DNA from: Gracilariopsis chorda
Lineage: Eukaryota; Rhodophyta; Florideophyceae; Gracilariales; Gracilariaceae
Assembly: GCA_003194525.1 (NCBI GenBank)
Contig: NBIV01000013.1
Location: forward strand, 372,001 to 436,000
Length of the DNA stretch: 64,000 nt
Reading direction: 5' to 3'
Below, one piece after another: positions 1 through 64,000 of the stretch. The notes beneath the pieces were generated by a model, which was not told the DNA's origin, did no database searches, and was given only the letters and a program-made list of their open reading frames with translations. How positions within the stretch are numbered: the first letter of the stretch is position 1; each line of letters begins with the position of its first letter. Made by a program: the position numbers and the translations under genes.

Positions 1-648
1 CGAGAGCGGGAATGCGTCCTCGCCAGAGGTAGGTTTCCACGTAAGTGGGGGTGTGTGAGCGGATGCGCACACGAGAGCCGCGGATAGCGGGAGGTGCTAC
101 CCTAAAAAGGGGAAAAGGAAGGGCGAAGAGGAGGAAGAGAGGACGAAGTGAGTCGCGAGAGCGACGGGGACGAACGGCGATGCCGGTAACAATATCCCTA
201 TACAGGGCGAAGCACCAACGCAATTGGAATAATATGACTCCCAGTGATTGGTCCCTTTAGATGTGCAAGGGGGTTAGATGTCCCGTGGTTCACGGCGTTT
301 CCCTCCAAGGAGGAGTAGAGCACGCGCGCAAGCGGTAACAACTAGAGCCAATTCCCCAGGTTGGGGTCTCTTGTTGGGGAAGGTTTACTGGTGCGACGGC
401 AGTGCGCCGTCGCACTAAGTACTAGCTTCCCAGAAATGGGTGTTAAAATAATAAATAAAATCAACTAAAATACTCCATATTTCGTGGCAACATCCACTAC
501 TGTGGCCAACCGCCAATTGACCCAAAACCGTGTCCCACGTGTCCATACCCACCATTGTGGGGCGTAGTTCATATACACACTACACAACCGATAATATCGG
601 GAAGGCGTTCAAGTACCAAGAATCCCTCCCTGAGGGCGTTGCACTACA
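1..648 (-). repeat. LTR fragment, cut by the left window edge
   Basis: This is the same LTR family as at 49424-50255, 59354-60180 and 61022-61863, in the same orientation. Only one end is present: it stops at the family terminus TTGCACTACA (639-648). It keeps the family landmarks: the 10-bp-stem hairpin around 396-420, the A/T-rich block near 440-475 and CCGATaatATCGG near 589-601. It differs from the other copies by many scattered substitutions, so it is an older or separate insertion. It interrupts a piggyBac-like transposase relic that starts at 649. Whether it is a solo LTR or the end of a full element lies outside the window. Confidence 0.9.
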
Positions 649-1755
649 GGAAGCCCGACATCAATCCAATTATCGCCTAATCCGTACCATCGTGACATTC
701 CTTCGTCAACACATAAGGCATGTTATGGCGTGACAAAAGACCGGCGATGGTCATTGATTGCCTTCACGAAATCTGTTACGAAGGACCAACGTGCGATTCC
801 CTGTTCTTCAGTCACACCATTTCCACTGAAGCATGTTGAACTTCTAAGCATTTCAAATATGTTCTGTGACATCGCAAGACCAATACTTGGCTGAGGAATA
901 AACTTAGAAAAAGGCTCGAGGCTCCAAAGATGCCGTCTGTTAGAGAACTCAATGCGAGTCATGAGGATAAGAATTCCAAAGAATTTGAGCAATTCTCCCC
1001 CTCAAGTCCTCCGAACGTCTTTGATTTCTAACCGAAAATTTGTTCTGTTCAATATGAACTGCAAATGTTGCATAGGGAACATCCAAAGAAAGAAATCGAA
1101 TGCACTCATGTTTGGAGGAACGTGACGCAGTGAGATAAAATCTTCGGCTGGGCCAATCACTTTCCACTGATGCATTTGCACACAACCCTTCAGAGGACTC
1201 AACATCGTACAGGTTTCCCACACACGACTATGAATCACAGTTGATTGGACAGGTGCATTTTCGCTTAATGAACTTGCTTGCGGCTGCAAAACGTGCATCT
1301 GAGATGGTGTTACAAGAGCATCTTCCTCCATATTTTGCGTATTAATGGGTTCAACTTCCTTAATAGGCTCTTCTACAGCATTCAATGCTTTGTCAACACC
1401 GGTACCTATTTTAAAACTAGATAGAGGTAGAGTTACTTTTTTTTATCGGTTCGGTAGACTAAACTTCACAGTCAGAAAAGTGAGATTTCGATTGTTGACT
1501 TTACGAATGTCAACATTGAGGACAGAACCGTGTACCGTTGATAACTTCCATAGAGATCCGTAATAATGTTTGCATTCAGCGTCATTTGTAACCAGACGAG
1601 CACGGCTGTTGACAGTTGTTCCAACAGTTCTGCGAAGATCTGTGGACGAGGCCATTGTGTACGAATGTTGTTGACGATAGTGCTTGATGTGACAGCTACG
1701 ACTGTTGGTGATGTGTTGTGGACATGGTTTAGCGCTGCCGGCGTAGAAGACATGA
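649..1755 (-). pseudogene. Decayed piggyBac-like transposase, interrupted by an LTR
   Basis: From about 1433 down to 649 one minus-strand frame resembles piggyBac-type (DDE_Tnp_1_7) transposases of the kind found in algae and oomycetes. An N-terminal part contains FDFFLWMFPMQHLQFILNRTN, followed by LLKFFGILILMTRIEFSN, MSQNIFEML and a catalytic-region motif VDEGMSRWYGLG. The frame carries stops at 1443-1445, 1002-1004 (TGA) and 723-725 (TAA), and similarity ends exactly at the LTR junction (648/649). Upstream, 1444-1755 has coding-like text in two frames, including a possible ATG at 1753, which suggests frameshifts. The transposase is dead. The family call comes from motif pattern only, and no TIRs were located because the other half is outside the window. 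Confidence 0.72.
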
Positions 1756-2166
1756 TGAGAAGATCAAAGTGAAAAAGTTTTTGGAAAAGTTTTAAGGTTT
1801 TGATAAAGTTCTAGAGTAATTAAAATTGACCTCATATGAGGTCACTGGTCAGATAGACACTAGTAGGCAGTGCGGGGTAGGGATTCCCTACCCCGCACTC
1901 CTGTTTCGCCGTCATCCTTACAGTAGCCTTATGGCTTTGGTATCCAGTTAGCGGTTATCTGCAACCCTTTGTAACCTCACATAATAATATGGTAGGCATA
2001 CCCGTATCGTTTATATATTTCCCGAAGCATTCAAGAGCTTGCTTTCCCCACAAGTTCCCCTATAAGTTAAGTGTGTTACCCTAGTGGCTCTGCGACCTCA
2101 AACGGGAGGTGTGTTGCTCGTTCGAAAGTTAATGACGTGGAAATTGAGAAAAGTCGGTGAAAGATT
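1756..2166. other. Intergenic, upstream of the DnaJ gene
   Basis: No gene is seen. It holds a 31-bp perfect palindrome (1869-1899, listed separately) and an AACCCTTTGTAACC word near 1967, one of several such words between genes in this window. The DnaJ promoter should lie here, but no core element is recognisable. Confidence 0.5.
1869..1899. repeat. 31-bp perfect palindrome
   Basis: A 15-bp arm (1869-1883, AGTGCGGGGTAGGGA) is followed by one T and then its exact reverse complement (1885-1899). It sits about 115 bp beyond the piggyBac-like relic. It could be two fused transposon ends or a strong RNA hairpin. No TTAA target site was found at its edges. Confidence 0.85.
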
Positions 2167-2778
2167 ATGGATAAAGAAGACACGAAGCTCTATCGTATCA
2201 TCGGGTTCGACCCGACAAAGCAAGACGTACTGACGCTATCAGAACGGGAAATTGCCAGCGCTTATAGAAAGACTGCTTTGAAATGGCACCCTGACAGAAA
2301 TAGAGACAACCCTCTTGCTGCAGAGAAGTTTTCAGAGGTATTCCTTGCTTACGAGACGCTGTCGTCCCCTAGCACGAGAAAAACATACGATGATGCCATT
2401 CGAGCAGTTCGGAAGCGCCGAGAGCGTTTAGATCAAATGGATTCTGCTCGTCGTCACTTTCGCGATGTTCTAGAAAGGGGCGAGAAAGCCGCTGGTCTAG
2501 GGAATGTGACAACTTCTGGAATGGGTGACGATGCTCTAAAAAGAATGCAGAAGGAAATAGAGAGATTACGCAAGGAGGCCTCAGGCCTTGAAATGCGGAG
2601 CACTTCTATGCAAGAATCTAATAAAACGCAGGAGGTCCATAGCAGGAATACAGCGCGAGTAATTCTAGACGCCGGGCCGTGGGCTGAGGTTGAAGGATAC
2701 ACTCAGTTCCGCAGCACTGGGATATCAGATTTCGAAGCATTTGAAGAGGATATTCTGAACAAGAAACATCCATTCTAG
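2167..2778 (+). CDS. J-domain co-chaperone, DNAJC17-like
   Basis: A 203-residue protein. A J domain occupies residues about 5-78, with the Hsp70-stimulating HPD motif in LKWHPDRNRDNP. A charged helix follows (about 78-150; RAVRKRRERLDQMDSARRHF and a second coiled-coil stretch), as in DNAJC17/Cwc23 proteins that work with the spliceosome. Animal DNAJC17 has an RRM after the coil; here only about 50 residues remain and no RRM is visible, so this is a short form or a neighbouring exon was missed. The ATG at 2167 opens directly into the J domain. J-protein identity is firm; the DNAJC17 assignment is inference from the coil sequence. Confidence 0.85.
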   Translation: MDKEDTKLYRIIGFDPTKQDVLTLSEREIASAYRKTALKWHPDRNRDNPLAAEKFSEVFLAYETLSSPSTRKTYDDAIRAVRKRRERLDQMDSARRHFRDVLERGEKAAGLGNVTTSGMGDDALKRMQKEIERLRKEASGLEMRSTSMQESNKTQEVHSRNTARVILDAGPWAEVEGYTQFRSTGISDFEAFEEDILNKKHPF

Positions 2779-2918
2779 GGGCGAATGTCTGCGCTCTGGC
2801 AAGTGAGTCCGTTGACGACGATGATCTGCATAACACCAAAAACCAGGAGACGGCTGCGTGATAACGTAACGCGAAGTCCTTCATGGTCCTGGGAAACACT
2901 GCGACCGAGTTTGAACAT

Positions 2919-3491
2919 TCAGAACCTTCTCTTTGAATCAACTACTTCCAGAGAAGAGGTCAAGAAGAGCGCCCCGGTTGTTCCTCGAATCCGTAGTTGC
3001 CAGCACTGCAACATATATTCCTGAGAGAGTTGTCTCATCTTCCAGAGGCGTACAGCGAGGGGAACAACGATAGGAATGATACTTGTTGAAAACAAGTGGT
3101 TGGGTCTGAAGAAGCCAAACCTTATTGCTGCTGCCCATGTTACAAAAGCGTAGGCTGAAAACGGAGTAGCAGGCAGACGTTCACTCCCATATTGAGCACA
3201 TTTCAAGCTAACTAGTATCACTCCTGGATCGTCGAATCGATGAACACCTGGCACGGTTGCTTGGATCTGATCGAGAAATCGCGGATGTTTATGGCATCAG
3301 TTCTGACTTTGGCCACCAACAAATGCACTTACCATGCCTAAAGGGAGTAGCTGTTCTTCATCGACGACTAATGCTTCGGCGCACTCATACCGTTTGCGCA
3401 GCTGGAAGGACATTTCTTGGCGGTTTTCGAATCCTTCGCAAAAACTTGCTGATGCGCGACCAAAGTTCTTTTGGGCTCGTTTGGTGTTGCC
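2919..3491 (-). CDS. Possible spliced gene, unknown product (partial model)
   Basis: Two minus-strand open stretches join across a good 66-nt intron (3332-3267; donor GGTAAGTG, acceptor TCGATCAG). The upstream exon (3491-3333) reads a charged segment containing EMSFQLRKRYECAEALVVDE. The downstream exon (3266-2919) reads about 115 residues with hydrophobic runs such as STSIIPIVVPLAVRLW and stops at 2919. More exons probably lie upstream toward 3880, where MIIVFRKRPPYSARK and a TM-like stretch occur in other frames, but I could not link them. No family is recognised. The gene would follow the SET gene on the same strand. It may not be real. Confidence 0.3.
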
Positions 3492-3884
3492 TCAGTCTTG
3501 TCTTATGGAGATTCAAACTCAAAGAGAGATAAGTCTAGTTTAACGGGAAATACCATTGCGTTTCTGACAGATGAAGCACGACTGCAGGATGGGATTTTGA
3601 AGCAGGTTGAGGCTGTTGCTGGACTTATCTTCAGAATTATCGCGTCCTGCATCGAACAGATGCCAGAGCTAAAAGAGTTTTAGAATTACGATACCAGCGG
3701 TGGTGGTACCGATCAAGAACAAGGGAGCTCTGATGTGGAAGTTGCGAAGACAATGCTAGTTCTGCGAAGATGATCTTTCTTGCGCTGTACGGAGGACGCT
3801 TTCGAAATACGATGATCATAAGTGATTGCCCTGCAAATCCCTTAGAAAAGAAAAGAACGGTACTGAAAACATGGGAATGCTTGA

Positions 3885-5486
3885 TTATTCACTGAGGAAC
3901 TCTTCTATGTTCTGGGGTGATATTTCAAACATTCGGATGTCGGCGGTACCAGTTTCTTTTTGGGCGAAGTGGAAATGCTCAGCGCGGAGGAGCTGCTGTG
4001 ATGGGGGAAGAAGGACCGTGCATATTCTACCGACAGATTTACTCACTTGTGCAAAATGAGCAACACGTTCGATTGTTCCTCTTAACACACGTCCTCTCTC
4101 GTAGCGATAAAGAACTTCACCCTCTGATTGGGGTCTTGTGAAGTCCCAAGCTGCTGTACAAGGACACCGACCAAGGATTCTACCCAGTGTGTTATGCTCT
4201 TCAGCAGTGAAGGGTGGTAGTTCTCGCAGCAGTGCTTCGCACTTTTCACGCACTGCTTGCCAAACCGCTAGTTCATTCCCCAGATCAATGGTAATAAACT
4301 TCTTTGATGAACTTCGTTTCGTTTCCTCTTGATAGGTTTCTAGTTGGCACGGCGTAGCCAATGTAATTCGTAATACGAACAAGAGGCTTTCGTCCAGTTT
4401 ATCCATGGAGAAGGAAAACGTCTTGTCCGGATGAAGGACTCCTGCGTCTCTCAAGACTTTTAGCTTTCGGTCCCAACTGTCACACACCGGCGAAACACGA
4501 TATGCTAGTCTCAATACCCACTCACGGAAATCTGTTATAGTAACACTGTTCGCAGGATTATCCCCTTCAACAAAGCCGTAGAAGAACATAAAGTCATCGT
4601 TAGATTTGGAACCATATGAAACATAAACTTGATCCCCAGCGCGGTATGAGGCGCCCGTCGCTACTCGTATCATCTGGTTTTCTCTGTCGAAGCGTATTCT
4701 TGTCGGCGCATGAGTTGACGCATTGGCCATATCTAACATTGGTAACAAAGCAAACTGTAATGTGTTACAAGAGGAAAGCTGAGGTGGAGGAATAGCAAAG
4801 GCTCGACTAGCCACATTTGACAAAGACCAACAAAAGTTCTTAAGTGACATCGAATGCTGAAGGTGTTTTGGAAGAGCCCTACGAAATCTTTGGTATCTTG
4901 ACTTTATGAGTTTGTGATACAGATCCGCAGGCATATCCATGTGGTATCTTGAAAGCGACGGGATCACAGAAGTTCGTCCATAAGTTTCGTATGCCCACAA
5001 TACACAAGTGGGGTCTGCCGGTAACGCGCTTACGTATGCGTGGAACTTGGACGTTGCCCCGGCGAGCTGCTGATCAATAAGGAGTACCGAAAGTCGAAGA
5101 TGCCATGGTGCATCTGACCAAAATGTGCGACTCAATCCATGTAACACTTCCATCGGTGGTGCTTCTGTGTCGGTGGCTGCCGAAATCAGGCAAGCTTTTC
5201 GCGGAATGCAGATAAGGTCTTCCCCTGGGGTAATGTTTCGCGTCGCAAACAGTCCTCTTTGTCCGTTCTCAACTCGAATCGTCAACGCGGGACATACTAT
5301 CCCTACATCTCTACACCAACTCATTAATGTCTCAACTTCACTATTTTCTGGCCGAACACATGCAGACCAATTTGGTCGAGTTCCGCATTTGAAGGTGGAC
5401 GTGTTGGTGTGACATGAAGGAGCTGTTTGATTATTCCTCGGACGGTGCAGAGGGCTACTGACAAAGCCATGATAAGCCCTCAGCAT
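3885..5486 (-). CDS. SET-domain protein lysine methyltransferase, RuBisCO-LSMT-like
   Basis: A 533-residue protein from the ATG at 5486; the open frame continues upstream only without an ATG. The first 50 or so residues (MLRAYHGFVSSPLHRPRN...) look like an organelle transit peptide. The SET domain spans about residues 75-330. It starts with QRGLFATRNITPGEDLICIP, has the long LSMT-type insert, LPMLDMANASTHAPTRIRF (the usual DMANHS-type motif) and ends with QVYVSYGSKSNDDFMFFYGF. A Rubis-substrate-binding-like helical domain follows (about 340-500). Plastid relatives trimethylate RuBisCO large subunit or aldolase; SETD3/SETD4-type proteins share the fold. The fold is certain, the substrate is not. 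Confidence 0.88.
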   Translation of the reverse strand: MLRAYHGFVSSPLHRPRNNQTAPSCHTNTSTFKCGTRPNWSACVRPENSEVETLMSWCRDVGIVCPALTIRVENGQRGLFATRNITPGEDLICIPRKACLISAATDTEAPPMEVLHGLSRTFWSDAPWHLRLSVLLIDQQLAGATSKFHAYVSALPADPTCVLWAYETYGRTSVIPSLSRYHMDMPADLYHKLIKSRYQRFRRALPKHLQHSMSLKNFCWSLSNVASRAFAIPPPQLSSCNTLQFALLPMLDMANASTHAPTRIRFDRENQMIRVATGASYRAGDQVYVSYGSKSNDDFMFFYGFVEGDNPANSVTITDFREWVLRLAYRVSPVCDSWDRKLKVLRDAGVLHPDKTFSFSMDKLDESLLFVLRITLATPCQLETYQEETKRSSSKKFITIDLGNELAVWQAVREKCEALLRELPPFTAEEHNTLGRILGRCPCTAAWDFTRPQSEGEVLYRYERGRVLRGTIERVAHFAQVSKSVGRICTVLLPPSQQLLRAEHFHFAQKETGTADIRMFEISPQNIEEFLSE

Positions 5487-7043
5487 GATGAGACCGGAGT
5501 ATTCTGGCGATTTCAAAGCAGTCAAAGACGTTGCGGATTTCTCACCTTGTTCAAAATATGATTCCGACCTGAGCGGATCGGCCTTAAACCATGGGCATCA
5601 AGCATTCCTGTATCCCACCCTTGTAGGAGAAGAAGACGCCGCATCAAGGCTTCAGACAAACGTATGTAACAGTAAACGAAATAGAGTTTTATCTCAAATA
5701 CACTTCAAGACGCTTTCGTTCAGCAAGTGGACTTCCTCCAGATTCCAAGGGTGCAGGGTTAAGTGAGTATCCCTGTAACCCTACTAATTTAACCCTTAGT
5801 TTATTGCACTTATGCCTCATTATGACAACACGTAGGATCTAATCGAAGTGGAAGGGAAGGATAATCCTGTACATGTAGCTTTCTCTCAAGAAATCGAGCA
5901 ACGATGGCCACTTGCGAAGATGGTACAAAGGTAGCTCTTCGTATCTCTTTATCTTCGTGCATCATATTCAAATGAGCTATGTTCATGACTTCAGTCTGAG
6001 AGATTTATTACGACAACTACAAGTCTCACCTTGACACTTTCTTATGTGTCTAGCCATGAGGACGTCATCCTCAATCCCCAATGATCCAAAAGAGTTTGAG
6101 CACTTCATTTGTTGTTGTTTTTGTTGATATGTTTGTTCCACCCGTTCGTTACGTCTTCGCATAATACGGCCACCTGCTCATCTGGGGATCGTCCGATCCG
6201 AAACCCTGCCTGTTTTGGTGAGAGGAGGGCTTCAAGCCAGTTCGCGCATACTCGGATGATCATTCGCCCCGCAACACGAAACTATTACAGACGTGAGCGA
6301 TACGGGCCAAAATCCGCGAGCTTTTCCAAGTTTGGATATTGCAATAAGAATGGCTGACCTCCAGGCTGCGGAAGTTCTCATTCATTTCCGACAAGGCCTG
6401 TTCCAGGTGGCATCAGTTTACTTGTTTCTCTGGTAGGTTAACAAACTGGCCCTCACATGCCCTCACTAAGACCTAACATCGTACTATGCTGTTCACCTCA
6501 ATGATGAGCGTTCTACTGTCACTATGCTCTTCTCTCGCTCCCATTGAGTAGCAGAATGTCCTCACCAAAAAAGTGACATTCGAAGGCCTGTCCGTGCTGT
6601 CACATAGAAGGCTCACACGCCCCATATGTGCAGTGTGGTATTGAACAATTCGATGTTGATCTCGAGGATTAAAGCTCAGTATCATGAATGATAGCGTGAT
6701 GCTAAGAGCTGTAGTGCACCGGTAAAAAGTGGTCTGCGTAACCTTATATGAATGGCAATGAGAATGAGCAGGCTTGCCGCACAATCATAGGACTTCCAAC
6801 ATTGCAGCTCAGTACCTGCAAAGACCATTCCTCAGAAAAAGTTTTCAGTTATGTTCAGTTGTGCCAAGTCAGAAGTGTATACGGGATCCTTTTAGCACAT
6901 GAGCAGTGAGACGTTATATCGACTTCCCGAACAGGAGGTAAGCTTCATAGCTATATCAATGAATATTGAAGTCCTTTGCCGGATGTATAAAAGCAAGTCG
7001 ATATAGTATGGGACGTACAGGTTATCGCTTCCACCAACAGACG
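5487..7043. other. Intergenic; only a LINE fragment recognised
   Basis: About 1.55 kb between the SET and protease genes. Apart from the reverse-transcriptase scrap at 6130-6363, no coding or RNA feature is recognisable. Words like AACCCTT and GGGTTAA appear near 5755-5800. Confidence 0.5.
6130..6363 (-). pseudogene. LINE-type reverse transcriptase fragment
   Basis: On the minus strand, 6363 downward reads SAILIAISKLGKARGFWPVS, the usual approach to the RT finger motif. After a frameshift near 6290, another frame reads RMIIRVCANWLEALLSPKQA then GFRIGRSPDEQVAVLCEDV. The string PKQAGFRIGRSPDEQ matches the conserved P-x-QAGFR-x-GRS-x-x-DQ segment of non-LTR retrotransposon RTs. Neither the FADD catalytic box nor an endonuclease was found, so this is a short dead remnant. 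Confidence 0.7.
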
Positions 7044-8999
7044 TCATGCCATCTCTTCCTCGTCACCGTCTTCAAGCGCGAATGCCTCTCGAGTCGCATT
7101 TTCACTTTGTGCGAGCGGTTCCTGTTCCTCTCCCCCTGCTTCAGACGTCGCGTTTCTCTTGCGTATAACAATGGCAACGATAGCGACCAGAGTAACTGTC
7201 GCCACTACAGCCCCGCCAATGACGTACACAAACTTATCGGCGAGATTGTCAAGAGTACACATCAACGGAAAACCTTCGCCAGCCACGCATATCTGAGACC
7301 CTCCATCCCACGTACACTTATCTTTCATCAATGCACAAGCAGAACAATTCGTGGCTTGTGCGCATAGTACACTGCCGCTGCCTGCTCTGGGTTGATGCTT
7401 CTGTTTCTTGGTATTGGATTGGTTTCCTGCAGAAGCGTTTCCCGATCCACTCGTCGCTCCTTCCGTATTGCTACTACTTGATTCTGCATTGCTTTCGTTC
7501 TCTGATGTACTTGACGCCTCTCCCTTGGTATTACCCTTTGGATCTACAGGGCTTGAAACTGGTAGCGACTGAGGTACACTGTCCCGTGAAGTGAGGCCAC
7601 AGTTTGCGTCTGATTCTGCAAATCCTACCCGTTTGTTTTCCCGGTCGTACACAGTGACATACTTCTTCATAACAGTATTTCCAAAAATGACATCAACCCC
7701 TCCACTCATAGAGTCCAATTTCATTATTCCAACGCACCAGAAGTCCCTTCCCTTTGAGGCATAGTTTATGAGATAATCAGAGGGTCCTAATGTTATATTG
7801 AAACCTTCAACTTCAAACACCAGAGTTGGTAAGGCATTCCGGTCTTCGTCTTGGATCCTTGTGCAATGAGCCGGACGAAACCATGAATCTGGGTCACAAA
7901 GACCCGGAACATGGCAGAAGTGCTGTTGCAGGTAACTCTTCAAAGCCGAGAAAGAGCTACGTGAAAATACAATAAGCGTGGTACCAGAGTCCACGATAGC
8001 CCGCGAATACGAAGGGAGAATCAACTCGTTGTCGTCAATGCGCATGTTCCCCTTGAGGGGAAACGAATAGAAGCTAGGAGGATCAGATAGATCTAGAGGG
8101 ACCCATGCAATCGGCTTCGATGACAAGCTTTGGTCGTAGTCGCCGAGAACAATCTTGCCGGAGTCATACGTGATGCAGATGGTGAACATTTCCTTCATGT
8201 CTGTGTGCTTTTCCAACATGGACTCAAATGTTGGCTTGATACAACTCGGATTGCAAGCTAGACTTGGATATGCCATACCCAAGATTCCATCAACTTGTGA
8301 GCGTTCAAAATCGTCAGAGTCACTCATAATTCCGCCTGCGTGAACAGGAAAGTCAACATCGCCCCAACTCATTATATCATAAATGAGAGCGCCTTCCGCT
8401 CCACTTCCATCGCCAAACCTTAGATGAAAAGCACACTTCTTTTCGTCTAAACTCGCGCAACAGGCTCTGCTCGCGGAACAGCGAGAACACCCAAATGGTG
8501 AGCAAGTGTCTGCACCGCACTCGTCATCATCGCAGTTAATGTATTGCGCAACTCCGGTTTTGCTGTCTTTCAAAGAATATCGCATGTCTCCTCGTTTGCA
8601 TTTGACGCACTCTTTTAGAGGAACGGCCAGAGTCGCTGAACCAGTATCAATCTGCACTCTCAAGGTTTGGCCTCCTATTTTGACTTTTGCATAGTATTCT
8701 CCGACAGCAACCAAGCCACCGTATAACTGCACATTATGATATCGAGAGGTCCATCTGAGGCGACTGCTCCTTGAATCGGCAATAGATCCTGTTGGGTTAT
8801 ATGGCTCAAGTGAGTGAATCTGAAGATGCTGGGGAAAACCTCGAGTTGAATTAGGCAAGAGAGGTTTCGGCTGCCGCTTTTCGAGAGTTAAGGATACGGA
8901 ACGGGCAGCACAAGAGACAAACAGAAAGGATAAGGTGAAAAGACAGAGCGATATTGGCATGTGGAAGGGCTTCCGTCTTTGACTGCAAGACACATCCAT
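7044..8999 (-). CDS. Membrane-anchored pepsin-like aspartyl protease (family A1)
   Basis: A 651-residue protein from the ATG at 8999. A hydrophobic signal (MPISLCLFTLSFLFVSCAAR, from residue 13) directs it to the secretory path. The A1 fold has both catalytic motifs: VQIDTGSATLAVP and RAIVDSGTTLIVFS. It is Cys-rich between them (CKRGDM...CDDDECGADTCSPFGC). A Ser/Asn-rich linker leads to a PSI-like knot (CAQATNCSACALMKDKCTW), then one C-terminal TM helix (YVIGGAVVATVTLVAIVAIV), a basic stop-transfer and an acidic tail ending DGDEEEMA. This is the layout of BACE-like proteases with an added PSI module. The same frame stays open upstream to about 9476 without a credible start and is taken as 5' leader. 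Met-14 is an alternative start. Confidence 0.92.
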   Translation of the reverse strand: MDVSCSQRRKPFHMPISLCLFTLSFLFVSCAARSVSLTLEKRQPKPLLPNSTRGFPQHLQIHSLEPYNPTGSIADSRSSRLRWTSRYHNVQLYGGLVAVGEYYAKVKIGGQTLRVQIDTGSATLAVPLKECVKCKRGDMRYSLKDSKTGVAQYINCDDDECGADTCSPFGCSRCSASRACCASLDEKKCAFHLRFGDGSGAEGALIYDIMSWGDVDFPVHAGGIMSDSDDFERSQVDGILGMAYPSLACNPSCIKPTFESMLEKHTDMKEMFTICITYDSGKIVLGDYDQSLSSKPIAWVPLDLSDPPSFYSFPLKGNMRIDDNELILPSYSRAIVDSGTTLIVFSRSSFSALKSYLQQHFCHVPGLCDPDSWFRPAHCTRIQDEDRNALPTLVFEVEGFNITLGPSDYLINYASKGRDFWCVGIMKLDSMSGGVDVIFGNTVMKKYVTVYDRENKRVGFAESDANCGLTSRDSVPQSLPVSSPVDPKGNTKGEASSTSENESNAESSSSNTEGATSGSGNASAGNQSNTKKQKHQPRAGSGSVLCAQATNCSACALMKDKCTWDGGSQICVAGEGFPLMCTLDNLADKFVYVIGGAVVATVTLVAIVAIVIRKRNATSEAGGEEQEPLAQSENATREAFALEDGDEEEMA

Positions 9000-9949
9000 T
9001 GGGAGTAGATACAACGCAACGTCTGTGGCCGCTGGCGAAGGAGACAGAAGTTGGTCTTTCAGTGGAGAGAGAGGGTCGCAGAAATGTCGAAGTAGTTCCT
9101 GTGAAACATGAGTAAGGAACCAACTCGACCTCAGGAGTGAACTGTTGATTTGATAGCGCAAGGGCAGTGGCATGCTGTCATAGGCGTGTATCTGTCTATA
9201 ACCCTCTACCCCTTCACAATAATGCACTGTATGTGCCACTGTACCATCGTACAGCTTGAAAACTGACACCAATTGATTGATTCTTCTAAATAACCTAAGC
9301 GGATTAAAACAAGTACACGTACACGAGTAGCCTTCTACCCTCACAGATCGAAGGCGCCCCATCATGTAAAACAAAGTGAGCGTCGGCTTTCCGAAACAAA
9401 CACCTTGAGTTTCACGTTCGTGTCCTGCCGGTAAAGGGTTAAAAGGGCTATCCTTATGCCTCGTTCGTGCATGCATGCAGCACGAACATCTTCATCACTC
9501 ACAAAAAGCCGAAGCCCAGCCTCCAAATATCGTACACTCCAAGCTCGCAAATCATGCTATATTTGAAGAGCGAGCGAGCCATATAACTTGATAAGGCTTT
9601 GTAAGCCGTTGCTAGACATCGACAGGTCTCCCGCGCGCAGTTGTAGAGCAGTCGCCGATGGAGAGGGTGGCAGATGCAAACCACGCAAACACATAACCGA
9701 CTTCGGAGCAGCTTCCTTCGGCGAAACCAGTCAGTGGATCATCGTGACAATCAATCTGCCCCACAAACCATCGATGCGCGGGTTTTGAATCCAAGCATAT
9801 TGCTAATGCGTGAAGCGTTCCAAATGCATGGACGCGCGATTTTCCATTACCAGTCAAGATGACAGAAATGTTTTATGCGTACGGCCCGTGGCTAATGAAT
9901 GCAGACTGCGACACACCAGCTCTTTACTTTCTTCGGTGAGGCCTTATTC
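9000..9949. other. Intergenic / protease 5' leader
   Basis: No gene is supported. It carries one copy of the recurring word AGAAGGCTAC (minus strand, 9327-9336) about 330 bp upstream of the protease ATG, and AAAGGGTTA near 9431. The frame shared with the protease runs open through 9000-9476 but looks non-coding. Confidence 0.5.
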
Positions 9950-10852
9950 TCAGCTTCCAAAGCGAAAAAGGGCACCGAAGAGGAAGTGTTGAATCACCGG
10001 TTGTTTCTGCCACACTTCACCGCGATACATCTTGATCATACCAGTGTTTATCTTCTTCCAGCCACCATTGACTCCGCTAATGTCATGCAGCATTCGCGAA
10101 TGCTCTGCAAATGGACCGGTTTTCATTTCTCGAATAAAGGCTATTGCATCAAGGTACAAGTACTCATCACGAAGCTCTCCCAGGGCCTCTTCGTCGTAAA
10201 TGACATTCGGGAGCACTCTATTAGACGATAGCAATTGCGAGCTACCCCAGAGAAAAGGCAGGAATGAGTAGTCATCCAAACCCCACACACCATGGCTTCC
10301 AGCAGGTTCCAACATGTAACGGGTTTGAAGAAGTCGGGTTGTCTTCAAGTACGCTGGAAAAACGATTAAAACAACTTCTTCATCTTCGCTCTCATGTAGC
10401 ACGCCTATCTTCGAAAGACAATACAGCAAAACCAGAAAATGGGCTTCATGCCCGCTTCCATAATCGATTCGTGTTTCGTTGCCGAAGCTAGTCTTCAAGT
10501 ATTCTGCTAGCTCTCTTGCGACATGTTCTTCAGACCGACCGGTTTCTTTCGAATAGTCTCCATCCCATGTGTGTACGATTGATCGCATCAAGGATTCCAC
10601 GTTCTTGCAAAGGCGCTCATGCCATGTTCGGAAGGCCCTATTTCCAAACCGACTTGCTTGCTGTGTGGGTTCAATTTCTTTTGCCCACTCCGCGAGTGTC
10701 TTCAACATGTTAACAATGCTTTTCACACTGGACGCGGCTTCACTCAGACTCACCGAGCTACACTTCTTGTCTACAACTGCCGAATTCAGCCTCAACATGT
10801 ACGCCCACAACTCCTGTTGCAGTGATTTTAAGTTAGAGTGTCTTGAAAACAT
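9950..10852 (-). CDS. PTPA: PTPA/Rrd-type peptidyl-prolyl isomerase, PP2A activator
   Basis: A 300-residue protein from the ATG at 10852. The whole length matches the phosphotyrosyl phosphatase activator family: an N-terminal helical lid (LKSLQQELWAYMLRL), then the signature blocks YGSGHEAHFLVLLYCLSKIG, GSHGVWGLDDYSFLPFLWGS and, near the C terminus, MYRGEVWQKQPVIQHFLFG. These residues form the ATP and peptide cleft through which PTPA loads metal into the PP2A catalytic subunit in the cytosol and nucleus. Length is normal for the family and no intron is needed. A GTAAGT sequence just upstream of the ATG might mark a 5' UTR intron. Confidence 0.93.
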   Translation of the reverse strand: MFSRHSNLKSLQQELWAYMLRLNSAVVDKKCSSVSLSEAASSVKSIVNMLKTLAEWAKEIEPTQQASRFGNRAFRTWHERLCKNVESLMRSIVHTWDGDYSKETGRSEEHVARELAEYLKTSFGNETRIDYGSGHEAHFLVLLYCLSKIGVLHESEDEEVVLIVFPAYLKTTRLLQTRYMLEPAGSHGVWGLDDYSFLPFLWGSSQLLSSNRVLPNVIYDEEALGELRDEYLYLDAIAFIREMKTGPFAEHSRMLHDISGVNGGWKKINTGMIKMYRGEVWQKQPVIQHFLFGALFRFGS

Positions 10853-11726
10853 GGAACATGTTGAGTGACTAGAATTGCTCCTCAACTTACCGCGAAAGTT
10901 CTAGAGCTCAAGAAAGTCTGTAGATCGGCATTCGTTTTGATATATCTGTTTTACCAGACGAGATCAGTTAGCATCCATCATTTCGAAGTCTTATGGTCTC
11001 GTTGCCCATCAATATATGTGCCTAACGTACTTTTGAGGTATCACAGAGGCAGATTCTTCACTGCATGTTGGTTGTGAACCTTTTTCATCAGCCATTCTGA
11101 CCTGCTCAATTCTAGGTCATGAACTGTTCTCCGATGCTGTCTCCCCAATTTCAACCTCTGGACAAGGTTCTAGAAGATTAATACTCTTTACTGAGCACAG
11201 GTCATCAACTCTTGGCTCCGTGCTATGGGTACCAACGGTAACCCGTTGATGCTTTCATGAGAGTTCGTTGAAACGCAAGTGAGCAGTATTGTGAAATGAA
11301 CCCTGAAATCTTTTATTTTTGTCTTTTCGTTATTCCTGATCTTTTTAAGGTTCTTGATGCTCTTCTACTGCCAAGCTTCTCGTCCTTGACGGGATAAAGA
11401 ATGAGATGTCAGATGTTGGGAAATTGTGATTTGTGTATGAAAGCAAATATTTCTTCTGCTTCAGATATCCCTTTCCAGTTCACAATGATGAACACGTAAA
11501 TGGTCTTTCCATCGTTCTTTTCCTGCTTGTGTGTCAGAACAGGCTGTTACAAGGTCACATGGCCTTGCAGTTTGAACCGTATAGAGCATTCGTAGTTTGT
11601 TGTAAACGGTACCTACCTACCACTATAACCTTACATGAACAGCAATATCCAAAAGACAATCAGCACAGTGAGCTGGTCAGTCCAGTTTAGCCCGTATTAT
11701 TTACTCTCAACTTAAACACTCCTAGT
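10853..11726. other. Intergenic
   Basis: No coding or RNA gene is recognised. It holds one copy of the palindrome-like word GGTACCAACGGTAACC (11228-11243). Confidence 0.5.
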
Positions 11727-12812
11727 CTACACACGAACAGCAACAGTGAGATAACTCTCATACTCCTCCGAAATCATACCATTGACCGCATAAGGAGGCC
11801 TACATCTTAGTTGTTCTCTTCGAATAACTCGCAATCCACATCTGGCAATAACTAGGTCCAGTTCGTCCTTTGTTATTTCGACGCTTGTTTCCGTAAGAGA
11901 GTCGTCGTATCTAAAGTCCAAGCAGCCATGATTCACCCACACGCCGCCAACCTTGAGTATCTTTGCAATGCGACGGATATACGAAATAATACTATGTGAG
12001 TTCTCGATTGAAAAACAAGTGGCAATGGCATCCCATTTTTCAGGGTCGTCGTACAAATCGAGGAATTCGCCAGCCACCATGGTGAAATGAGCTCCTTCTA
12101 AAATCCTCGGATCAGAGTCTGGAAATTCAACCTCTTTGAGTTGTTCATCAACGGAACGAATCATGCCGGTATGGTGCGCAAACGGGTAGAGGTGAAGTGG
12201 GTTTTCTGGGGTAGCAGTTCCGTTGAGCACATAGTTACACATAAAAAGCTGCAAATAAGAGTGCTCAACGCCCTGAACAGAGAGCCCCAAACGAGCCAAT
12301 TCCCACGAAAGACGACCTAGTGAAGCGCCAGGCACGAGAACAGTGAAGGAATTACGGTCCGGTACTGCGCCCGCTGTAAGAGCATCTTCAACAGCCTCAT
12401 CCAAAGCGTTTATAATAGGGTCGTAAGTGAGCGACCGGTCCTTCGCGCCCAAAGAAGACCAATCGCGAACAACGGCGAGCAAACCATCAACGACGTCCGG
12501 AAAGTCCGCGACAGTTTGTTCAAGCTGTTCTGGCGTAATCTCATCCGGATCAAAAGACGAATCTATGCCAGCTAGATCGGCTATCTTCTCAATGACATCG
12601 GCATTATGTTCAACAGCTTCAGCTGCGTGGGACAGACGTATTGGTAAGGTGGGAATGAGAGACTGGTGTATTGCAGAGAGTTGCTCAAACGAGTGGACCT
12701 GAGAATCAAAGACTTGAAGCGAGAGACCGCGATAAGCCATAAGCGCTCTCCATGCGCGCGAGATTCGTTCCAGGTCGTATTCGGTAGGTTGCTCCTCCTC
12801 CTGCGTGGTCAT
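11727..12812 (-). CDS. Carnosine N-methyltransferase family (N2227-like)
   Basis: A 361-residue protein starting MTTQEEEQ (ATG at 12812). It is an N2227/CARNMT1-type SAM-dependent methyltransferase. The glycine-rich SAM loop is VLVPGASLGRLSWELARLG, then the family motif EHSYLQLFMCNYVLN, LYPFAHHTGM, and FSIENSHSIISYIRRI before the late strand GGVWVNHGCLDFRY. Animal and fungal homologues methylate carnosine or histidine-containing dipeptides in cytosol or nucleus; the substrate in an alga is unknown. The first 130 residues are a helical family extension. It is divergent from the NTF2-like gene across a 620-bp region. Confidence 0.92.
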   Translation of the reverse strand: MTTQEEEQPTEYDLERISRAWRALMAYRGLSLQVFDSQVHSFEQLSAIHQSLIPTLPIRLSHAAEAVEHNADVIEKIADLAGIDSSFDPDEITPEQLEQTVADFPDVVDGLLAVVRDWSSLGAKDRSLTYDPIINALDEAVEDALTAGAVPDRNSFTVLVPGASLGRLSWELARLGLSVQGVEHSYLQLFMCNYVLNGTATPENPLHLYPFAHHTGMIRSVDEQLKEVEFPDSDPRILEGAHFTMVAGEFLDLYDDPEKWDAIATCFSIENSHSIISYIRRIAKILKVGGVWVNHGCLDFRYDDSLTETSVEITKDELDLVIARCGLRVIRREQLRCRPPYAVNGMISEEYESYLTVAVRV

Positions 12813-13434
12813 CGCGTTACTTGACTACGTTTGAAGAGAACGAACGAAAAGCGCGCGTGAAGCTGGTGTAGGAATCAGTCGGAACTACGTTCTGGATGGG
12901 AGAAGATGACTTGTGATACACGGCATGAAGAAGAATTGGTGGGAAAGGTATGAGCTCTGTGCGTAGCACAGTCACATGCACGCTGAGCGGTGGAGGGGCG
13001 CAGCTCAATGGCGATGGGCGGCTGCGGAGCGCGGCGGAAGGCGGCAACATTTGTTGCGCAGAGGCAAGCGGACGATGGCGATTGCTGCTGGGGAGCGCAT
13101 CCACTGTCAGCATCTCCGCGCCTGCGCTGACATTGCATCGGAACGAGCGATGCGCCGTTTCGGTTCGGTCGCAGCGTCCTCGGTACCCTTGGTAGCCGGT
13201 TTAGTAGCCGTGATCTTTGCTCGCATGTGCCCCGGCACACGCAGTTCAACTCTCCACCGTTCACCCTGCATCTTGTTTAGCCGACCCCAATGTTTGCGCT
13301 TCTTCCACCACATCCTTTTTCGTTCGTCAAAAGCAAGTCCGCCTTCTTCAAACATGCCCCGAGTGTGTACCGGAATTGCCAGCTCAAGTGACTGCGACAC
13401 CGCAAAGCCCACAAAGCCCATCGCTGCCGTCGCA
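12813..13434. other. Divergent promoter region; possible N-terminal extension of the NTF2-like gene
   Basis: This lies between the start of the minus-strand methyltransferase (12812) and the chosen start of the plus-strand NTF2-like gene (13435). The plus frame is open from an ATG at 12976 and could encode an Arg/Ser-rich leader (AMRRFGSVAASSVPLVAGLV is inside it), so organelle targeting is possible. No core promoter was identified. Confidence 0.4.
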
Positions 13435-13851
13435 ATGGACGCCTTCCGTCAGTTTCTTGACCGCGGCAAAGAAGCCGCCCAAACCGTCTCCGCTCCAATG
13501 ACAACCTCCCGGGAACGTCGTCGTCTACAAGCCGCAGAGTCCTACATCCAAATGCGCATGGCCGGAAACAACGAAAAGCTTCTCAACCTAGTGTCGGATG
13601 ATATACAACTGCTGTCATCGCGGGACGGCACGTTTGTCGGAAAGGATCAGTTTTCTGACTATCTTGACAAAGTGAAGCCTACTGGCACTTGGGAAAACGC
13701 TACTTGGAACGACGATATTGACAGAGCGCAGATTCTGGGTAGAGTCAAGTTTCTTGTGGTAAACGTTGGCGTTGTCGCGCATATGGGCTTTGATAAGTCG
13801 GACAAAATCAACCGGATATACGTCGGAACCAGATCCAAGTCTCCTAAATAA
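13435..13851 (+). CDS. NTF2/SnoaL-like small protein
   Basis: A 138-residue core from the ATG at 13435 (MDAFRQFLDRGKEAAQTV). Residues about 28-135 have the cone-fold pattern of the NTF2-like superfamily: helix AAESYIQMRMAGNNEKLLNL, strand DDIQLLSSRDGTFVGKDQF, then paired strands RVKFLVVNVGVVAHMGFD and KINRIYVGTRS. No catalytic residues are conserved well enough to predict an activity; such proteins bind small hydrophobic ligands or act as scaffolds. In-frame ATGs upstream (13354, 12976) would add an Arg/Ser-rich leader that could be a transit peptide. Confidence 0.65.
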   Translation: MDAFRQFLDRGKEAAQTVSAPMTTSRERRRLQAAESYIQMRMAGNNEKLLNLVSDDIQLLSSRDGTFVGKDQFSDYLDKVKPTGTWENATWNDDIDRAQILGRVKFLVVNVGVVAHMGFDKSDKINRIYVGTRSKSPK

Positions 13852-14443
13852 GTACACTTACCAACAAACATACTATGCAACTTTCAGCGCTACACTCTGC
13901 TCATCGAAACCGTGCGCATTTCTCAGCGACGCCGGTTCGCCCATGAATTGCTTTCCTTCTGTGCTGCACTTTGTTTGACCTCTAGCTAGGCCTTTTACAG
14001 TGCCACTTTCAACGACCTCGATAACGCTAAACTGGCCCATCCCAGCCTGCTTTTCGTTAGGCATAAGCGTTGGAGAAGAGCAGTCGAAGACACGTCTGAA
14101 CACGATTGGGATATGGCACGGTTTGCTCGGGTGCGTAACACGAATCACAAATAAACCCCTTCATGTGTGTGGGACACGCCTACACACGACTTTACAACAG
14201 ACTTGCTAAGCTACTACCTATGTCGACACTACCAGCAGGCGACAGCAACACGCGATGCCAGGGTACGCTCAGAACAAAACGTCGTTGAATGCAATGTTGC
14301 ACGCCATAGTCTGTTGCATAAAATTGTGCAACACTCACACTTGAGGAGAGAGCGCTGTGCAAAAGGTATAGAGATGCAGCAGGACATTAACAACACAGCT
14401 GCTCCCAACGTAAACGCCAAAACAGAAAACGAGAGAGAAAAAC
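13852..14443. other. Intergenic, convergent 3' ends
   Basis: Between the 3' ends of the NTF2-like and ClpS genes. Nothing is recognised. Confidence 0.5.
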
Positions 14444-14884
14444 TCATTCCTCCTCAATATCCGACCGCAAACCATTATTCCTCAACATGTCGCAATAGCC
14501 CTCACTAATCTCGAAGATCCAAACACCGACGACAGCTTTTCCGTTTGTGTGTGCCTTTTGCATAATAGCGTACGCAGCCTCCGGAGTAAGGCCAGGCACG
14601 ACCTTCAAAAGAACCTTCGTGACGTAGTCCTTTGTGTGCATTTCATCATTGAAGATAAGAACCTTGTAAAACTTGCCAGGGTCAATCTTCTGCTTGACGC
14701 TTGTGGACTCGGTTTCCGGCGTGGCAGTGGGCGTCTGTGCTAGGAGGTTGTTCAACTTGGTGCGCAGGTCCTCCTTTACGGGCGCGTCCAAAGCGCCCAT
14801 GCGCGGTCGACGACGGCAGACCGCTTTCACATTACGCTGCACTGCAGCAGCAGAGCGCACTGGAAGCGGGGTAAGAAACGCCAT
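14444..14884 (-). CDS. clpS: Plastid ClpS N-degron adaptor
   Basis: A 146-residue protein from the ATG at 14884; the open frame upstream lacks an ATG. Residues 1-30 (MAFLTPLPVRSAAAVQRNVK) look like a transit peptide. The ClpS core covers about 65-140: KFYKVLIFNDEMHTKDYVTK, where the Asn-Asp of FNDE lines the N-end pocket, then LLKVVPGLTPEAAYAIMQKA and HTNGKAVVGVWIFEISEGYC, with the pocket His. ClpS delivers proteins with destabilising N-terminal residues to the ClpC/ClpP protease in the plastid stroma. A plastid-targeted ClpS is good evidence for a photosynthetic host. Confidence 0.93.
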   Translation of the reverse strand: MAFLTPLPVRSAAAVQRNVKAVCRRRPRMGALDAPVKEDLRTKLNNLLAQTPTATPETESTSVKQKIDPGKFYKVLIFNDEMHTKDYVTKVLLKVVPGLTPEAAYAIMQKAHTNGKAVVGVWIFEISEGYCDMLRNNGLRSDIEEE

Positions 14885-17800
14885 TTCGGACAGAAGGTTC
14901 AAAGTCGGGAGCACGTAGAGAAGCGAGCAGCGGGAGCGAAAGAAGACAGACGTAATCAGCTGTGGCAAGCGGGTGTGGGGTACGGGATGGGGCGACGAAT
15001 GCAGCACAGCGGGGGTCAGCAGTTTTCGGGCCTAGGGTCGAGCTCAGCCACGCCGCCGGTGTCCCTGTGAGAACAAGCGGCCACGCCGACAACGCAGAGC
15101 CACAATTTCGCGCCACAACGGCTTGCAAGGCACCAATGAAATCAGTGTATTTGCCGTAAGCACGGACTGTGAGCCACTGCCGTTTCATACGTGTCCACTA
15201 CGCACTGCATGTGCAGCAGCTGCGATGCGTGCGCGGATACGGGCGTATCTGGGGGATATGGGGGGAAATGTCACTGCGCTAAACCCTCGATCGAAGGTTA
15301 AGCGTTGACGTGTAGGGCTCAACGTTCGGGCACCAGCCCCATTCCACTTGCCCGCACTGGGCGCGAGAGCAGACGCGCACAGGCGACGCCGGCTTGTGCC
15401 CGCCTCGTAGTGTATCTACACATCGCCCATGTTTGGCTCGTGTGCCTATGCTGAATCGCCTCGCCTTGTCATGCTATTTGGCGTACCGTCACCAACTCGA
15501 GAGGAACGCTTACGGCCGTAACCGAAGCTGACGCCGTGCGACGCAGTCAGTTTTAACTTGCCTATAAACAGAACGCCATAACTCATCTACACGGTATTCT
15601 ACCATTGGTACATCATGTACCAAACGTACCGTGTACACGAATTATCGCGTTCATGAACATCATCTCGTCTTCATCAGTCATCATCAACGAGCGCAGCCGT
15701 GGCTACGAACCAATCATTGCTTTATGTTCCACAGCCTTGAATCGAGCAATGGGTTAATACATTTATTGTTTAATCGTACCATCACGTGAAGCTCTTCTCT
15801 CGTTCGTGTTCCTGCTCTCACTCAGCGCCATGCAAACGAACGCAGTCCCTTTTTTTATAATGTGCCAGCGGTACAAAACGTACAGCGAAAGCGCTGCCGT
15901 TTTCAACCTCAAAAACACTCACCTCAGTGTGTAGAATCTACTGTGGATACTGTACAGTGTATTGAACTCGCTTGCTTTTGGTACACGTCACTTTGTTCTT
16001 GCCATCCACCTGCACCGTCCGTCTTTTCATTTCTTTCGTTTCAAGGAGCACCATTCTGTTATTGCTCTGTGAACCGAAAAAAATCAACCCGCTTCATGGA
16101 TCTTGACATACAAGCGTAGTGCTATTGGGCTTCGCAGCGAAAAGCATACACAACATGTGATCGAACGGAGACTCATCCACCTGTCATCTTTGCATCGCTG
16201 TTCTAAACAACTTCTCGGTTAACTGCAGCTACAGAGATCCGCGCTTCCGAATTTCTGTGCCTGCAATTTCTACCAAGCAGTGTCCTCTCTCGAGTTCGCG
16301 AAGAACGGCACAACAACGGAAACAATTCCGAGCAGTTTTGTCAGAATCGTTTGTAAGCTTACGGGCTTCAATATTGGAAAGAAGATGACTTCATCGACAA
16401 ATACGACGGAGAAAATTCAACCTTCGTCCTCGAGTTTCTTCGTTCGTGATCACAGCAGAACGGTTCGATAGCCTGATTTCTCTTTCTCCGTCACGAAGGC
16501 AATAACGTTTCGTATCCTTCGGTAATACAACCGTTGGTAAAGACAGCAGTCTTCAAATATCCTTTTCCCAATCTGCGAGTCCTTCAGAAGATGTACAAAC
16601 GGTACCAACGGTACTCCCCTCCTTGGTTTTCATCCGTTTGAAGTTTTCTGTTACGTACTGGAAGAAAGTGGTAGGCATGATGCGTTGTCAGCAATGCCGA
16701 TTCTAATGTGAACCTGATCAACCTCGACAATACAGCGACAATTCGGCGAGAACATGAGTTGTGCACAGGATGGAACACCGCTCAAAACGAGTTTTCTCGG
16801 AGCCTCACGTTTTGTCTTTGCATGCCACCCCTGCGCTCTGCTCTTTTTCAAAGCGGTGTCAAAGCACAATTCCACATCAAGCGCAGTTCGTCTGTGTTCA
16901 GATCGCATTCCTATGCTCCTAGAATGCAAGTATGGAATGCCAATGACAACACACGCTGCGCTGCGCTGCCTCCTTGGCGGTTGACAACATGAGAAAGATG
17001 AAGCGGGCAGGTTGCAATTGCCCGTCTCGTGCAAACCTTTGTTTGCAATAGCGCAACTGTGCACGCCCCCAACAAACACGTAGCGTAAAAACACGGGTTT
17101 CGAAGGATCAATGCACTCAATACATCAGCTGATAAAGCTTGGCGGATCCAATCCCATTCGGTCTGATAAGCAACTCGTGTCACATAATCAAGAATAGCGC
17201 AGATGCATGCCCACAAACTCTCCCTTTGAGTCACGAGATTCTCATTGGCGGAGACCCACGATGCTCATCGCAATGTGATGTCAGGACGTTCAAAGCATAT
17301 CATGTGATCTGGGCCACTGCTATCTACCGCCGTGCCCCCTATGAAGAGCTTGAAACGCTAAAAATATGTTCGATCCATGAGCTTCAAGCAGTAGCATCAA
17401 GCATATTTTGCTTTGGGACATTCGGCGTCAAAATGAATCACAAGCGCAACTCCAAGCTATGCCTGACGCACTCACAAATTGATTGCGAATAACTCAATTC
17501 ATCTGCATCGTGCCCTCACAACTTTTCACCGACAGCCGAAAGAGCTGGAATCACATCTGCATCGCTGTTACAAGGACTTGCAGCTCCGTGCCGAAAACGT
17601 TGTGTCAGTGTACGTACGCTCAGGATCGCAGGAAGCTAATACTGAATCACAACAACCAAGAAATGGTACTTCTTGCCTTCTCCGACAGCGATATATCGAA
17701 GGTCCACGCTACCACGACGCACCGAAGCACACCGCAAGGTTGATGAGCGCGGATGAGAGTTCTGCTTCTGCATACAGAGTATGCCAGTTATTTTCATGTC

Positions 17801-18293
17801 AAAGGGTTTGCCTTCTACATGTCACGTCACTGCATCAGGCTTGGCTGCACGGCGAAAGCGGATGAGCCTTTTCCAATGAACAACAAAACCACTGGGACAG
17901 GGAAAAGTACCTAATATGGAGGGAGGACAGGCAAAGACAGCACAAACCCATGTTTCAAAGCAACGGTCTGGTCGTAATGGCAAAGGGCAGTATTATTCAG
18001 CAAACACCCAAAAAGAAGAGCAAGCAGCACACTGCAGGGAAGTTGTTGACAACGAAACAAGACAGAGACTTGTGATTTGCAGAGAAGTGACGTATGTAGT
18101 ACCGCACAACAGTTTACACAGCTCCACAAAGAGTGTACTAAGAAAGAAAAGAAGAAGCGATTCACGCACGCCGCACACGCCACATACATACACGGGAAGC
18201 GTTATAACAAACAGCAATGGCTCATGAAATGCACCCAACCGTTTCTTCTCGCGAAAGTGAGAAGCGTTCAAAAAGGCAAGGGGCACGCCAAAG
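14885..18293. other. Long intergenic region, 3.4 kb
   Basis: No convincing gene, tRNA or repeat. Several short open frames (for example 17139-17492 and 17479-17865 on plus) lack family motifs and consistent codon bias. A GGTACCAACGGTAC word occurs at 16601-16614. A multi-exon or non-coding RNA gene cannot be excluded by eye. Confidence 0.4.
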
Positions 18294-19166
18294 CTACTCC
18301 ATGTGTTCTTCCTTTTGTTCACTTGTAACCTCTTCCTGGGTGTCAACCGCTTCAGCAGCGGCAGCAGCAGTAGCATCATTAAGAGCTATAGAGGGTGTAG
18401 GAACAGTGGTAGCAGCATTAGCATTATCTATTCTCATTCGTTTAGGTTCTCTTTCAACGATAGGCGGCGGTTGATTCGCATCCCAATTGCCCTGCAACGT
18501 GGCGGCCACGACAGCGCAACGGTGCGCCAAAGCAGCCACCTTTTCAAGTGAGCGCACCGCCGAGTCAAGTTGCGCCGTAGCTTCATCAAATTCTTGCTCA
18601 CTTTTGGCGTCTGCTACAGCGGTATCGGCTATTGCCACCCGTCTGTTTGCAGCTTCTAATGCGGCGTCGATTTTTGCGGGTTGTACTCTACTGATGGGAC
18701 CTGTAGGATGATGGCCGTTTCCTACAAGCGGTGGCGGAACGGTTCCAGTGACACCTGTGAAAAGGTCAGCGGCATCTAAAGCCGGCTGAATGGAATGCGC
18801 TTCGTTTCCCGCAGACGCTCGTCTCGGACAGGTTTTTCTACGCGACGCGACAGGACGCGGAAATTGAGATGGAGCAGGTGAGTGAGGGATGCAAAGTCAG
18901 AAGGAGCAAAAAGAACGGGTGGGCAGTGAAGTGAGGGGTGGGGAAGGAATAACTCACTGGTTATGTCCCAGTTCATGACAGTGTCCGCACTTGTATTGCT
19001 TTCCGCGCCTGGAGGAACCGGGTGTCTTCTGTTTGACCGGTTCCTGATGCATGGGTGCCGGCTCTGCATTGACGGGATTGACCGGGTTGTGAGAGGTTTG
19101 GTGGTGATGGGTCTGTTCAACCTCATGGGTGATGAGCGGAACGGAAGCGGCATGAGTAGAAGCCAT
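18294..19166 (-). CDS. Two-exon CCHC zinc-knuckle protein
   Basis: Exon 1 is 19166-18958 (ATG, MASTHAASVPLITHEVEQTH) and exon 2 is 18837-18294, joined across a 120-bp intron (18957-18838) with GTGAGT donor and GTAG acceptor. Splicing rebuilds a perfect CX2CX4HX4C knuckle: CGHCHELGHNQ from exon 1 plus KTCPRRA from exon 2, so the intron cuts the finger just after its histidine. The product is about 250 residues: an N-terminal His/Pro-rich tail, the knuckle, then a coiled-coil-like segment (AALEAANRRVAIADTAVADA, DEATAQLDSAVRSLEKVAAL) and an acidic end. Such knuckles bind single-stranded RNA or DNA. No orthologue is recognised. Without splicing, exon 1 hits a stop at once. Confidence 0.75.
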
Positions 19167-19896
19167 AGCGTGGGTGAACACCAGAGTTGCAGAGAAGCAG
19201 AGAGAAGCAGAGAGAAGCAGAGAGGAGACGACGAAACGGGGCTTATTGGCGAGAGGGGAGGGAGGTGGACGTGGGGGAGGGGGAAGGGGGGAAAGAACAG
19301 CACGGCCACTCGCGGCCGCACGGCGCGAGTGAAGACGCGCGTGAGCTCGCGGGGGGCGGGGGGTGTTGAGGGGACCGAGCGCCCGCGCGTATCGGTAGTA
19401 GAGCGGAAGCGCGAAACGGGGCAATCGCAAAACAGCAGCGCACAACGGGAGAGACGGGGATGCGACGCGGGGGCGAGTGCGAGCGTGGGGGGCGCGAAAG
19501 TTAAAGTTTTGGTTTTCGAACATGAAACAAAAGCGAAAGTTGCCGCCGTGGCGAAACAACGTAACGGAGCCGAGCGGCTGCGCGCCGTCGCCGATGCGCG
19601 CGCACTTCGCTGCCGGCGGCGCCACGTCGCGCGCGCTGGACACGTGTCCGCGTGGATGCGACCCTTCGCGCTGTGCCACGTGGCGCGTGCTGCAGTGCGC
19701 GCAGCGCCGCTTGTCGCTGAAGCGATGACGGCGCTGTGCGTCCCTGCGCCGCTCGTCGCGCAGCGCCAGTGCAGCCGCCAACGCGCCACGCGCACGTTCG
19801 CGCCATCTCCGCCCCTTCCGTGTGCCGCGCCCAAGCGCCCGCCGCACCTGCACCCCCCTCTTCCTCCACCGCCGTCTCACTCGCCTTCCACACACC
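19167..19896. other. GC-rich divergent promoter region
   Basis: 730 bp between the ATGs of the zinc-knuckle gene (minus) and the Kunitz gene (plus), rich in CG dinucleotides. It contains a short tandem AGAGAAGCAG run (about 19196-19220). Its GC content opens long spurious frames on both strands. No transcription-start element can be picked by eye. Confidence 0.55.
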
Positions 19897-20354
19897 ATGC
19901 GCTCCTCTTCTTCCGCCGTCGTCCCGCTCGTCGTGCTACTGGTCGCCTCGCGCGCCCTTCTATCGCGCGCCGCTCCTTCTTCCGCTCAACCCACCCCCGC
20001 CCCGCAGTGCACCTGGCTTCCCGACCCCGGTCCCTGTCGCGCCTTTTTCCGTCGCTACTACTACAACAATCAAACCCACGTAAGTTGCGCCCCGCCTCAC
20101 CGCGCATCTCCCCAAATTGCAGCGCATCTCACACACAAATATCCCCCCAACAACAGACTTGCCAAGTATTCGTTCACGGCGGTTGCGATGGACGCGTTCC
20201 GTTTCGCACAAGTCAACAATGCCAAGCCGCCCATTGCGACGCGCTAACCGACTCCACAACACCGCTTATCTCCTCTCATTCCCTTCATCAAATGCTCGCG
20301 CTCAACCCTCGATTACGCCTCATTCAACTACACGCACCCACCGTTATCGTGTAA
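19897..20354 (+). CDS. Secreted single-domain Kunitz (BPTI) protease inhibitor, two exons
   Basis: Exon 1 is 19897-20079, intron 20080-20156 (77 bp; GTAAGT, CAACAG), exon 2 is 20157-20354; 126 residues. A signal peptide (MRSSSSAVVPLVVLLVASRA) precedes one Kunitz domain. Exon 1 carries the first two cysteines (QCTWLPDPGPCRAFFRRYYY) and exon 2 the other four (TCQVFVHGGCDGR... QQCQAAHC). Cysteine spacing is 8-15-7-11-4, against the canonical 8-15-7-12-3. The P1 residue after the second cysteine is Arg, which predicts trypsin-like targets. It lies head-to-head with the zinc-knuckle gene. Kunitz domains are mainly animal, so an algal copy is unusual. Confidence 0.9.
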
Positions 20355-21937
20355 CTTTTGCTCCATTCTACCATCATGTTCATACATCTCATCACTCATT
20401 CGTCCTCGTTTGTCCTTCATACGAGTGCTCCATTCGCGTATATCGCTGCGCTACTCCTCTCTTTTCGTCGTAACTCTGTAAAACCCTTCTTTCCGCGCCC
20501 TCTTTCATCCCGTGCTCCTTTTTCCAACTTCGTTTACCCCTTGCTTAGCTCATGCACACTCCACCCTTCGAACTCTACCTCGCCGAACTATTCTCAGTCC
20601 ATAACTCGCCATTTTCCTTCACGGCAATCCGTCCTGTGTTCTGTCTTTCAATGCACTTGAAGGTTACTGTCAACTCGGCACACACGAGCGTTTAGTCCGT
20701 ATTGCTCTCGATTCACTTTCACCAATCATGTTGGTTCAGCCACCATTTTCTCGCAACCTCAGTCCGTCGCCCCCCTCCCAAGGGCGCCTTCTCACCTAAC
20801 CACACCGCAGTCGACCCTGCGACGGAACAGTGCAACCCGGCAGAAGCCCACACCGCCTGCGCACATGTTCGCAGAAACGCAGTCTCCGCTCTCCTCATGT
20901 GCACTTTGGAGCATGCGCTGGCCGAGGGAGGACTCCTGCAATATGTGAATGAAGGGAGAACACGGCCCAGAGAATCTCTAGACTCGACGGCCAGCCTTAT
21001 CATGATGATCATGCTGCTCGCTGCGGCCATGAGCAATTGGCACCCTGGTAAATCCAAAGTCTGGCGGGACCACTTTGCATCTGTGCAGACGGAAGGCTAC
21101 CGCTGGTATCCTATAACCCTTTGAAGTTCACCAAAGGCAGAAGGCTACCTAATGGTACCAACGGTAGTCTACCAACGGTACACCTTGGGCATGAGGCGAA
21201 TCTACACGACGTAGCCGACGTAGGACCACGAACCAATCAGAAGGTTAGGCACAAACTTTGGTACATCGCAAAGCAACCCCTCTGAGCTCGATTTCTCCCA
21301 CGAAGCAGAAGGCACAAATTCACTGTACAGGTACAATAATTATAAATTGGTGTGTGTGTAATGGCACACATCGTGGTAGCGAACGGGTCATTCGGATGGA
21401 GGTTGCAGCTTTCACGTCTGCCTTGGTGCAAAGGGCAAAGGATATTCTTCTTGATCACCGAAGATCATCTTCACGCTGACCTCATTGTTAAAATGTCCAA
21501 ACTGGCAAGACTTATAGTGCTGTACACAGCCTCATTCGCCAGCATGTTGAGTGGAGCTCACCTTGTTCATATAACCGTGAAACCAGACATGGTGCGTTCA
21601 TTCATGTGCTTCTATTTTACGCTCGTCAAGCCCAACTACGCACTAACAGTCCGCCATCATGATCAAATTTAAGACTCTCAACGCTTCTGATACCACACAG
21701 GCACAAGAAACTGCGCCAGATGAGAACAATTCTGTGACAGCTAAAGCTGCAAGTTCAAAGCCATTGATTTCAATCGCCATACCGCAGACAACTCAAGAAT
21801 AAGCGGATTCAGTCTTGGCCAACTTAAGTTTACACGCAGTTTTTCATCTAAGCTTACTGATGCAATTGGTGCAAATATGCCATACAGGCAGCTGCTTTGA
21901 CCCAATCTGCATCAAGCTTGACCATGACTGGCACGAT
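20355..21937. other. Intergenic with a cluster of short repeats
   Basis: No gene is supported; a 140-codon frame at 20702-21124 has no recognisable domain. Around 21108-21184 several window-wide words cluster: TATAACCCTTT, AGAAGGCTACC (21139-21149) and TACCAACGGTA twice (21155-21165, 21170-21180). Confidence 0.5.
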
Positions 21938-24307
21938 TCATCGAATTGTGTCACGTAGCGATTGCAGACTTTCAAGGTACTCTTCTCCTCCGCTCACCTT
22001 GCTGTCTTCTCCGCCATTGGTTGCAGCCTCAACGACCATTCTCAACCGCCGCAAAGCCTCTCCCGTCTCACCCGCCTTCGCTTGATCCTCGATTGCTTTT
22101 GAACATTCGAACGTCATAGGTTCCGGAATAGATACTACCGAACCTCCAGAAACCTTTGCATGCGAGAGTACTACACCAATCTGCAATGCTCGTAGAGGAG
22201 AAATACTAACGTCGTCAGTGTCCAAGGTACTTATGAGCTCAGCACGGGACTTAGCCAGAACGTTTCGCTCACGCTTGTTGTCAAGAGGCCGACGTTCGGG
22301 AAGGTCAAGGACTATAAAGTTCGCATCATATAGATTCAAAAAGGTTTCAATTGTCCCAGTGTCCTTACTGCTTACGGTAGATATGAAATTCCTCAGTATG
22401 GATTGCAGCGTAGGGGGAAGCTTATCTACTACTCCGCGAAGTGTTTCAAGTTTTTCTCTCTTTGACGATAGCTTGGTCGCCCTTAAGAGCGATTCAAAGA
22501 CAACACCAGTTGATCGGGCGACAGAATGCATGATACGACATAAACAATCGATACAGTGTTGATCCACGACGTTTGCCTTGCTCAGAGCTACCATTTCTTC
22601 CTCTGGTAAACTTTCCGCAGACTTGTTGTACATTTCTATGCGTTCCATGGATGCTAATAACTCCCTCTCTGCATTCAACTTGGCGGTAGCCCGTTCGCGT
22701 TCCAGATTGACAATAGCTTCAGCTGCACGTGTGATGTACAACTCTCGCAGACCGTTTTCGCCAAACAGCGCTTCCACTAATACTTGGAGCAGCTCCTCCG
22801 AATCAGTAAAAGATTCAAGATAATCCGATTCAAATGCACTTGAGCATGATGGATTGGAAAAAACGAGTTCTATTGCTTCCTCTTGTGAAGGGATAGCTAC
22901 TGGGAAACGCACATTCATATCATCACCGCCCGACTTCAAAGTTTTGGAAACGGTATCGCCTTTTCCCCCGCCACCGCGGCGCTTTCCTTTTGATTTCGAC
23001 TTCTTACTTGATATATCTCCTTCTGGCTCTACTTGTTTTGTAGCACTATGGCTGACGACTACATCACACTTTTCTGCTATCAGTTTTGCTCGTTCTGCAG
23101 CTTTCTTAACGGAATCTTCGGTTATCGCATCTGATAATAACTTCGTGAGCTGGGGAGAAACAATATAACGCTCGCCGTAAACCACTGTTTCTTTCTTGGT
23201 AGATACGTTCTTGCTCGTCCGCGCTTTTCGTTTTGTTCGAGATGCTTTCGTATCGGTTTTAACTGAGGAATCACCTGTACCTTCCGCAGACACTCTTCTC
23301 ACAACTTCTGGAACATCAGATTCCGGGAACTCGATAGGTAGGGCGCTCCGTATATCCAACCAGCTTCCTTGCTGGAGCGCTTCTGAAGCAGATGTAGTAA
23401 TAGTTTCTAACAGAACTGAGCTCACAACGCATTCTTCCAGCACAACCCCACCAGAGAGGTTCTTCTGCACAAAATCCGGAATATCCTGAACATAAAACTT
23501 TCGAAGCTGGCTGAATCCTACAAATCCATTTGACGTATAAGCAGAAGACACTGCCGCTATGGTTGCGTTGACAAAAACTTCTGGAATGAAGACTGCTCTG
23601 GATGATCTTCCTTCAATGCTTCCAGCTACGTGGCCAAGTTCAAGCATCTCAGTTGCTATTTGATGTATTAAGGTTTGGGGTAACTCCCAAGTGCTTGCAA
23701 TGTCTGCTAGCGAAGTGGGAGCTGTAACGGCACGCAATAAACCCCTTGCAGCCGCCTCCTGTCGCGCTACTGATGAAGCAGACCTTATCACTCCAGACGC
23801 GGCATCATACTTGGATTGTATGATTGTACCTTCGTGCTTTTGAATTACTTCCCGAATGAGATCAACTGGCAGAGAATATCGAGTGGCTATAGCTCCCACA
23901 TCGTCAGTACCGCTTTCGGAAGACGCCAGACCATCATTCACTTCCTCTGCCAGTGAAGCCAAGTAATAGTCAGTGAGGAGCTCGCCTCTTACCAGACGAA
24001 CCGATTGATCTTCCTTGATCACATGCGGCATGGCATCTTCTACGTAGTTAAGAGCAACGTTTAGTGCATCTGGAATATCAATAATGTTAACTCGACCACC
24101 ACGGGCTAGCAGCTCGTCTTCAATCTCGACGATCAGATGCGCTGGAGTAAGGTATTCCTTGCCTGACCGTGTGAAAATGAGTTCTATTAACTTCAATGAC
24201 TGTAACTTCATTACCAGCTCAATGCAGTTTCTTTCGGATAGTCGCTGCGTAGTGGTTGTTTTCTGGGCAGCTTGAAGCTGTCTCTGAAGCTCAAAGATTT
24301 CGTCCAT
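21938..24307 (-). CDS. UFL1: UFL1, E3 UFM1-protein ligase 1
   Basis: A 789-residue single-exon protein (ATG at 24307), the usual UFL1 length. It opens with MDEIFELQRQLQAAQ and the winged-helix array typical of UFL1 (LIELIFTRSGKEYLTPAHLI, LLARGGRVNIIDIPDALNVA). The middle has a basic disordered segment (SSKKSKSKGKRRGGGGKGD), and the C-terminal half is helical. UFL1, with UFBP1 and CDK5RAP3, attaches the ubiquitin-like UFM1 to ribosomal protein uL24 and other targets at the ER surface for ribosome quality control and ER-phagy. No catalytic Cys is expected because it is a scaffold-type E3. Confidence 0.93.
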   Translation of the reverse strand: MDEIFELQRQLQAAQKTTTTQRLSERNCIELVMKLQSLKLIELIFTRSGKEYLTPAHLIVEIEDELLARGGRVNIIDIPDALNVALNYVEDAMPHVIKEDQSVRLVRGELLTDYYLASLAEEVNDGLASSESGTDDVGAIATRYSLPVDLIREVIQKHEGTIIQSKYDAASGVIRSASSVARQEAAARGLLRAVTAPTSLADIASTWELPQTLIHQIATEMLELGHVAGSIEGRSSRAVFIPEVFVNATIAAVSSAYTSNGFVGFSQLRKFYVQDIPDFVQKNLSGGVVLEECVVSSVLLETITTSASEALQQGSWLDIRSALPIEFPESDVPEVVRRVSAEGTGDSSVKTDTKASRTKRKARTSKNVSTKKETVVYGERYIVSPQLTKLLSDAITEDSVKKAAERAKLIAEKCDVVVSHSATKQVEPEGDISSKKSKSKGKRRGGGGKGDTVSKTLKSGGDDMNVRFPVAIPSQEEAIELVFSNPSCSSAFESDYLESFTDSEELLQVLVEALFGENGLRELYITRAAEAIVNLERERATAKLNAERELLASMERIEMYNKSAESLPEEEMVALSKANVVDQHCIDCLCRIMHSVARSTGVVFESLLRATKLSSKREKLETLRGVVDKLPPTLQSILRNFISTVSSKDTGTIETFLNLYDANFIVLDLPERRPLDNKRERNVLAKSRAELISTLDTDDVSISPLRALQIGVVLSHAKVSGGSVVSIPEPMTFECSKAIEDQAKAGETGEALRRLRMVVEAATNGGEDSKVSGGEEYLESLQSLRDTIR

Positions 24308-25060
24308 CGTTTAGAATTTGATCTTCGTATATGCCCCGTTCAGTTAGCACAGGGTATCAGCTCCGCTGATTATCAAAAGGCTCAGGTGAAAGGGGAGCAT
24401 GCGTTGGATGCTAAGAGGAAAGTCAAAGACGGTTTCATGCGCCGCGCATTGTTAAGAAGGCGCTTGTTACAAAGAAGGATCAGCTGTCAAAACACCAACG
24501 CCTCCTGTTCAGTAGGGGAACGAATGTGAACTGACAGCGGTGTTTCCGGTAGCAATCCTACCCTTGGAAACGTTAGATGCAACAGAGTGCTGCTTCACAT
24601 TCGCACACACGCGAAAACTTAAAAAGCCTATCACACGGAGCGATCGCAAAAAATGACTGCAGAATTCGTAAGATTTGTGTTGGTGTAGCCTTATAACCCT
24701 TTGTAAGGTTGGTTAACCATCTTTCCAAAGGATTAGCAGTAGCGCTAGCTAGCCCTCTTAACCCTTTAACCCGTTACCCTTCGCATTTCCAAGGACGTAA
24801 TGAAGGATCCTAAAGTACAGATTAAATCACAATTTTTGACTCCGCACCGTGATCTCCGTACCTACATGATGTTTTGTATCCTTCTACAGTACCAGACCTC
24901 CTCCTCTCGCTCTATCTAGTCGAAGCAGTCTGTACATACGCTGAGTTATCGCAATCTGGCACTGGGCTTGTATTCTCAGAGAAGCTCTCAGCAATCACGG
25001 TAATAATTCAAAACGCCGTACTGCGGGAGATCCCGGAAGAACCCCTTGAGGCGTCAAGGA
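24308..25060. other. Divergent region between UFL1 and the AT-hook gene
   Basis: It holds a dense set of the recurring words: TTATAACCCTTTGTAAGG near 24691 and TTAACCCTTTAACCCGTTACCC near 24759. No gene is supported. If the words are promoter elements, this shared promoter is the richest example. Confidence 0.5.
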
Positions 25061-27076
25061 ATGTTCATCCAAGAGCCGAAAATGGCATTCGTTTCTCCTT
25101 CACATTTTGTAACATGGAGGAGTTCGGATTCATTTGCCCCACGTCTGCATTACAAAGACTACCGTGGCCCTCCCCTCTGCACATCACGAAACACGAATAC
25201 TCACATATCATGTTGCGCCCCTCGCAAGCCGTCTCAACCGCGACGCGGCAGTGGTCGGCCAAAACCAGGAACTTTCAAGTCTGAGACTCTCCGAGATCCT
25301 GGCCAGATTGAGAAATCAACCCCGGGTGAGAGGTACAATGAACAGGGTGATGCACCTGTGGCTAGAAAACGCGGGCGTCCGAAAGGTTCGAAGAATCGTC
25401 AAAAATCCAGATCAACCACTAATCTCTTCACGAAGCAATCTAAGCTTGACAATGATTCCACGGAGGCGGTCGATAAAGGGGTGGAATCGTCCATCACCGG
25501 TAGGAAAAGGAAACCCGGCCGTCTGAAAGGAAGTAGAAACAAGTTTCCGGTCTCGGGCACCTTAGGCATTCCTGCCTCTGAATACCTAGAACCGGTTTCA
25601 GCTGAACCTCGAAATGAAGACTTGTCAACATCCGCAGGATCTCAAAACGGAAAGAAGTCTAGGCAGAAGTCCAGCGCGGAGCTAGAAGGTAATCCAACGA
25701 AGAAGGAAGTCGATGAGGGACCGGGTGTGGATCAGGCCCGAAAGCTGTTTCGGCGTGAGAGAACAGAAATGCTTGGACAGGAATCAACGGTTTCTGATTA
25801 TATCCTTCCAAAACGCAAACGAGGGCGCCCTGTTGGGTCTACCAACAAACAAAAAGCTTCAGATTTTCCATTAGATGAACTTTCTGACATGGAGTGGTCC
25901 TCTTTCGTTGCAGGAGATGAGCCAGACATTGATCTTGACTTCTTGGAGGACTTAATTAGAAAATGGCGTACCCAGAGTTTTCGGAAGCGCCCGAGAAAGG
26001 ACTGGCGCAAAGCATACTTGAAGGCTCCTAATGGATTACCAGACTCTGGTCCTGAGGATTACTTTTATGAACTGATGCCTATATTCAGCAAATTGGAGGC
26101 ACGACGAAATCGGAAACTGTCAGAACACGAAATTGAGATTAAACGTTTAGCTGCTGCTGCTTTTCAGCGTTTTGCAAGTACACATCGATCAAGTGGTAGG
26201 TTGGCGAATTTAAAGCCTTTCAAACTGAGGGAAGACGACAAGAAAACATGCAGTGACTGCGAAGGTACCGGGATGGTTACGTGTGAATACTGCGAAGGAG
26301 AAGGATTCGTAGACTTCGGCAAGAATGCTCATAAGTTTTATGAAGAATTTGAAGAAGGCACTATGTTGCTGCCCAAACACGTCATGGGTAATATATATCA
26401 CTGTCCGTACTGCGGTGGTTTGACTCGAGAACGGTGTGTTCCATGTCTGGGCTCTGGTGTCATTGAAGAAGCAAACTCCCGAAAACGAGGGGCTTCCAGG
26501 ACTCCTATCAACAACTTTGCTTGGGAAGAGTTTGACATTGAAGAGCTCATAGAACGGGAGAAAGATAGGGTAGAGATCGGGCTTGATGGTACTGTAGTCA
26601 TGCGAGCTAGGAAACGGAAATCAAGGAAAAAGAAAGGCGTTGCGGAGCATGGAAAACATGAAACAGATATGCGCGAGCGGAAAGCAAAAAGGCAAGCACA
26701 AAGAAGACTTGACTCTGGAGGCAGTGATCAAGACACGGAGGACGAAGGACTCAAATCTAACCTTACTCCAAAGAAATATTCCGACATCAGCAGAAACCAT
26801 GCACTTGCAGCAACCAGGGGTGTGATGGAAACTCCTGAAAGTATCAATAGTTCGAAGTATCGCCCCTTTCGGGCCACTGGGCGCACCACAGACTTTCTGA
26901 ACATAACGGATTATCAAGTGGGACAAGCCCTTCGCTCTCATGACCAGATCCCATTTTCTGGAAACATCAACGACGGTGAGGAGAGCACGAGCACCGGTCA
27001 GAGAACTTTCGACAAGGAATTAACGTCAAGCACCGATGACACGATGTTCGATGATCAGAACGAAAGTCCTGATTAA
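25061..27076 (+). CDS. AT-hook protein with a DnaJ-type cysteine-rich zinc finger
   Basis: About 670 residues from the ATG at 25061 or 25082. The N terminus (MAFVSPSHFVTWRSSDSFAP) could be a transit peptide. Three AT-hook DNA-binding cores follow: KRGRPKGSKN, PGRLKGSRNK (weaker) and KRGRPVGSTNK. After an acidic stretch and a helical segment comes a DnaJ-class zinc finger with four CxxC pairs: CSDCEGTGMVTCEYCEGEGF, then CPYCGGL and CVPCLGSG. There is no J domain. The tail is highly charged and disordered (RKRKSRKKKG). Plastid BSD2/HCF-type proteins use this finger as a chaperone; joining it to AT-hooks suggests a DNA-bound chaperone, perhaps in the nucleoid. Function is inferred from domains only. 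Confidence 0.8.
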   Translation: MFIQEPKMAFVSPSHFVTWRSSDSFAPRLHYKDYRGPPLCTSRNTNTHISCCAPRKPSQPRRGSGRPKPGTFKSETLRDPGQIEKSTPGERYNEQGDAPVARKRGRPKGSKNRQKSRSTTNLFTKQSKLDNDSTEAVDKGVESSITGRKRKPGRLKGSRNKFPVSGTLGIPASEYLEPVSAEPRNEDLSTSAGSQNGKKSRQKSSAELEGNPTKKEVDEGPGVDQARKLFRRERTEMLGQESTVSDYILPKRKRGRPVGSTNKQKASDFPLDELSDMEWSSFVAGDEPDIDLDFLEDLIRKWRTQSFRKRPRKDWRKAYLKAPNGLPDSGPEDYFYELMPIFSKLEARRNRKLSEHEIEIKRLAAAAFQRFASTHRSSGRLANLKPFKLREDDKKTCSDCEGTGMVTCEYCEGEGFVDFGKNAHKFYEEFEEGTMLLPKHVMGNIYHCPYCGGLTRERCVPCLGSGVIEEANSRKRGASRTPINNFAWEEFDIEELIEREKDRVEIGLDGTVVMRARKRKSRKKKGVAEHGKHETDMRERKAKRQAQRRLDSGGSDQDTEDEGLKSNLTPKKYSDISRNHALAATRGVMETPESINSSKYRPFRATGRTTDFLNITDYQVGQALRSHDQIPFSGNINDGEESTSTGQRTFDKELTSSTDDTMFDDQNESPD

Positions 27077-28025
27077 GAGCACAATCTGACAGGCACATGA
27101 TGAATGAGCCTGATGACCGTCTTCTCATCGTCTTATTAGAATTGTAGCCCGAATAACTTCATGTTGTGAGAAATATCATTTGCAGCGCTTCCATCACATA
27201 GACCAGCGTACATATAAAGGGTGGGTTCACTTTTGAACACCTGGTTTCCAGCTAGTATGGGCATGTATTGAAGCGTCCCCTCGATTACGCTACTTAAGCC
27301 CTGTATACACACTCAGTACACCTGATAATAGAATGGAGAACTACGAAAAGAGTAGTAGATGTTGTCCTACAATGGCGCCCGCTCCAGGAGGCATCAAGAT
27401 TTCACATAATACAGTACAATACAATACAAGGGAGAGGACAAAGACTGGAGTTCTTCTGCATTTCTATCTTCTCATGCCGCTTAGGCGCTGTTGTGGGAGC
27501 TTAGTGGGTTGGGTTACCCAGGAGTCAGCCTTGTACCGGGGGTATCGAAGGGGAACCTTTCCCCCTGTTACCCTGGTCACTGTGGTAAAGGGTTACCTCT
27601 TGGCACGAGAATTGAAAGACATGTCCTTCTTCCGGACAAAGAACCTCTTCAGCAATAGATTCTGTATATGCCAGAATATCTATCGATGCCGGGAGCTCAA
27701 CACGCAACACACAGTGCAAGGTATATATGTATCTCAGGGTTTTCACAATACCAAAAGCAAGAAGGGTACCGAACCTTCCAGTGGGCATCGTGGAGATCCC
27801 ATGTTTGAATGCCTTTCTGGAATGGCAAAATATCCTCAACACCCAGAGAGGTGTATGGAACGCTGTTCACGTAACGCGACTTGAGGTGCATGACAATGCC
27901 TTACGGGGAAGAGGAATCCTCTTAACTTGGATGGAGGGCTGGCGTTACTTTAGGATGCGAGAGGTCTTCTGCGAGTACTTCATTGTCGTAAGAAATGTGA
28001 TGGTAGATGCCTTATCTCCACCGCT
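27077..28025. other. Intergenic
   Basis: No convincing gene. A 183-codon plus frame (27333-27884) and overlapping minus frames have no recognisable domains. An AAAGGGTTA word occurs near 27583. Confidence 0.4.
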
Positions 28026-28896
28026 TCAAGCAATATTTGCAGTTCGAAGAACGCTGTTGAAATCGAATTTCTCACTCTGTTCGTTAAATGCAACAACCAT
28101 ATCGTAGTCTCTACCTCGACCAAGGTAGTAGCGTTTCAACAAGTTCACAAGCCTTTAGCATTTAAGAAGCATAACGCAGTCAGAATGGGGAATTTGTTAG
28201 GAGTTATGACATGACTTGTGCCGTCAAGGTGCAGATTCTTACCTTCGTGCTTCTTCTGTTGTCAGGACATTAACAACTTCGCCGCGCAACAAGGCCAATT
28301 GCTTTGTTTCAAGCATGTCATCGAACAAGGTTATTGTCATGTAGGGCTGAGCATTATTAGGGTTCTTCTTATAGTCTTCTAGGTATGTCATTAGGCAATG
28401 ATTTCCTTGAAACTGTACGATGAGTGTGAAGAATCCGTTTCCTCTATCCCAGCAACGGTTAGCTCGATGCTACCACGTGATTAGTATTTGATTCAACTTA
28501 CCGTGGCACAGGGAGAACAAAATGCTTACATCTCCCAGTTCTATGTTTAAACAGCGCATATTCTTCTGCGGACAGCACTTCTCCCACAGCCGACTTGTGA
28601 TCTTTATGATACTCATCCCAGATCTCTCGAACACGCATTGATCCGTGTTTCTCGAGCAGTTGAATCTTCACGATCTCTGATAGCTTTCTTGGACCAGGGT
28701 ATGAGAATCCACCTCGTGGAACTTCAGTCTCGTTTTGGGTAGAGAATACCCGGGCATTTCTCGTTTGCCTTGTTATACTGCCGAAAGCTTGGCGAGTCCT
28801 TTCCCCCATGTGCATTTCAGTCAAAGTCCTCGATGACCGCAGATGCCGCGATAGCCCTGCTCTTAGGAAACCACACAATGGCCTAAGAGATGACAT
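28026..28896 (-). CDS. ATPAF1: ATP11/ATPAF1, mitochondrial F1-ATPase assembly factor, three exons
   Basis: Exons 28896-28502, 28443-28243 and 28152-28026; introns of 58 bp (GTAAGT...GGATAG) and 90 bp (GTAAGA...TAAAG). The spliced product is 240 residues with no stop. The N terminus (MSSLRPLCGFLRAGLSRHLR) is a mitochondrial presequence. ATP11 blocks follow in order: KIQLLEKHGSMRVREIWDEY, VLSAEEYALFKHR, KHFVLPVPR, then FFTLIVQFQGNHCLMTYLED, PYMTITLFDDMLETKQLALL and, in exon 3, DYDMVVAFNEQSEKFDFNSV. Atp11 binds free F1 beta subunits in the matrix until they pair with alpha. Exon phases match exactly, which strongly supports the model. Confidence 0.95.
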
Positions 28897-29313
28897 TGCC
28901 CAGTGGTATTGGTGATAGACAGTACTTGTGGAAATTCGCAGTACAAGCCAGAACTCCTTTCCTAGAAGCTACCGGGGGTATGGCAGATCAATTATCATTA
29001 ACACTCCGTCGCCACCCCGGTGTCCAGAACGAACGACTGGAGCCTGAAAACATGTATCCAGCGTAGAAGGCTACAAAAAGGAAGTAATAAAAAGGAGTCA
29101 AAATGGGTCGCCTGGAGTCCGAAGATTTGAGGTTGTGATTCACAACTTGTGAAGGTACAGTATGACAGTATGATACTGTACATAGCTGCTAATCAGGGAA
29201 GGATTGCTAGTCCGCAGTAAACAGACGTCTCTCTCTCTTAGTCCTTAATCCGATTCGTCTGTCTGGCCAAGCAGATATCGGCGTTATACCATCCGCAAAG
29301 ATACTCATCGAAG
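28897..29313. other. Intergenic, divergent
   Basis: Between the ATPAF1 start and the next plus-strand gene. It contains AGAAGGCTAC at 29065-29074. Nothing else is recognised. Confidence 0.5.
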
Positions 29314-30564
29314 ATGACCCATAGAGTGGGCAATAATAACCGAAGCCGTGCAAACCCGCAGTGGCGCGCAGAAGCCAATAGACCATGGGAGACTCTACAG
29401 GGAGCGGCAAAAGATCCGCACGAAAGTGTGCTCATGGAGCTAGCGCACGAGATTCTCGACTTCAATATCCGAGTCCAGACCATCATCCAACCCTGCGCCT
29501 CGCTCGAAAACCCAGAATCTCTAGCAAGGTTTGTCAAAAGTGTCGCCAAGAATTCGAGTGCGCTTTCGGCAGCAAGAGATGTAGCACTTGGAAGCTTCGC
29601 CACATTTGCTGTGTTTATTACGATGCTTTGTAGCACAGATCCCAAACTATGCGCTACAGATCAGAATCCGTCGTCAGCTGCAACGGACAAAGCTGCTTTG
29701 CAAAATCTCAAGGTGAAACCCACGCCGCAAACAGCGTCAACAGCACGGATCGTTTCTGTTACACCAAAGGAAAACAACAGTCGTCTGCCAAAAAGAAACA
29801 CAACTAACAAAACTACCAGACAAACTCGCAAGGAGAATCCCAAGCCGCAGACAGCATCAACACCAAAGATCCCGTCTATCGTGTCAAAGGGAAGCAGCAG
29901 TCTTCCATCAAAACGACAGTTGAGGCCATCCGAAGTGTCTGAAATAGTCAAAACTTCATCCACTTCTGATTCAATCAAGGATCTTGATACGGAACCCTAC
30001 AGTGTTTCAAAGAAGGAGCTTCAGCACATGCATCGGAGATCCATAAGAGCCTGTGGATATGAAGAAAAGGGTTTTGCCCTTATCACTACTGATCCTTGTC
30101 TCCCGGCAATACGCAGCGCGAATTTCTTAGGCTCCCTCTTCTCAAAAGGAGGCATAAAAGACCCGCTGACTATCTTTGAAACTCCAGAAACTCACCAGTT
30201 TCTGGCCTTTGGACCACTTGTTTGTCTTCCGAAACTGCAGCGTGCCTATGAGAGTTCCAGAATGCGGCTTGTTCGCAAGCGTGGATTCCTGAATCTTCCT
30301 CGGTTATCTGTGAAGCCACTGAACGATCTGATGGAGGTATGCGCGGATAACGTTACGAAAATAGATCTCCTGCAGCTAGTTAAATGCTTGCGGGGAGAAA
30401 TAGACCGACTTGAAGCACAAGAGTTACGCTGGAGCCCGCGAAAGTATTTCTCTGAAGCACTACGCATCCATGAAAAGAAATGCTATGAGATTCTCCAAAG
30501 CTCATGCAGTGGGTATATTCTGGACCCGACATCTAATCCATCAGGAATCTGCGCAATAGAATGA
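29314..30564 (+). CDS. Hypothetical protein with an internal repeat
   Basis: A 416-residue single-exon frame from the ATG at 29314; no family recognised. The N-terminal third is helical, with a hydrophobic stretch (ALGSFATFAVFITMLC, about 90-105). The middle is low-complexity and basic and contains two related segments of about 30 residues: one around KPTPQTASTARIVSVTPKEN, the other around KPQTASTPKIPSIVSKG. The C-terminal 190 residues look folded, with FLAFGPLVCLPKLQRAYESS and LLQLVKCLRGEIDRLEAQEL. The length of the frame and the ordered C-terminal part support a real gene. Confidence 0.65.
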   Translation: MTHRVGNNNRSRANPQWRAEANRPWETLQGAAKDPHESVLMELAHEILDFNIRVQTIIQPCASLENPESLARFVKSVAKNSSALSAARDVALGSFATFAVFITMLCSTDPKLCATDQNPSSAATDKAALQNLKVKPTPQTASTARIVSVTPKENNSRLPKRNTTNKTTRQTRKENPKPQTASTPKIPSIVSKGSSSLPSKRQLRPSEVSEIVKTSSTSDSIKDLDTEPYSVSKKELQHMHRRSIRACGYEEKGFALITTDPCLPAIRSANFLGSLFSKGGIKDPLTIFETPETHQFLAFGPLVCLPKLQRAYESSRMRLVRKRGFLNLPRLSVKPLNDLMEVCADNVTKIDLLQLVKCLRGEIDRLEAQELRWSPRKYFSEALRIHEKKCYEILQSSCSGYILDPTSNPSGICAIE

Positions 30565-31473
30565 ACAAATCAATCTCCGCAGTTCATGCCATGACCAACC
30601 CGAAAGCAATGACAGGGATCGACGCCTAGCTAGAAGCGACCAAAAGCTAAACAGCAGAATCCGTTCCAAAAAGCAAGATCCTGCACGATGGCCATAGTTT
30701 CATATTGAACGTCTTGAAAGCAACGCAGGCCCTAAAGAAAACGAGCGGTTGGCGACTCACAACGACTCCCGAACTCTCGATAGAAAAGGAAACACAAGTA
30801 GAAGTTTACGCGAAATCGCAATATAGATACCTTTGGTAGTAAGGACGATCACGTGTTCGATCATACAAAACTTGCTTTTCAATCCGCGATGTACAATGCC
30901 ACACTGGAAAACATCATGCGCGCGATGAGGCTAGATGCTGACCCGGAACATGACTTCTCTCAAGCCGACTTGCTCAGTTTGATAGCTCGCGCGTCAGGGC
31001 GGTAGCGTCAGCTTGGTAGCCCTTCCCTGTGCCCGCAAGTGTCGGGCCGCAACGTTCTGTGCCCTTAACGACACAATCTATATTCACTGCACTTTCCGTT
31101 TTGCGTTTCCGTGTCTACGGAGAACGAGATGACGGTGAAGAGTTTTGGGGTCTTGGTTCGCCAAAAGCAGAGTACAGATTGTCCTTTCAATGATCGACAT
31201 GCACATTCGTGAGTTGGCCCTGTCTGAACACATCAGACGCCATTTCAAACCACTACCCAAACAGCTGAAACCGTAGTACCAAACCTTCGTAGGTAACAAA
31301 CAAAAGTATACATTCAGGCGACAGTTGTGGTTGGTATACTTTACTCTCCTCAGACAGGCTTGCTTTCTCGCTTCTCAATCTTACCAAGTTTCTCATCTTG
31401 GGCAGCGTATCGAAAGTTAGGCTATTTAATGCCGGGTTACTTTGAACACGATAATCGTTTCTGAACTGCACCC
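30565..31473. other. Intergenic; possible orphan terminal exon at about 30842-31005
   Basis: A plus frame ending at the TAG near 31003-31005 reads a coding-like tail (LAFQSAMYNATLENIMRAMR, then ADLLSLIARASGR) preceded by GTAGTAAG, a possible splice acceptor. I found no partner exon. The rest shows nothing. Confidence 0.3.
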
Positions 31474-32604
31474 ATGAGGTTTAGCATACTCCCAGTGAAA
31501 CGCAAAATGCATCCTGGCCATACGTCGAGTGGAATGTCTATAACGCGCCTATTTCCCATTTTTCTTGCTATTCTCTTGTTGTACATGGTGCTGAGAACGT
31601 ACTCTCCGCCTCTGAAGAATGTAACTCTCAGTCCACATGATGGGTCAACAATACTGCATCGATCCTCTAATAGAACTGGAGAAGAACAATCGGGGAGCCT
31701 CTCGAGCACTTTGCAGGACGGCAATAAAAGACCGGTATATGCTATTCCCGGATCACGTCTGCAGCAATCCATTCCAGAATGTGCACGAAACAAGGGAAAA
31801 GCGAAGACCTTCCTGTTCGTATTCATGGGACATAGTGGTTCAACCGCTATGATCTCTGAATTGAGATCACATCCTGTAGTGCATATTGAAGCATCTGAGC
31901 TTGTTGATCATGGCGAGTACGCCAAAAACACAACGCTGGCCTTGCAACACACTCGAAAGTTCTTTAAGCGAACAACAAAGTTTGGGAAAACATCCGGGTT
32001 TAAAATTCGACCGAGTCACATTACCAAGAAACCGCAGGAGTGGGCTGCCCTCATAAGAGAGTTTGACACTCGTATTGTGTGGCAACACAGACATAATCTG
32101 CTGAAACAGGCTGTGGGAGAATACTCATCCAAGTATTTGAATGATAAGGCATCTGTGGAGGGGCTCAAGAGTCAAGAAGAGGCCAAAGCGCGTTGCAACA
32201 CGGGGGTAGGCTGCAGCTTCAAGATTGAAAACTTTAAAGAGTTCCATAGATTTCTCAAAGATGGCTTGCACTCTGATAAGGCCATAGCCGAAGCTGTTAA
32301 CTTGCTGTCAAACGGAAGCTCGTGTGTCCATGCCCTTCCGTACGAAGACTATCTCTACGACAGAAAACTGGCCATGAAAAAACTGCAAGACTTCTTGGGC
32401 CTAACGAATATCGATACGAAGCCTCAACGATACAAAGCCACTGGAGATAATCTTTGCGATGTTGTAACAAACTGGAAAGAGCTCTGCGATAATTTTTATG
32501 CGTGCCATGTTTGGAGGCATATGTTCGATGATTTGCGAAATGACTGCGTTTGTGAATTTACGAATGGGCATGTACAATATTGTGACACTCATTATACGGG
32601 ATGA
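31474..32604 (+). CDS. Type II membrane sulfotransferase
   Basis: A 376-residue protein (ATG at 31474). A short basic cytoplasmic tail, a signal anchor at about residues 25-42 (RLFPIFLAILLLYMVLRTY), a stem, then the catalytic domain. The 5'-phosphosulfate loop of PAPS-dependent sulfotransferases is LFVFMGHSGSTAMISEL; the 3'-phosphate motif corresponds to DTRIVWQHRHNLLKQAVGEY. A family C-terminal segment HALPYEDYLYDRKLAMKKLQ and several cysteines follow. It should act in the Golgi lumen, adding sulfate to a glycan. In red algae the likely substrates are galactans, but the acceptor cannot be read from sequence. Confidence 0.85.
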   Translation: MRFSILPVKRKMHPGHTSSGMSITRLFPIFLAILLLYMVLRTYSPPLKNVTLSPHDGSTILHRSSNRTGEEQSGSLSSTLQDGNKRPVYAIPGSRLQQSIPECARNKGKAKTFLFVFMGHSGSTAMISELRSHPVVHIEASELVDHGEYAKNTTLALQHTRKFFKRTTKFGKTSGFKIRPSHITKKPQEWAALIREFDTRIVWQHRHNLLKQAVGEYSSKYLNDKASVEGLKSQEEAKARCNTGVGCSFKIENFKEFHRFLKDGLHSDKAIAEAVNLLSNGSSCVHALPYEDYLYDRKLAMKKLQDFLGLTNIDTKPQRYKATGDNLCDVVTNWKELCDNFYACHVWRHMFDDLRNDCVCEFTNGHVQYCDTHYTG

Positions 32605-33318
32605 TTCGAGGCTCGGTCGTTGTAACAACGCCAAATGTGCTTGCTAGTAGACTGAAGTGAATATCGGGTGATCAGGCGCATGAATCGTGCACAATGACAG
32701 AATAAATGCAGGGAAAACTCCTCGCAATTCAAGAGTACATTACTGCAACAACTGGGATTAACCTTACGAAGACTGTTCTTCTGACAAGTCGATCGTCTCC
32801 CCTCCTTCTGCAGCTAACGCGTCACAGTTGTTGATAAAGCGAACGAATGGTGGCAAGTCGACCCAACGGACGCAACGGCGGAGATCCAAGCAATTCAAAA
32901 TGCAGTACACGGCACCTTGACCCCAGCGGTCGCAATGTCTGTTTCAATTACTAGGCCCAAGCTCCAAGCCACAGATTAACGAAATCCGCAATGCAGCTGC
33001 GATTCGAATCTCTGCGTTTAGGGAGGACGTGTGTCTGTGTGAAACAAGCAAATGTTTGCAGTGCCACTGTGTTCACTCTTCCTTCTTGCGTAAAACTCGA
33101 TATCAGCGTTTTTCCCAAAAAGATATGGTCACCATTAGTACCGTTGCCACTTCCTTTGCAAGGCGAACAAGTACAAGTAGTAAGCAAGAAGTATGCTAAT
33201 TTTTCATAGCATATCGCCAAGCAATGCATTCGTACACATCGACTTGGTCGGCAAATAACAGAAGTACGTATTTCTCGCCACGCAAAATCGACAAGGCGAT
33301 TTGAATACAACAGGTGTA
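32605..33318. other. Intergenic, convergent 3' ends
   Basis: Nothing recognised; a minus-strand frame at 32951-33310 has no support. Confidence 0.5.
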
Positions 33319-33822
33319 CTATCTTTGGCGCTTTGCCTTTCTGTCAGCCTTTCTTCTTTCTTTCCTGCTCATGAAGGCGTACTCATCAAGTTCTTCTTCT
33401 TCTCCTTGAGTGCCGCTCGAGGAGAAGGGTGATGCACACATTTTGTAAACAGTGAAAACCGGTACGACGAGGAAGACAAGTAGCATCCATTTGGTGAAAA
33501 GCATTCCAACTTGCACTACCATAGTGAGAAACAATAAATCATGGCAGTATTCCAGGAGCCCGGCACCGGAGATATCTGATCCAGCGTCAACGATACTTCC
33601 ATAAGCGTCAAAAGTAGGCTGTGCCGCAGAACGCAGGAACATGTACGGCAGTGCGTATACCATTAGGAGGATTGGAAAGACAATCTGATGAAAGCGAGGA
33701 ATGGAGCGCTTGATGACGAATGGCAAGACATGGAGTAAATTGCTGAAGATAATCGCAGTACGCAGAAGACTCAATCGCTTAGCATTTGCTTTGTACAGCT
33801 TCTTCGCGGATGAGTTGGCCAT
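33319..33822 (-). CDS. TMEM208: TMEM208/SND2-family ER membrane protein
   Basis: A 167-residue protein; the first ATG (33822) gives MANSSAKKLYKANAKRL. Hydrophobic segments lie at about 20-37, 47-63 and two between 92 and 130. The family signature covers YGSIVDAGSDISGAGLLEYC, then HDLLFLTMVVQVGMLFTKWM, matching the conserved region of TMEM208 (a D-G/A-G-D-L turn followed by a DxxxLT-xVQ helix). The tail is acidic then basic (EEEELDEYAFMSRKERRKAD). TMEM208/Snd2 is the membrane component of the SND route, which sends some proteins to the ER translocon without SRP. Confidence 0.85.
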   Translation of the reverse strand: MANSSAKKLYKANAKRLSLLRTAIIFSNLLHVLPFVIKRSIPRFHQIVFPILLMVYALPYMFLRSAAQPTFDAYGSIVDAGSDISGAGLLEYCHDLLFLTMVVQVGMLFTKWMLLVFLVVPVFTVYKMCASPFSSSGTQGEEEELDEYAFMSRKERRKADRKAKRQR

Positions 33823-34343
33823 TTTAATGGCAGCTTCGCTAAAGAGAGCTTCGAAGAAAGTTTGGCACGGCGAGGTCAATGTCGTCTTACAAACTCAACT
33901 TTGCACTCCATGTCCATCAGAGCGACCCGAAACCCCTTTTTGAAAGAGTATGTCTGGGACGAACGGCAATTCTTGCACTTGTGACATCAATCTATTTGTT
34001 CACTCTTCTAAATTATGCCGTGTAAGTGGGGTATTGATTTACAAGTCAGCACACGCGACTGTAAGCCGGTTTGGCTTACCTTAGGGCGCCGCAGGATGCT
34101 GCATGCAAACTCTGCGAACTAACTTACGCACGCTATGCTTTTGCCCTTGATACTTTCGCTCTCTGCCTCGTTCATTAATACCTCTGGCGCCGTTGGAAAT
34201 CATTTAAAGTGCGTTGAACTCGCTTACCAGCGAAAAGCAAGTCGGACGACAACGCTGTTGCCCCGATCCTCCGCTAAACCACCGACATCCCTACGCTTCA
34301 ATTACACCACCAACAAAGATGATGTGACATCCCATCTCAATCA
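33823..34343. other. Intergenic, divergent
   Basis: Between the TMEM208 start and the following plus-strand gene; nothing recognised. A short plus frame (34135-34383) overlaps the next start and might be a 5' exon or uORF. Confidence 0.4.
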
Positions 34344-35378
34344 ATGGTACTGCGCACCAGCTCGGCCCGTCGGAAGCCGTTGAACTACCAAAACGAGCAC
34401 CTCTATCGTCGAATACGCGCTATTCGCAAACAACTTTATCGTCGTTTCGCCATAGTTATAACTCTAATCCGAACATCTCCCAAAATCATAGCGCTCGTAC
34501 TACTCTGTACAATCCCACTCTTACTGATAGCTCGCCGCAGTCTTCGAAAAGAACATCAGCCGGCGTTATGGACCGACCAACTGATAGAGGAACGTTTCCA
34601 ACCTTCCAACATACACACCTTCTCAAATGTTGATGACGCCCTGCAACTGCAGGCAGTCGTGGCAAACGAAACCGATCTCGCCGCCATTGTGCGTCTAAAC
34701 AAACCCAATCCATCGCAAGCTGCAACAATACCCGAACAAGCACCCCGATTGCATCATCTCGCGCGACTACTCAACATTGACTCCCTTACAATTCCGAGCT
34801 ACATAACATCGATAACTTTCTCTCACCTTTTGCAGTCTGGTAGTCGAGCAATCGCACGAAAAGTGGCACTCGCATGTGGCTATCGCGCACTGGCGCGAAC
34901 GCCATCCGACACGACTCTAAGAGCCTCTGTGATGCTACTCTCTCCAACAGACGGGTCTGTGTTTCGCATCCTGGATAAAGCCGCAATCGAACCATATGAA
35001 TGGCGCTCACAACTGCCAAACGCCAAAGAATGCTCTTCCCGCACAAACGACGCAACTTGCCGCAGGATCACGGACATGCTCGTGTTGACATTTGTAGCGG
35101 GTTGCAAGCCACTGGCAGAAGGCGACTTGTGGGTTGTGAATGGGGAGCTTAAACTGGTTGAAGGGGAGTGTTTTCGACCGGGAAGAAATGAAGTGGCATT
35201 GGACTTGATGCAGGTGTACGTTGCAGCTATGTGTGGCGGTAATGCGAATTTGTTGAAGGCGTTACGCCGGGCAACGGCGCTTGGATACGGGATTGGTGAG
35301 CGTGCCGCTGTGGCGGTTGATTCGGTGAACCGGCTTTCACAGAAGAATGTCGGAATTTGCGGAAGACAGACATACTGA
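34344..35378 (+). CDS. Unknown type II membrane protein
   Basis: A 344-residue single-exon frame (ATG at 34344, MVLRTSSARRKPLNYQNEHL). A very basic N-terminal tail precedes one TM helix at about 46-64 (SPKIIALVLLCTIPLLLIARR), giving a cytoplasmic-N, luminal-C topology typical of Golgi enzymes. The luminal part has several cysteines and a conserved-looking block MLVLTFVAGCKPLAEGDLWV followed by NGELKLVEGECF. The block faintly recalls the metal-binding end of FAM20-type secretory kinases, but the key Asp is not in place, so I do not assign it. Hypothetical. Confidence 0.65.
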   Translation: MVLRTSSARRKPLNYQNEHLYRRIRAIRKQLYRRFAIVITLIRTSPKIIALVLLCTIPLLLIARRSLRKEHQPALWTDQLIEERFQPSNIHTFSNVDDALQLQAVVANETDLAAIVRLNKPNPSQAATIPEQAPRLHHLARLLNIDSLTIPSYITSITFSHLLQSGSRAIARKVALACGYRALARTPSDTTLRASVMLLSPTDGSVFRILDKAAIEPYEWRSQLPNAKECSSRTNDATCRRITDMLVLTFVAGCKPLAEGDLWVVNGELKLVEGECFRPGRNEVALDLMQVYVAAMCGGNANLLKALRRATALGYGIGERAAVAVDSVNRLSQKNVGICGRQTY

Positions 35379-35907
35379 TCGTGACAATGCCAAAGTTGTG
35401 TGCGCCGTAGTAGCTTAGCTCCTTCAGCAGCCAAGCTTCACGAAGGATGTGCAAAGGATGAACTTGGCAGTACCTAGTCGCCTTCCGTTCTTCCGTTCTT
35501 TCGTTCTTTCGTTGCCAACACAATGAACATTTCGAATGAAGGTGTATGTAGTACTGTATGCACAGGTTAGCGAACCCTTTTCACCATTCGACGTGGGGGC
35601 ATGGCAACGCTTGCCTACAAACTTTTGAGTAAAGGGTTATAACTCAGTGAGGGGAGTGTTATGCGTTCGTTGTTGAGTGAAAAGTGCGAGCAACAAATTC
35701 AAGGGGAGATATACAGTTCAGTTCACCATTCGTAGGAGAGGAACGATTCAGTGAATAATGTCATAGTCAAAACGACTAGGCCACATGTCCGGGTGTGAAC
35801 TGATGATAGTCGCAGCTGTTATCCCTATACACGTATATCAACGACCACAAATAATAGTACAAGGGTACAGGAGACATTTGTCATACGCGCGCAGGGCTCG
35901 CCTCTCA
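35379..35907. other. Intergenic
   Basis: Convergent 3' region with AAAGGGTTATAAC at 35631-35643; no gene recognised. Confidence 0.5.
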
Positions 35908-36255
35908 CTATCTGAGTGATGGTGATTGTGCCTGGCGGCGACCATACGTGGCAGCGAACGCGCACGGCACGGCTCGGGTGGGGTTTGTCAAGGGAGCGCG
36001 CAAAGACATCTCCGGAGACAAAGAGGCTTGTGCTTTGTGTTCACCAGAGGACCTTTTGACGAGTCGCGAATAAAACTTTAGTAAGGCGGCGGCGGAGGCT
36101 GCGGCGCTGTTGACGACGCTGACGGCGAGTTCTGAGGTCGTTACGTGCGCGCGCGATATGGCGGCACATGCGCGCAATGAGCGGGCGCCACCGATGCATT
36201 TGCACGAGTGCCCGGGTTCATGGCGCGCACGGCGGAGCGCATCCTTTTTGGCCAT
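35908..36255 (-). CDS. Small hypothetical protein
   Basis: 115 residues from the ATG at 36255 (MAKKDALRRARHEPGHSCKC). The N-terminal half has four cysteines (CKCIGGARSLRACAAIS), then an Ala/Ser-rich helical region (VSVVNSAAASAAALLKFYSR) and a basic tail. No family recognised. The start is chosen because the frame further upstream has different, low-complexity composition. Weakly supported. Confidence 0.35.
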   Translation of the reverse strand: MAKKDALRRARHEPGHSCKCIGGARSLRACAAISRAHVTTSELAVSVVNSAAASAAALLKFYSRLVKRSSGEHKAQASLSPEMSLRAPLTNPTRAVPCAFAATYGRRQAQSPSLR

Positions 36256-36907
36256 AATATTATGCAGCGCCACGTCGGGAAGTGCACTCGCCCAATAGGA
36301 AAAAACATGACAGTGCCGTTGCTCGTGCCGGTTACGTTTGCGCGCTCTCAACACATCGATATATAGCCGCGGCGGGGCGGCCGAATCAAGCGTGTGTTGC
36401 GCTCTATCTCTGCGCTTCACAATGTAAGCGCTCATACGTCTGTGATTTCTCCGTCCGCGAAGAGGACCGTTTGCTACCCCTTCGTATCTCCCCCCCACTT
36501 CCCTCGCGATGCGTCCTCAATCTGTTTCTACCCCTCGCGCCATATGTATGCCCTAACCTCGAGCGGTCCACATCCCATCCGCGCTATACACAAGCTTCAA
36601 ACTCCCTCTGCTTCGATACCTGTACAGTACCCTCGCAAGATCGCACAACAAAGGAGAAATGTTTCGCTCGTGCGACTTGTAGAGTGAAACGTCCGTGCAA
36701 TGCTAGACGCCTTCAGCCATACGAACCATGATGTCGTACGAGAGGAGCGGAGGGGGGGGGGGGGGGGGACGGTGGGGGGGTAGACGTGTGAGTCGCTGGA
36801 TCAAAACGTTGCAACTGCGCGTAGAGTTACACAAAAAGGATGTACAGTCGGTGGCCAGCTAGATAGATAGCTTCGTGCCAGAGTCAAAACGAAAATGACA
36901 AAACGGC
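36256..36907. other. Intergenic with a long G tract
   Basis: Upstream of the small gene and downstream of the EEP gene. It has a 17-G homopolymer (36752-36768) followed by a G7 run. A 149-codon plus frame at 36282-36731 is not convincing. Confidence 0.5.
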
Positions 36908-37936
36908 TCAACGCCACAGCGGTGCCATGACGCGATTGAACTCGATAGCAACTGGCCGATGATCGCTGACCATGAACTCTGTGGGCCACACATGGTGTGG
37001 AATGTGTTCTGGGTACACTTTGGAGTCGACGGGAACAATGGCGCAGGAGAGCTTGGGAACGGATTCGCGTGCATCTTTGATGCTTACTGGGGACGGGGTG
37101 TATCGTTCTTTGGTCCTTGCCAATTTGAGGCAGCACGTTGTAGCTGGAGCAGTGCGTTCTTTTCCCCTACCATGTCTCAAGAAGACATGGTCCACGTACA
37201 CACTCTGTCGTCTGTGATTGAAGTGCGTGATGGGGTTAACGTCGCCGTTCAGGTGCTGGAAGCAGTTGATAAAACTCTCCGAAGTGACGTTCTGGCACAC
37301 GGAAGACTTACTATCGCTGTTAAAGTCGCCAACGATGATGGACACGACGGGGAAGGGTGCGTTCTTGGCGTAGTTATTGGCAAAGGAGGTGAGCACTTCT
37401 GCTTGCATTTCGCGATAATTGGGCGGGATAAACGAGTGCGGAAAGGTGAGATGCGTGTTGACGATGAGCAAGCGCGAGGCAACGGAAAGTTGTGCCGAAT
37501 CTGGAGGAACGATTTGAGCGGACACGGCTAGACCTACTCTGTCGCACGGTGCCTTGCACGAGGGCTCTGCGAGCATGAAGGTGCTGACATGTGTGACATC
37601 GCTGAAGAGAGCGGCGTTCTTGGACACGAGCGTTGCAAGACCGTCGTCCTTGTGGGGTCGCCTTGCGTAGAATATGTGGTAGTAGGGGGAAAGCACTGCT
37701 TCCAGACGGGCTAGATAGGGCTGATGGAACCATACCTCTTGGAGGTTGATGATGGCGGGGGTGGGTTGGACTGAGAGCAGGAGTTGAAGCATGGCCTCCA
37801 GTCGAGGACGCCATAGCGATTCATAATCTCGTTCGCGTTCGCGGCGCTCGTTTCCGAGGCCGTTGTACATTCTCTTGTAGCATGGGGCGAGCAGGTTGAA
37901 GGTGAGGAGGGAGAAGCGAGCGGAATCTGCGGTCAT
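36908..37936 (-). CDS. Endonuclease/exonuclease/phosphatase (EEP) family protein
   Basis: 342 residues from the ATG at 37936 (MTADSARFSLLTFNLLAPCY). The DNase I-like fold motifs appear in order: LTFNLLAP, INLQEVWF (metal-binding Glu), DRVGLAVSAQIVPPD, LIVNTHLTF, IIVGDFNSDSK (Asp-x-Asn), and the C-terminal FMVSDHRPVAIEF (catalytic Asp-His). No LRR or signal peptide, so it is not a full CCR4. Candidates are a nocturnin/PDE12-like deadenylase, a sphingomyelinase-like phosphodiesterase or a DNA-repair nuclease. The substrate is undetermined. Confidence 0.87.
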   Translation of the reverse strand: MTADSARFSLLTFNLLAPCYKRMYNGLGNERRERERDYESLWRPRLEAMLQLLLSVQPTPAIINLQEVWFHQPYLARLEAVLSPYYHIFYARRPHKDDGLATLVSKNAALFSDVTHVSTFMLAEPSCKAPCDRVGLAVSAQIVPPDSAQLSVASRLLIVNTHLTFPHSFIPPNYREMQAEVLTSFANNYAKNAPFPVVSIIVGDFNSDSKSSVCQNVTSESFINCFQHLNGDVNPITHFNHRRQSVYVDHVFLRHGRGKERTAPATTCCLKLARTKERYTPSPVSIKDARESVPKLSCAIVPVDSKVYPEHIPHHVWPTEFMVSDHRPVAIEFNRVMAPLWR

Positions 37937-38760
37937 GGCTGTTGTTATTTGTGAGAGGGGGGGGGGGGGATATGGGGTGTGAGTTGGGGGTTATGAGCGG
38001 AGTTTGGGTTTGGAGGTTGTAGGGAAGAAGAGGAGCCAAGGGAGGAGAAGTGCAGGAGAGAGGGCGGGGGGTTGGTTGAGGGGGGGGGGGTGGAGAGGGA
38101 GGGGTATTTGTAGAGGATGGGCGAATGGGGAATGGCGGCTCAGGGCAAGTGTCGGGTAGAATGGTAGAATTCGTAGTCGCTGTGGAAGCGCGGCGGAGCA
38201 ATTTTTATAGCACGGAGGCGGTCACACGTGTACGAGGACGGTTGGGCGCGCGCGGAACGCGCGGAACACGCGCGCAAATATCTGCGCGTGGCGCCCGCAC
38301 GTCGTGAGGCGCTTACGCGAACCTGACGCGCCGACGCGCACTGTGCCGCATGCCGCTTACAGACTGCCCGCCGCTTCGGGACAGTTCTCCACTCAGCGGC
38401 GCTGCCTCGCTTCTTCTTTGCTGCGTTTCTGTTTCTCGTCGAAATGGCCCCACCCCTCCTCCACTCCCCCCCCCCCCCTCCCCCAACTTCCAACTCTCCC
38501 TCCCAATCCCTCACCTCTCACCCCTCCCCTCGCTCGCCCTCTGCTGGCCAATCGTTAAACAACACCCCACCCCCCCCACCGCCATCCAGCCCCCGCGTCG
38601 TCCTTGTCGACCTGGAAACCCCCAAACCTCCCTTCGTGACTTCGTTGACCAACTCGCCTCCTTAACGGCGCTTCGCTTCGCTTCACTTCGCTGTCATTGC
38701 TACTGCTTACCCACGTTTCCTACATAACCCCTTCAAACCAATCTCGCCTCAATCTCCCCC
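37937..38760. other. Divergent region with G/C homopolymers
   Basis: Shared 5' region of the EEP gene (minus) and the BRCT gene (plus). G runs near 37959-37970 and 38081-38091 and a C run near 38467-38480 alternate with polypyrimidine stretches. A short proline-rich frame starting with ATG at 38444 may be a uORF or an upstream exon of the BRCT gene. Confidence 0.5.
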
Positions 38761-39384
38761 ATGTCGCAATCCTCCGCTGCTTCTCGTCAACCTTCCCCCC
38801 CTCAACCCCGTCTCAACAATCCCCCGTCCAAGTCAGTCAACGATGTGCTACAACCGCAACGCCCCCCTCCCGCAGCCGAGCCCCGTTGGGACACCTCCTT
38901 CTCCGATTACATGAGCGCAAAGCAACAAAAGCTTCGCCACCAATACCGCCTCCAGGCATCGAGAAACAACAAGTCCTCCCTCTTCAAAGGTGTCACCGTC
39001 TGGATCAATGGCGTAACAAAAGTGCCCAGTCCCCAGTTGCGTCGAATGTTGCTCCGCAACGGAGCAAACATAGAAACTTACTGCACCTCGCTTGTGACAC
39101 ACATCGTAGCCTCCAATCTGGCAACAGCCACCCGTCTACGTCTTCAATCCACCCCAAATTCCAAACCAAAACCGTTTCTAGTCACTCCGCAATGGATCAC
39201 CGATAGCATCCACCGTCACACCAGACTACCCGAGCTTAACTACAAAATACCCAACATGAGCGACTCCCGCCAGCGAACCATCTCGCACATGTTAAAGCGC
39301 AACAACGCCCAGAAGGTACGCCCTGCAATTGCAAAGAAATCACGTTGCACAACTTCCAGTAAAGCCAAGAGCAACGTCACTTGA
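38761..39384 (+). CDS. Stand-alone REV1-type BRCT protein
   Basis: 207 residues from the ATG at 38761. A Pro/Ser-rich leader, then the REV1 N-terminal signature DTSFSDYMSAKQQKLRHQYR, and a BRCT domain at about 72-160: SSLFKGVTVWINGVTKVPSP, THIVASNLATATRL and FLVTPQWITDSIHRH. A basic tail ends at a clear stop. In REV1 this module anchors the translesion polymerase on DNA and PCNA. REV1 proteins are about 1,000 residues with a Y-family polymerase domain; none follows here. It may therefore be a separate BRCT adaptor, a split gene or a truncated paralogue. Confidence 0.8.
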   Translation: MSQSSAASRQPSPPQPRLNNPPSKSVNDVLQPQRPPPAAEPRWDTSFSDYMSAKQQKLRHQYRLQASRNNKSSLFKGVTVWINGVTKVPSPQLRRMLLRNGANIETYCTSLVTHIVASNLATATRLRLQSTPNSKPKPFLVTPQWITDSIHRHTRLPELNYKIPNMSDSRQRTISHMLKRNNAQKVRPAIAKKSRCTTSSKAKSNVT

Positions 39385-40561
39385 ATCTGCATCACCTAGT
39401 CAATACCAAATCCTTTGCTTTGCAAACCGCCGCTTGCACCAGTTTTGCGCCATTGGCTGCCGGTCGTCTATTGTTGCAACCATGGTTACCAAAGGTACCT
39501 ATAACCCTTAACCCTATATCTACTCCGTCCCATTCACATGCATCCCTTGCTAGCCTTATTTGCTAATGGATACACCACTTTGCCACTCCATACACAGCTT
39601 TATAGCGTGGGCCCGCAGATTCGATACACGCTTCGCGCCAACTGCAGCCTGATCTCGTCATGCCTTCAGTCCAAAGGGCCAGCCAACGTATCGTCCTCTT
39701 CAGCTACGCCTTCGTAACCGAAACTCTATGCTGTAGCGAACTCAAGAAGATGACACAAAAACTCACTCCCTAGCTTTTGACATAATATACGTAGTTGCTG
39801 GTACTGGAGTATCTGTACGTGTCTCCACTTTCGAGTCATGATGCCCTCCCTCAAAATACGTTCGCACGTTTGCAACGGAAACCCCCTTGTATGATGAGCT
39901 GCTGCCCATCAAACATCTACGCAGAGTAGCGATTGCGTGTCTGTCTTTTGCAGAGTTATCTTCTACGTATAAACACAATATTCCTGCTCATCGTCGTTGT
40001 AACGCTTTACCTGTTACTGGGCAAAATACTCAAAAGCTCAATGCGAAGAAACGTGCATACACGACCAAGTTATCGCAAGTATCCACTGTACCTGGTGAGC
40101 GCCATTCCTGCCGCGAAATGCCATTCAACGCCTCATTCCTGTGCCTCATTTGGCGACACTCAAGGCCTTGATTATTCATCGTTAGCTTCGACAAGATATA
40201 GCGGCCTCAGCGCAGTTTCATATGCAGATTAGAAGTTGCAAAGACACCAACTGCCCCGTCGCCGTCGGTGACTCGATATGGTGCTGTCCAAAACAGGCGC
40301 ACCCATCTACATAAGTTGTGTATCATACCGGATACAGATCCAACACATTCCGATAATACTGCAAAGCGTCCACATGTTGTATGAGATATTTACACGATAT
40401 ACATAACGAATCTGAACCAAGATTAGTTGCAAGAGTGATATCAGCAACATTGGTGGAACCTTTCAAGAACGCACCCCGCACAGCGTCACATACAGATATT
40501 ACACTCATTCTGTAACTTAGTCATGAAGTCATTCGTATTCGTCTCTCGTTGCGTTCTCTTC
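39385..40561. other. Intergenic
   Basis: No gene recognised. It contains TTACCAAAGGTACCTATAACCCTTAACC near 39485, a mix of the recurring words. Confidence 0.45.
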
Positions 40562-40945
40562 TTATCCTTCTACCATTTGTAGGATAGCACAACTAGGAGG
40601 TAAAACCCACTGCGCGTTTGCTTGATTATCACATGCCGCGTAAGAATATGACGTGTAACCCTTTCGCCTGGCGTTCGGTTCGAGAATGGGTGGCTTAAAA
40701 GTACGAAGACCATATCTGGTGAATGGGAATTCTAGTTCGCTTGCTCTAACCTTAATATGAAACCGAGAGACTTGGAAGAGTTCTATAAATACAGCAGGGG
40801 TTTGCCAGCACTTCGTCTGCGTGAAAGTTGGCATGTAACACCAAGGACACTTGCACCCGTCACGGTTGCTGTTGTCAAAGACATTGCAGATCCGGCAACC
40901 TTGGTGGGATGGGACATCAAGTGTGGAAAGAGACGTAACAAGCAT
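40562..40945 (-). CDS. Possible small cysteine-rich protein
   Basis: 127 residues from the ATG at 40945. A Cys cluster near the N terminus (CRICNVFDNSNRDGCKCPWC) is followed by a less distinctive region ending CAILQMVEG. It lies 75 bp downstream of the QueC gene on the same strand. No signal peptide or family recognised. The opposite strand has a shorter open frame, so coding is uncertain. Confidence 0.25.
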   Translation of the reverse strand: MLVTSLSTLDVPSHQGCRICNVFDNSNRDGCKCPWCYMPTFTQTKCWQTPAVFIELFQVSRFHIKVRASELEFPFTRYGLRTFKPPILEPNARRKGYTSYSYAACDNQANAQWVLPPSCAILQMVEG

Positions 40946-41020
40946 TGAACAGTAAGCATATGTTTTTGGCCACTGGAAACACGTTCACGTGCGTCAATCA
41001 GGACAAACAATCAGCAGATA

Positions 41021-41827
41021 TCATGTTGTACATGAAGGACTACCTGTGAACTTATTAGGATTGAGAGCAGCACGAGAAGTTTCAAAGCGTTCCAAAGCCG
41101 GGTCCATGCGAAACCCAAGTTCGGTGAAGGCCTCTGCGCGTAGAATACACGAGTCACATCCCGTACAAGGACGTCCGTCAGGTCCCGGGTCGTAGCAAGA
41201 ATGCGTCATACTATAATCAACGCCCAGTTGCAAACCTCGCTGAATGATCTGACGTTTAGTCCAGTGCAAAAGCGGGGCACGGATCTGCGGGGCGGCGTGC
41301 GACTGCACGCCCGCGCGCGTACCGACATCAGCCACGCGTTGAAAGCACTCAAAGAACTGAGGCCTACAATCGGGATACCCCGAATAATCGACGGCATTTG
41401 CTCCTATATAAATGTAAGAAGCCTGAATCGACTCTGCCAACGCAAGCGCATAGGATAGAAACAAGATATTTCGAGCAGGTACGTAGGTTTCTGGAATAGA
41501 TGCTTGCATGTCATTTGTAGATCGGTGTTTGGGAACTGCGATGTTGGTATCAGTTAGAGCGGATTGCGAGAAGATGCCTGTGTCTACGCGAGCGACGCGA
41601 TGCGAGAGTGCGCCTAGTTGCTTGGAGATCTTGGCAGCGGCCGAGATTTCATGGCGGTGACGTTGGTTATAGTCGAAGCATAGAGTCTGTGCGGAGAGGC
41701 CTTCGGACCTTGCTATGGCAAGAGTGGTTGCTGAGTCCAAGCCACCGGATAGTAAAACTACGGCAGACTTGTTTGGGAGAGTAGAGAGAGCGCGCGCGCG
41801 ATGAACTAGGGAGGAAATAGTCATCAT
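41021..41827 (-). CDS. queC: QueC-like 7-cyano-7-deazaguanine (preQ0) synthase
   Basis: 268 residues from the ATG at 41827. After a short, possibly targeting N terminus (MMTISSLVHRARALSTLPNK) comes the ATP-pyrophosphatase P-loop VVLLSGGLDSATTLAIA, then LCFDYNQRHRHEISAAAKI, YVPARNILFLSYALALAE, the substrate region GANAVDYSGYPDCRPQFFEC and the zinc site CYDPGPDGRPCTGCDSC (Cx8CxxCxxC). QueC converts 7-carboxy-7-deazaguanine to preQ0 with ATP and ammonia, a step of de novo queuosine/archaeosine synthesis. Eukaryotes usually only salvage queuine, so a nuclear copy suggests transfer from bacteria. It has no intron but sits between eukaryotic features, 165 bp from a tRNA gene. Confidence 0.92.
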   Translation of the reverse strand: MMTISSLVHRARALSTLPNKSAVVLLSGGLDSATTLAIARSEGLSAQTLCFDYNQRHRHEISAAAKISKQLGALSHRVARVDTGIFSQSALTDTNIAVPKHRSTNDMQASIPETYVPARNILFLSYALALAESIQASYIYIGANAVDYSGYPDCRPQFFECFQRVADVGTRAGVQSHAAPQIRAPLLHWTKRQIIQRGLQLGVDYSMTHSCYDPGPDGRPCTGCDSCILRAEAFTELGFRMDPALERFETSRAALNPNKFTGSPSCTT

Positions 41828-41972
41828 TCGGCAGGTGGAATGGCCGTAGGAAGAATCATCAGATCAGCACGCTCGTCATCATGATGCTGCCCTTGATCTT
41901 GAAGATCCCCTCAGGCGACGTCGCCCGACTGAACGTTCTCATCTACAGAGACACAGATTAATATACAGACAT

Positions 41973-41981
41973 AAAAAAAAA
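41973..41981 (-). terminator. RNA polymerase III terminator
   Basis: A run of nine T residues on the minus strand starting 10 nt beyond the 3' end of the tRNA-Lys gene. This is the normal Pol III stop signal. Confidence 0.85.
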
Positions 41982-41991
41982 CGCGTTCACG

Positions 41992-42078
41992 CACCTCAGG
42001 CGGGGCTCGAACCCGCGGCCATCAGGTTAAAAGCCTAACGCTCTAAATTGCGATGTGGACCAACTGAGCTACTGAGGC
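41992..42078 (-). tRNA. tRNA-Lys (UUU) with an insertion in the D-loop
   Basis: The acceptor arms GCCTCAG / CTGAGGT pair, with one G-U. The D-stem is GCTC/GAGC. The anticodon stem TTAGG/CCTGA closes the loop CTTTTAA, anticodon UUU. The T-arm is GCGGG-TTCGAGC-CCCGC. Without the extra 14 nt at 42045-42058 the D-loop is an ordinary AGTTGGTA, so the gene is a normal tRNA-Lys plus an insertion. CCA is not encoded. Both internal promoter boxes survive: the A-box lies 5' of the insertion. Confidence 0.93.
42045..42058 (-). other. 14-nt D-loop insertion, candidate ectopic tRNA intron
   Basis: The sequence CCACATCGCAATTT (minus strand) separates AGTTGGT from the final A and 3' D-stem. Ectopic D-arm introns are known in red algal (Cyanidioschyzon) nuclear tRNAs, where a tRNA endonuclease removes them. 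Exact splice borders are ambiguous by a nucleotide or two. Confidence 0.75.
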
Positions 42079-43274
42079 CGATTGCGCTGCAGAACCCGCC
42101 TATTTGCAAGATATTTATAGGACAAAATTTTTCTGGAGTGCATACTTGGCTTCAGCGAACCTTTGCACCAACAGATCCCGTTAAGCGATTCTCGAGTTCT
42201 GCTACTGTTGGACCAAGGTACAACAGTACCAAGTCACATGCGATATACGAACCAAATTTGGTACGTACAACGAGTCTCCAGGGCGCCAGTTGGACTTCGG
42301 CATTGGCCTTGTGGAGGTAGCAATGCGTGCATACGACGTGCATGTGATTTCCCCCAGTCGCCAGGTCGCTCCCTCCGAGCACTCATCACGTCAGCAATGC
42401 CTCTCATCCTCACGCAATAGCTCTACAACTTGCAACAAGATCTGTCCCATCAAGAATCGGACAAACAGAAGCATCGTCAAGAGACGTAGGGGAACAGTGC
42501 TTCCTCCGAAAGTCAGGTCATTACGTCTTCAATAGTTCTCCGAAACCACGCTTGACGAGAAAGCTGGCGTAATTCCGCCTCTACGCGTTGTCCGACACTG
42601 AACAACACCTTCAATTTTGTACACCTTGCGTTTATTGCAGGCTACAGCAAGCTGTTCTTGTTTGATCCCAGTTAGATAGCGACTACAACAACACACCTGT
42701 GTTTGGTACACATGTGTTCAACAGCTTTACCGTTTCGTTAGATGTCTGCTATCTTACACTTCTTTTTCTGCGTACCTCTCGGCTGTCTCTGGTGCAACAC
42801 GACAGCGCGCTTGCGAGTCATGTCACGATATAGAAACTGTGCCCAGCCCACTACCCTCTTTTTATGCATGAACGTCACTGCAATCATGATTGCATCACGT
42901 ATCAACCTGTGTACACAAGTTATCCTATAATAGCGCACTCGTCCCTAGGGTTTCGAGACATATTATGTACTTGCCGGACTCACTGGCTCTTAATTCAAGT
43001 CAACATGCTGCAAATAACTTCGAGCATGTCTCTTCACCGTCTTGCAATTAAAACTCCATGTACCGTGTTCATTCGACGTCCATTAACCTTCCCGTACACC
43101 CTACACCTTTCCAGTTTAATTGCAGTGATATTTCAACATGCCGACACCATACTGCTGCCATCAACACTGTTTAACAGCTTCTTCACCAGCGCAGCAAGGC
43201 CGGCATTGCGATTTCTGCCGCATCATCGCCCGACAACTTTTTCGACCTTCGCACTGACGCTCTGCTAAACAATC
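42079..43274. other. Intergenic
   Basis: No gene recognised between tRNA-Lys and the FkbM gene. Confidence 0.45.
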
Positions 43275-44249
43275 ATGCTCAGTTTCATCGCGGCTATCTT
43301 TCTAAGTCTTGTGATTGCCATAGCAGCAATTCCGTTGCCCTTTGCAGCTCTAAGACAGAAACGGGTGTTTACCACAAATGTTTTGGACGGTTTCAAGAAG
43401 GATCACCCCCAACTGTTCCCCCCCGGTCTAGGAAGCAAGAATGCCAGTCGAATGGTTGTTCTAGATATAGGAGCAAACAATGGTGATTCATACACTCTCA
43501 GAGCTTATAAGGAAGGACATACCGTCGTTGCATTTGAACCCAGTCCAATGGTCAAAGATCTTTTTAAGGATGTCATGAACGAAAATCGTGTCAGGCTGAC
43601 TGTCGTTAACGGAAGCACTGGAGTACCTTCTAAAGCACAAGGCGTCACTGCTTCGTCCCTGAAGATCGGCGACAGGAACAAAGTATATCTAATTCCGGCT
43701 GCTCTGTCAAAGAAGACTACAATCCTTAATCTGCACCAATCTCCGTGTTCAGATAAGCGAAAGTGCGGTAAGATCAATCGTCTCGTTGAAGACTCTAAAT
43801 CAAAGAATATAGTCAAGGTCCCGGTGTACCGATTGGATGACATTTCCTTCCCAGTAGACCCAGAGAAAGTATGGTTTATGAAGATAGATGTGGAGGGCCA
43901 TGAGCTGGAAGTTTTGCAGGGAGCAAGGAATTTCATCAAGAGCGCTAAGATTCCATACATTGGCCTTGAATTTGCCGCACATGGAAGGGCAGGGATTCAG
44001 TGGGGAGTTGATCTTTTGGAAGAGCTGCACAAACAACAGTATTCTTGTTACCATTTGAGAGGATTTGGAAAATGTCATGATCGGGAACACAGGTCCCCGA
44101 GTCTCAAGTGTAACTATCCCTTCTCCGTGAACGACTGGAAACAGGCTCCTACGTTTGAGGAATACGCAGAAACTTTTGAAATCTCTGCAAATAGGCCGAA
44201 AAAGGCTAGTCTTTCAGACATTATGTGCGTCAGGAGCAAACGTGAATAG
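43275..44249 (+). CDS. FkbM-family SAM-dependent methyltransferase, secretory
   Basis: 324 residues from the ATG at 43275. An N-terminal hydrophobic helix (MLSFIAAIFLSLVIAIAAIP) is a signal peptide or anchor. The FkbM core has motif I VVLDIGANNGDSYTLRAYKE, the acidic strand VVAFEPSPMVKDLF, and the family hallmark KIDVEGHELEVLQGARNFI. Cysteines in the C-terminal half (CYHLRGFGKCHDREH) suit a luminal protein. FkbM enzymes O-methylate sugars and other small molecules; with the sulfotransferase 11 kb away, polysaccharide modification is a reasonable guess, but the acceptor is unknown. Confidence 0.87.
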   Translation: MLSFIAAIFLSLVIAIAAIPLPFAALRQKRVFTTNVLDGFKKDHPQLFPPGLGSKNASRMVVLDIGANNGDSYTLRAYKEGHTVVAFEPSPMVKDLFKDVMNENRVRLTVVNGSTGVPSKAQGVTASSLKIGDRNKVYLIPAALSKKTTILNLHQSPCSDKRKCGKINRLVEDSKSKNIVKVPVYRLDDISFPVDPEKVWFMKIDVEGHELEVLQGARNFIKSAKIPYIGLEFAAHGRAGIQWGVDLLEELHKQQYSCYHLRGFGKCHDREHRSPSLKCNYPFSVNDWKQAPTFEEYAETFEISANRPKKASLSDIMCVRSKRE

Positions 44250-46371
44250 CTTCTCACTCCTTACACTTCGGAGCCTGGCAAATCTATATCTCCAGACATA
44301 GATTCCTTGCGGCAAGCTCTGGTCCCCGTGCGAATGTATTAAGAACATCTTGTGGTTTTGGTGTTTTGTAGGCATCCGAACTATAGTCCGTTAGATGATC
44401 ACTCGCATAACTTGCAAACAAAGCCATCGAAAGTTACCTCATTTCCCATCGCAACTAGTAACCGTTCTAGTTAACAAGACACATTACTGACCGGCATAAA
44501 AGTACCCTTGAGAATTCTTTTAAACTGGTGCTGCCTTATTATATCTGCTGTTGGGAAGCCACAAAAGCTCTTGGCCTTCCTGAAGAGAGAAAGCTTTTAC
44601 TGAAAGCTCTCCTTCAACTTAGTTATAGAAAGCTGTTGTCCACAATAAAGAAGAAGAAGAAGAAGCTGTTGGGAAATAGACTTGAGCGCAGTTTCGCCAT
44701 TGGCCGAGAAGAGCACAAAAAGATGCAAATCACTGTGTGCATAGTTACCCGTTGAGAAGAAAAGTTCAGCGCGACGACATGCCAGATCGAAGTGAAAGAG
44801 GACATGGAGATATTGTCCATAGGCCAGAGCGTGGCCAGACAGGTTTCTTGGGTTCCTGCGACTAAACAAGTATCTCTGAGTAGATGCTTCCCGTCAAAAG
44901 CCGCAACGAGGCGTTACGAGCCTACACAAAACCGTACAAACGTGAGCTGCGGTTGATCATTATCATCATCATTATTATCATCATGGACATATCTAATCAG
45001 ACATTGAGGGCCCAGAAGAAAAAGTAGTTGACGACTTCGCGGGTAGAAGGCTACCGTAGATAGATAGCCAAACCTTTATCGACGATAGAGATCAATAGGA
45101 GTTATGCAGCACAAATACCCAAGGGGGATAAAACGGTAGCCTTCTAACACTTCAAACTTGGGTGATGCTAGCAAATTTGTATTTTGGTCACCTTGAGTGC
45201 CGTTTACCAACGGCAGGCGTTCGTACACCGAACAACGTAATTACGAACTTCGTAATGACGAACTTGAAATTGTTGTTGTATGTGGCGGATGAGACCTAAT
45301 TCCGACTTCGACGACATAACCATGTAAGAAACTAGGCTCTGCCTGGTGGGCCAAGTTCTTGAGGCAGAACCAGATGCGGATCCATTTAGATTCCTTCTGA
45401 TTCGCATCAGCAGGGAGGTCGGCACACCCCGGCGGCCAGATTAATGCATCGTGGCCAAAGACCAGCGCTTCTCGCGTGATCTCTCAGCGCAGCACTAATC
45501 CTGCAAAAACCATGACATCGCAGCTTTAAAGATGAGCTGCGACAGCTTCAGCTTCAATTACATTTCGCCTTGACGAGTTTGGCGACTCTTGGAGTTATTC
45601 GGGCTTTCAAGTGCGAACGCTATGGCCAGAATGTCAGCAATTGCTAGCAATCCCAACCTTTACCCTTGGGTAATCTGTGTGGAGGCGAAACTCCAAACAT
45701 AGGGTTAGCTGTACCATTTACCCATTCTGCGTTTCCTCTGATTCACGCAAGTTGGAATTACGGCACACCACGTCGGCGGATCAATGCAGTGCTGCAGTGC
45801 GCCCAGGGTAGAGACACTGGTGCCTCGCGCATGATCCGTCGCAGTGATAGTTCAGCATGCTTTGCAACTCTCATTGACCTGTGCCGGTGCCTTGAGTACC
45901 TTTGTACCAGAAGGGTGCAAAGCTTGCACAAGGCTTCTTATGGTCCCTGAACCACCCTGAACCACCCTGAACCACCATCTGAATTGCTCTACGGAATGCT
46001 ATCAGTTGCGCATTTTACGAATATCATGTGATACTCCGATACCAAAGCGAATTGGGTCTCTTTGTCGATCGAAGCTACTGAACACAAGCTACCCACCTTC
46101 CCCCGACGTGCTGCTATTCCGCCACAGCGACTAGGGCAAGCGAGATGGAGATTCGATTGGGTCTATCACGAAGAGCAAGCAGTTCATGCTAGCTTTGCAT
46201 GTTTTGAGCGCATGGCATCCAATTCCGAGGTCGTGATAGAAGTATCTGCAATCAAGAACTTTAGCTTCGTGGCCACTGTCTTTTGCTTAAGTAACATGAT
46301 GGAGGATTATCAACTGAAGTGTTATCAGGTACCGACGTCATTGCCAAAACAGCCCAGTAGTATGGCGTCAT
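44250..46371. other. Intergenic with small repeats
   Basis: No gene recognised. Small features: an ATC/ATT-rich microsatellite near 44955-44985, AGAAGGCTAC at 45045-45054 and on the other strand at 45136-45145, and three tandem copies of a 10-bp unit ACCACCCTGA-like at about 45949-45976. Confidence 0.5.
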
Positions 46372-46374
46372 ACT

Positions 46375-46396
46375 GAGCGACTCCGAAAAACACAAA
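46375..46396 (+). repeat. Left terminal inverted repeat of the Harbinger-like element
   Basis: 22 bp identical to the reverse complement of 60341-60362. Preceded by target duplication ACT (46372-46374). Confidence 0.88.
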
Positions 46397-46430
46397 GACA
46401 CAGTTTGTGTGTGCACAATGGTCATAAATG

Positions 46431-46889
46431 TGATACGACTGGGCTACAAAAGTGTCCGGCCAGACACTGATGCGAGCTTGTCCAGCGATACTTGTAGTGA
46501 GCTTCCACGAGCGTAGGCGGAACCGAGTTTGAATGAACGAATCAGCTTGTAGTGAGCTCCCACACTCCCCGGTCAAACTCGGTGGAGCCGAAGCGAAGCG
46601 TATGTAACGTTTTGACAACGTGTTGTGTAGATGTGTAGATGTGTAGGTGTGATTGTAGTGTAGATGTGTAGGTGTGATTGTAGTGTAGACGTGTAATACT
46701 CCCCGGTGATCGGTGTGACTTTGTGCGACGGAAAGTGCGGAGCAGAGGCAATGGCGACTGGTGAGAATCGAACTGTGTACCACAGCGGCAGCGATGAAGG
46801 CCCATAACCTGTGATACGACTGGGCTACAAAAGTGTCCGGCCAGACACTGATGCGAGCTTGTCCAGCGATACTTGTAGTGAGCTCCCAC
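46431..46889. repeat. Subterminal 78-bp direct repeats, 25-bp minisatellite and tRNA-like boxes
   Basis: A 78-bp unit occurs at 46431-46508 and 46812-46889 with one visible mismatch; its last part (CTTGTAGTGAGCTCCCAC) recurs near 46544. Between the copies a 25-bp unit is repeated twice (46638-46687). On the minus strand the second copy begins TAGCCCAGTCGTATCAC, like a Pol III A-box, and about 45 nt on has AGTTCGATTCT, like a B-box, suggesting a decayed tRNA or tRNA-derived SINE. The arms do not fold well, so no tRNA is called. Confidence 0.65.
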
Positions 46890-47147
46890 AATAAATCGCC
46901 CATATTTGTGCGTACACAAACAGGCAATTTGCTCGACGTTCAGACGCGGATGTACTTGTTTGTGCCCCCGCGCAAACGAGCAATCTGCTTTGCTTCCAAG
47001 CAGCGCCAAACATAACGCAGCACGCGCACAGGCCTCCACCGCTGTTCATATCAACACACCACTCGTCCATCGTTCTGCTTCCCTTCTTGTCGTTTGCTTG
47101 CCGCTTTGCGTATCTCGCGACAAAATAAGACACTCCGGCTCACCGAC

Positions 47148-48244
47148 ATGGTGCAAGGCGACCCCAACGGCGATGAAATCCTGCCTTGTCGAACGTCTGA
47201 CACTCAGCTTCCATACAACCCAAATCCAAGTGGTCAAGACTGCATCAACACCTCTTGTTCAGAGTATAAAACGCTCCGTGAGGCTGATAAAGCCCACAAT
47301 CCAACATTACCATCCTTGACTATTTTCAATCGCAGCACGCCTTCAAATCCACCACATCAGAATCTCAACATAAGTTTAGCACCATCGGAAAAGACCGCAA
47401 ACCAGAAATCAAAGCCACACCGCAGCAAGACCATTGCTAACAGAGGGAGGAAACGCAATCGCAAGGGCGTAAAAAAGAGCACCACATCGGCCGGTCGAGG
47501 AGCAACATTTACCGAGAAAGAGTTGCATAGTTTGTTAGACATTCTTGAAGAAAAACTTCCAGTTGGTGGACATGAATGGGACGTTGTCACCGCGACGCAA
47601 TAAGCGCGATATACAGAAGAGAACCGGAGTACGGATTCTTTGAGGAGGAAATTTGCACTACTGTATAGAAAGGCAGCTCCAACGGCAGATTCACGCATAC
47701 CTCCGTCAGTGTTGAGGGCCAAGAAAATAAGAAAGGACATGACAAAACGAATTGATCTGGGAGATGACGAAGACATGATGGAGTATTTTCCGGAGAGGAA
47801 TGTGACGAGGATCTCCAAACAGTGACGAACCCAGATCAGGAGAAAGAGAGCGGTAAAGAAGGAGACACAGCACCTCCCGCACGGTCTGATACACCATCTG
47901 CAACCGTACCCATGTATCCAATAGTTCACAAACGAGCCAGGCGACCCGAGAAAGAGGACAACGATGTTCTGGAATTATTTAAAGCTTCTCTTTTACAAGA
48001 ACGAGAATTTCGACTGGCGGAAACACAGCGATTAGAACAAAAAAGGGAAGAGGCAAGGGAGAGAAGGCAAGAAAAGGCCCGCCTTAGGCTGGATCAGCAG
48101 AAAGAAGAGAGGAAGTTGCGTCAGGAGGAAAAAGAGGAAGCACGCAAACATCGAGAAGAAGAAAGACAAAGTTGCGAATCGTTTATGCAAATGTTTATGA
48201 TGTTCCTTGCAAAAGGGCAAGCCCTAAGCCGTGATTCTCAGTAG
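47148..48244 (+). pseudogene. DUF6818/MYB-SANT-like protein of the Harbinger-like element
   Basis: From an ATG at 47148 (MVQGDPNGDEILPCRTSDTQ) a basic linker leads to a SANT-like domain: GATFTEKELHSLLDILEEKL, GGHEWDVVTATQ, then a TAA at 47601-47603, then in the same frame STDSLRRKFALLYRKAAPTA and SRIPPSVLRAKKIRKDM. Near 47822 the frame shifts by one base (a single missing nucleotide would explain it) and continues VTNPDQEKESG... into a long charged coiled coil ending at 48244. The pattern is that of DUF6818 proteins, common in oomycete and algal transposons, which probably bind the element's ends with the transposase. Broken in two places. Confidence 0.7.
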
Positions 48245-48249
48245 CGCCT

Positions 48250-49280
48250 TAAAAACCGAGTTCTTTGAACAATATTGAATTCGCCTCTATACTAAGATAG
48301 GGCATGAACGTGTGCAGTATGTGGTTGATACCCACAATTCGGGTTCAAACATTAAAGAGGCGCAGGACTAAGTTCAAAACTAACTTGCTCTCGCCACGTT
48401 TTTCGTAAACAAAGCGGTCCTTCAAACGAGGGAATGAACCCTGGAAGGCTTTCATGCCCCACTCAGCAGCCTATCGGGCAGACTTTGCTTGTCATGACTT
48501 CAGAAGTTCAGACCTGCTGGTCGTGATGGGTAGCTCTTGAGACGACTTTATCAGAAATGGGTAATGTCCCTTGCTAAAAGCTGAGTCAACAACACAGGTG
48601 GCACAACTTTCCTTGTAAACGAGATTTAGTCTTTCATATATCTTTCCGCACTCTGCGACAACTGAGTGATGTATTGATCCTGGAGCATTGTAAGCAGCAG
48701 CTATGACGTCACCTGCCGGCACAATGACGAGAACATTTCCAACGTAATGATCATGCTGCCATCCGTTGTAGAACATGTTTTGAATAATAGCATTCCCAGT
48801 TTGTTGCAGGTAAAGCTTTAATCCATCCGCCATAGCATAAAATTCCCCAAGAAGAGAGTATTTTTCACTTACAGCAGCTTTAAATCTTCTGATTTCCTCA
48901 GAGTTTGGCATACATATTCTAGCATTTTCCTCATGTCGCAACGCTCGCAGCAAAAGCCGGCGTCCAAAACGCAAAAACATAGAACAAACGGAGGCCGTTA
49001 TCCCAAATATAATACAAAGTACCATCGTTGATCCTCTAGTTCGATACCAGAAAGCGTTAATGCAAGACAATACAACGCTGTTAAAGATCTCGGGGGACCT
49101 CGGGCTTTAGCTCTAGTAGGAATAATGCAAATGTGACCATTTCAACTGTACGGGGTGTAGCTTGTATAAAGTGGTTCAAAAAAGGAAAGTAAATATTCAA
49201 ACGATTTGTGGTCAAAGCCACAGAGAGTTATTAGGGATTGATCGCATCCTGAGCCAAAAAGGATGGTGAACACTGATGAA
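48250..49280 (-). pseudogene. PIF/Harbinger-type DDE transposase, decayed
   Basis: Read on the minus strand: GCDQSLITLCGFDHKSFEYL, a stop, SLTALYCLALTLSG, a frameshift near 49065, then 192 residues with WYRTRGSTMVLCIIFGITAS, EFYAMADGLKLYLQQTGNAI (first catalytic Asp), MFYNGWQHDHYVGNVLVIVP, APGSIHHSVVAECG (His where an Asp is usual) and CVVDSAFSKGHYPFLIKSSQ. After in-frame stops at 48492-48494 and just beyond, AAEWGMKAFQGSFPRLKDRF and GINHILHTFMPYL finish the domain. The order matches DDE_Tnp_4 transposases of the oomycete/algal kind. Several stops and a lost catalytic residue make it non-functional. The gypsy element inserted about 140 bp upstream. Confidence 0.82.
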
Positions 49281-49423
49281 CATGGACTTAGTAAAGCTTT
49301 CCGAGTATTTCGACGATCATGAAGACTTTCGCCAGTGAAAGATAGTCTTCTTCGAAAGTCTATTTATCATGTTTTCTTTGAGCGCTTTAGTTGGAGGAGA
49401 AAGAAAAGACGGTTCATGGCGAC

Positions 49424-50255
49424 TGTGGTACAATGCCCCAAAGAGGAAAAACACCGAAAGACGTTCGGGATCTTCCTCTGACGAGGTGAACCCAGTTGGG
49501 TAGAGCCCTCCCAGAGGTGTCACGGCGAAGCCGGTTTGTAAGACCAGGGACACCTGTCGCGACTTGCGCAGTGAGGTGAAGGCGAAGAATCGGTATCCGC
49601 GTGAGCGGGGTGTGATCCTCAGTAGAGGTATGTTTCCACGTAAGTGGGGATGTGTGAGCGGGTGCACACAGGAGAGCCGCGGGTAGCGGGATGTACTACC
49701 CTGAAAGGGGGAAAGGAGGAGAGTGAAGGGAAAGGAGGAAGAGGAGGCGAGGCTGAGTTGCGAGAGCGACGAACAAATACGGCAATGCCGGTGGACAGGA
49801 CTCCCTATACAGGGCGAAACACCAATGTGATTGGAACAATTTTACTCCCAAGGATGGGTCTCTTTAGATGTGCAAGGGGGTTAGATGTCCCGTGGTTTAC
49901 GGCGTTTCCCTCCAAGGAGGAGTAGAGCACGCGCGCAAGCGGCAACAACTAGAGCCAATTCCCCAGGTTGGGGTCCCTTGTTGGGGAAGTTTTACTGGTG
50001 CGACGGCAGTGCGCCGTCGCACTAAGTACTAGCTTCCAAGAAATGGGTGTGAAAATAATAAATAATATTAACTAAAATACTCCAAATTTCGTGGCAACAT
50101 CCACTACTGTGGCCAACCGCCAATTGACCCAAAACCGTGTCCCACGTGTCCATACCCACCGTTGTGGGGCGTAGTTCATATACACACTACACAACCGATA
50201 ATATCGGGAAAGCGTTCAAGTACCAAGAATCCCTCCTTGAGGGCGTTGCACTACA
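49424..50255 (-). repeat. 3' LTR of the gypsy element (mosaic sequence)
   Basis: 832 bp, from TGTGGTACAA to TTGCACTACA on the plus strand (TG...CA ends with a near-perfect 10-bp inverted terminal repeat). Its first ~430 bp are almost identical to the solo LTR at 61022, but its last ~400 bp are almost identical to its partner LTR at 59354-60180. Confidence 0.95.
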
Positions 50256-50267
50256 TATCCCCCCCCT
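50256..50267 (-). promoter_or_regulatory. Polypurine tract
   Basis: AGGGGGGGGATA on the minus strand directly abuts the 3' LTR, the position where plus-strand DNA synthesis is primed. It fixes the element's orientation. Confidence 0.8.
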
Positions 50268-50511
50268 AAGACGGGAAAACGACCGCGGACGCGGATGGTT
50301 CCCAGACGAAAATGGGTGGTAAAAGCGCGTGCGCCTTTTCCGTTTCTCCTTTCCTGGCATAGCCAGCTAGTGGAGTATAGTGTTGTGGGGAGCTAGCTGC
50401 TCCCTTGAATAAACTTCCCCGTTTAGAACGGTGATTCTCGTTTGAGTTCCCCGTCTTCGACGGACCTTGCCTTGTTATCCTTTCCTATCGCCCTCCGTTC
50501 GCGCGGCAACG

Positions 50512-53500
50512 TTACCCGACTTGGGCATAAACCAGCGTGGCTGGGGCTGCAGTTCCCGTTTGACGGTGGTATCGCACGACCTGCGATCGTGGGAGGTGTT
50601 CAATTGGCTCCCACGTATCCCCACTGGGGTCGTACCCGTACCAGCGGACGCGGTATTGTAGAATACCATCCTGGTCCCAGGTGTGTCCGACAAGTCGGTC
50701 TACTACGAACTCTCGTTCGTAGACCTGCCGGCCGTGCCGGGTGGTGGTTGTACTCCCTTGCGGGGGCTGCCCGCTGTGCGGTACAATGTCCCTTAGCAGG
50801 TTGTTCGGCGATAACTCCGGCGTTGCCGTGCGCTGTGATAGCGGCCGCTGCTCATGCGGGAAGATATCCCTCAAGAGGGTGTGTGGTGCCACGGTTTTCA
50901 CCGGTAAGTCATTCCCCATTGGGGCAGGTTCATTTCCGCTTTCGCGGTATTGCGGGCGAACCGCCAGTCGGCGGGGGACTTGGGCTCCGCCTTCGCGGTT
51001 GAGCTCACGAACCGCGAGTTTGCGGGAAGATGACCGCTCCTGCGGAATCGGCATTTCCACAATCCCCTGGGGGGTCCCGTGCGACACGGTGATTGGGTGG
51101 CAAACCGCCTCCCTGCCAGGCGCACAAGCGCTCTGCACCATACGTTCCGGCGATGCCGTGGTGTCCCCGGCTACTGACGGGTTGCCTGGGGATAGCTCCG
51201 GTACACCGGTATTTTGGTCAAAATTCCCCTTTGGGGGGTGCCGGGCAGGTGCCGATGACACCCTTTTCAGGGGCTTGGCCGCTAATTGCGGTGCACCGTC
51301 TCCACGCGGAGGAGCAGCGTCCGGTATGACCGGTTTCGAGCGTGCGATGGCGTGCGCTTTTTCCCAGTTCCTCTGTTCTTCCCCGCAGCGTTGCGGGAGG
51401 TGGCGCAAATTATTCCCCGGAACGGGGGCTTCAATTCCGTCGATGACGGGAGTTGTTTCCGGCGCTTGTGGGCCAGGGCCTGAAGCTTCGGCTGCGGCTT
51501 TGAAGTGCAATCCTCAAGGAGGAAGACTCAGCGATGCCCTGTGGGCTTGGTGTTTTTGCCGCTTTCGCGTGTTTATGATTACTACCGCTATTAGCGGGTG
51601 TCTCAGCCCTCAGCGGATCCGCGCTGTGCGCCAGGTGCACACCTGTGCATGCGCCGTGTGCCGCCCAAGGCGTGAGTGGACCACGTGTGACACGGATAGT
51701 CAAGAGGAGGTTGGCACCACGGTGTGGACATTTAGTTAACTTATATTTATTATTTATTATTTATCTACGCTACAGTAGGGAGATTACTACACTATATAGT
51801 GGCTCGGCGACCTCGCCCTGACACTGAGTAAACTTCCCCAACCAGGGTTCTTGGCTCTAAGTCTTTTCCGCTTTCGCGAGTCTTCTACACTCCTCGGAGG
51901 TAAAGCCGCGTTACTAACGGTAGACTTATCCACCCTGCGTCACTAGGAGTATCACCGCCTTGGGCACTTGTCACTTCATTCACCACCGCCGTGTTCTCGC
52001 CCCTGTATAGGGTTCCTGTGTACCTTTTTTCGTGGTCCCGTTGGCCCACACCCCCGTCGCCCCCAATCGGGCATCCCCCGTATTTCCCTTACCCCACTCT
52101 CGTGGTTCCTACCCCTTTTTGTGGTTGCTCGTCACCGCTGACGCGTGTGTCTCGTGCCGGTATCCCGTGACGTCTTCCCCCACTTACGTGGACTCGTACT
52201 CCTTGGAAGGGCTGTTTTCCCATTCGTGGTGATCCTAATCCTACCGTTTCAACTCTCCCCGCTTGGCGTGATGGTGAGCCTCGGCTTTACAACCCGACTT
52301 CGTCTTGCTCATCCGGAGAGGCTCCGTTCGCTGTGTTACCCTCCAGAGGGGAAGATTCCGAACGTCTTCGTGTGTTGTCCCGCCTGCGGGTATTGCACTA
52401 CAAGCTTGGCTGCCTTTTTCCCCAGGTTGGGTGTGGGGATTTCCCAGAGGCACTGGTGTATCTGGGCGCCTCTTCTCCGCGGGGCGCGTGTCTGCTGGAC
52501 CTAATTGAACCGCTTCCGCGGGGGCTTCCGCCAATGGCGGGTTCGATGCATCTCTCTGCCCTGGGGATTGGGGGCAATCGTCACCATACTCCCTTATCGG
52601 GGATCCTCCCCTGACAGGGGTGTGCGGTAGTTGCGCTTCAACTTCCCGTGTAGCACGGTATATTTCCCGCGTTTGTGGCGATGCCTCCGGGGATGGATCG
52701 GGCGATTGCATTTCCGCTGCTGCGGTATTGGAGGGAGGCTTCTCGTTTTCCCGTGACAAACGGTGTATTTGCCGCTTTTGCGGGGCCTGCGCGTCTGGTT
52801 CCTGTTGCACAGCACTGCCCGGGAACGGGGGATTAGTGTCGCGTGACATACTCCGTGCTCCACGGTCAGTGTTCCGTATGTTACGGTGTGTTTCCCGTTG
52901 TGACGGCGATATCGTTCCTCGAAAACGAGTGTTCTCCTCCCCCTCCTTAGACGGAGCGGCGGGATAAGGGATAACATTCCCCGCTTGGCGGGTATAAATG
53001 CGCGCCAGTGGGGCGGGCGTGGTAGGGGCGGGCGCTGAGAGGCCCGAATTACCCAGCTGAGCCGGTGAGTCCGACAGGGTCGGTAGGTCTGAGAGTCCCA
53101 GGCTGGGGTGTGGTAGTATCGTAGGCCTAGTACTCCCGGATGGTTCCGGTGTTGCAGAGTCCGTAGAAACGCGGTTGCCTGGATCCAGGACTACCTCTGA
53201 CGAGGGAGGAGGGGCAAGGACAACACGATCACGGGAGATCCGTTCGTGCGTGTCGCCCATCTCTACCACGACAGTGTCGGTGTTCACAGAGATGACCTTG
53301 AATGGTCCATCCGCCACAGGCGAGAGTTTACGGCGCTTCTCCCGTTCCGGTTTGTAGTACTCCTTCCTTATGAAGATGTAGTTATTCGCCCGAATCGGGG
53401 ACGGTTTCCCTCGCAAGCGAGCATCAAAATCCCGCTTGTAAGCGGCTTGGGCCCGTGCCATCGACATCCGCGCAGCGGGGACCAGCTTGGAAAGCCATTG

Positions 53501-56500
53501 CTTCCATTGCTGCCGGTAGATACCCACTAATGGGAAATTGGCCAAGGTAGCTTGGGGTTCCAGCGCCACAGGCGGGGGTGTTCTAGATAGAACCAGCTCG
53601 AATGGCGAAACTCCGGTAGTCTGGTGTACCTGCGTATTGTACGCGTAGGTTACCGCATCAGCGTACATGTCCCAGTTCTTTGGGTGGTCTGCGAAGTAGG
53701 AACGTAACGCCGCGAGTAACGTCCGGTTAAACCGTTCAACTTGCCCATTACACTGGGGGTGGTAGGTAGTCGTGAACAAGTTCTTGACATCCAGGATGCG
53801 ACAAACATCCTGGAAGAACTTGCTCACGAACTGTTTCCCGTTATCGGAGAGCACCTCCACAGGGGGACCGTAGACGAAAATCCAGTGCGTCACCATAGCC
53901 TGGGCCACCGTGAGAGCGGTTATCCTCCGAAGAGGGACAGTCCGTACCAGCTTAGAAAAGCGGTCGGTAATGACAAGTAGAAACTTGTTTCCACGTTTCG
54001 TGGTGAGTAATGGTCCGAGAATATCGATCGCGATAAACTCTAGCGGCGCCCTTGCGGGGAATAGTTTCATCTTCTTCGCATTTTTGCGGAGCTTGACGCG
54101 ATTCTTCGCGCATTTGCTACAAAACCGCACGGTTGCGTAGCAATCCACCGTCATGGCGGGCCAATAGAAATCCCTTCGCAGGGTTAGGTAGAGTTTCCTC
54201 CCACCTGGGTGACCTCCAATGGGGGCGTAGTGTGATAGATGTAACACCCGCGACTGCAGGGAATGAGGTACCACAATCTGTGGGCGGGCTTCGACCTTCC
54301 TTACGAGTTAGCCTTTGTCGTTTACCCCGAAAGGGAGATCTTCACCACCGTTAAGACGGGCACGAATCCTCGTACAGAATGGGTCGCCGAATTGTTCTCG
54401 GATCATTTCTTCCGGTGATACCGGTACAAAGTTTCCCGGTAACGGGTTCTCAGGTTCATCTCGCGATGCGAGTAGTTCGTCAAAATCAGCATCCTCGTCC
54501 CAGTTTTCTGGCCCAGCCTCGACGGCACATTCCGGATCATCCGGTTCTATGGCCATGAAACATGGGACTTCATCATCCTCCGTTGGGATTGCTTCCCCAC
54601 TTGTGGGTAACCGCGACAGAGCGTCGGCTTGGGTGTTCTGCGCGCCCTTCTTATAAATGACTTGAAAGTCATATTCCGCGAGGCGGAGTCTCCAGCGCAT
54701 GAGGCGTCCCGATGGGTCGGAGATATTCATTAACCACCTCAATGAGGAATGATCCGTGTACACGGTGAAGTGAACTCCCATAAGGTAGGGGCGCAGAGTG
54801 GTCATCGCCCATACGACGGCGAGGCACTCCTTCTCCGATACGGAGTAGTTCCGCTCATGAACATTGAGCGAGCGCGACCAATAACCAATTGGATGTCGTT
54901 CCCCCTCGGGGGTGGTTTGAAAAAGAGCACACCTGACTTGGTAGTGGCTTGAGTCCGTATCTACGGAGTATGGCAACCCAAGTTTTGGAAGATGTAGGAT
55001 TGGTGCTGATGTGACAGCCTCCTTCAAGGAGTTAAAAGCTTCCGATTGCTCGGGGGTAATTGTTCCCAGTTTTGGGGGGTTCCCCTTTCGCAACGACGCG
55101 TTTAGGGGCGCCGCAGTATCCGAAAAGTTCGGGATAAACCGTCGATAGACGTTGACCAGCCCCAAAAAGGAGCGCAGTTCCGTTTTAGTACGGGGTTCTT
55201 TCGCCTCAACGAGGGATTTGAGCATTTCGTCAACTTGAGGGTAATTCCCTCATCGCGGAGTACGGTCAGCACGTCTCGGACGTGAGTGAGATGGTCGTCC
55301 AACGAGTTGGAGAAGATGATAATATCATCAAGGTAGACCAGACAACTCCGCCACTTAAAGCGGTTGAGTAGAATATCTACTGCACGCTGAAAGGTGGCGG
55401 GGGTGTTGGTTAACCCAAATGGCATCCGCTTGAAGCGGTACGTTCCTGCGTGGCAGGTGAATGCGGTTTTGTCGCGATCCTCCTGTCTGACAGGTACTTG
55501 CCAATATCCCCAATTGGCATCAAGGGCCGTGAACACGGTGGCGTCTCCAAGGGAGTCAATGCACTCGTCCATACGAGGGATAGGGTACGTGTCCCTAACG
55601 GTCACGGCATTGAGCCGGCGGTAGTCGACACAGAACCTCCAGGTTCCGTCGGCCTTTAAAGCCAGTACAACTGGGGATGCCCAGGGTGATTGAGCGGGCT
55701 CAATCACACCTGCGCGGAGCATCTTGTCCACTTGGGACTGCTCCTCTTCCCGAGCTTTCGGACCTGCCCTGTAAGGGGGTTGTGCAACCGGTCGCGCACC
55801 GGGGATTAAATCGATCCGGTGTTCCGTTGCGTTAATCTCGCCAAGCGAGCCATCCCACATTGTGGTGAATTCCCGTAACATGGTACGGAGTTTGTCGCGG
55901 TGCGACTCTGGCACGTGGCTAAAGTCCAGCGCTTCAAGTGCCTTTTCCGGATCAATCCGGTCATTGCTCGATGGAGCATTGTCCTGTGGAACAGGTGTGG
56001 TTCGCAATTCCGAGTTACTCGGTATGTTCGACGCTGAAGTAGCGGTTTCCTCCCCCTCCTTAGACTTGACGTCTTCGGACGGCGGGGCGAACTCCTCAGA
56101 AGAGGTGGTAGCTCCGAGTACATCGGCGGCTGTCATCTTTGTTGGCAGCATTCCCATAGGATGGGGGGTTACACTCCCAATTACTTGGTGTTTTACCAGA
56201 TACTGGGGGTGTTTGCCAAGGTTGGCAACCAATATCCGGAAAGGAACATCCGGGGAAATGGAGACAATTCCATTAGCCAGCGCCAGCTGGGATTTCTCGT
56301 ACAACGAGGCGAGCGGTTGTATAACCCGAAGACCGTGTTGACGGGAGTTTATTTGCACCCAGACTTGGGACTCAGCTGGTATAGAAACCGAGGCAGCGAC
56401 GCGGAGCTTGGTGGACTCGCGGGACGCGGGCGTTGGTTCCTGCGCAGCAGGGAGCGTAACTTGTTTCCGAGAGGACCGCTTTAGCGGGCGGCGAACAATC

Positions 56501-57117
56501 GGAACCGACGATCCGTCGTCAAGTTCTACACGCCTGAGGCGGGGCCTGATTGCGTTGACAAATCTGTCGCAGTAATCACATCCCAGTATGACTGGTGCTG
56601 CCAATGAACGGCAAACGATGAAGTCCAACTTCACCACAGAGGTACCAAGTCTCACGACGAGGACCACTGTGCCCACCGTTTGTAACGGATTGTTGTTCGC
56701 ATCCGAAATGTCGGGGACCGCGTCAGAGCGGATACGCGACCGCACAAGCGGGGGTAACAATGATTCCACAACAAAGTTGGGGCCTGCACCTGTATCCAGG
56801 ACGGTGAGAAACCTCACCATAAACTGGGGATCAAGGCCAAGGTCGGCATAGACCTTATAATTGCGCTTGGCCAAGACCAAGACTCTACCGGGAATCCGGG
56901 GATTTTTACTCCGTATCCACGGGCGACGCAACACACCAAGGTGCGCAGAGTCCGCGTCAGCGGTGTCTTTCCTCGAGAGGACTTTCACCGGGGAGCGAGG
57001 CGAGGACGCCTCGGGCGCCAACAGCCTCGTTCTTGAGGACGCCTCTCCCAAAGGGGAGACTCCCTCAGTTAGTTTTCCGCCTTCGGCGGTGGGTTGGTTT
57101 CCTCGACAACGAGTGCT
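50512..57117 (-). pseudogene. pol: Chromovirus pol: protease, RT, RNase H, integrase, chromodomain (broken)
   Basis: The frame opens at 57117, overlapping the gag end in the -1 frame, with no nearby ATG. In order: protease (TVLDTGAGPNFVVE); RT with ALDANWGYWQVPVRQEDRDK, RMPFGLTNTPATFQRAVD and the YLDD box; RNase H (YSVDTDSSHYQ... VYTDHSSLRWLM... DALSRLP); integrase with an HHCC finger and D-D-E residues in FIAIDILGPL, VLSDNGKQFVSKFF and NGQVERFNRTLLAALRSYFA; a long Pro/Gln-rich linker; and a chromodomain (REFVVDRLVGHTWDQDGILQ, YRVRWYGYDPSGDTWEPIEH). Breaks: a frameshifting deletion at about 55226, TAA at 54308-54310, and a nested LTR at 51501-52402. Without that LTR and one 5-bp duplication, linker and chromodomain are in one frame. 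Confidence 0.93.
51501..52402 (+). repeat. Nested, diverged solo LTR in inverted orientation
   Basis: 902 bp from TGAAGTGCAA to TTGCACTACA. Read on the plus strand it aligns along its whole length with the reverse complement of the flanking LTRs: the TTTAGTTAA/TTATTTATTATTTAT block, AAACTTCCCCAAC, CCTGTATAGGG, CCACTTACGTGG and CCGAACGTCTT occur in the same order. Sequence identity is much lower than among the other LTRs. Flanks are GGCTT (51496-51500) and AGCTT (52403-52407), a 5-bp duplication with one difference. It splits pol between integrase and chromodomain. Confidence 0.87.
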
Positions 57118-59243
57118 TCATCCCGTTGACGGGGGTTTCTACCCGCATAAGCGGGGGTTGCAACGGATGGTTGCGTGATCTCCCGAATCGGGGTGTATGA
57201 AGCTTGCCGCGCACGCGGGGTCTGTGGTAGGGCGTGGGAAAAGTCCGTTTTAGCACGGAGGTAGGAAGCCGTTGGGACGCAACGTTTCTCCTCTGGAGTG
57301 AGGGCCTCATAGTTTGCCACCACCGTGGCCATATCCTTCAGTGAACAAATACACTGAGGTGAGGTATGGCCATGGGCATAGCACAGGTGGCGAATGAGAG
57401 CCAATACCGCGACACGCGGATTATTATTCCGAGTATCGGAGAAGCGAACCGCAGGGCGGGTGTCAGTCCATCCAGGCCGTTGATAACGGGATTGACCGTT
57501 TGAAAACGGGAGTCGTTGGAGTTGAACCCGACTGTTACCACCGTACAAAACGGGGTCTTCGGTTCCTGTATCACGGGCCATCTCCGTCGTTGACGGTAAA
57601 TCGGTGGTTGGAATCGAGACACCATCCCCCTGCACTAAAATCACAGTATCAAATCCCTGTCTAGGGTTCCCATCCGCAGTGAGCGGGAGCGATGAGGAGT
57701 CGCTCTCCATCACCAACGCTTTGTCGGATTTAGACCGATTGTTCGGAGTTCTTGCACGAAGTGCATCCCCTTCCGCTCCAGCGTGTTGGACCAGCTCGAG
57801 ATAGGTGATCCTCCGCTTGTCCTCCCGATAACGGGTAACTAAACTCCGGATTGCCGGTTGAAGACCATCGATGAACATGGTACTGCGCTCCCCAGCGGGG
57901 TATACGTTACCACATCTGTGGAAAGCCTTGTTAAGGCGCACCGAGTAGTCGGTCTCGGTCTCTCCAGCACGCCGGCGTGTATCTAGCAAAGCGAGGATAG
58001 CCTGCTGAATAGCGGTGTTTGTAGCGTAGGAGCGCAGACGATTCTGCACAGCCTCCGGCCAGCAAGTAACTCCTCCCTCGGAGGCACGAGAAGATCCTCT
58101 GACAGAGTTGTATTGGTCCTCCGCCACTCCCCGTAAGAAATACGGTAAAGCCAAATAGGCTTGTCCCTCATTCATACCGAGGATATCGGCCTCCGCTACA
58201 AAGCGGGATAGGAAATCCAGTACTAGGACTGGGTCCTCTCCAGTAAAATACTGGTTGCGGAGCGAGAGCTGCATTCGCTTAATGCATTCTCGCACCTTTC
58301 CCGTACCACGGGGCGTACGTCCAAGTGACGAGTCTTCAAGCCGGTAGTACCGGTACGATAAAAGCTTCCGGTAATCCGGGTGTGTCGGTTTCAATTCCCG
58401 GAGACCGGGGTGTCTTCTCCCCTTCTGGCGGGTTCGGATCACACCTTCAGTGGCCGATGACCGCTTCGAGCGGGAGGAGTAGCCTCGCTTCTCGTCCTCC
58501 GAGTCAGAGTCCGAGGAGCTCGAGCTAACCGAATGGTTTCGGGATGAGTCCGACGATGTCGAAGAATCGGAGTCCGAATATTTTCGGTGGTGTTTCCGTC
58601 GATGACGGCGTTTCTTCTTCCCAGCAAGCTGGTCGTTGTGCGATGCCTCGTTTACCGGATCATCCGGGGATGGTTTGTCCATGAGGACGAACTGCTCCAG
58701 CGTCTCCAGGCGGGCACCAATCCGATCAAATCGGGCTTCAACTCCTTCGATGAAGGTGGCGGGTTGTCCCAAACTCTCCAACACGGAGTTGACGTCAGAC
58801 CGTAAAATACGGAGTTCCTAGGCGACCTCCTTTACGGGGGTTGCCAAGACCACCTCTTGGAGGGATTTTAGTTCCCCTACAAGGGTGTCATGGGCGGTCC
58901 ACAGAGCGCGGACCTGGGATTCCAGGGAAATCCCCTGGGGGGTGTCATCGCCCGTTCCACGGGGGTTTGAAGCCGCGACAGCGGGAGCGGGCCGGGGTGC
59001 CTGGGGCACTGCGGCAACAGCCGGAGTCGATGCTGCATTCTCCTGCGGGGGTGATAACGAGGGCAAAAGGAGGTTCCGGGGTTCCCGGTCGGGGGTATCA
59101 TTCCGCGATGAAGCGGCGCCAGCACGGCTGGAACTTGTCCGTATAGCGATACGGGGTACGAATCGAACTTCGGAAGTGTCCGCGTTGTCGCGGGAGCAAC
59201 TAAGCGTAACCACTGGCTCCGCATCGGAGGGATTTCTCGACAT
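57069..59243 (-). pseudogene. gag: Chromovirus gag, one in-frame stop
   Basis: The frame starts at ATG 59243 (MSRNPSDAEPVVTLSCSRDN) and ends with TAA at 57069-57071, interrupted once by TAG at 58818-58820. Residues before and after that stop form one continuous coiled coil (VRALWTAHDTLVGELKSLQE; then ARFDRIGARLETLEQFV). A basic/acidic linker precedes the retrotransposon gag domain (MQLSLRNQYFTGEDPVLVLD, AYLALPYFLRGVAEDQYNSV, TDYSVRLNKAFHRCGNVYPA). The end has a C/H patch (LCYAHGHTSPQCIC) in place of a standard CCHC knuckle. Gag forms the virus-like particle and packages element RNA. Confidence 0.88.
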
Positions 59244-59334
59244 GAGAAAATACCGTTACGACGGGAAACGATCACGGAACTTCCGGTAAATAAAAACAAA
59301 CCTCGTAAGAGGGAAAGGAAAACAAAAACCGATT

Positions 59335-59350
59335 CTAGGTCGGGAGACCA
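59335..59350 (-). promoter_or_regulatory. Putative primer-binding site
   Basis: On the minus strand, three bases after the 5' LTR, the sequence TGGTCTCCCGACCTAG starts with TGG, as expected for a site complementary to a tRNA 3' CCA end. The tRNA species was not identified. Confidence 0.6.
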
Positions 59351-59353
59351 CTT

Positions 59354-60180
59354 TGTGGTGCAATGCCCCAAAGGGGAAAAACACCGAAAGACGTTCGGGA
59401 TCTTCCTCTCACGAGGTGAACACAGTTGGGTAGAGCCCTCCCAGAGGTGTCACGGCGAAGCCGGTTTGTAAGACCAGGGACACCTGTCGCGACTCGCGCA
59501 GGGAGGTGAAGGCGTAGAATCGGTATCCGCGTGAGCGGGGTGTGATCCTCAGTAGAGGTATGTTTCCACGTAAGTGGGGGCGTGTGGGCGGATGCGCACA
59601 CGGGGGCTGCGGATAGCGGGAGGTGCTACCCTAAAAAGGGAAAAACGAATGGCGAAGAGGAGGAAGAGAAGGGCAAAGTGAGTCGCGGGAGCGACGAACA
59701 GATACGGCAATGCCGGTGGACAGGACTCCCTATACAGGGCGAAACACCAATATGATTGGAACAATTATACTCCCAAGGATGGGCTTCTTTAGATGTGCAA
59801 GGGGGTTAGATGTCCCGTGGTTTACGGCGTTTCCCTCCAAGGAGGAGTAGAGCACGCGCGCAAGCGGCAACAACTAGAGCCAATTCCCCAGGTTGGGGTC
59901 CCTTGTTGGGGAAGGTTTACTGGTGCGACGGCAGTGCGCCGTCGCACTAAGTACTAGCATCCCAGAAATGGGTGTGAAAATAATAAATAATATTAACTAA
60001 AATACTCCACATTTCGTGGCAACATCCACTACTGTGGCCAACCGCCAATTGACCCAAAACCGTGTCCCACGTGTCCATATCCACCATGGTGGGGCGTAGT
60101 TCATATACACACTACACAACCGATAATATCGGGAAAGCGTTCAAGTACCAAGAATCCCTCCTTGAGGGCGTTGCACTACA
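59354..60180 (-). repeat. 5' LTR of the gypsy element
   Basis: 827 bp with ends TGTGGTGCAA and TTGCACTACA. It contains at least a dozen short perfect hairpins, for example CCCCaaaGGGG (59366-59376), CCGCgtgaGCGG (59527-59538) and a 10-bp stem with 5-nt loop (59923-59947). As the 5' LTR it should carry the promoter, reading toward lower coordinates. Confidence 0.95.
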
Positions 60181-60340
60181 GCGACGAGAAGTGCGCTTGA
60201 GCGGCCTGTGGGTGTTCCAAACAACAAAGTTGTTCCAAAATTGCGTCGTGCGGAGTCATTTTCACTTATGTTTTCAGTGCATGGTCATGAAATGGTACAG
60301 AGAAATGATTAGATATTCGACAAATGTTGTGTGTACACAA

Positions 60341-60362
60341 TTTGTGTTTTTCGGAGTCGCTC
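60341..60362 (-). repeat. Right terminal inverted repeat of the Harbinger-like element
   Basis: 22 bp, perfect reverse complement of the left end, followed by target duplication ACT (60363-60365). Confidence 0.88.
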
Positions 60363-60365
60363 ACT

Positions 60366-61021
60366 ATCTTTTCAGATCCTAATTAGACATGACTTGTACG
60401 TTCAATACTAACGGTCAGGTAGTTTAGCAAAGCCACTGACCAAGGGTCGCGTAGCTTAGCTTTCTACACTTTGAGGACGCTTATTCTGCTGCAGTTCTTT
60501 TATTTTGTTTTTGTTTTCGAAGGGTTTCACAAACTCTAAGACTTTTCTGGGACGAGTTGCCGTTCCCGGAAAACATAACCATTGCGGAATATGGACCGCA
60601 CGCAGCAGAAGTCAAACATGTAGATGCTAAGATGTTCTGTAGCACAGACGAGATCCATTTCGTTACAATTTTCGACACCAATATCATTCAATTTCTATGA
60701 ATTAACTGCAGATTCTGTTCTGCAGCAACATCTTTTGTTTCAAGCCTCTCGTACTCAAAATATCTCAAAAAAATGAGAAATGCAGCAACAATATATAACT
60801 TTGGACATGAAAAATTCGCGCCTCTCTCCGCCCATATTGGTAAAGAAACCGAACAATTTTTCCTTGACAAATCCGTGGAACAAATTTCAATACGTTGCCA
60901 CTAGAAAACCCTGTGCTCTTTCAGAGCTCAATTCAACTGTGGAGCAAACCCCGTGTGGATTCTATCTCTCAAATCGCCTGAGTCCTTGTTCACTATGAAG
61001 GGGAGACTCAGCGGACGGGAT
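60366..61021. other. Sequence between the transposon nest and the solo LTR
   Basis: A/T-rich, no gene recognised. Confidence 0.5.
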
Positions 61022-61863
61022 TGTGGTGCAATGCCCCAAAGAGGAAAAACACCGAAAGACGTTCGGGATCTTCCTCTGACGAGGTGAACCCAGTTGGGTA
61101 GAGCCCTCCCAGAGGTGTCACGGCGAAGCCGGTTTGTAAGACCAGGGACACCTGTCGCGACTTGCGCAGTGAGGTGAAGGCGAAGAATCGGTATCCGCGT
61201 GAGCGGGGTGTGATCCTCAGTAGAGGTATGTTTCCACGTAAGTGGGGATGTGTGAGCGGGTGCACACAGGAGAGCCGCGGGTAGCGGGATGTACTACCCT
61301 GAAAGGGGGAAAGGAGGAGAGTGAAGGGAAAGGAGGAAGAGTAGGCGAGGCTGAGTTGCGAGAGCGACGAACAAATACGGCAATGCCGGTGGACAGGACT
61401 CCCTATACAGGGCGAAACACCAATGTGATTGGAACAATTGTACTCCCAAGGATGGATCTCTTTAGGTGTGCAAGGGGTTAGAGGCCCCTTGGTTCACGGC
61501 GTTTCTCTCCAAGGAGGAGTTGAGAACGCGCGGAAGCGGCAACAACTAGAGCCAATTCCCCAGGTTCGGGGTCCCTTGTTGGGGAAACTTTAATGGTGCG
61601 AAGGCAGTGCGCCGTCGCACTAAGTACTAACTTCCCAGAAATGGGTGTAAAAATAATAAATAAAATTAACTAAAATTATTAGAAATACTCCACATTTCGT
61701 GGCAGCATCCACTACTGTGGCCAACCGCCAATTGGCCCAAAACTGTGGCCCACGTGTCCATATCCACCATAGTGGGGCGTAGTTCATATACACACTACAC
61801 AACCGATAATATCGGGAAAATAGTCAAGTACCAAGAATCCCTCCCTGAGGGCGTTGCACTTCA
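61022..61863 (-). repeat. Solo LTR of the same family
   Basis: 842 bp, TGTGGTGCAA to TTGCACTTCA. Flanks GGGAT and AAGAT do not form a clean 5-bp duplication, so the copy is old or was rearranged. Its first ~430 bp match the 3' LTR at 49424 with about four differences, while its second half is clearly diverged (single-base changes and a short insertion near 61671-61685). Confidence 0.93.
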
Positions 61864-61913
61864 AAGATCTCTACTCCACACGAGTGGTGGGTGTATATTC
61901 AGCAGTGGATACT

Positions 61914-62199
61914 TCATATAACTGTAAAGTGGAACAAAAAGGATGCTGAGAGGAAAAAGATCAGAGAATACCCCCGTGAGACAAAATAGACAGCGTACGC
62001 AGCAATTATAGCGTCCGAAAGGGGAAAAAACCATATAACAAGAGACCAATGGTCGTGCTTACAAAGGCAATAGACCCGAAAACCAAGCGACAAAATAGTA
62101 AGAACAACCAATGAAACAACCCAATTCTGGCGCGCAGATCTGTCCTGCAACATGCTACACAAAATATACATTAAAATGTAAGGACCCACGGTCTGTGTA
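61914..62199 (-). CDS. Possible terminal exon of a multi-pass membrane protein
   Basis: About 90 residues with three or more hydrophobic helices (WVVSLVVLTILSLGFRVYCL, SLVIWFFPLSDAIIAAYAVY, YSLIFFLSASFLFHF), preceded by a good acceptor (TGTTTCAG). No upstream exon was found and the first Met would be internal. No family recognised; the C terminus lies 50 bp from the solo LTR. Confidence 0.3.
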
Positions 62200-62975
62200 C
62201 TGAAACAGATGTTTTGAATGGTACCGAGGGGGTAATCGTACTGACACCAGGCGTTGTTACTCTCCAGAAGGCTTTCTTAACCTACGGAGGCAGTTGGAAC
62301 CAGTATGGACACCCTACGTACGGTGCAAACCTCAGTTGAATTTACTTGGTGCTGCCAACAGCCAGATCAGCCTCATCTAAGTAAAGTCTACAGTAATTAA
62401 CTAAAATAATTAACTAAAGTATTGCAAACCTGCAGAGATCTATACACGTGAAAACCTTACTCTTGGGGTCTATAGGTGCCACTTTGCCAAGGTGTATATC
62501 CATAATATGATACAATACCCGTACACGCGCGCCACGCTTTTTGCTTGCACGAGGCTACTCATAAACTAACCTGCCAGGTAAAAGTTCGTTCGGAATCGAC
62601 CAAATTTCAACCAAAAGAGTCGGGAAAATCAGAACCTGAGAAAAAGTGACCCGATGCGTTGGTACATCATATGATAAGGATCTTCATTAATACAAACGCC
62701 AGGCGTTGCTCCACATCGACAATGGCGAAAACTGTCTTCTCGATATCCGCGTAAGGAAATAACACGAACGCAAACTACCACAAAATACCGCCTCGCTCCC
62801 ATTTCTCCTTAATAGCCGAAAATTGAGTCCTAGGTACGACCCCATTGTCCAAAACATCACATGACACTTTGCTTTCGTTTTTCGCTTCACGTCAAAAACT
62901 TACCACGCTTAATTTCGTTTCGTATACAGAAACTATCTCCTTGGCAGTCGTTTTCACTTCCTTTCCCATTTTATT

Positions 62976-63786
62976 ATGCCTCTCTCACCGTCGTATAGCA
63001 ACCTTTCTCTCTCGCATTGGTCCTTTAATCCATCGAAAACTAACGTTCCCTCCATCGTCACTGCTCCGTTCTATCAACCAACTGTCCTCCATGACCATCT
63101 TCCTAACGAAACTTCTACTACCACTCTGCAGGCAGGCCCGAGCCAACCATCTCAATTTTCATTCAAATATGGTTCACTGCGAACCGAAGACCCCCGCTTC
63201 TTTCTTCTAAAGCTCTCTAACCCCCAGTAGCATGCAATTTTTGCCACAGTATCTCAGGGCACACGCAGAAGTCTCCCTAGTACCGCATGTAAAGACGAAC
63301 CCGAAGGTGACGTCCTCCACCTCCATGATATCTAACCTAACGCACCCCTGGGAGGATCTACAGATCATGCAAAATAGCTGGATATCCTTCTAAACACGAA
63401 CATTACAAATATTCTCAAAATATCCACAGACGAACCTCACAGTCTGAACTCGCTAATGCAATCCATCCTTATCGTGGATTCTTCTCTCCGTCCCGCATCA
63501 GTCCCTGAAACCCCCTCTGAAGCCGCCGCCATTGCCATTACTTAGCATTTTATCGTCTTCCGCAAATTCATGCCATCGTTTTCTCCTCAAGATCTTGCAG
63601 CCCAACGGCAACCACAGCTATCTACCAATCAAACCCTATCTCAACTTCTTGAATCTGCCTCGCCAGCGCCTTCGCGGCAAAATAATGCGGGTGGCGAATG
63701 TAGAGCAATGCATATGCACATACGCTCTCGGCGAGGTGGATCATGTACGATTCAGTACCGACGTGGCATCCGTTTAACTCAGGTAT
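62976..63786 (+). CDS. Possible 5' exons of a gene running off the window
   Basis: A plus-strand frame from ATG 62976 (MPLSPSYSNLSLSHWSFNPS) encodes 84 Ser/Pro/Thr-rich residues. Further on, 63570-63782 reads MPSFSPQDLAAQRQPQLSTN... to RRGIRLTQ, followed by CAGGTATGAG, a plausible splice donor. Between them the frames do not join simply. Composition suggests a regulatory protein N terminus; the rest would lie beyond 64000. Weak. Confidence 0.25.
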
Positions 63787-64000
63787 GAGTGGGCCCTTGG
63801 AAATTATGTGTGAAATTCGATATGAATTTTATTTGGTATTTTTTGGAACCTTCGTGGGTGACTTCCATGATATCTAAAACCGATGGACGCGTGGTAAGCG
63901 TGTGGATATTATTCATAGCTGGCATGATGCACACGTGTATTGTTGCAGTGTGGCCGGCCATGCCACTCAGTGACAAAAATATGTGGCCCTCAAGTGTGGC

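Follow-up and report, generated by a model that had tools for sequence, protein, structure and literature searches.

Why is an LTR retrotransposon filled, in its LTRs and coding sequence alike, with perfect hairpins of about a dozen nucleotides? The question is raised by an element at positions 49424-60180 (minus strand) of a 64,000-nucleotide stretch of Gracilariopsis chorda DNA, hereafter the window, for which a first-pass annotation had proposed that either selection keeps RNA or DNA structure across the element or a copying process keeps regenerating palindromes. The element, a member of what we term family A, has LTRs with TG...CA ends (5' LTR, 59354-60180; 3' LTR, 49424-50255; both minus strand) and is flanked on both sides by GCGAC, a 5-bp target duplication. 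A candidate primer-binding site that occurs once in the window (59329-59350, minus strand) adjoins the 5' LTR. On the same strand lie a gag-like ORF (57069-58817), a reverse transcriptase (RT) ORF (55102-57117; PF00078), an RNase H ORF (54308-55249; PF17917/PF17919), an integrase ORF extending as far as a nested LTR (52403-54307; PF17921, PF00665), and an ORF with a chromodomain at its end (50512-51500; PF00385, E 7.6e-11). Pfam matches and ORF order place RT and RNase H ahead of integrase. The element is a Ty3/gypsy LTR retrotransposon with a chromodomain (chromovirus type), and it shares with that type the LTRs, the gag-like ORF, the order of RT, RNase H and integrase, the chromodomain and the 5-bp duplication. 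The nested LTR (51501-52402, plus strand; flanks GGCTT/AGCTT) is a solo LTR of a related family, N, and runs opposite to its host element, its strand being inferred from alignment and from N loci having LTR and RT matches on one strand. Two additional family A LTRs lie on the minus strand, one truncated by the window start (1-648) and one solo as far as seen (61022-61863), and both carry the hairpins described below.

In each of the 32 hairpins listed in the annotation, a perfect stem of 4 bp or more reaches the stated ends, and 27 of the 32 start with CC. The generic palindromes that it described therefore exist, but it overlooked a fixed CC/GG design common to most of them: 5'-CC, two to three further pairs, a loop of 3-4 nt and GG-3', 12-13 nt in all, with the stem stopping at the CC/GG foot. 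Perfect stems of at least 5 bp with loops of 1-5 nt exceed dinucleotide shuffles by 3.0-5.2 times in all eight parts of the element tested (z 4.0-15.3). The corresponding range is 0.76-1.57 times in the thirteen 4-kb bins that lie beyond the element, and two of these bins contain further LTRs of the family. Synonymous-codon shuffles are likewise exceeded in six of six ORF pieces (42 stems versus 10.6 in gag, 45 versus 11.8 in RT), which bears out the dense short hairpins described in the annotation. The excess is confined to loops of 1-5 nt and is greatest at loop length 3 (70 versus 8.0); none is seen at loop length 0 or at 6-12.

The CC unit itself occurs 223 times in the element (205 non-overlapping), with 21 units (19 non-overlapping) in the 5' LTR and 8 in the nested LTR. 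Synonymous shuffles yield far fewer units than are found in the gag-like (43 versus 4.2), RT (37 versus 6.1), RNase H (21 versus 3.7) and integrase (32 versus 7.1) ORFs. Across four related families, A, B, C and N, units are present in excess, at about 8-25 per kb over coding and LTR sequence alike, and their counts are 4.6-14 times those of dinucleotide shuffles and 4.5-10 times those of synonymous-codon shuffles; because the sequences counted are also those from which the unit was defined, this raw excess is partly selected for. Counts are independent of the strand taken. The CC-first orientation is preferred over GG-first (9.8 versus 1.6 times expectation), and Rfam covariance models give no match at E<=0.1 in 49300-60300. 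Because the GC content of the element is 0.54-0.58, against mostly 0.44-0.50 in its surroundings, one might suspect that base composition or codon usage creates the excess. This explanation is refuted, since both kinds of shuffle are far exceeded, the loop-length cut-off is sharp, and distant control Ty3 loci spanning GC 0.46-0.63 show no CC-unit excess. Within the window, the unit sets elements of this clade, and their solo LTRs too, apart from host DNA. One host stretch (20001-36000) contains 17 units versus 9.7 expected (z 2.5), and the other host stretches are at or below chance.

Among the elements tested, only this clade has the array. Unit counts are at chance level in all seven other retrotransposon loci of the genome (Ty3 and copia) and in 22 of 22 distant Ty3 loci, which lie on contigs of prokaryote assemblies. 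The array distinguishes the clade from other Ty3/gypsy elements, being missing from the four Ty3 loci among these seven as well as from the distant ones. The same genome thereby supplies its own controls, with sister families that have units and other Ty3 and copia elements that do not. Our search of genome contigs for relatives returned the 22 distant Ty3 loci only, and a search among viral contigs returned none; closer relatives (57-68% in RT) are represented by proteins only, so that among relatives the unit tests cover A, B, C, N and the distant loci. Of eight further loci, none belonged to a family bridging A, B, C and N. Generic stems, though not CC units, are modestly enriched in some of the 22 distant loci (by up to 1.6 times, z 3.3).

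Tests of conservation, compensation and shared variants compare sequences with one another and are independent of the raw unit excess. In coding DNA, 140 of 549 directed comparisons between families find a unit with exactly the same centre, whereas 3.2 are expected by rotation. The kept units are identical in sequence in 108 cases (15.0 expected), and in 35 of the 549 comparisons all four pairs are kept while the sequence has changed (8.5 expected); these compensated units comprise 20 distinct sequence pairs at 11 sites. For example, in a unit that underlies the RT motif YRF[K/N]R (55426-55438, minus strand), one pair is C-G in A, A-T in B and T-A in N. Synonymous sites are also conserved more in stems than in loops: when four-fold synonymous stem sites are compared with nearby sites, stratified by base and by neighbouring residues, the odds ratios are 1.5-5.0, with z above 2 in five of six sets. 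The covariation signal emerged once the set was restricted to the CC unit; generic stems of at least 5 bp behave nearly like background pairs, with 43% versus 35% of both-changed pairs being Watson-Crick. Many unit sites turn over between families.

Comparison of the outer (A) and nested (N) LTRs, which align over their length when oriented on matching strands (score z 43 versus shuffles), gives a similar result. Of 19 outer-LTR units, 10 are matched by a hairpin at the corresponding site of the other family's LTR (2.8 expected), and in some of these both arms differ. The LTR-terminal hairpin CCCTC-AAG-GAGGG (60156-60168, minus strand) corresponds to TCCTC-AAG-GAGGA in N (51511-51523), and at the opposite LTR end CCCC-TTT-GGGG (59366-59376, minus strand) corresponds to CCCGC-CT-GCGGG (52379-52390). 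Together with 59547-59558/52201-52210, which also lie at aligned places, these are three of the four paired stem changes quoted in the annotation; its fourth, at 51536-51546, falls in a stretch absent from the outer LTR in this alignment. The annotation's broader claim that stem arms change together holds between families, as the LTR and coding counts above indicate, but not within the LTRs of either family, where all 141 altered cells are changed on one arm only (A, 81 of 81 among 2232 cells; N, 60 of 60 among 1890) and none is compensatory. In family A LTRs, variants common to at least three copies avoid stems (0 of 160 versus 47 of 667 sites), while singleton variants do not; stem variants are filtered in the propagating lineage, not after insertion. 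Shared variants are not depleted in the stems of family N LTRs (3 of 66 versus 20 of 836).

These comparisons bear directly on the annotation's second proposal, in which hairpin-templated repair or template switching by the clade's RT regenerates palindromes. Perfect stems, clade restriction, the turnover of many sites between families, and the scant covariation of the generic stem set would all accord with such a process. However, it predicts frequent joint change, and kept units are mostly identical (108 versus 35 jointly changed) with no compensatory change among the altered cells within families. Furthermore, stems are conserved at synonymous sites, and the CC/GG foot is left unexplained. 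A palindrome-generating mutational process fits poorly, and we regard it as very improbable; selection on the hairpins fits. We have demonstrated the array, its clade restriction among tested elements, and the conservation and compensation of stems between families, and the evidence points to many hairpins being kept by evolution as an unrecognised signal in the single-stranded form of the element.

What might read such a signal? Since any Watson-Crick pair is allowed at the inner positions, it would be the folded single strand that is read, and the fixed CC/GG foot may be recognised by a protein. We suggest by analogy, tentatively but as the likeliest of the readings considered, that the dispersed hairpins are degenerate sites for the element's own Gag/nucleocapsid, which would bind many of them on genomic RNA, thereby condensing and packaging it. 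Individual sites would be dispensable; because no single site would be essential, sites could be gained and lost while their total number is maintained. The CC-over-GG preference, unexpected from stability alone, suits a reader of the foot, and the random spacing of units over LTRs, gag and pol is as expected for many interchangeable sites. Against packaging stand the absence of a zinc knuckle from the gag-like protein in a Pfam search, the lack of a common motif in the loops, the lack of shared-variant depletion in LTR N, a native sequence context that does not favour unit formation (0.396 versus 0.413), and the pairing and folding results that follow. We also looked for insulation of units by their RNA context and found none.

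Selection on structure, the annotation's first proposal, is upheld by the register, compensation, synonymous-site and LTR tests, but RNA in particular is not singled out, given a lack of G.U tolerance and little extra folding energy. G.U pairs are not favoured: one count gives 11 versus 25.4 expected, and in another they occur at 1.7 times expectation, compared with 18 times for Watson-Crick pairs. The RNA folding z (mean of 120-nt windows, coding strand) is small, ranging from -0.3 to -1.3, with control elements at -0.4 and -0.7, and is alike on both strands; for the nested LTR it is +0.1 taken on the minus strand and +0.3 on the other. Genome-wide RNA folding might itself be selected, as in GORS, to stabilise the RNA or to help it evade silencing, and would then involve no specific reader. 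Hairpins along the whole transcript and the z of about -1.1 to -1.5 for family A coding and LTR sequence agree with this idea. However, families B, C and N, like the nested LTR, have z near 0 to -0.7, comparable to that of controls, and folding energy is not well below that of shuffles. Nor does stability alone predict a defined foot with a CC-over-GG preference, and G.U pairs are not tolerated. We therefore consider this explanation improbable. Although the structure of RNA virus GORS, as accounts of them describe it, is likewise spread through coding sequence, the algal clade has discrete short units and barely raised folding energy.

Alternatively, selection could act on the hairpins in DNA, whether they form in single-stranded cDNA while it is being made by reverse transcription or take the form of small cruciforms. 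Their role might be to bind a protein of the element or of the host, to shield cDNA or to restrict self-priming. Strictly Watson-Crick pairing, the lack of an RNA-context signal and the similar folding of the two strands are consistent with this reading, as are loops that are A/T-rich with an excess of central TA (16 versus 3.9). Near-units whose mismatch is A.C when read on the coding strand, and G.T on the opposite one, also outnumber those with G.U, 37 to 20 at equal expectations, but this strand hint is weak, one among several tests. The singleton spectrum has no G>A preference (G>A 0.143 versus C>T 0.181), DNA hairpins of 4-5 bp are only marginally stable, and we know of no ssDNA reader with such a preference. 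On balance, we judge selection in DNA to be possible but unlikely.

Packaging by Gag/nucleocapsid has its closest precedent in RNA viruses, for which packaging signals have been argued as many degenerate stem-loops dispersed genome-wide, coding sequence included; as portrayed in one review (PMC6281560), no single one is expected to be essential. The algal array, too, consists of many stem-loops across the genome in excess of chance. A shared motif defines such viral signals, in the loop in the case of HBV according to another report (PMC7612645), whereas the algal units have a fixed foot and a free loop and are visible from sequence alone. Yeast Ty3 is likewise a Ty3 element with structured RNA, whose folded core makes up about 20% of the RNA and for which a short palindrome has been proposed to mediate dimerisation (PMC11381356); passages of that paper present no repeated hairpin unit, and the word 'covariation' is absent from its main text. 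In searches of the open-access literature, none of the titles or abstract openings returned describes dispersed packaging signals in retrotransposons. It is a nearly even prospect that the clade overlays its entire genome with a second, distributed code of some 200 interchangeable mini-hairpins of one geometry per element, read by its own nucleocapsid on RNA or acting in cDNA. Their positions would be free and their number maintained, and codon choice would be bent to accommodate them. Selection or condensation of RNA or cDNA by an LTR element becomes testable with short synthetic hairpins. We also considered an A following the GG foot as a coding-strand signal; in coding DNA codon phase accounts for it (106 observed, 109.6 expected), and in LTR A it follows 12 of 21 units.

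The LTR retrotransposon on the reverse strand at 49424-60180 (family A) is flanked by GCGAC on both sides, and its LTRs lie at 49424-50255 and 59354-60180 on the same strand. It encodes a gag-like ORF, reverse transcriptase (RT), RNase H, integrase and a chromodomain, and its pol is interrupted by stops; judged by the features tested, it is a chromodomain Ty3/gypsy element. Its gag is 94-95% identical to 74 other matches (75 scored of 2677 candidates). Nested within it, in the opposite orientation, is a solo LTR of the related family N (51501-52402), which has 39 other full-length copies at 97-98% identity among 40 scored. The gag-like ORF (57069-58817) encodes a basic and then a Ser/Asp-rich stretch with a weak SR-25 match (E 0.017), and its product carries a short Cys/His cluster, CYAHGHTSPQC, that by eye is like a shortened zinc knuckle; Pfam reports none.

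The first-pass annotation had proposed that this element is dense in short perfect hairpins. All 32 hairpins that it listed exist, and perfect stems of at least 5 bp with loops of 1-5 nt occur at 3.0-5.2 times their frequency in dinucleotide shuffles in the element's eight parts, and at 0.76-1.57 times in bins outside it. The excess survives synonymous-codon shuffling, a control that the annotation had suggested, and it is limited to loops of 1-5 nt, with a maximum at 3. Analysed per position, the stems show a single architecture, the CC unit: 5'-CC followed by 2-3 free pairs, a 3-4 nt loop and GG-3', 12-13 nt in all. Four-bp stems beginning with CC number 283 against 28.8 expected (9.8-fold), and those beginning with GG number 40 against 25.1 (1.6-fold). 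There are 73 13-mers with five pairs (about 2 expected) and 109 12-mers (about 8.5 expected), and the pair just outside the unit is avoided (0.15 at length 13 versus about 0.25 by chance). Stems of at least 5 bp that touch no CC unit still exceed expectation, by about 2.5-fold in families A, C and N and by 1.2-fold in B.

CC units are found in all four related families, A, B, C and N, whose pol proteins are 58-73% identical and whose DNA is mostly about 70% identical where aligned. Family A has 20 units per kb, B 15, N 9 and C 7.6, and the LTRs of A and N have 25 and 9; two further family A LTRs stand out as unit clusters, one at 61022-61863 and one truncated by the start of the window (1-648). 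Loci L062, L065 and L068, being near-copies of B, C and N, do not count as independent samples. Elsewhere in the genome, no unit excess was found in Ty3 loci L066 (2 versus 1.6 expected) and L067 (1 versus 1.9) or copia loci L069-L071 (3, 0 and 0 versus 1.7, 1.9 and 2.5), and no units in Ty3 loci L073 (0 versus 1.0) and L077 (0 versus 0.4), the latter a near-copy of L066. Likewise, 22 of 22 distant Ty3 loci lack an excess (z -2.1 to 1.6). Family C looks to have multiplied recently, because about 40 RT matches in the RVT_1 set share an identical score of 139.3, and several of them contain open frames of 1490 codons.

To compare coding DNA between families, we sought each family's units at the aligned place in the others (549 directed comparisons, family pairs counted both ways). 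An exact centre is held in common in 140 (3.2 after rotation), and 194 lie within 3 nt (39.8 after rotation). All four pairs are kept unchanged in 108 comparisons versus 15.0 expected from site-wise substitution, and kept with changed sequence in 35 versus 8.5 (six groups summed); these 35 come from 11 sites and comprise 20 distinct sequence pairs. The clearest compensated unit, at 55426-55438 under the RT motif YRF[K/N]R, has one pair that is C-G in A, A-T in B and T-A in N. The majority of units are not common between families, indicating much turnover. Four-fold synonymous sites have an identity of 0.44-0.53 where they lie in stems, compared with 0.35 for loops, 0.24-0.43 for flanks and 0.31 outside. 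Stratified by base and neighbouring-residue identity, the odds ratios for stem versus nearby four-fold sites are 5.0, 2.3, 1.6, 1.7, 1.9 and 1.5 (z 4.5, 3.5, 2.6, 2.4, 3.4 and 1.7) in six sets that overlap in sequence and so are not independent.

In the LTRs, 10 of 19 family A units have a family N hairpin no more than two columns away, against 2.8 expected from rotation (N LTR in its own sense), and 5 of 8 family N units fall on an A unit (0.8 expected). Some of these hairpins, CCACTTACGTGG for one, are unchanged between the families, and others differ on both arms, as had been claimed: CCCTC-AAG-GAGGG in A versus TCCTC-AAG-GAGGA in N adjoining one LTR end, and CCCC-TTT-GGGG versus CCCGC-CT-GCGGG adjoining the opposite end. 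Three of the four stem pairs originally quoted sit at aligned places with the N LTR in its own sense; the fourth does not. Within families, 141 of 141 altered cells are changed on a single arm, as expected for recent decay. Across 31 family A LTRs, single-copy variants are equally frequent in stems (30/160) and elsewhere (127/667), and variants common to at least three copies number 0/160 in stems versus 47/667 elsewhere (Fisher p 7e-5, optimistic owing to linked subfamily variants). In 30 family N LTRs with 8 units, stems show no depletion of such shared variants (3/66 versus 20/836). Together these patterns fit purifying selection in the propagating lineage with neutral decay after insertion. 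The A LTR also holds a longer perfect hairpin at 59923-59947 (10-bp stem, 5-nt loop, beginning GTGCGACGGC) that differs from the short units and recurs in the window's other family A LTRs with at most one change. The stretch at about 59640-59700, with the matching part of other LTRs, is C/T-rich on the coding strand and far more variable among copies, length included, than the remainder of the LTR.

Since the inner pairs are free yet obliged to match, a reader of fixed double-stranded sequence fails as an explanation, and we infer that either folding of a single strand or cruciform formation accounts for them. Counting against plain RNA folding, G.U pairs are not favoured in units, folding z-scores over 120 nt are small and similar on both strands, and native context does not favour unit formation. 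A role in genomic RNA with nucleocapsid is thus far a tentative explanation, somewhat short of probable; that the hairpins act in cDNA is rather unlikely. Among near-units on the coding strand, A.C mismatches (37) exceed G.U (20), which points weakly to the other strand. In working, the array may be closest to dispersed packaging signals as described for RNA viruses (PMC6281560), from which it differs in that the units' common part is the stem foot and binding is here putative. Sections of the yeast Ty3 RNA mapping study describe a core that is folded, together with a 5' palindrome (PMC11381356). In the literature searched, mostly outside subscription journals, no title or abstract opening describes such hairpins in a retrotransposon. 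Passages on the Gracilariopsis lemaneiformis genome give LTR elements, Gypsy and Copia, as the commonest repeats and do not mention hairpins (PMC5970526).

The window's host DNA between elements holds 32 units over five stretches, versus about 34 expected. A slight excess at 20001-36000 (17 versus 9.7, z 2.5) coincides with no recognised element. Pfam matches on the reverse strand identify a SET/Rubisco-LSMT-like protein (3885-5597), an aspartyl protease (7044-9491), a carnosine N-methyltransferase (11727-12824) and a UFM1 ligase (21938-24310), and on the forward strand an FkbM-type methyltransferase (43269-44249); ARAGORN places a tRNA-Ser (AGA) at 41991-42078 on the reverse strand. The host is probably a gracilarialean red seaweed, judging by this UFM1 ligase, which is 61% identical to an Agarophyton chilense protein and 60% identical to one from Gracilaria domingensis.
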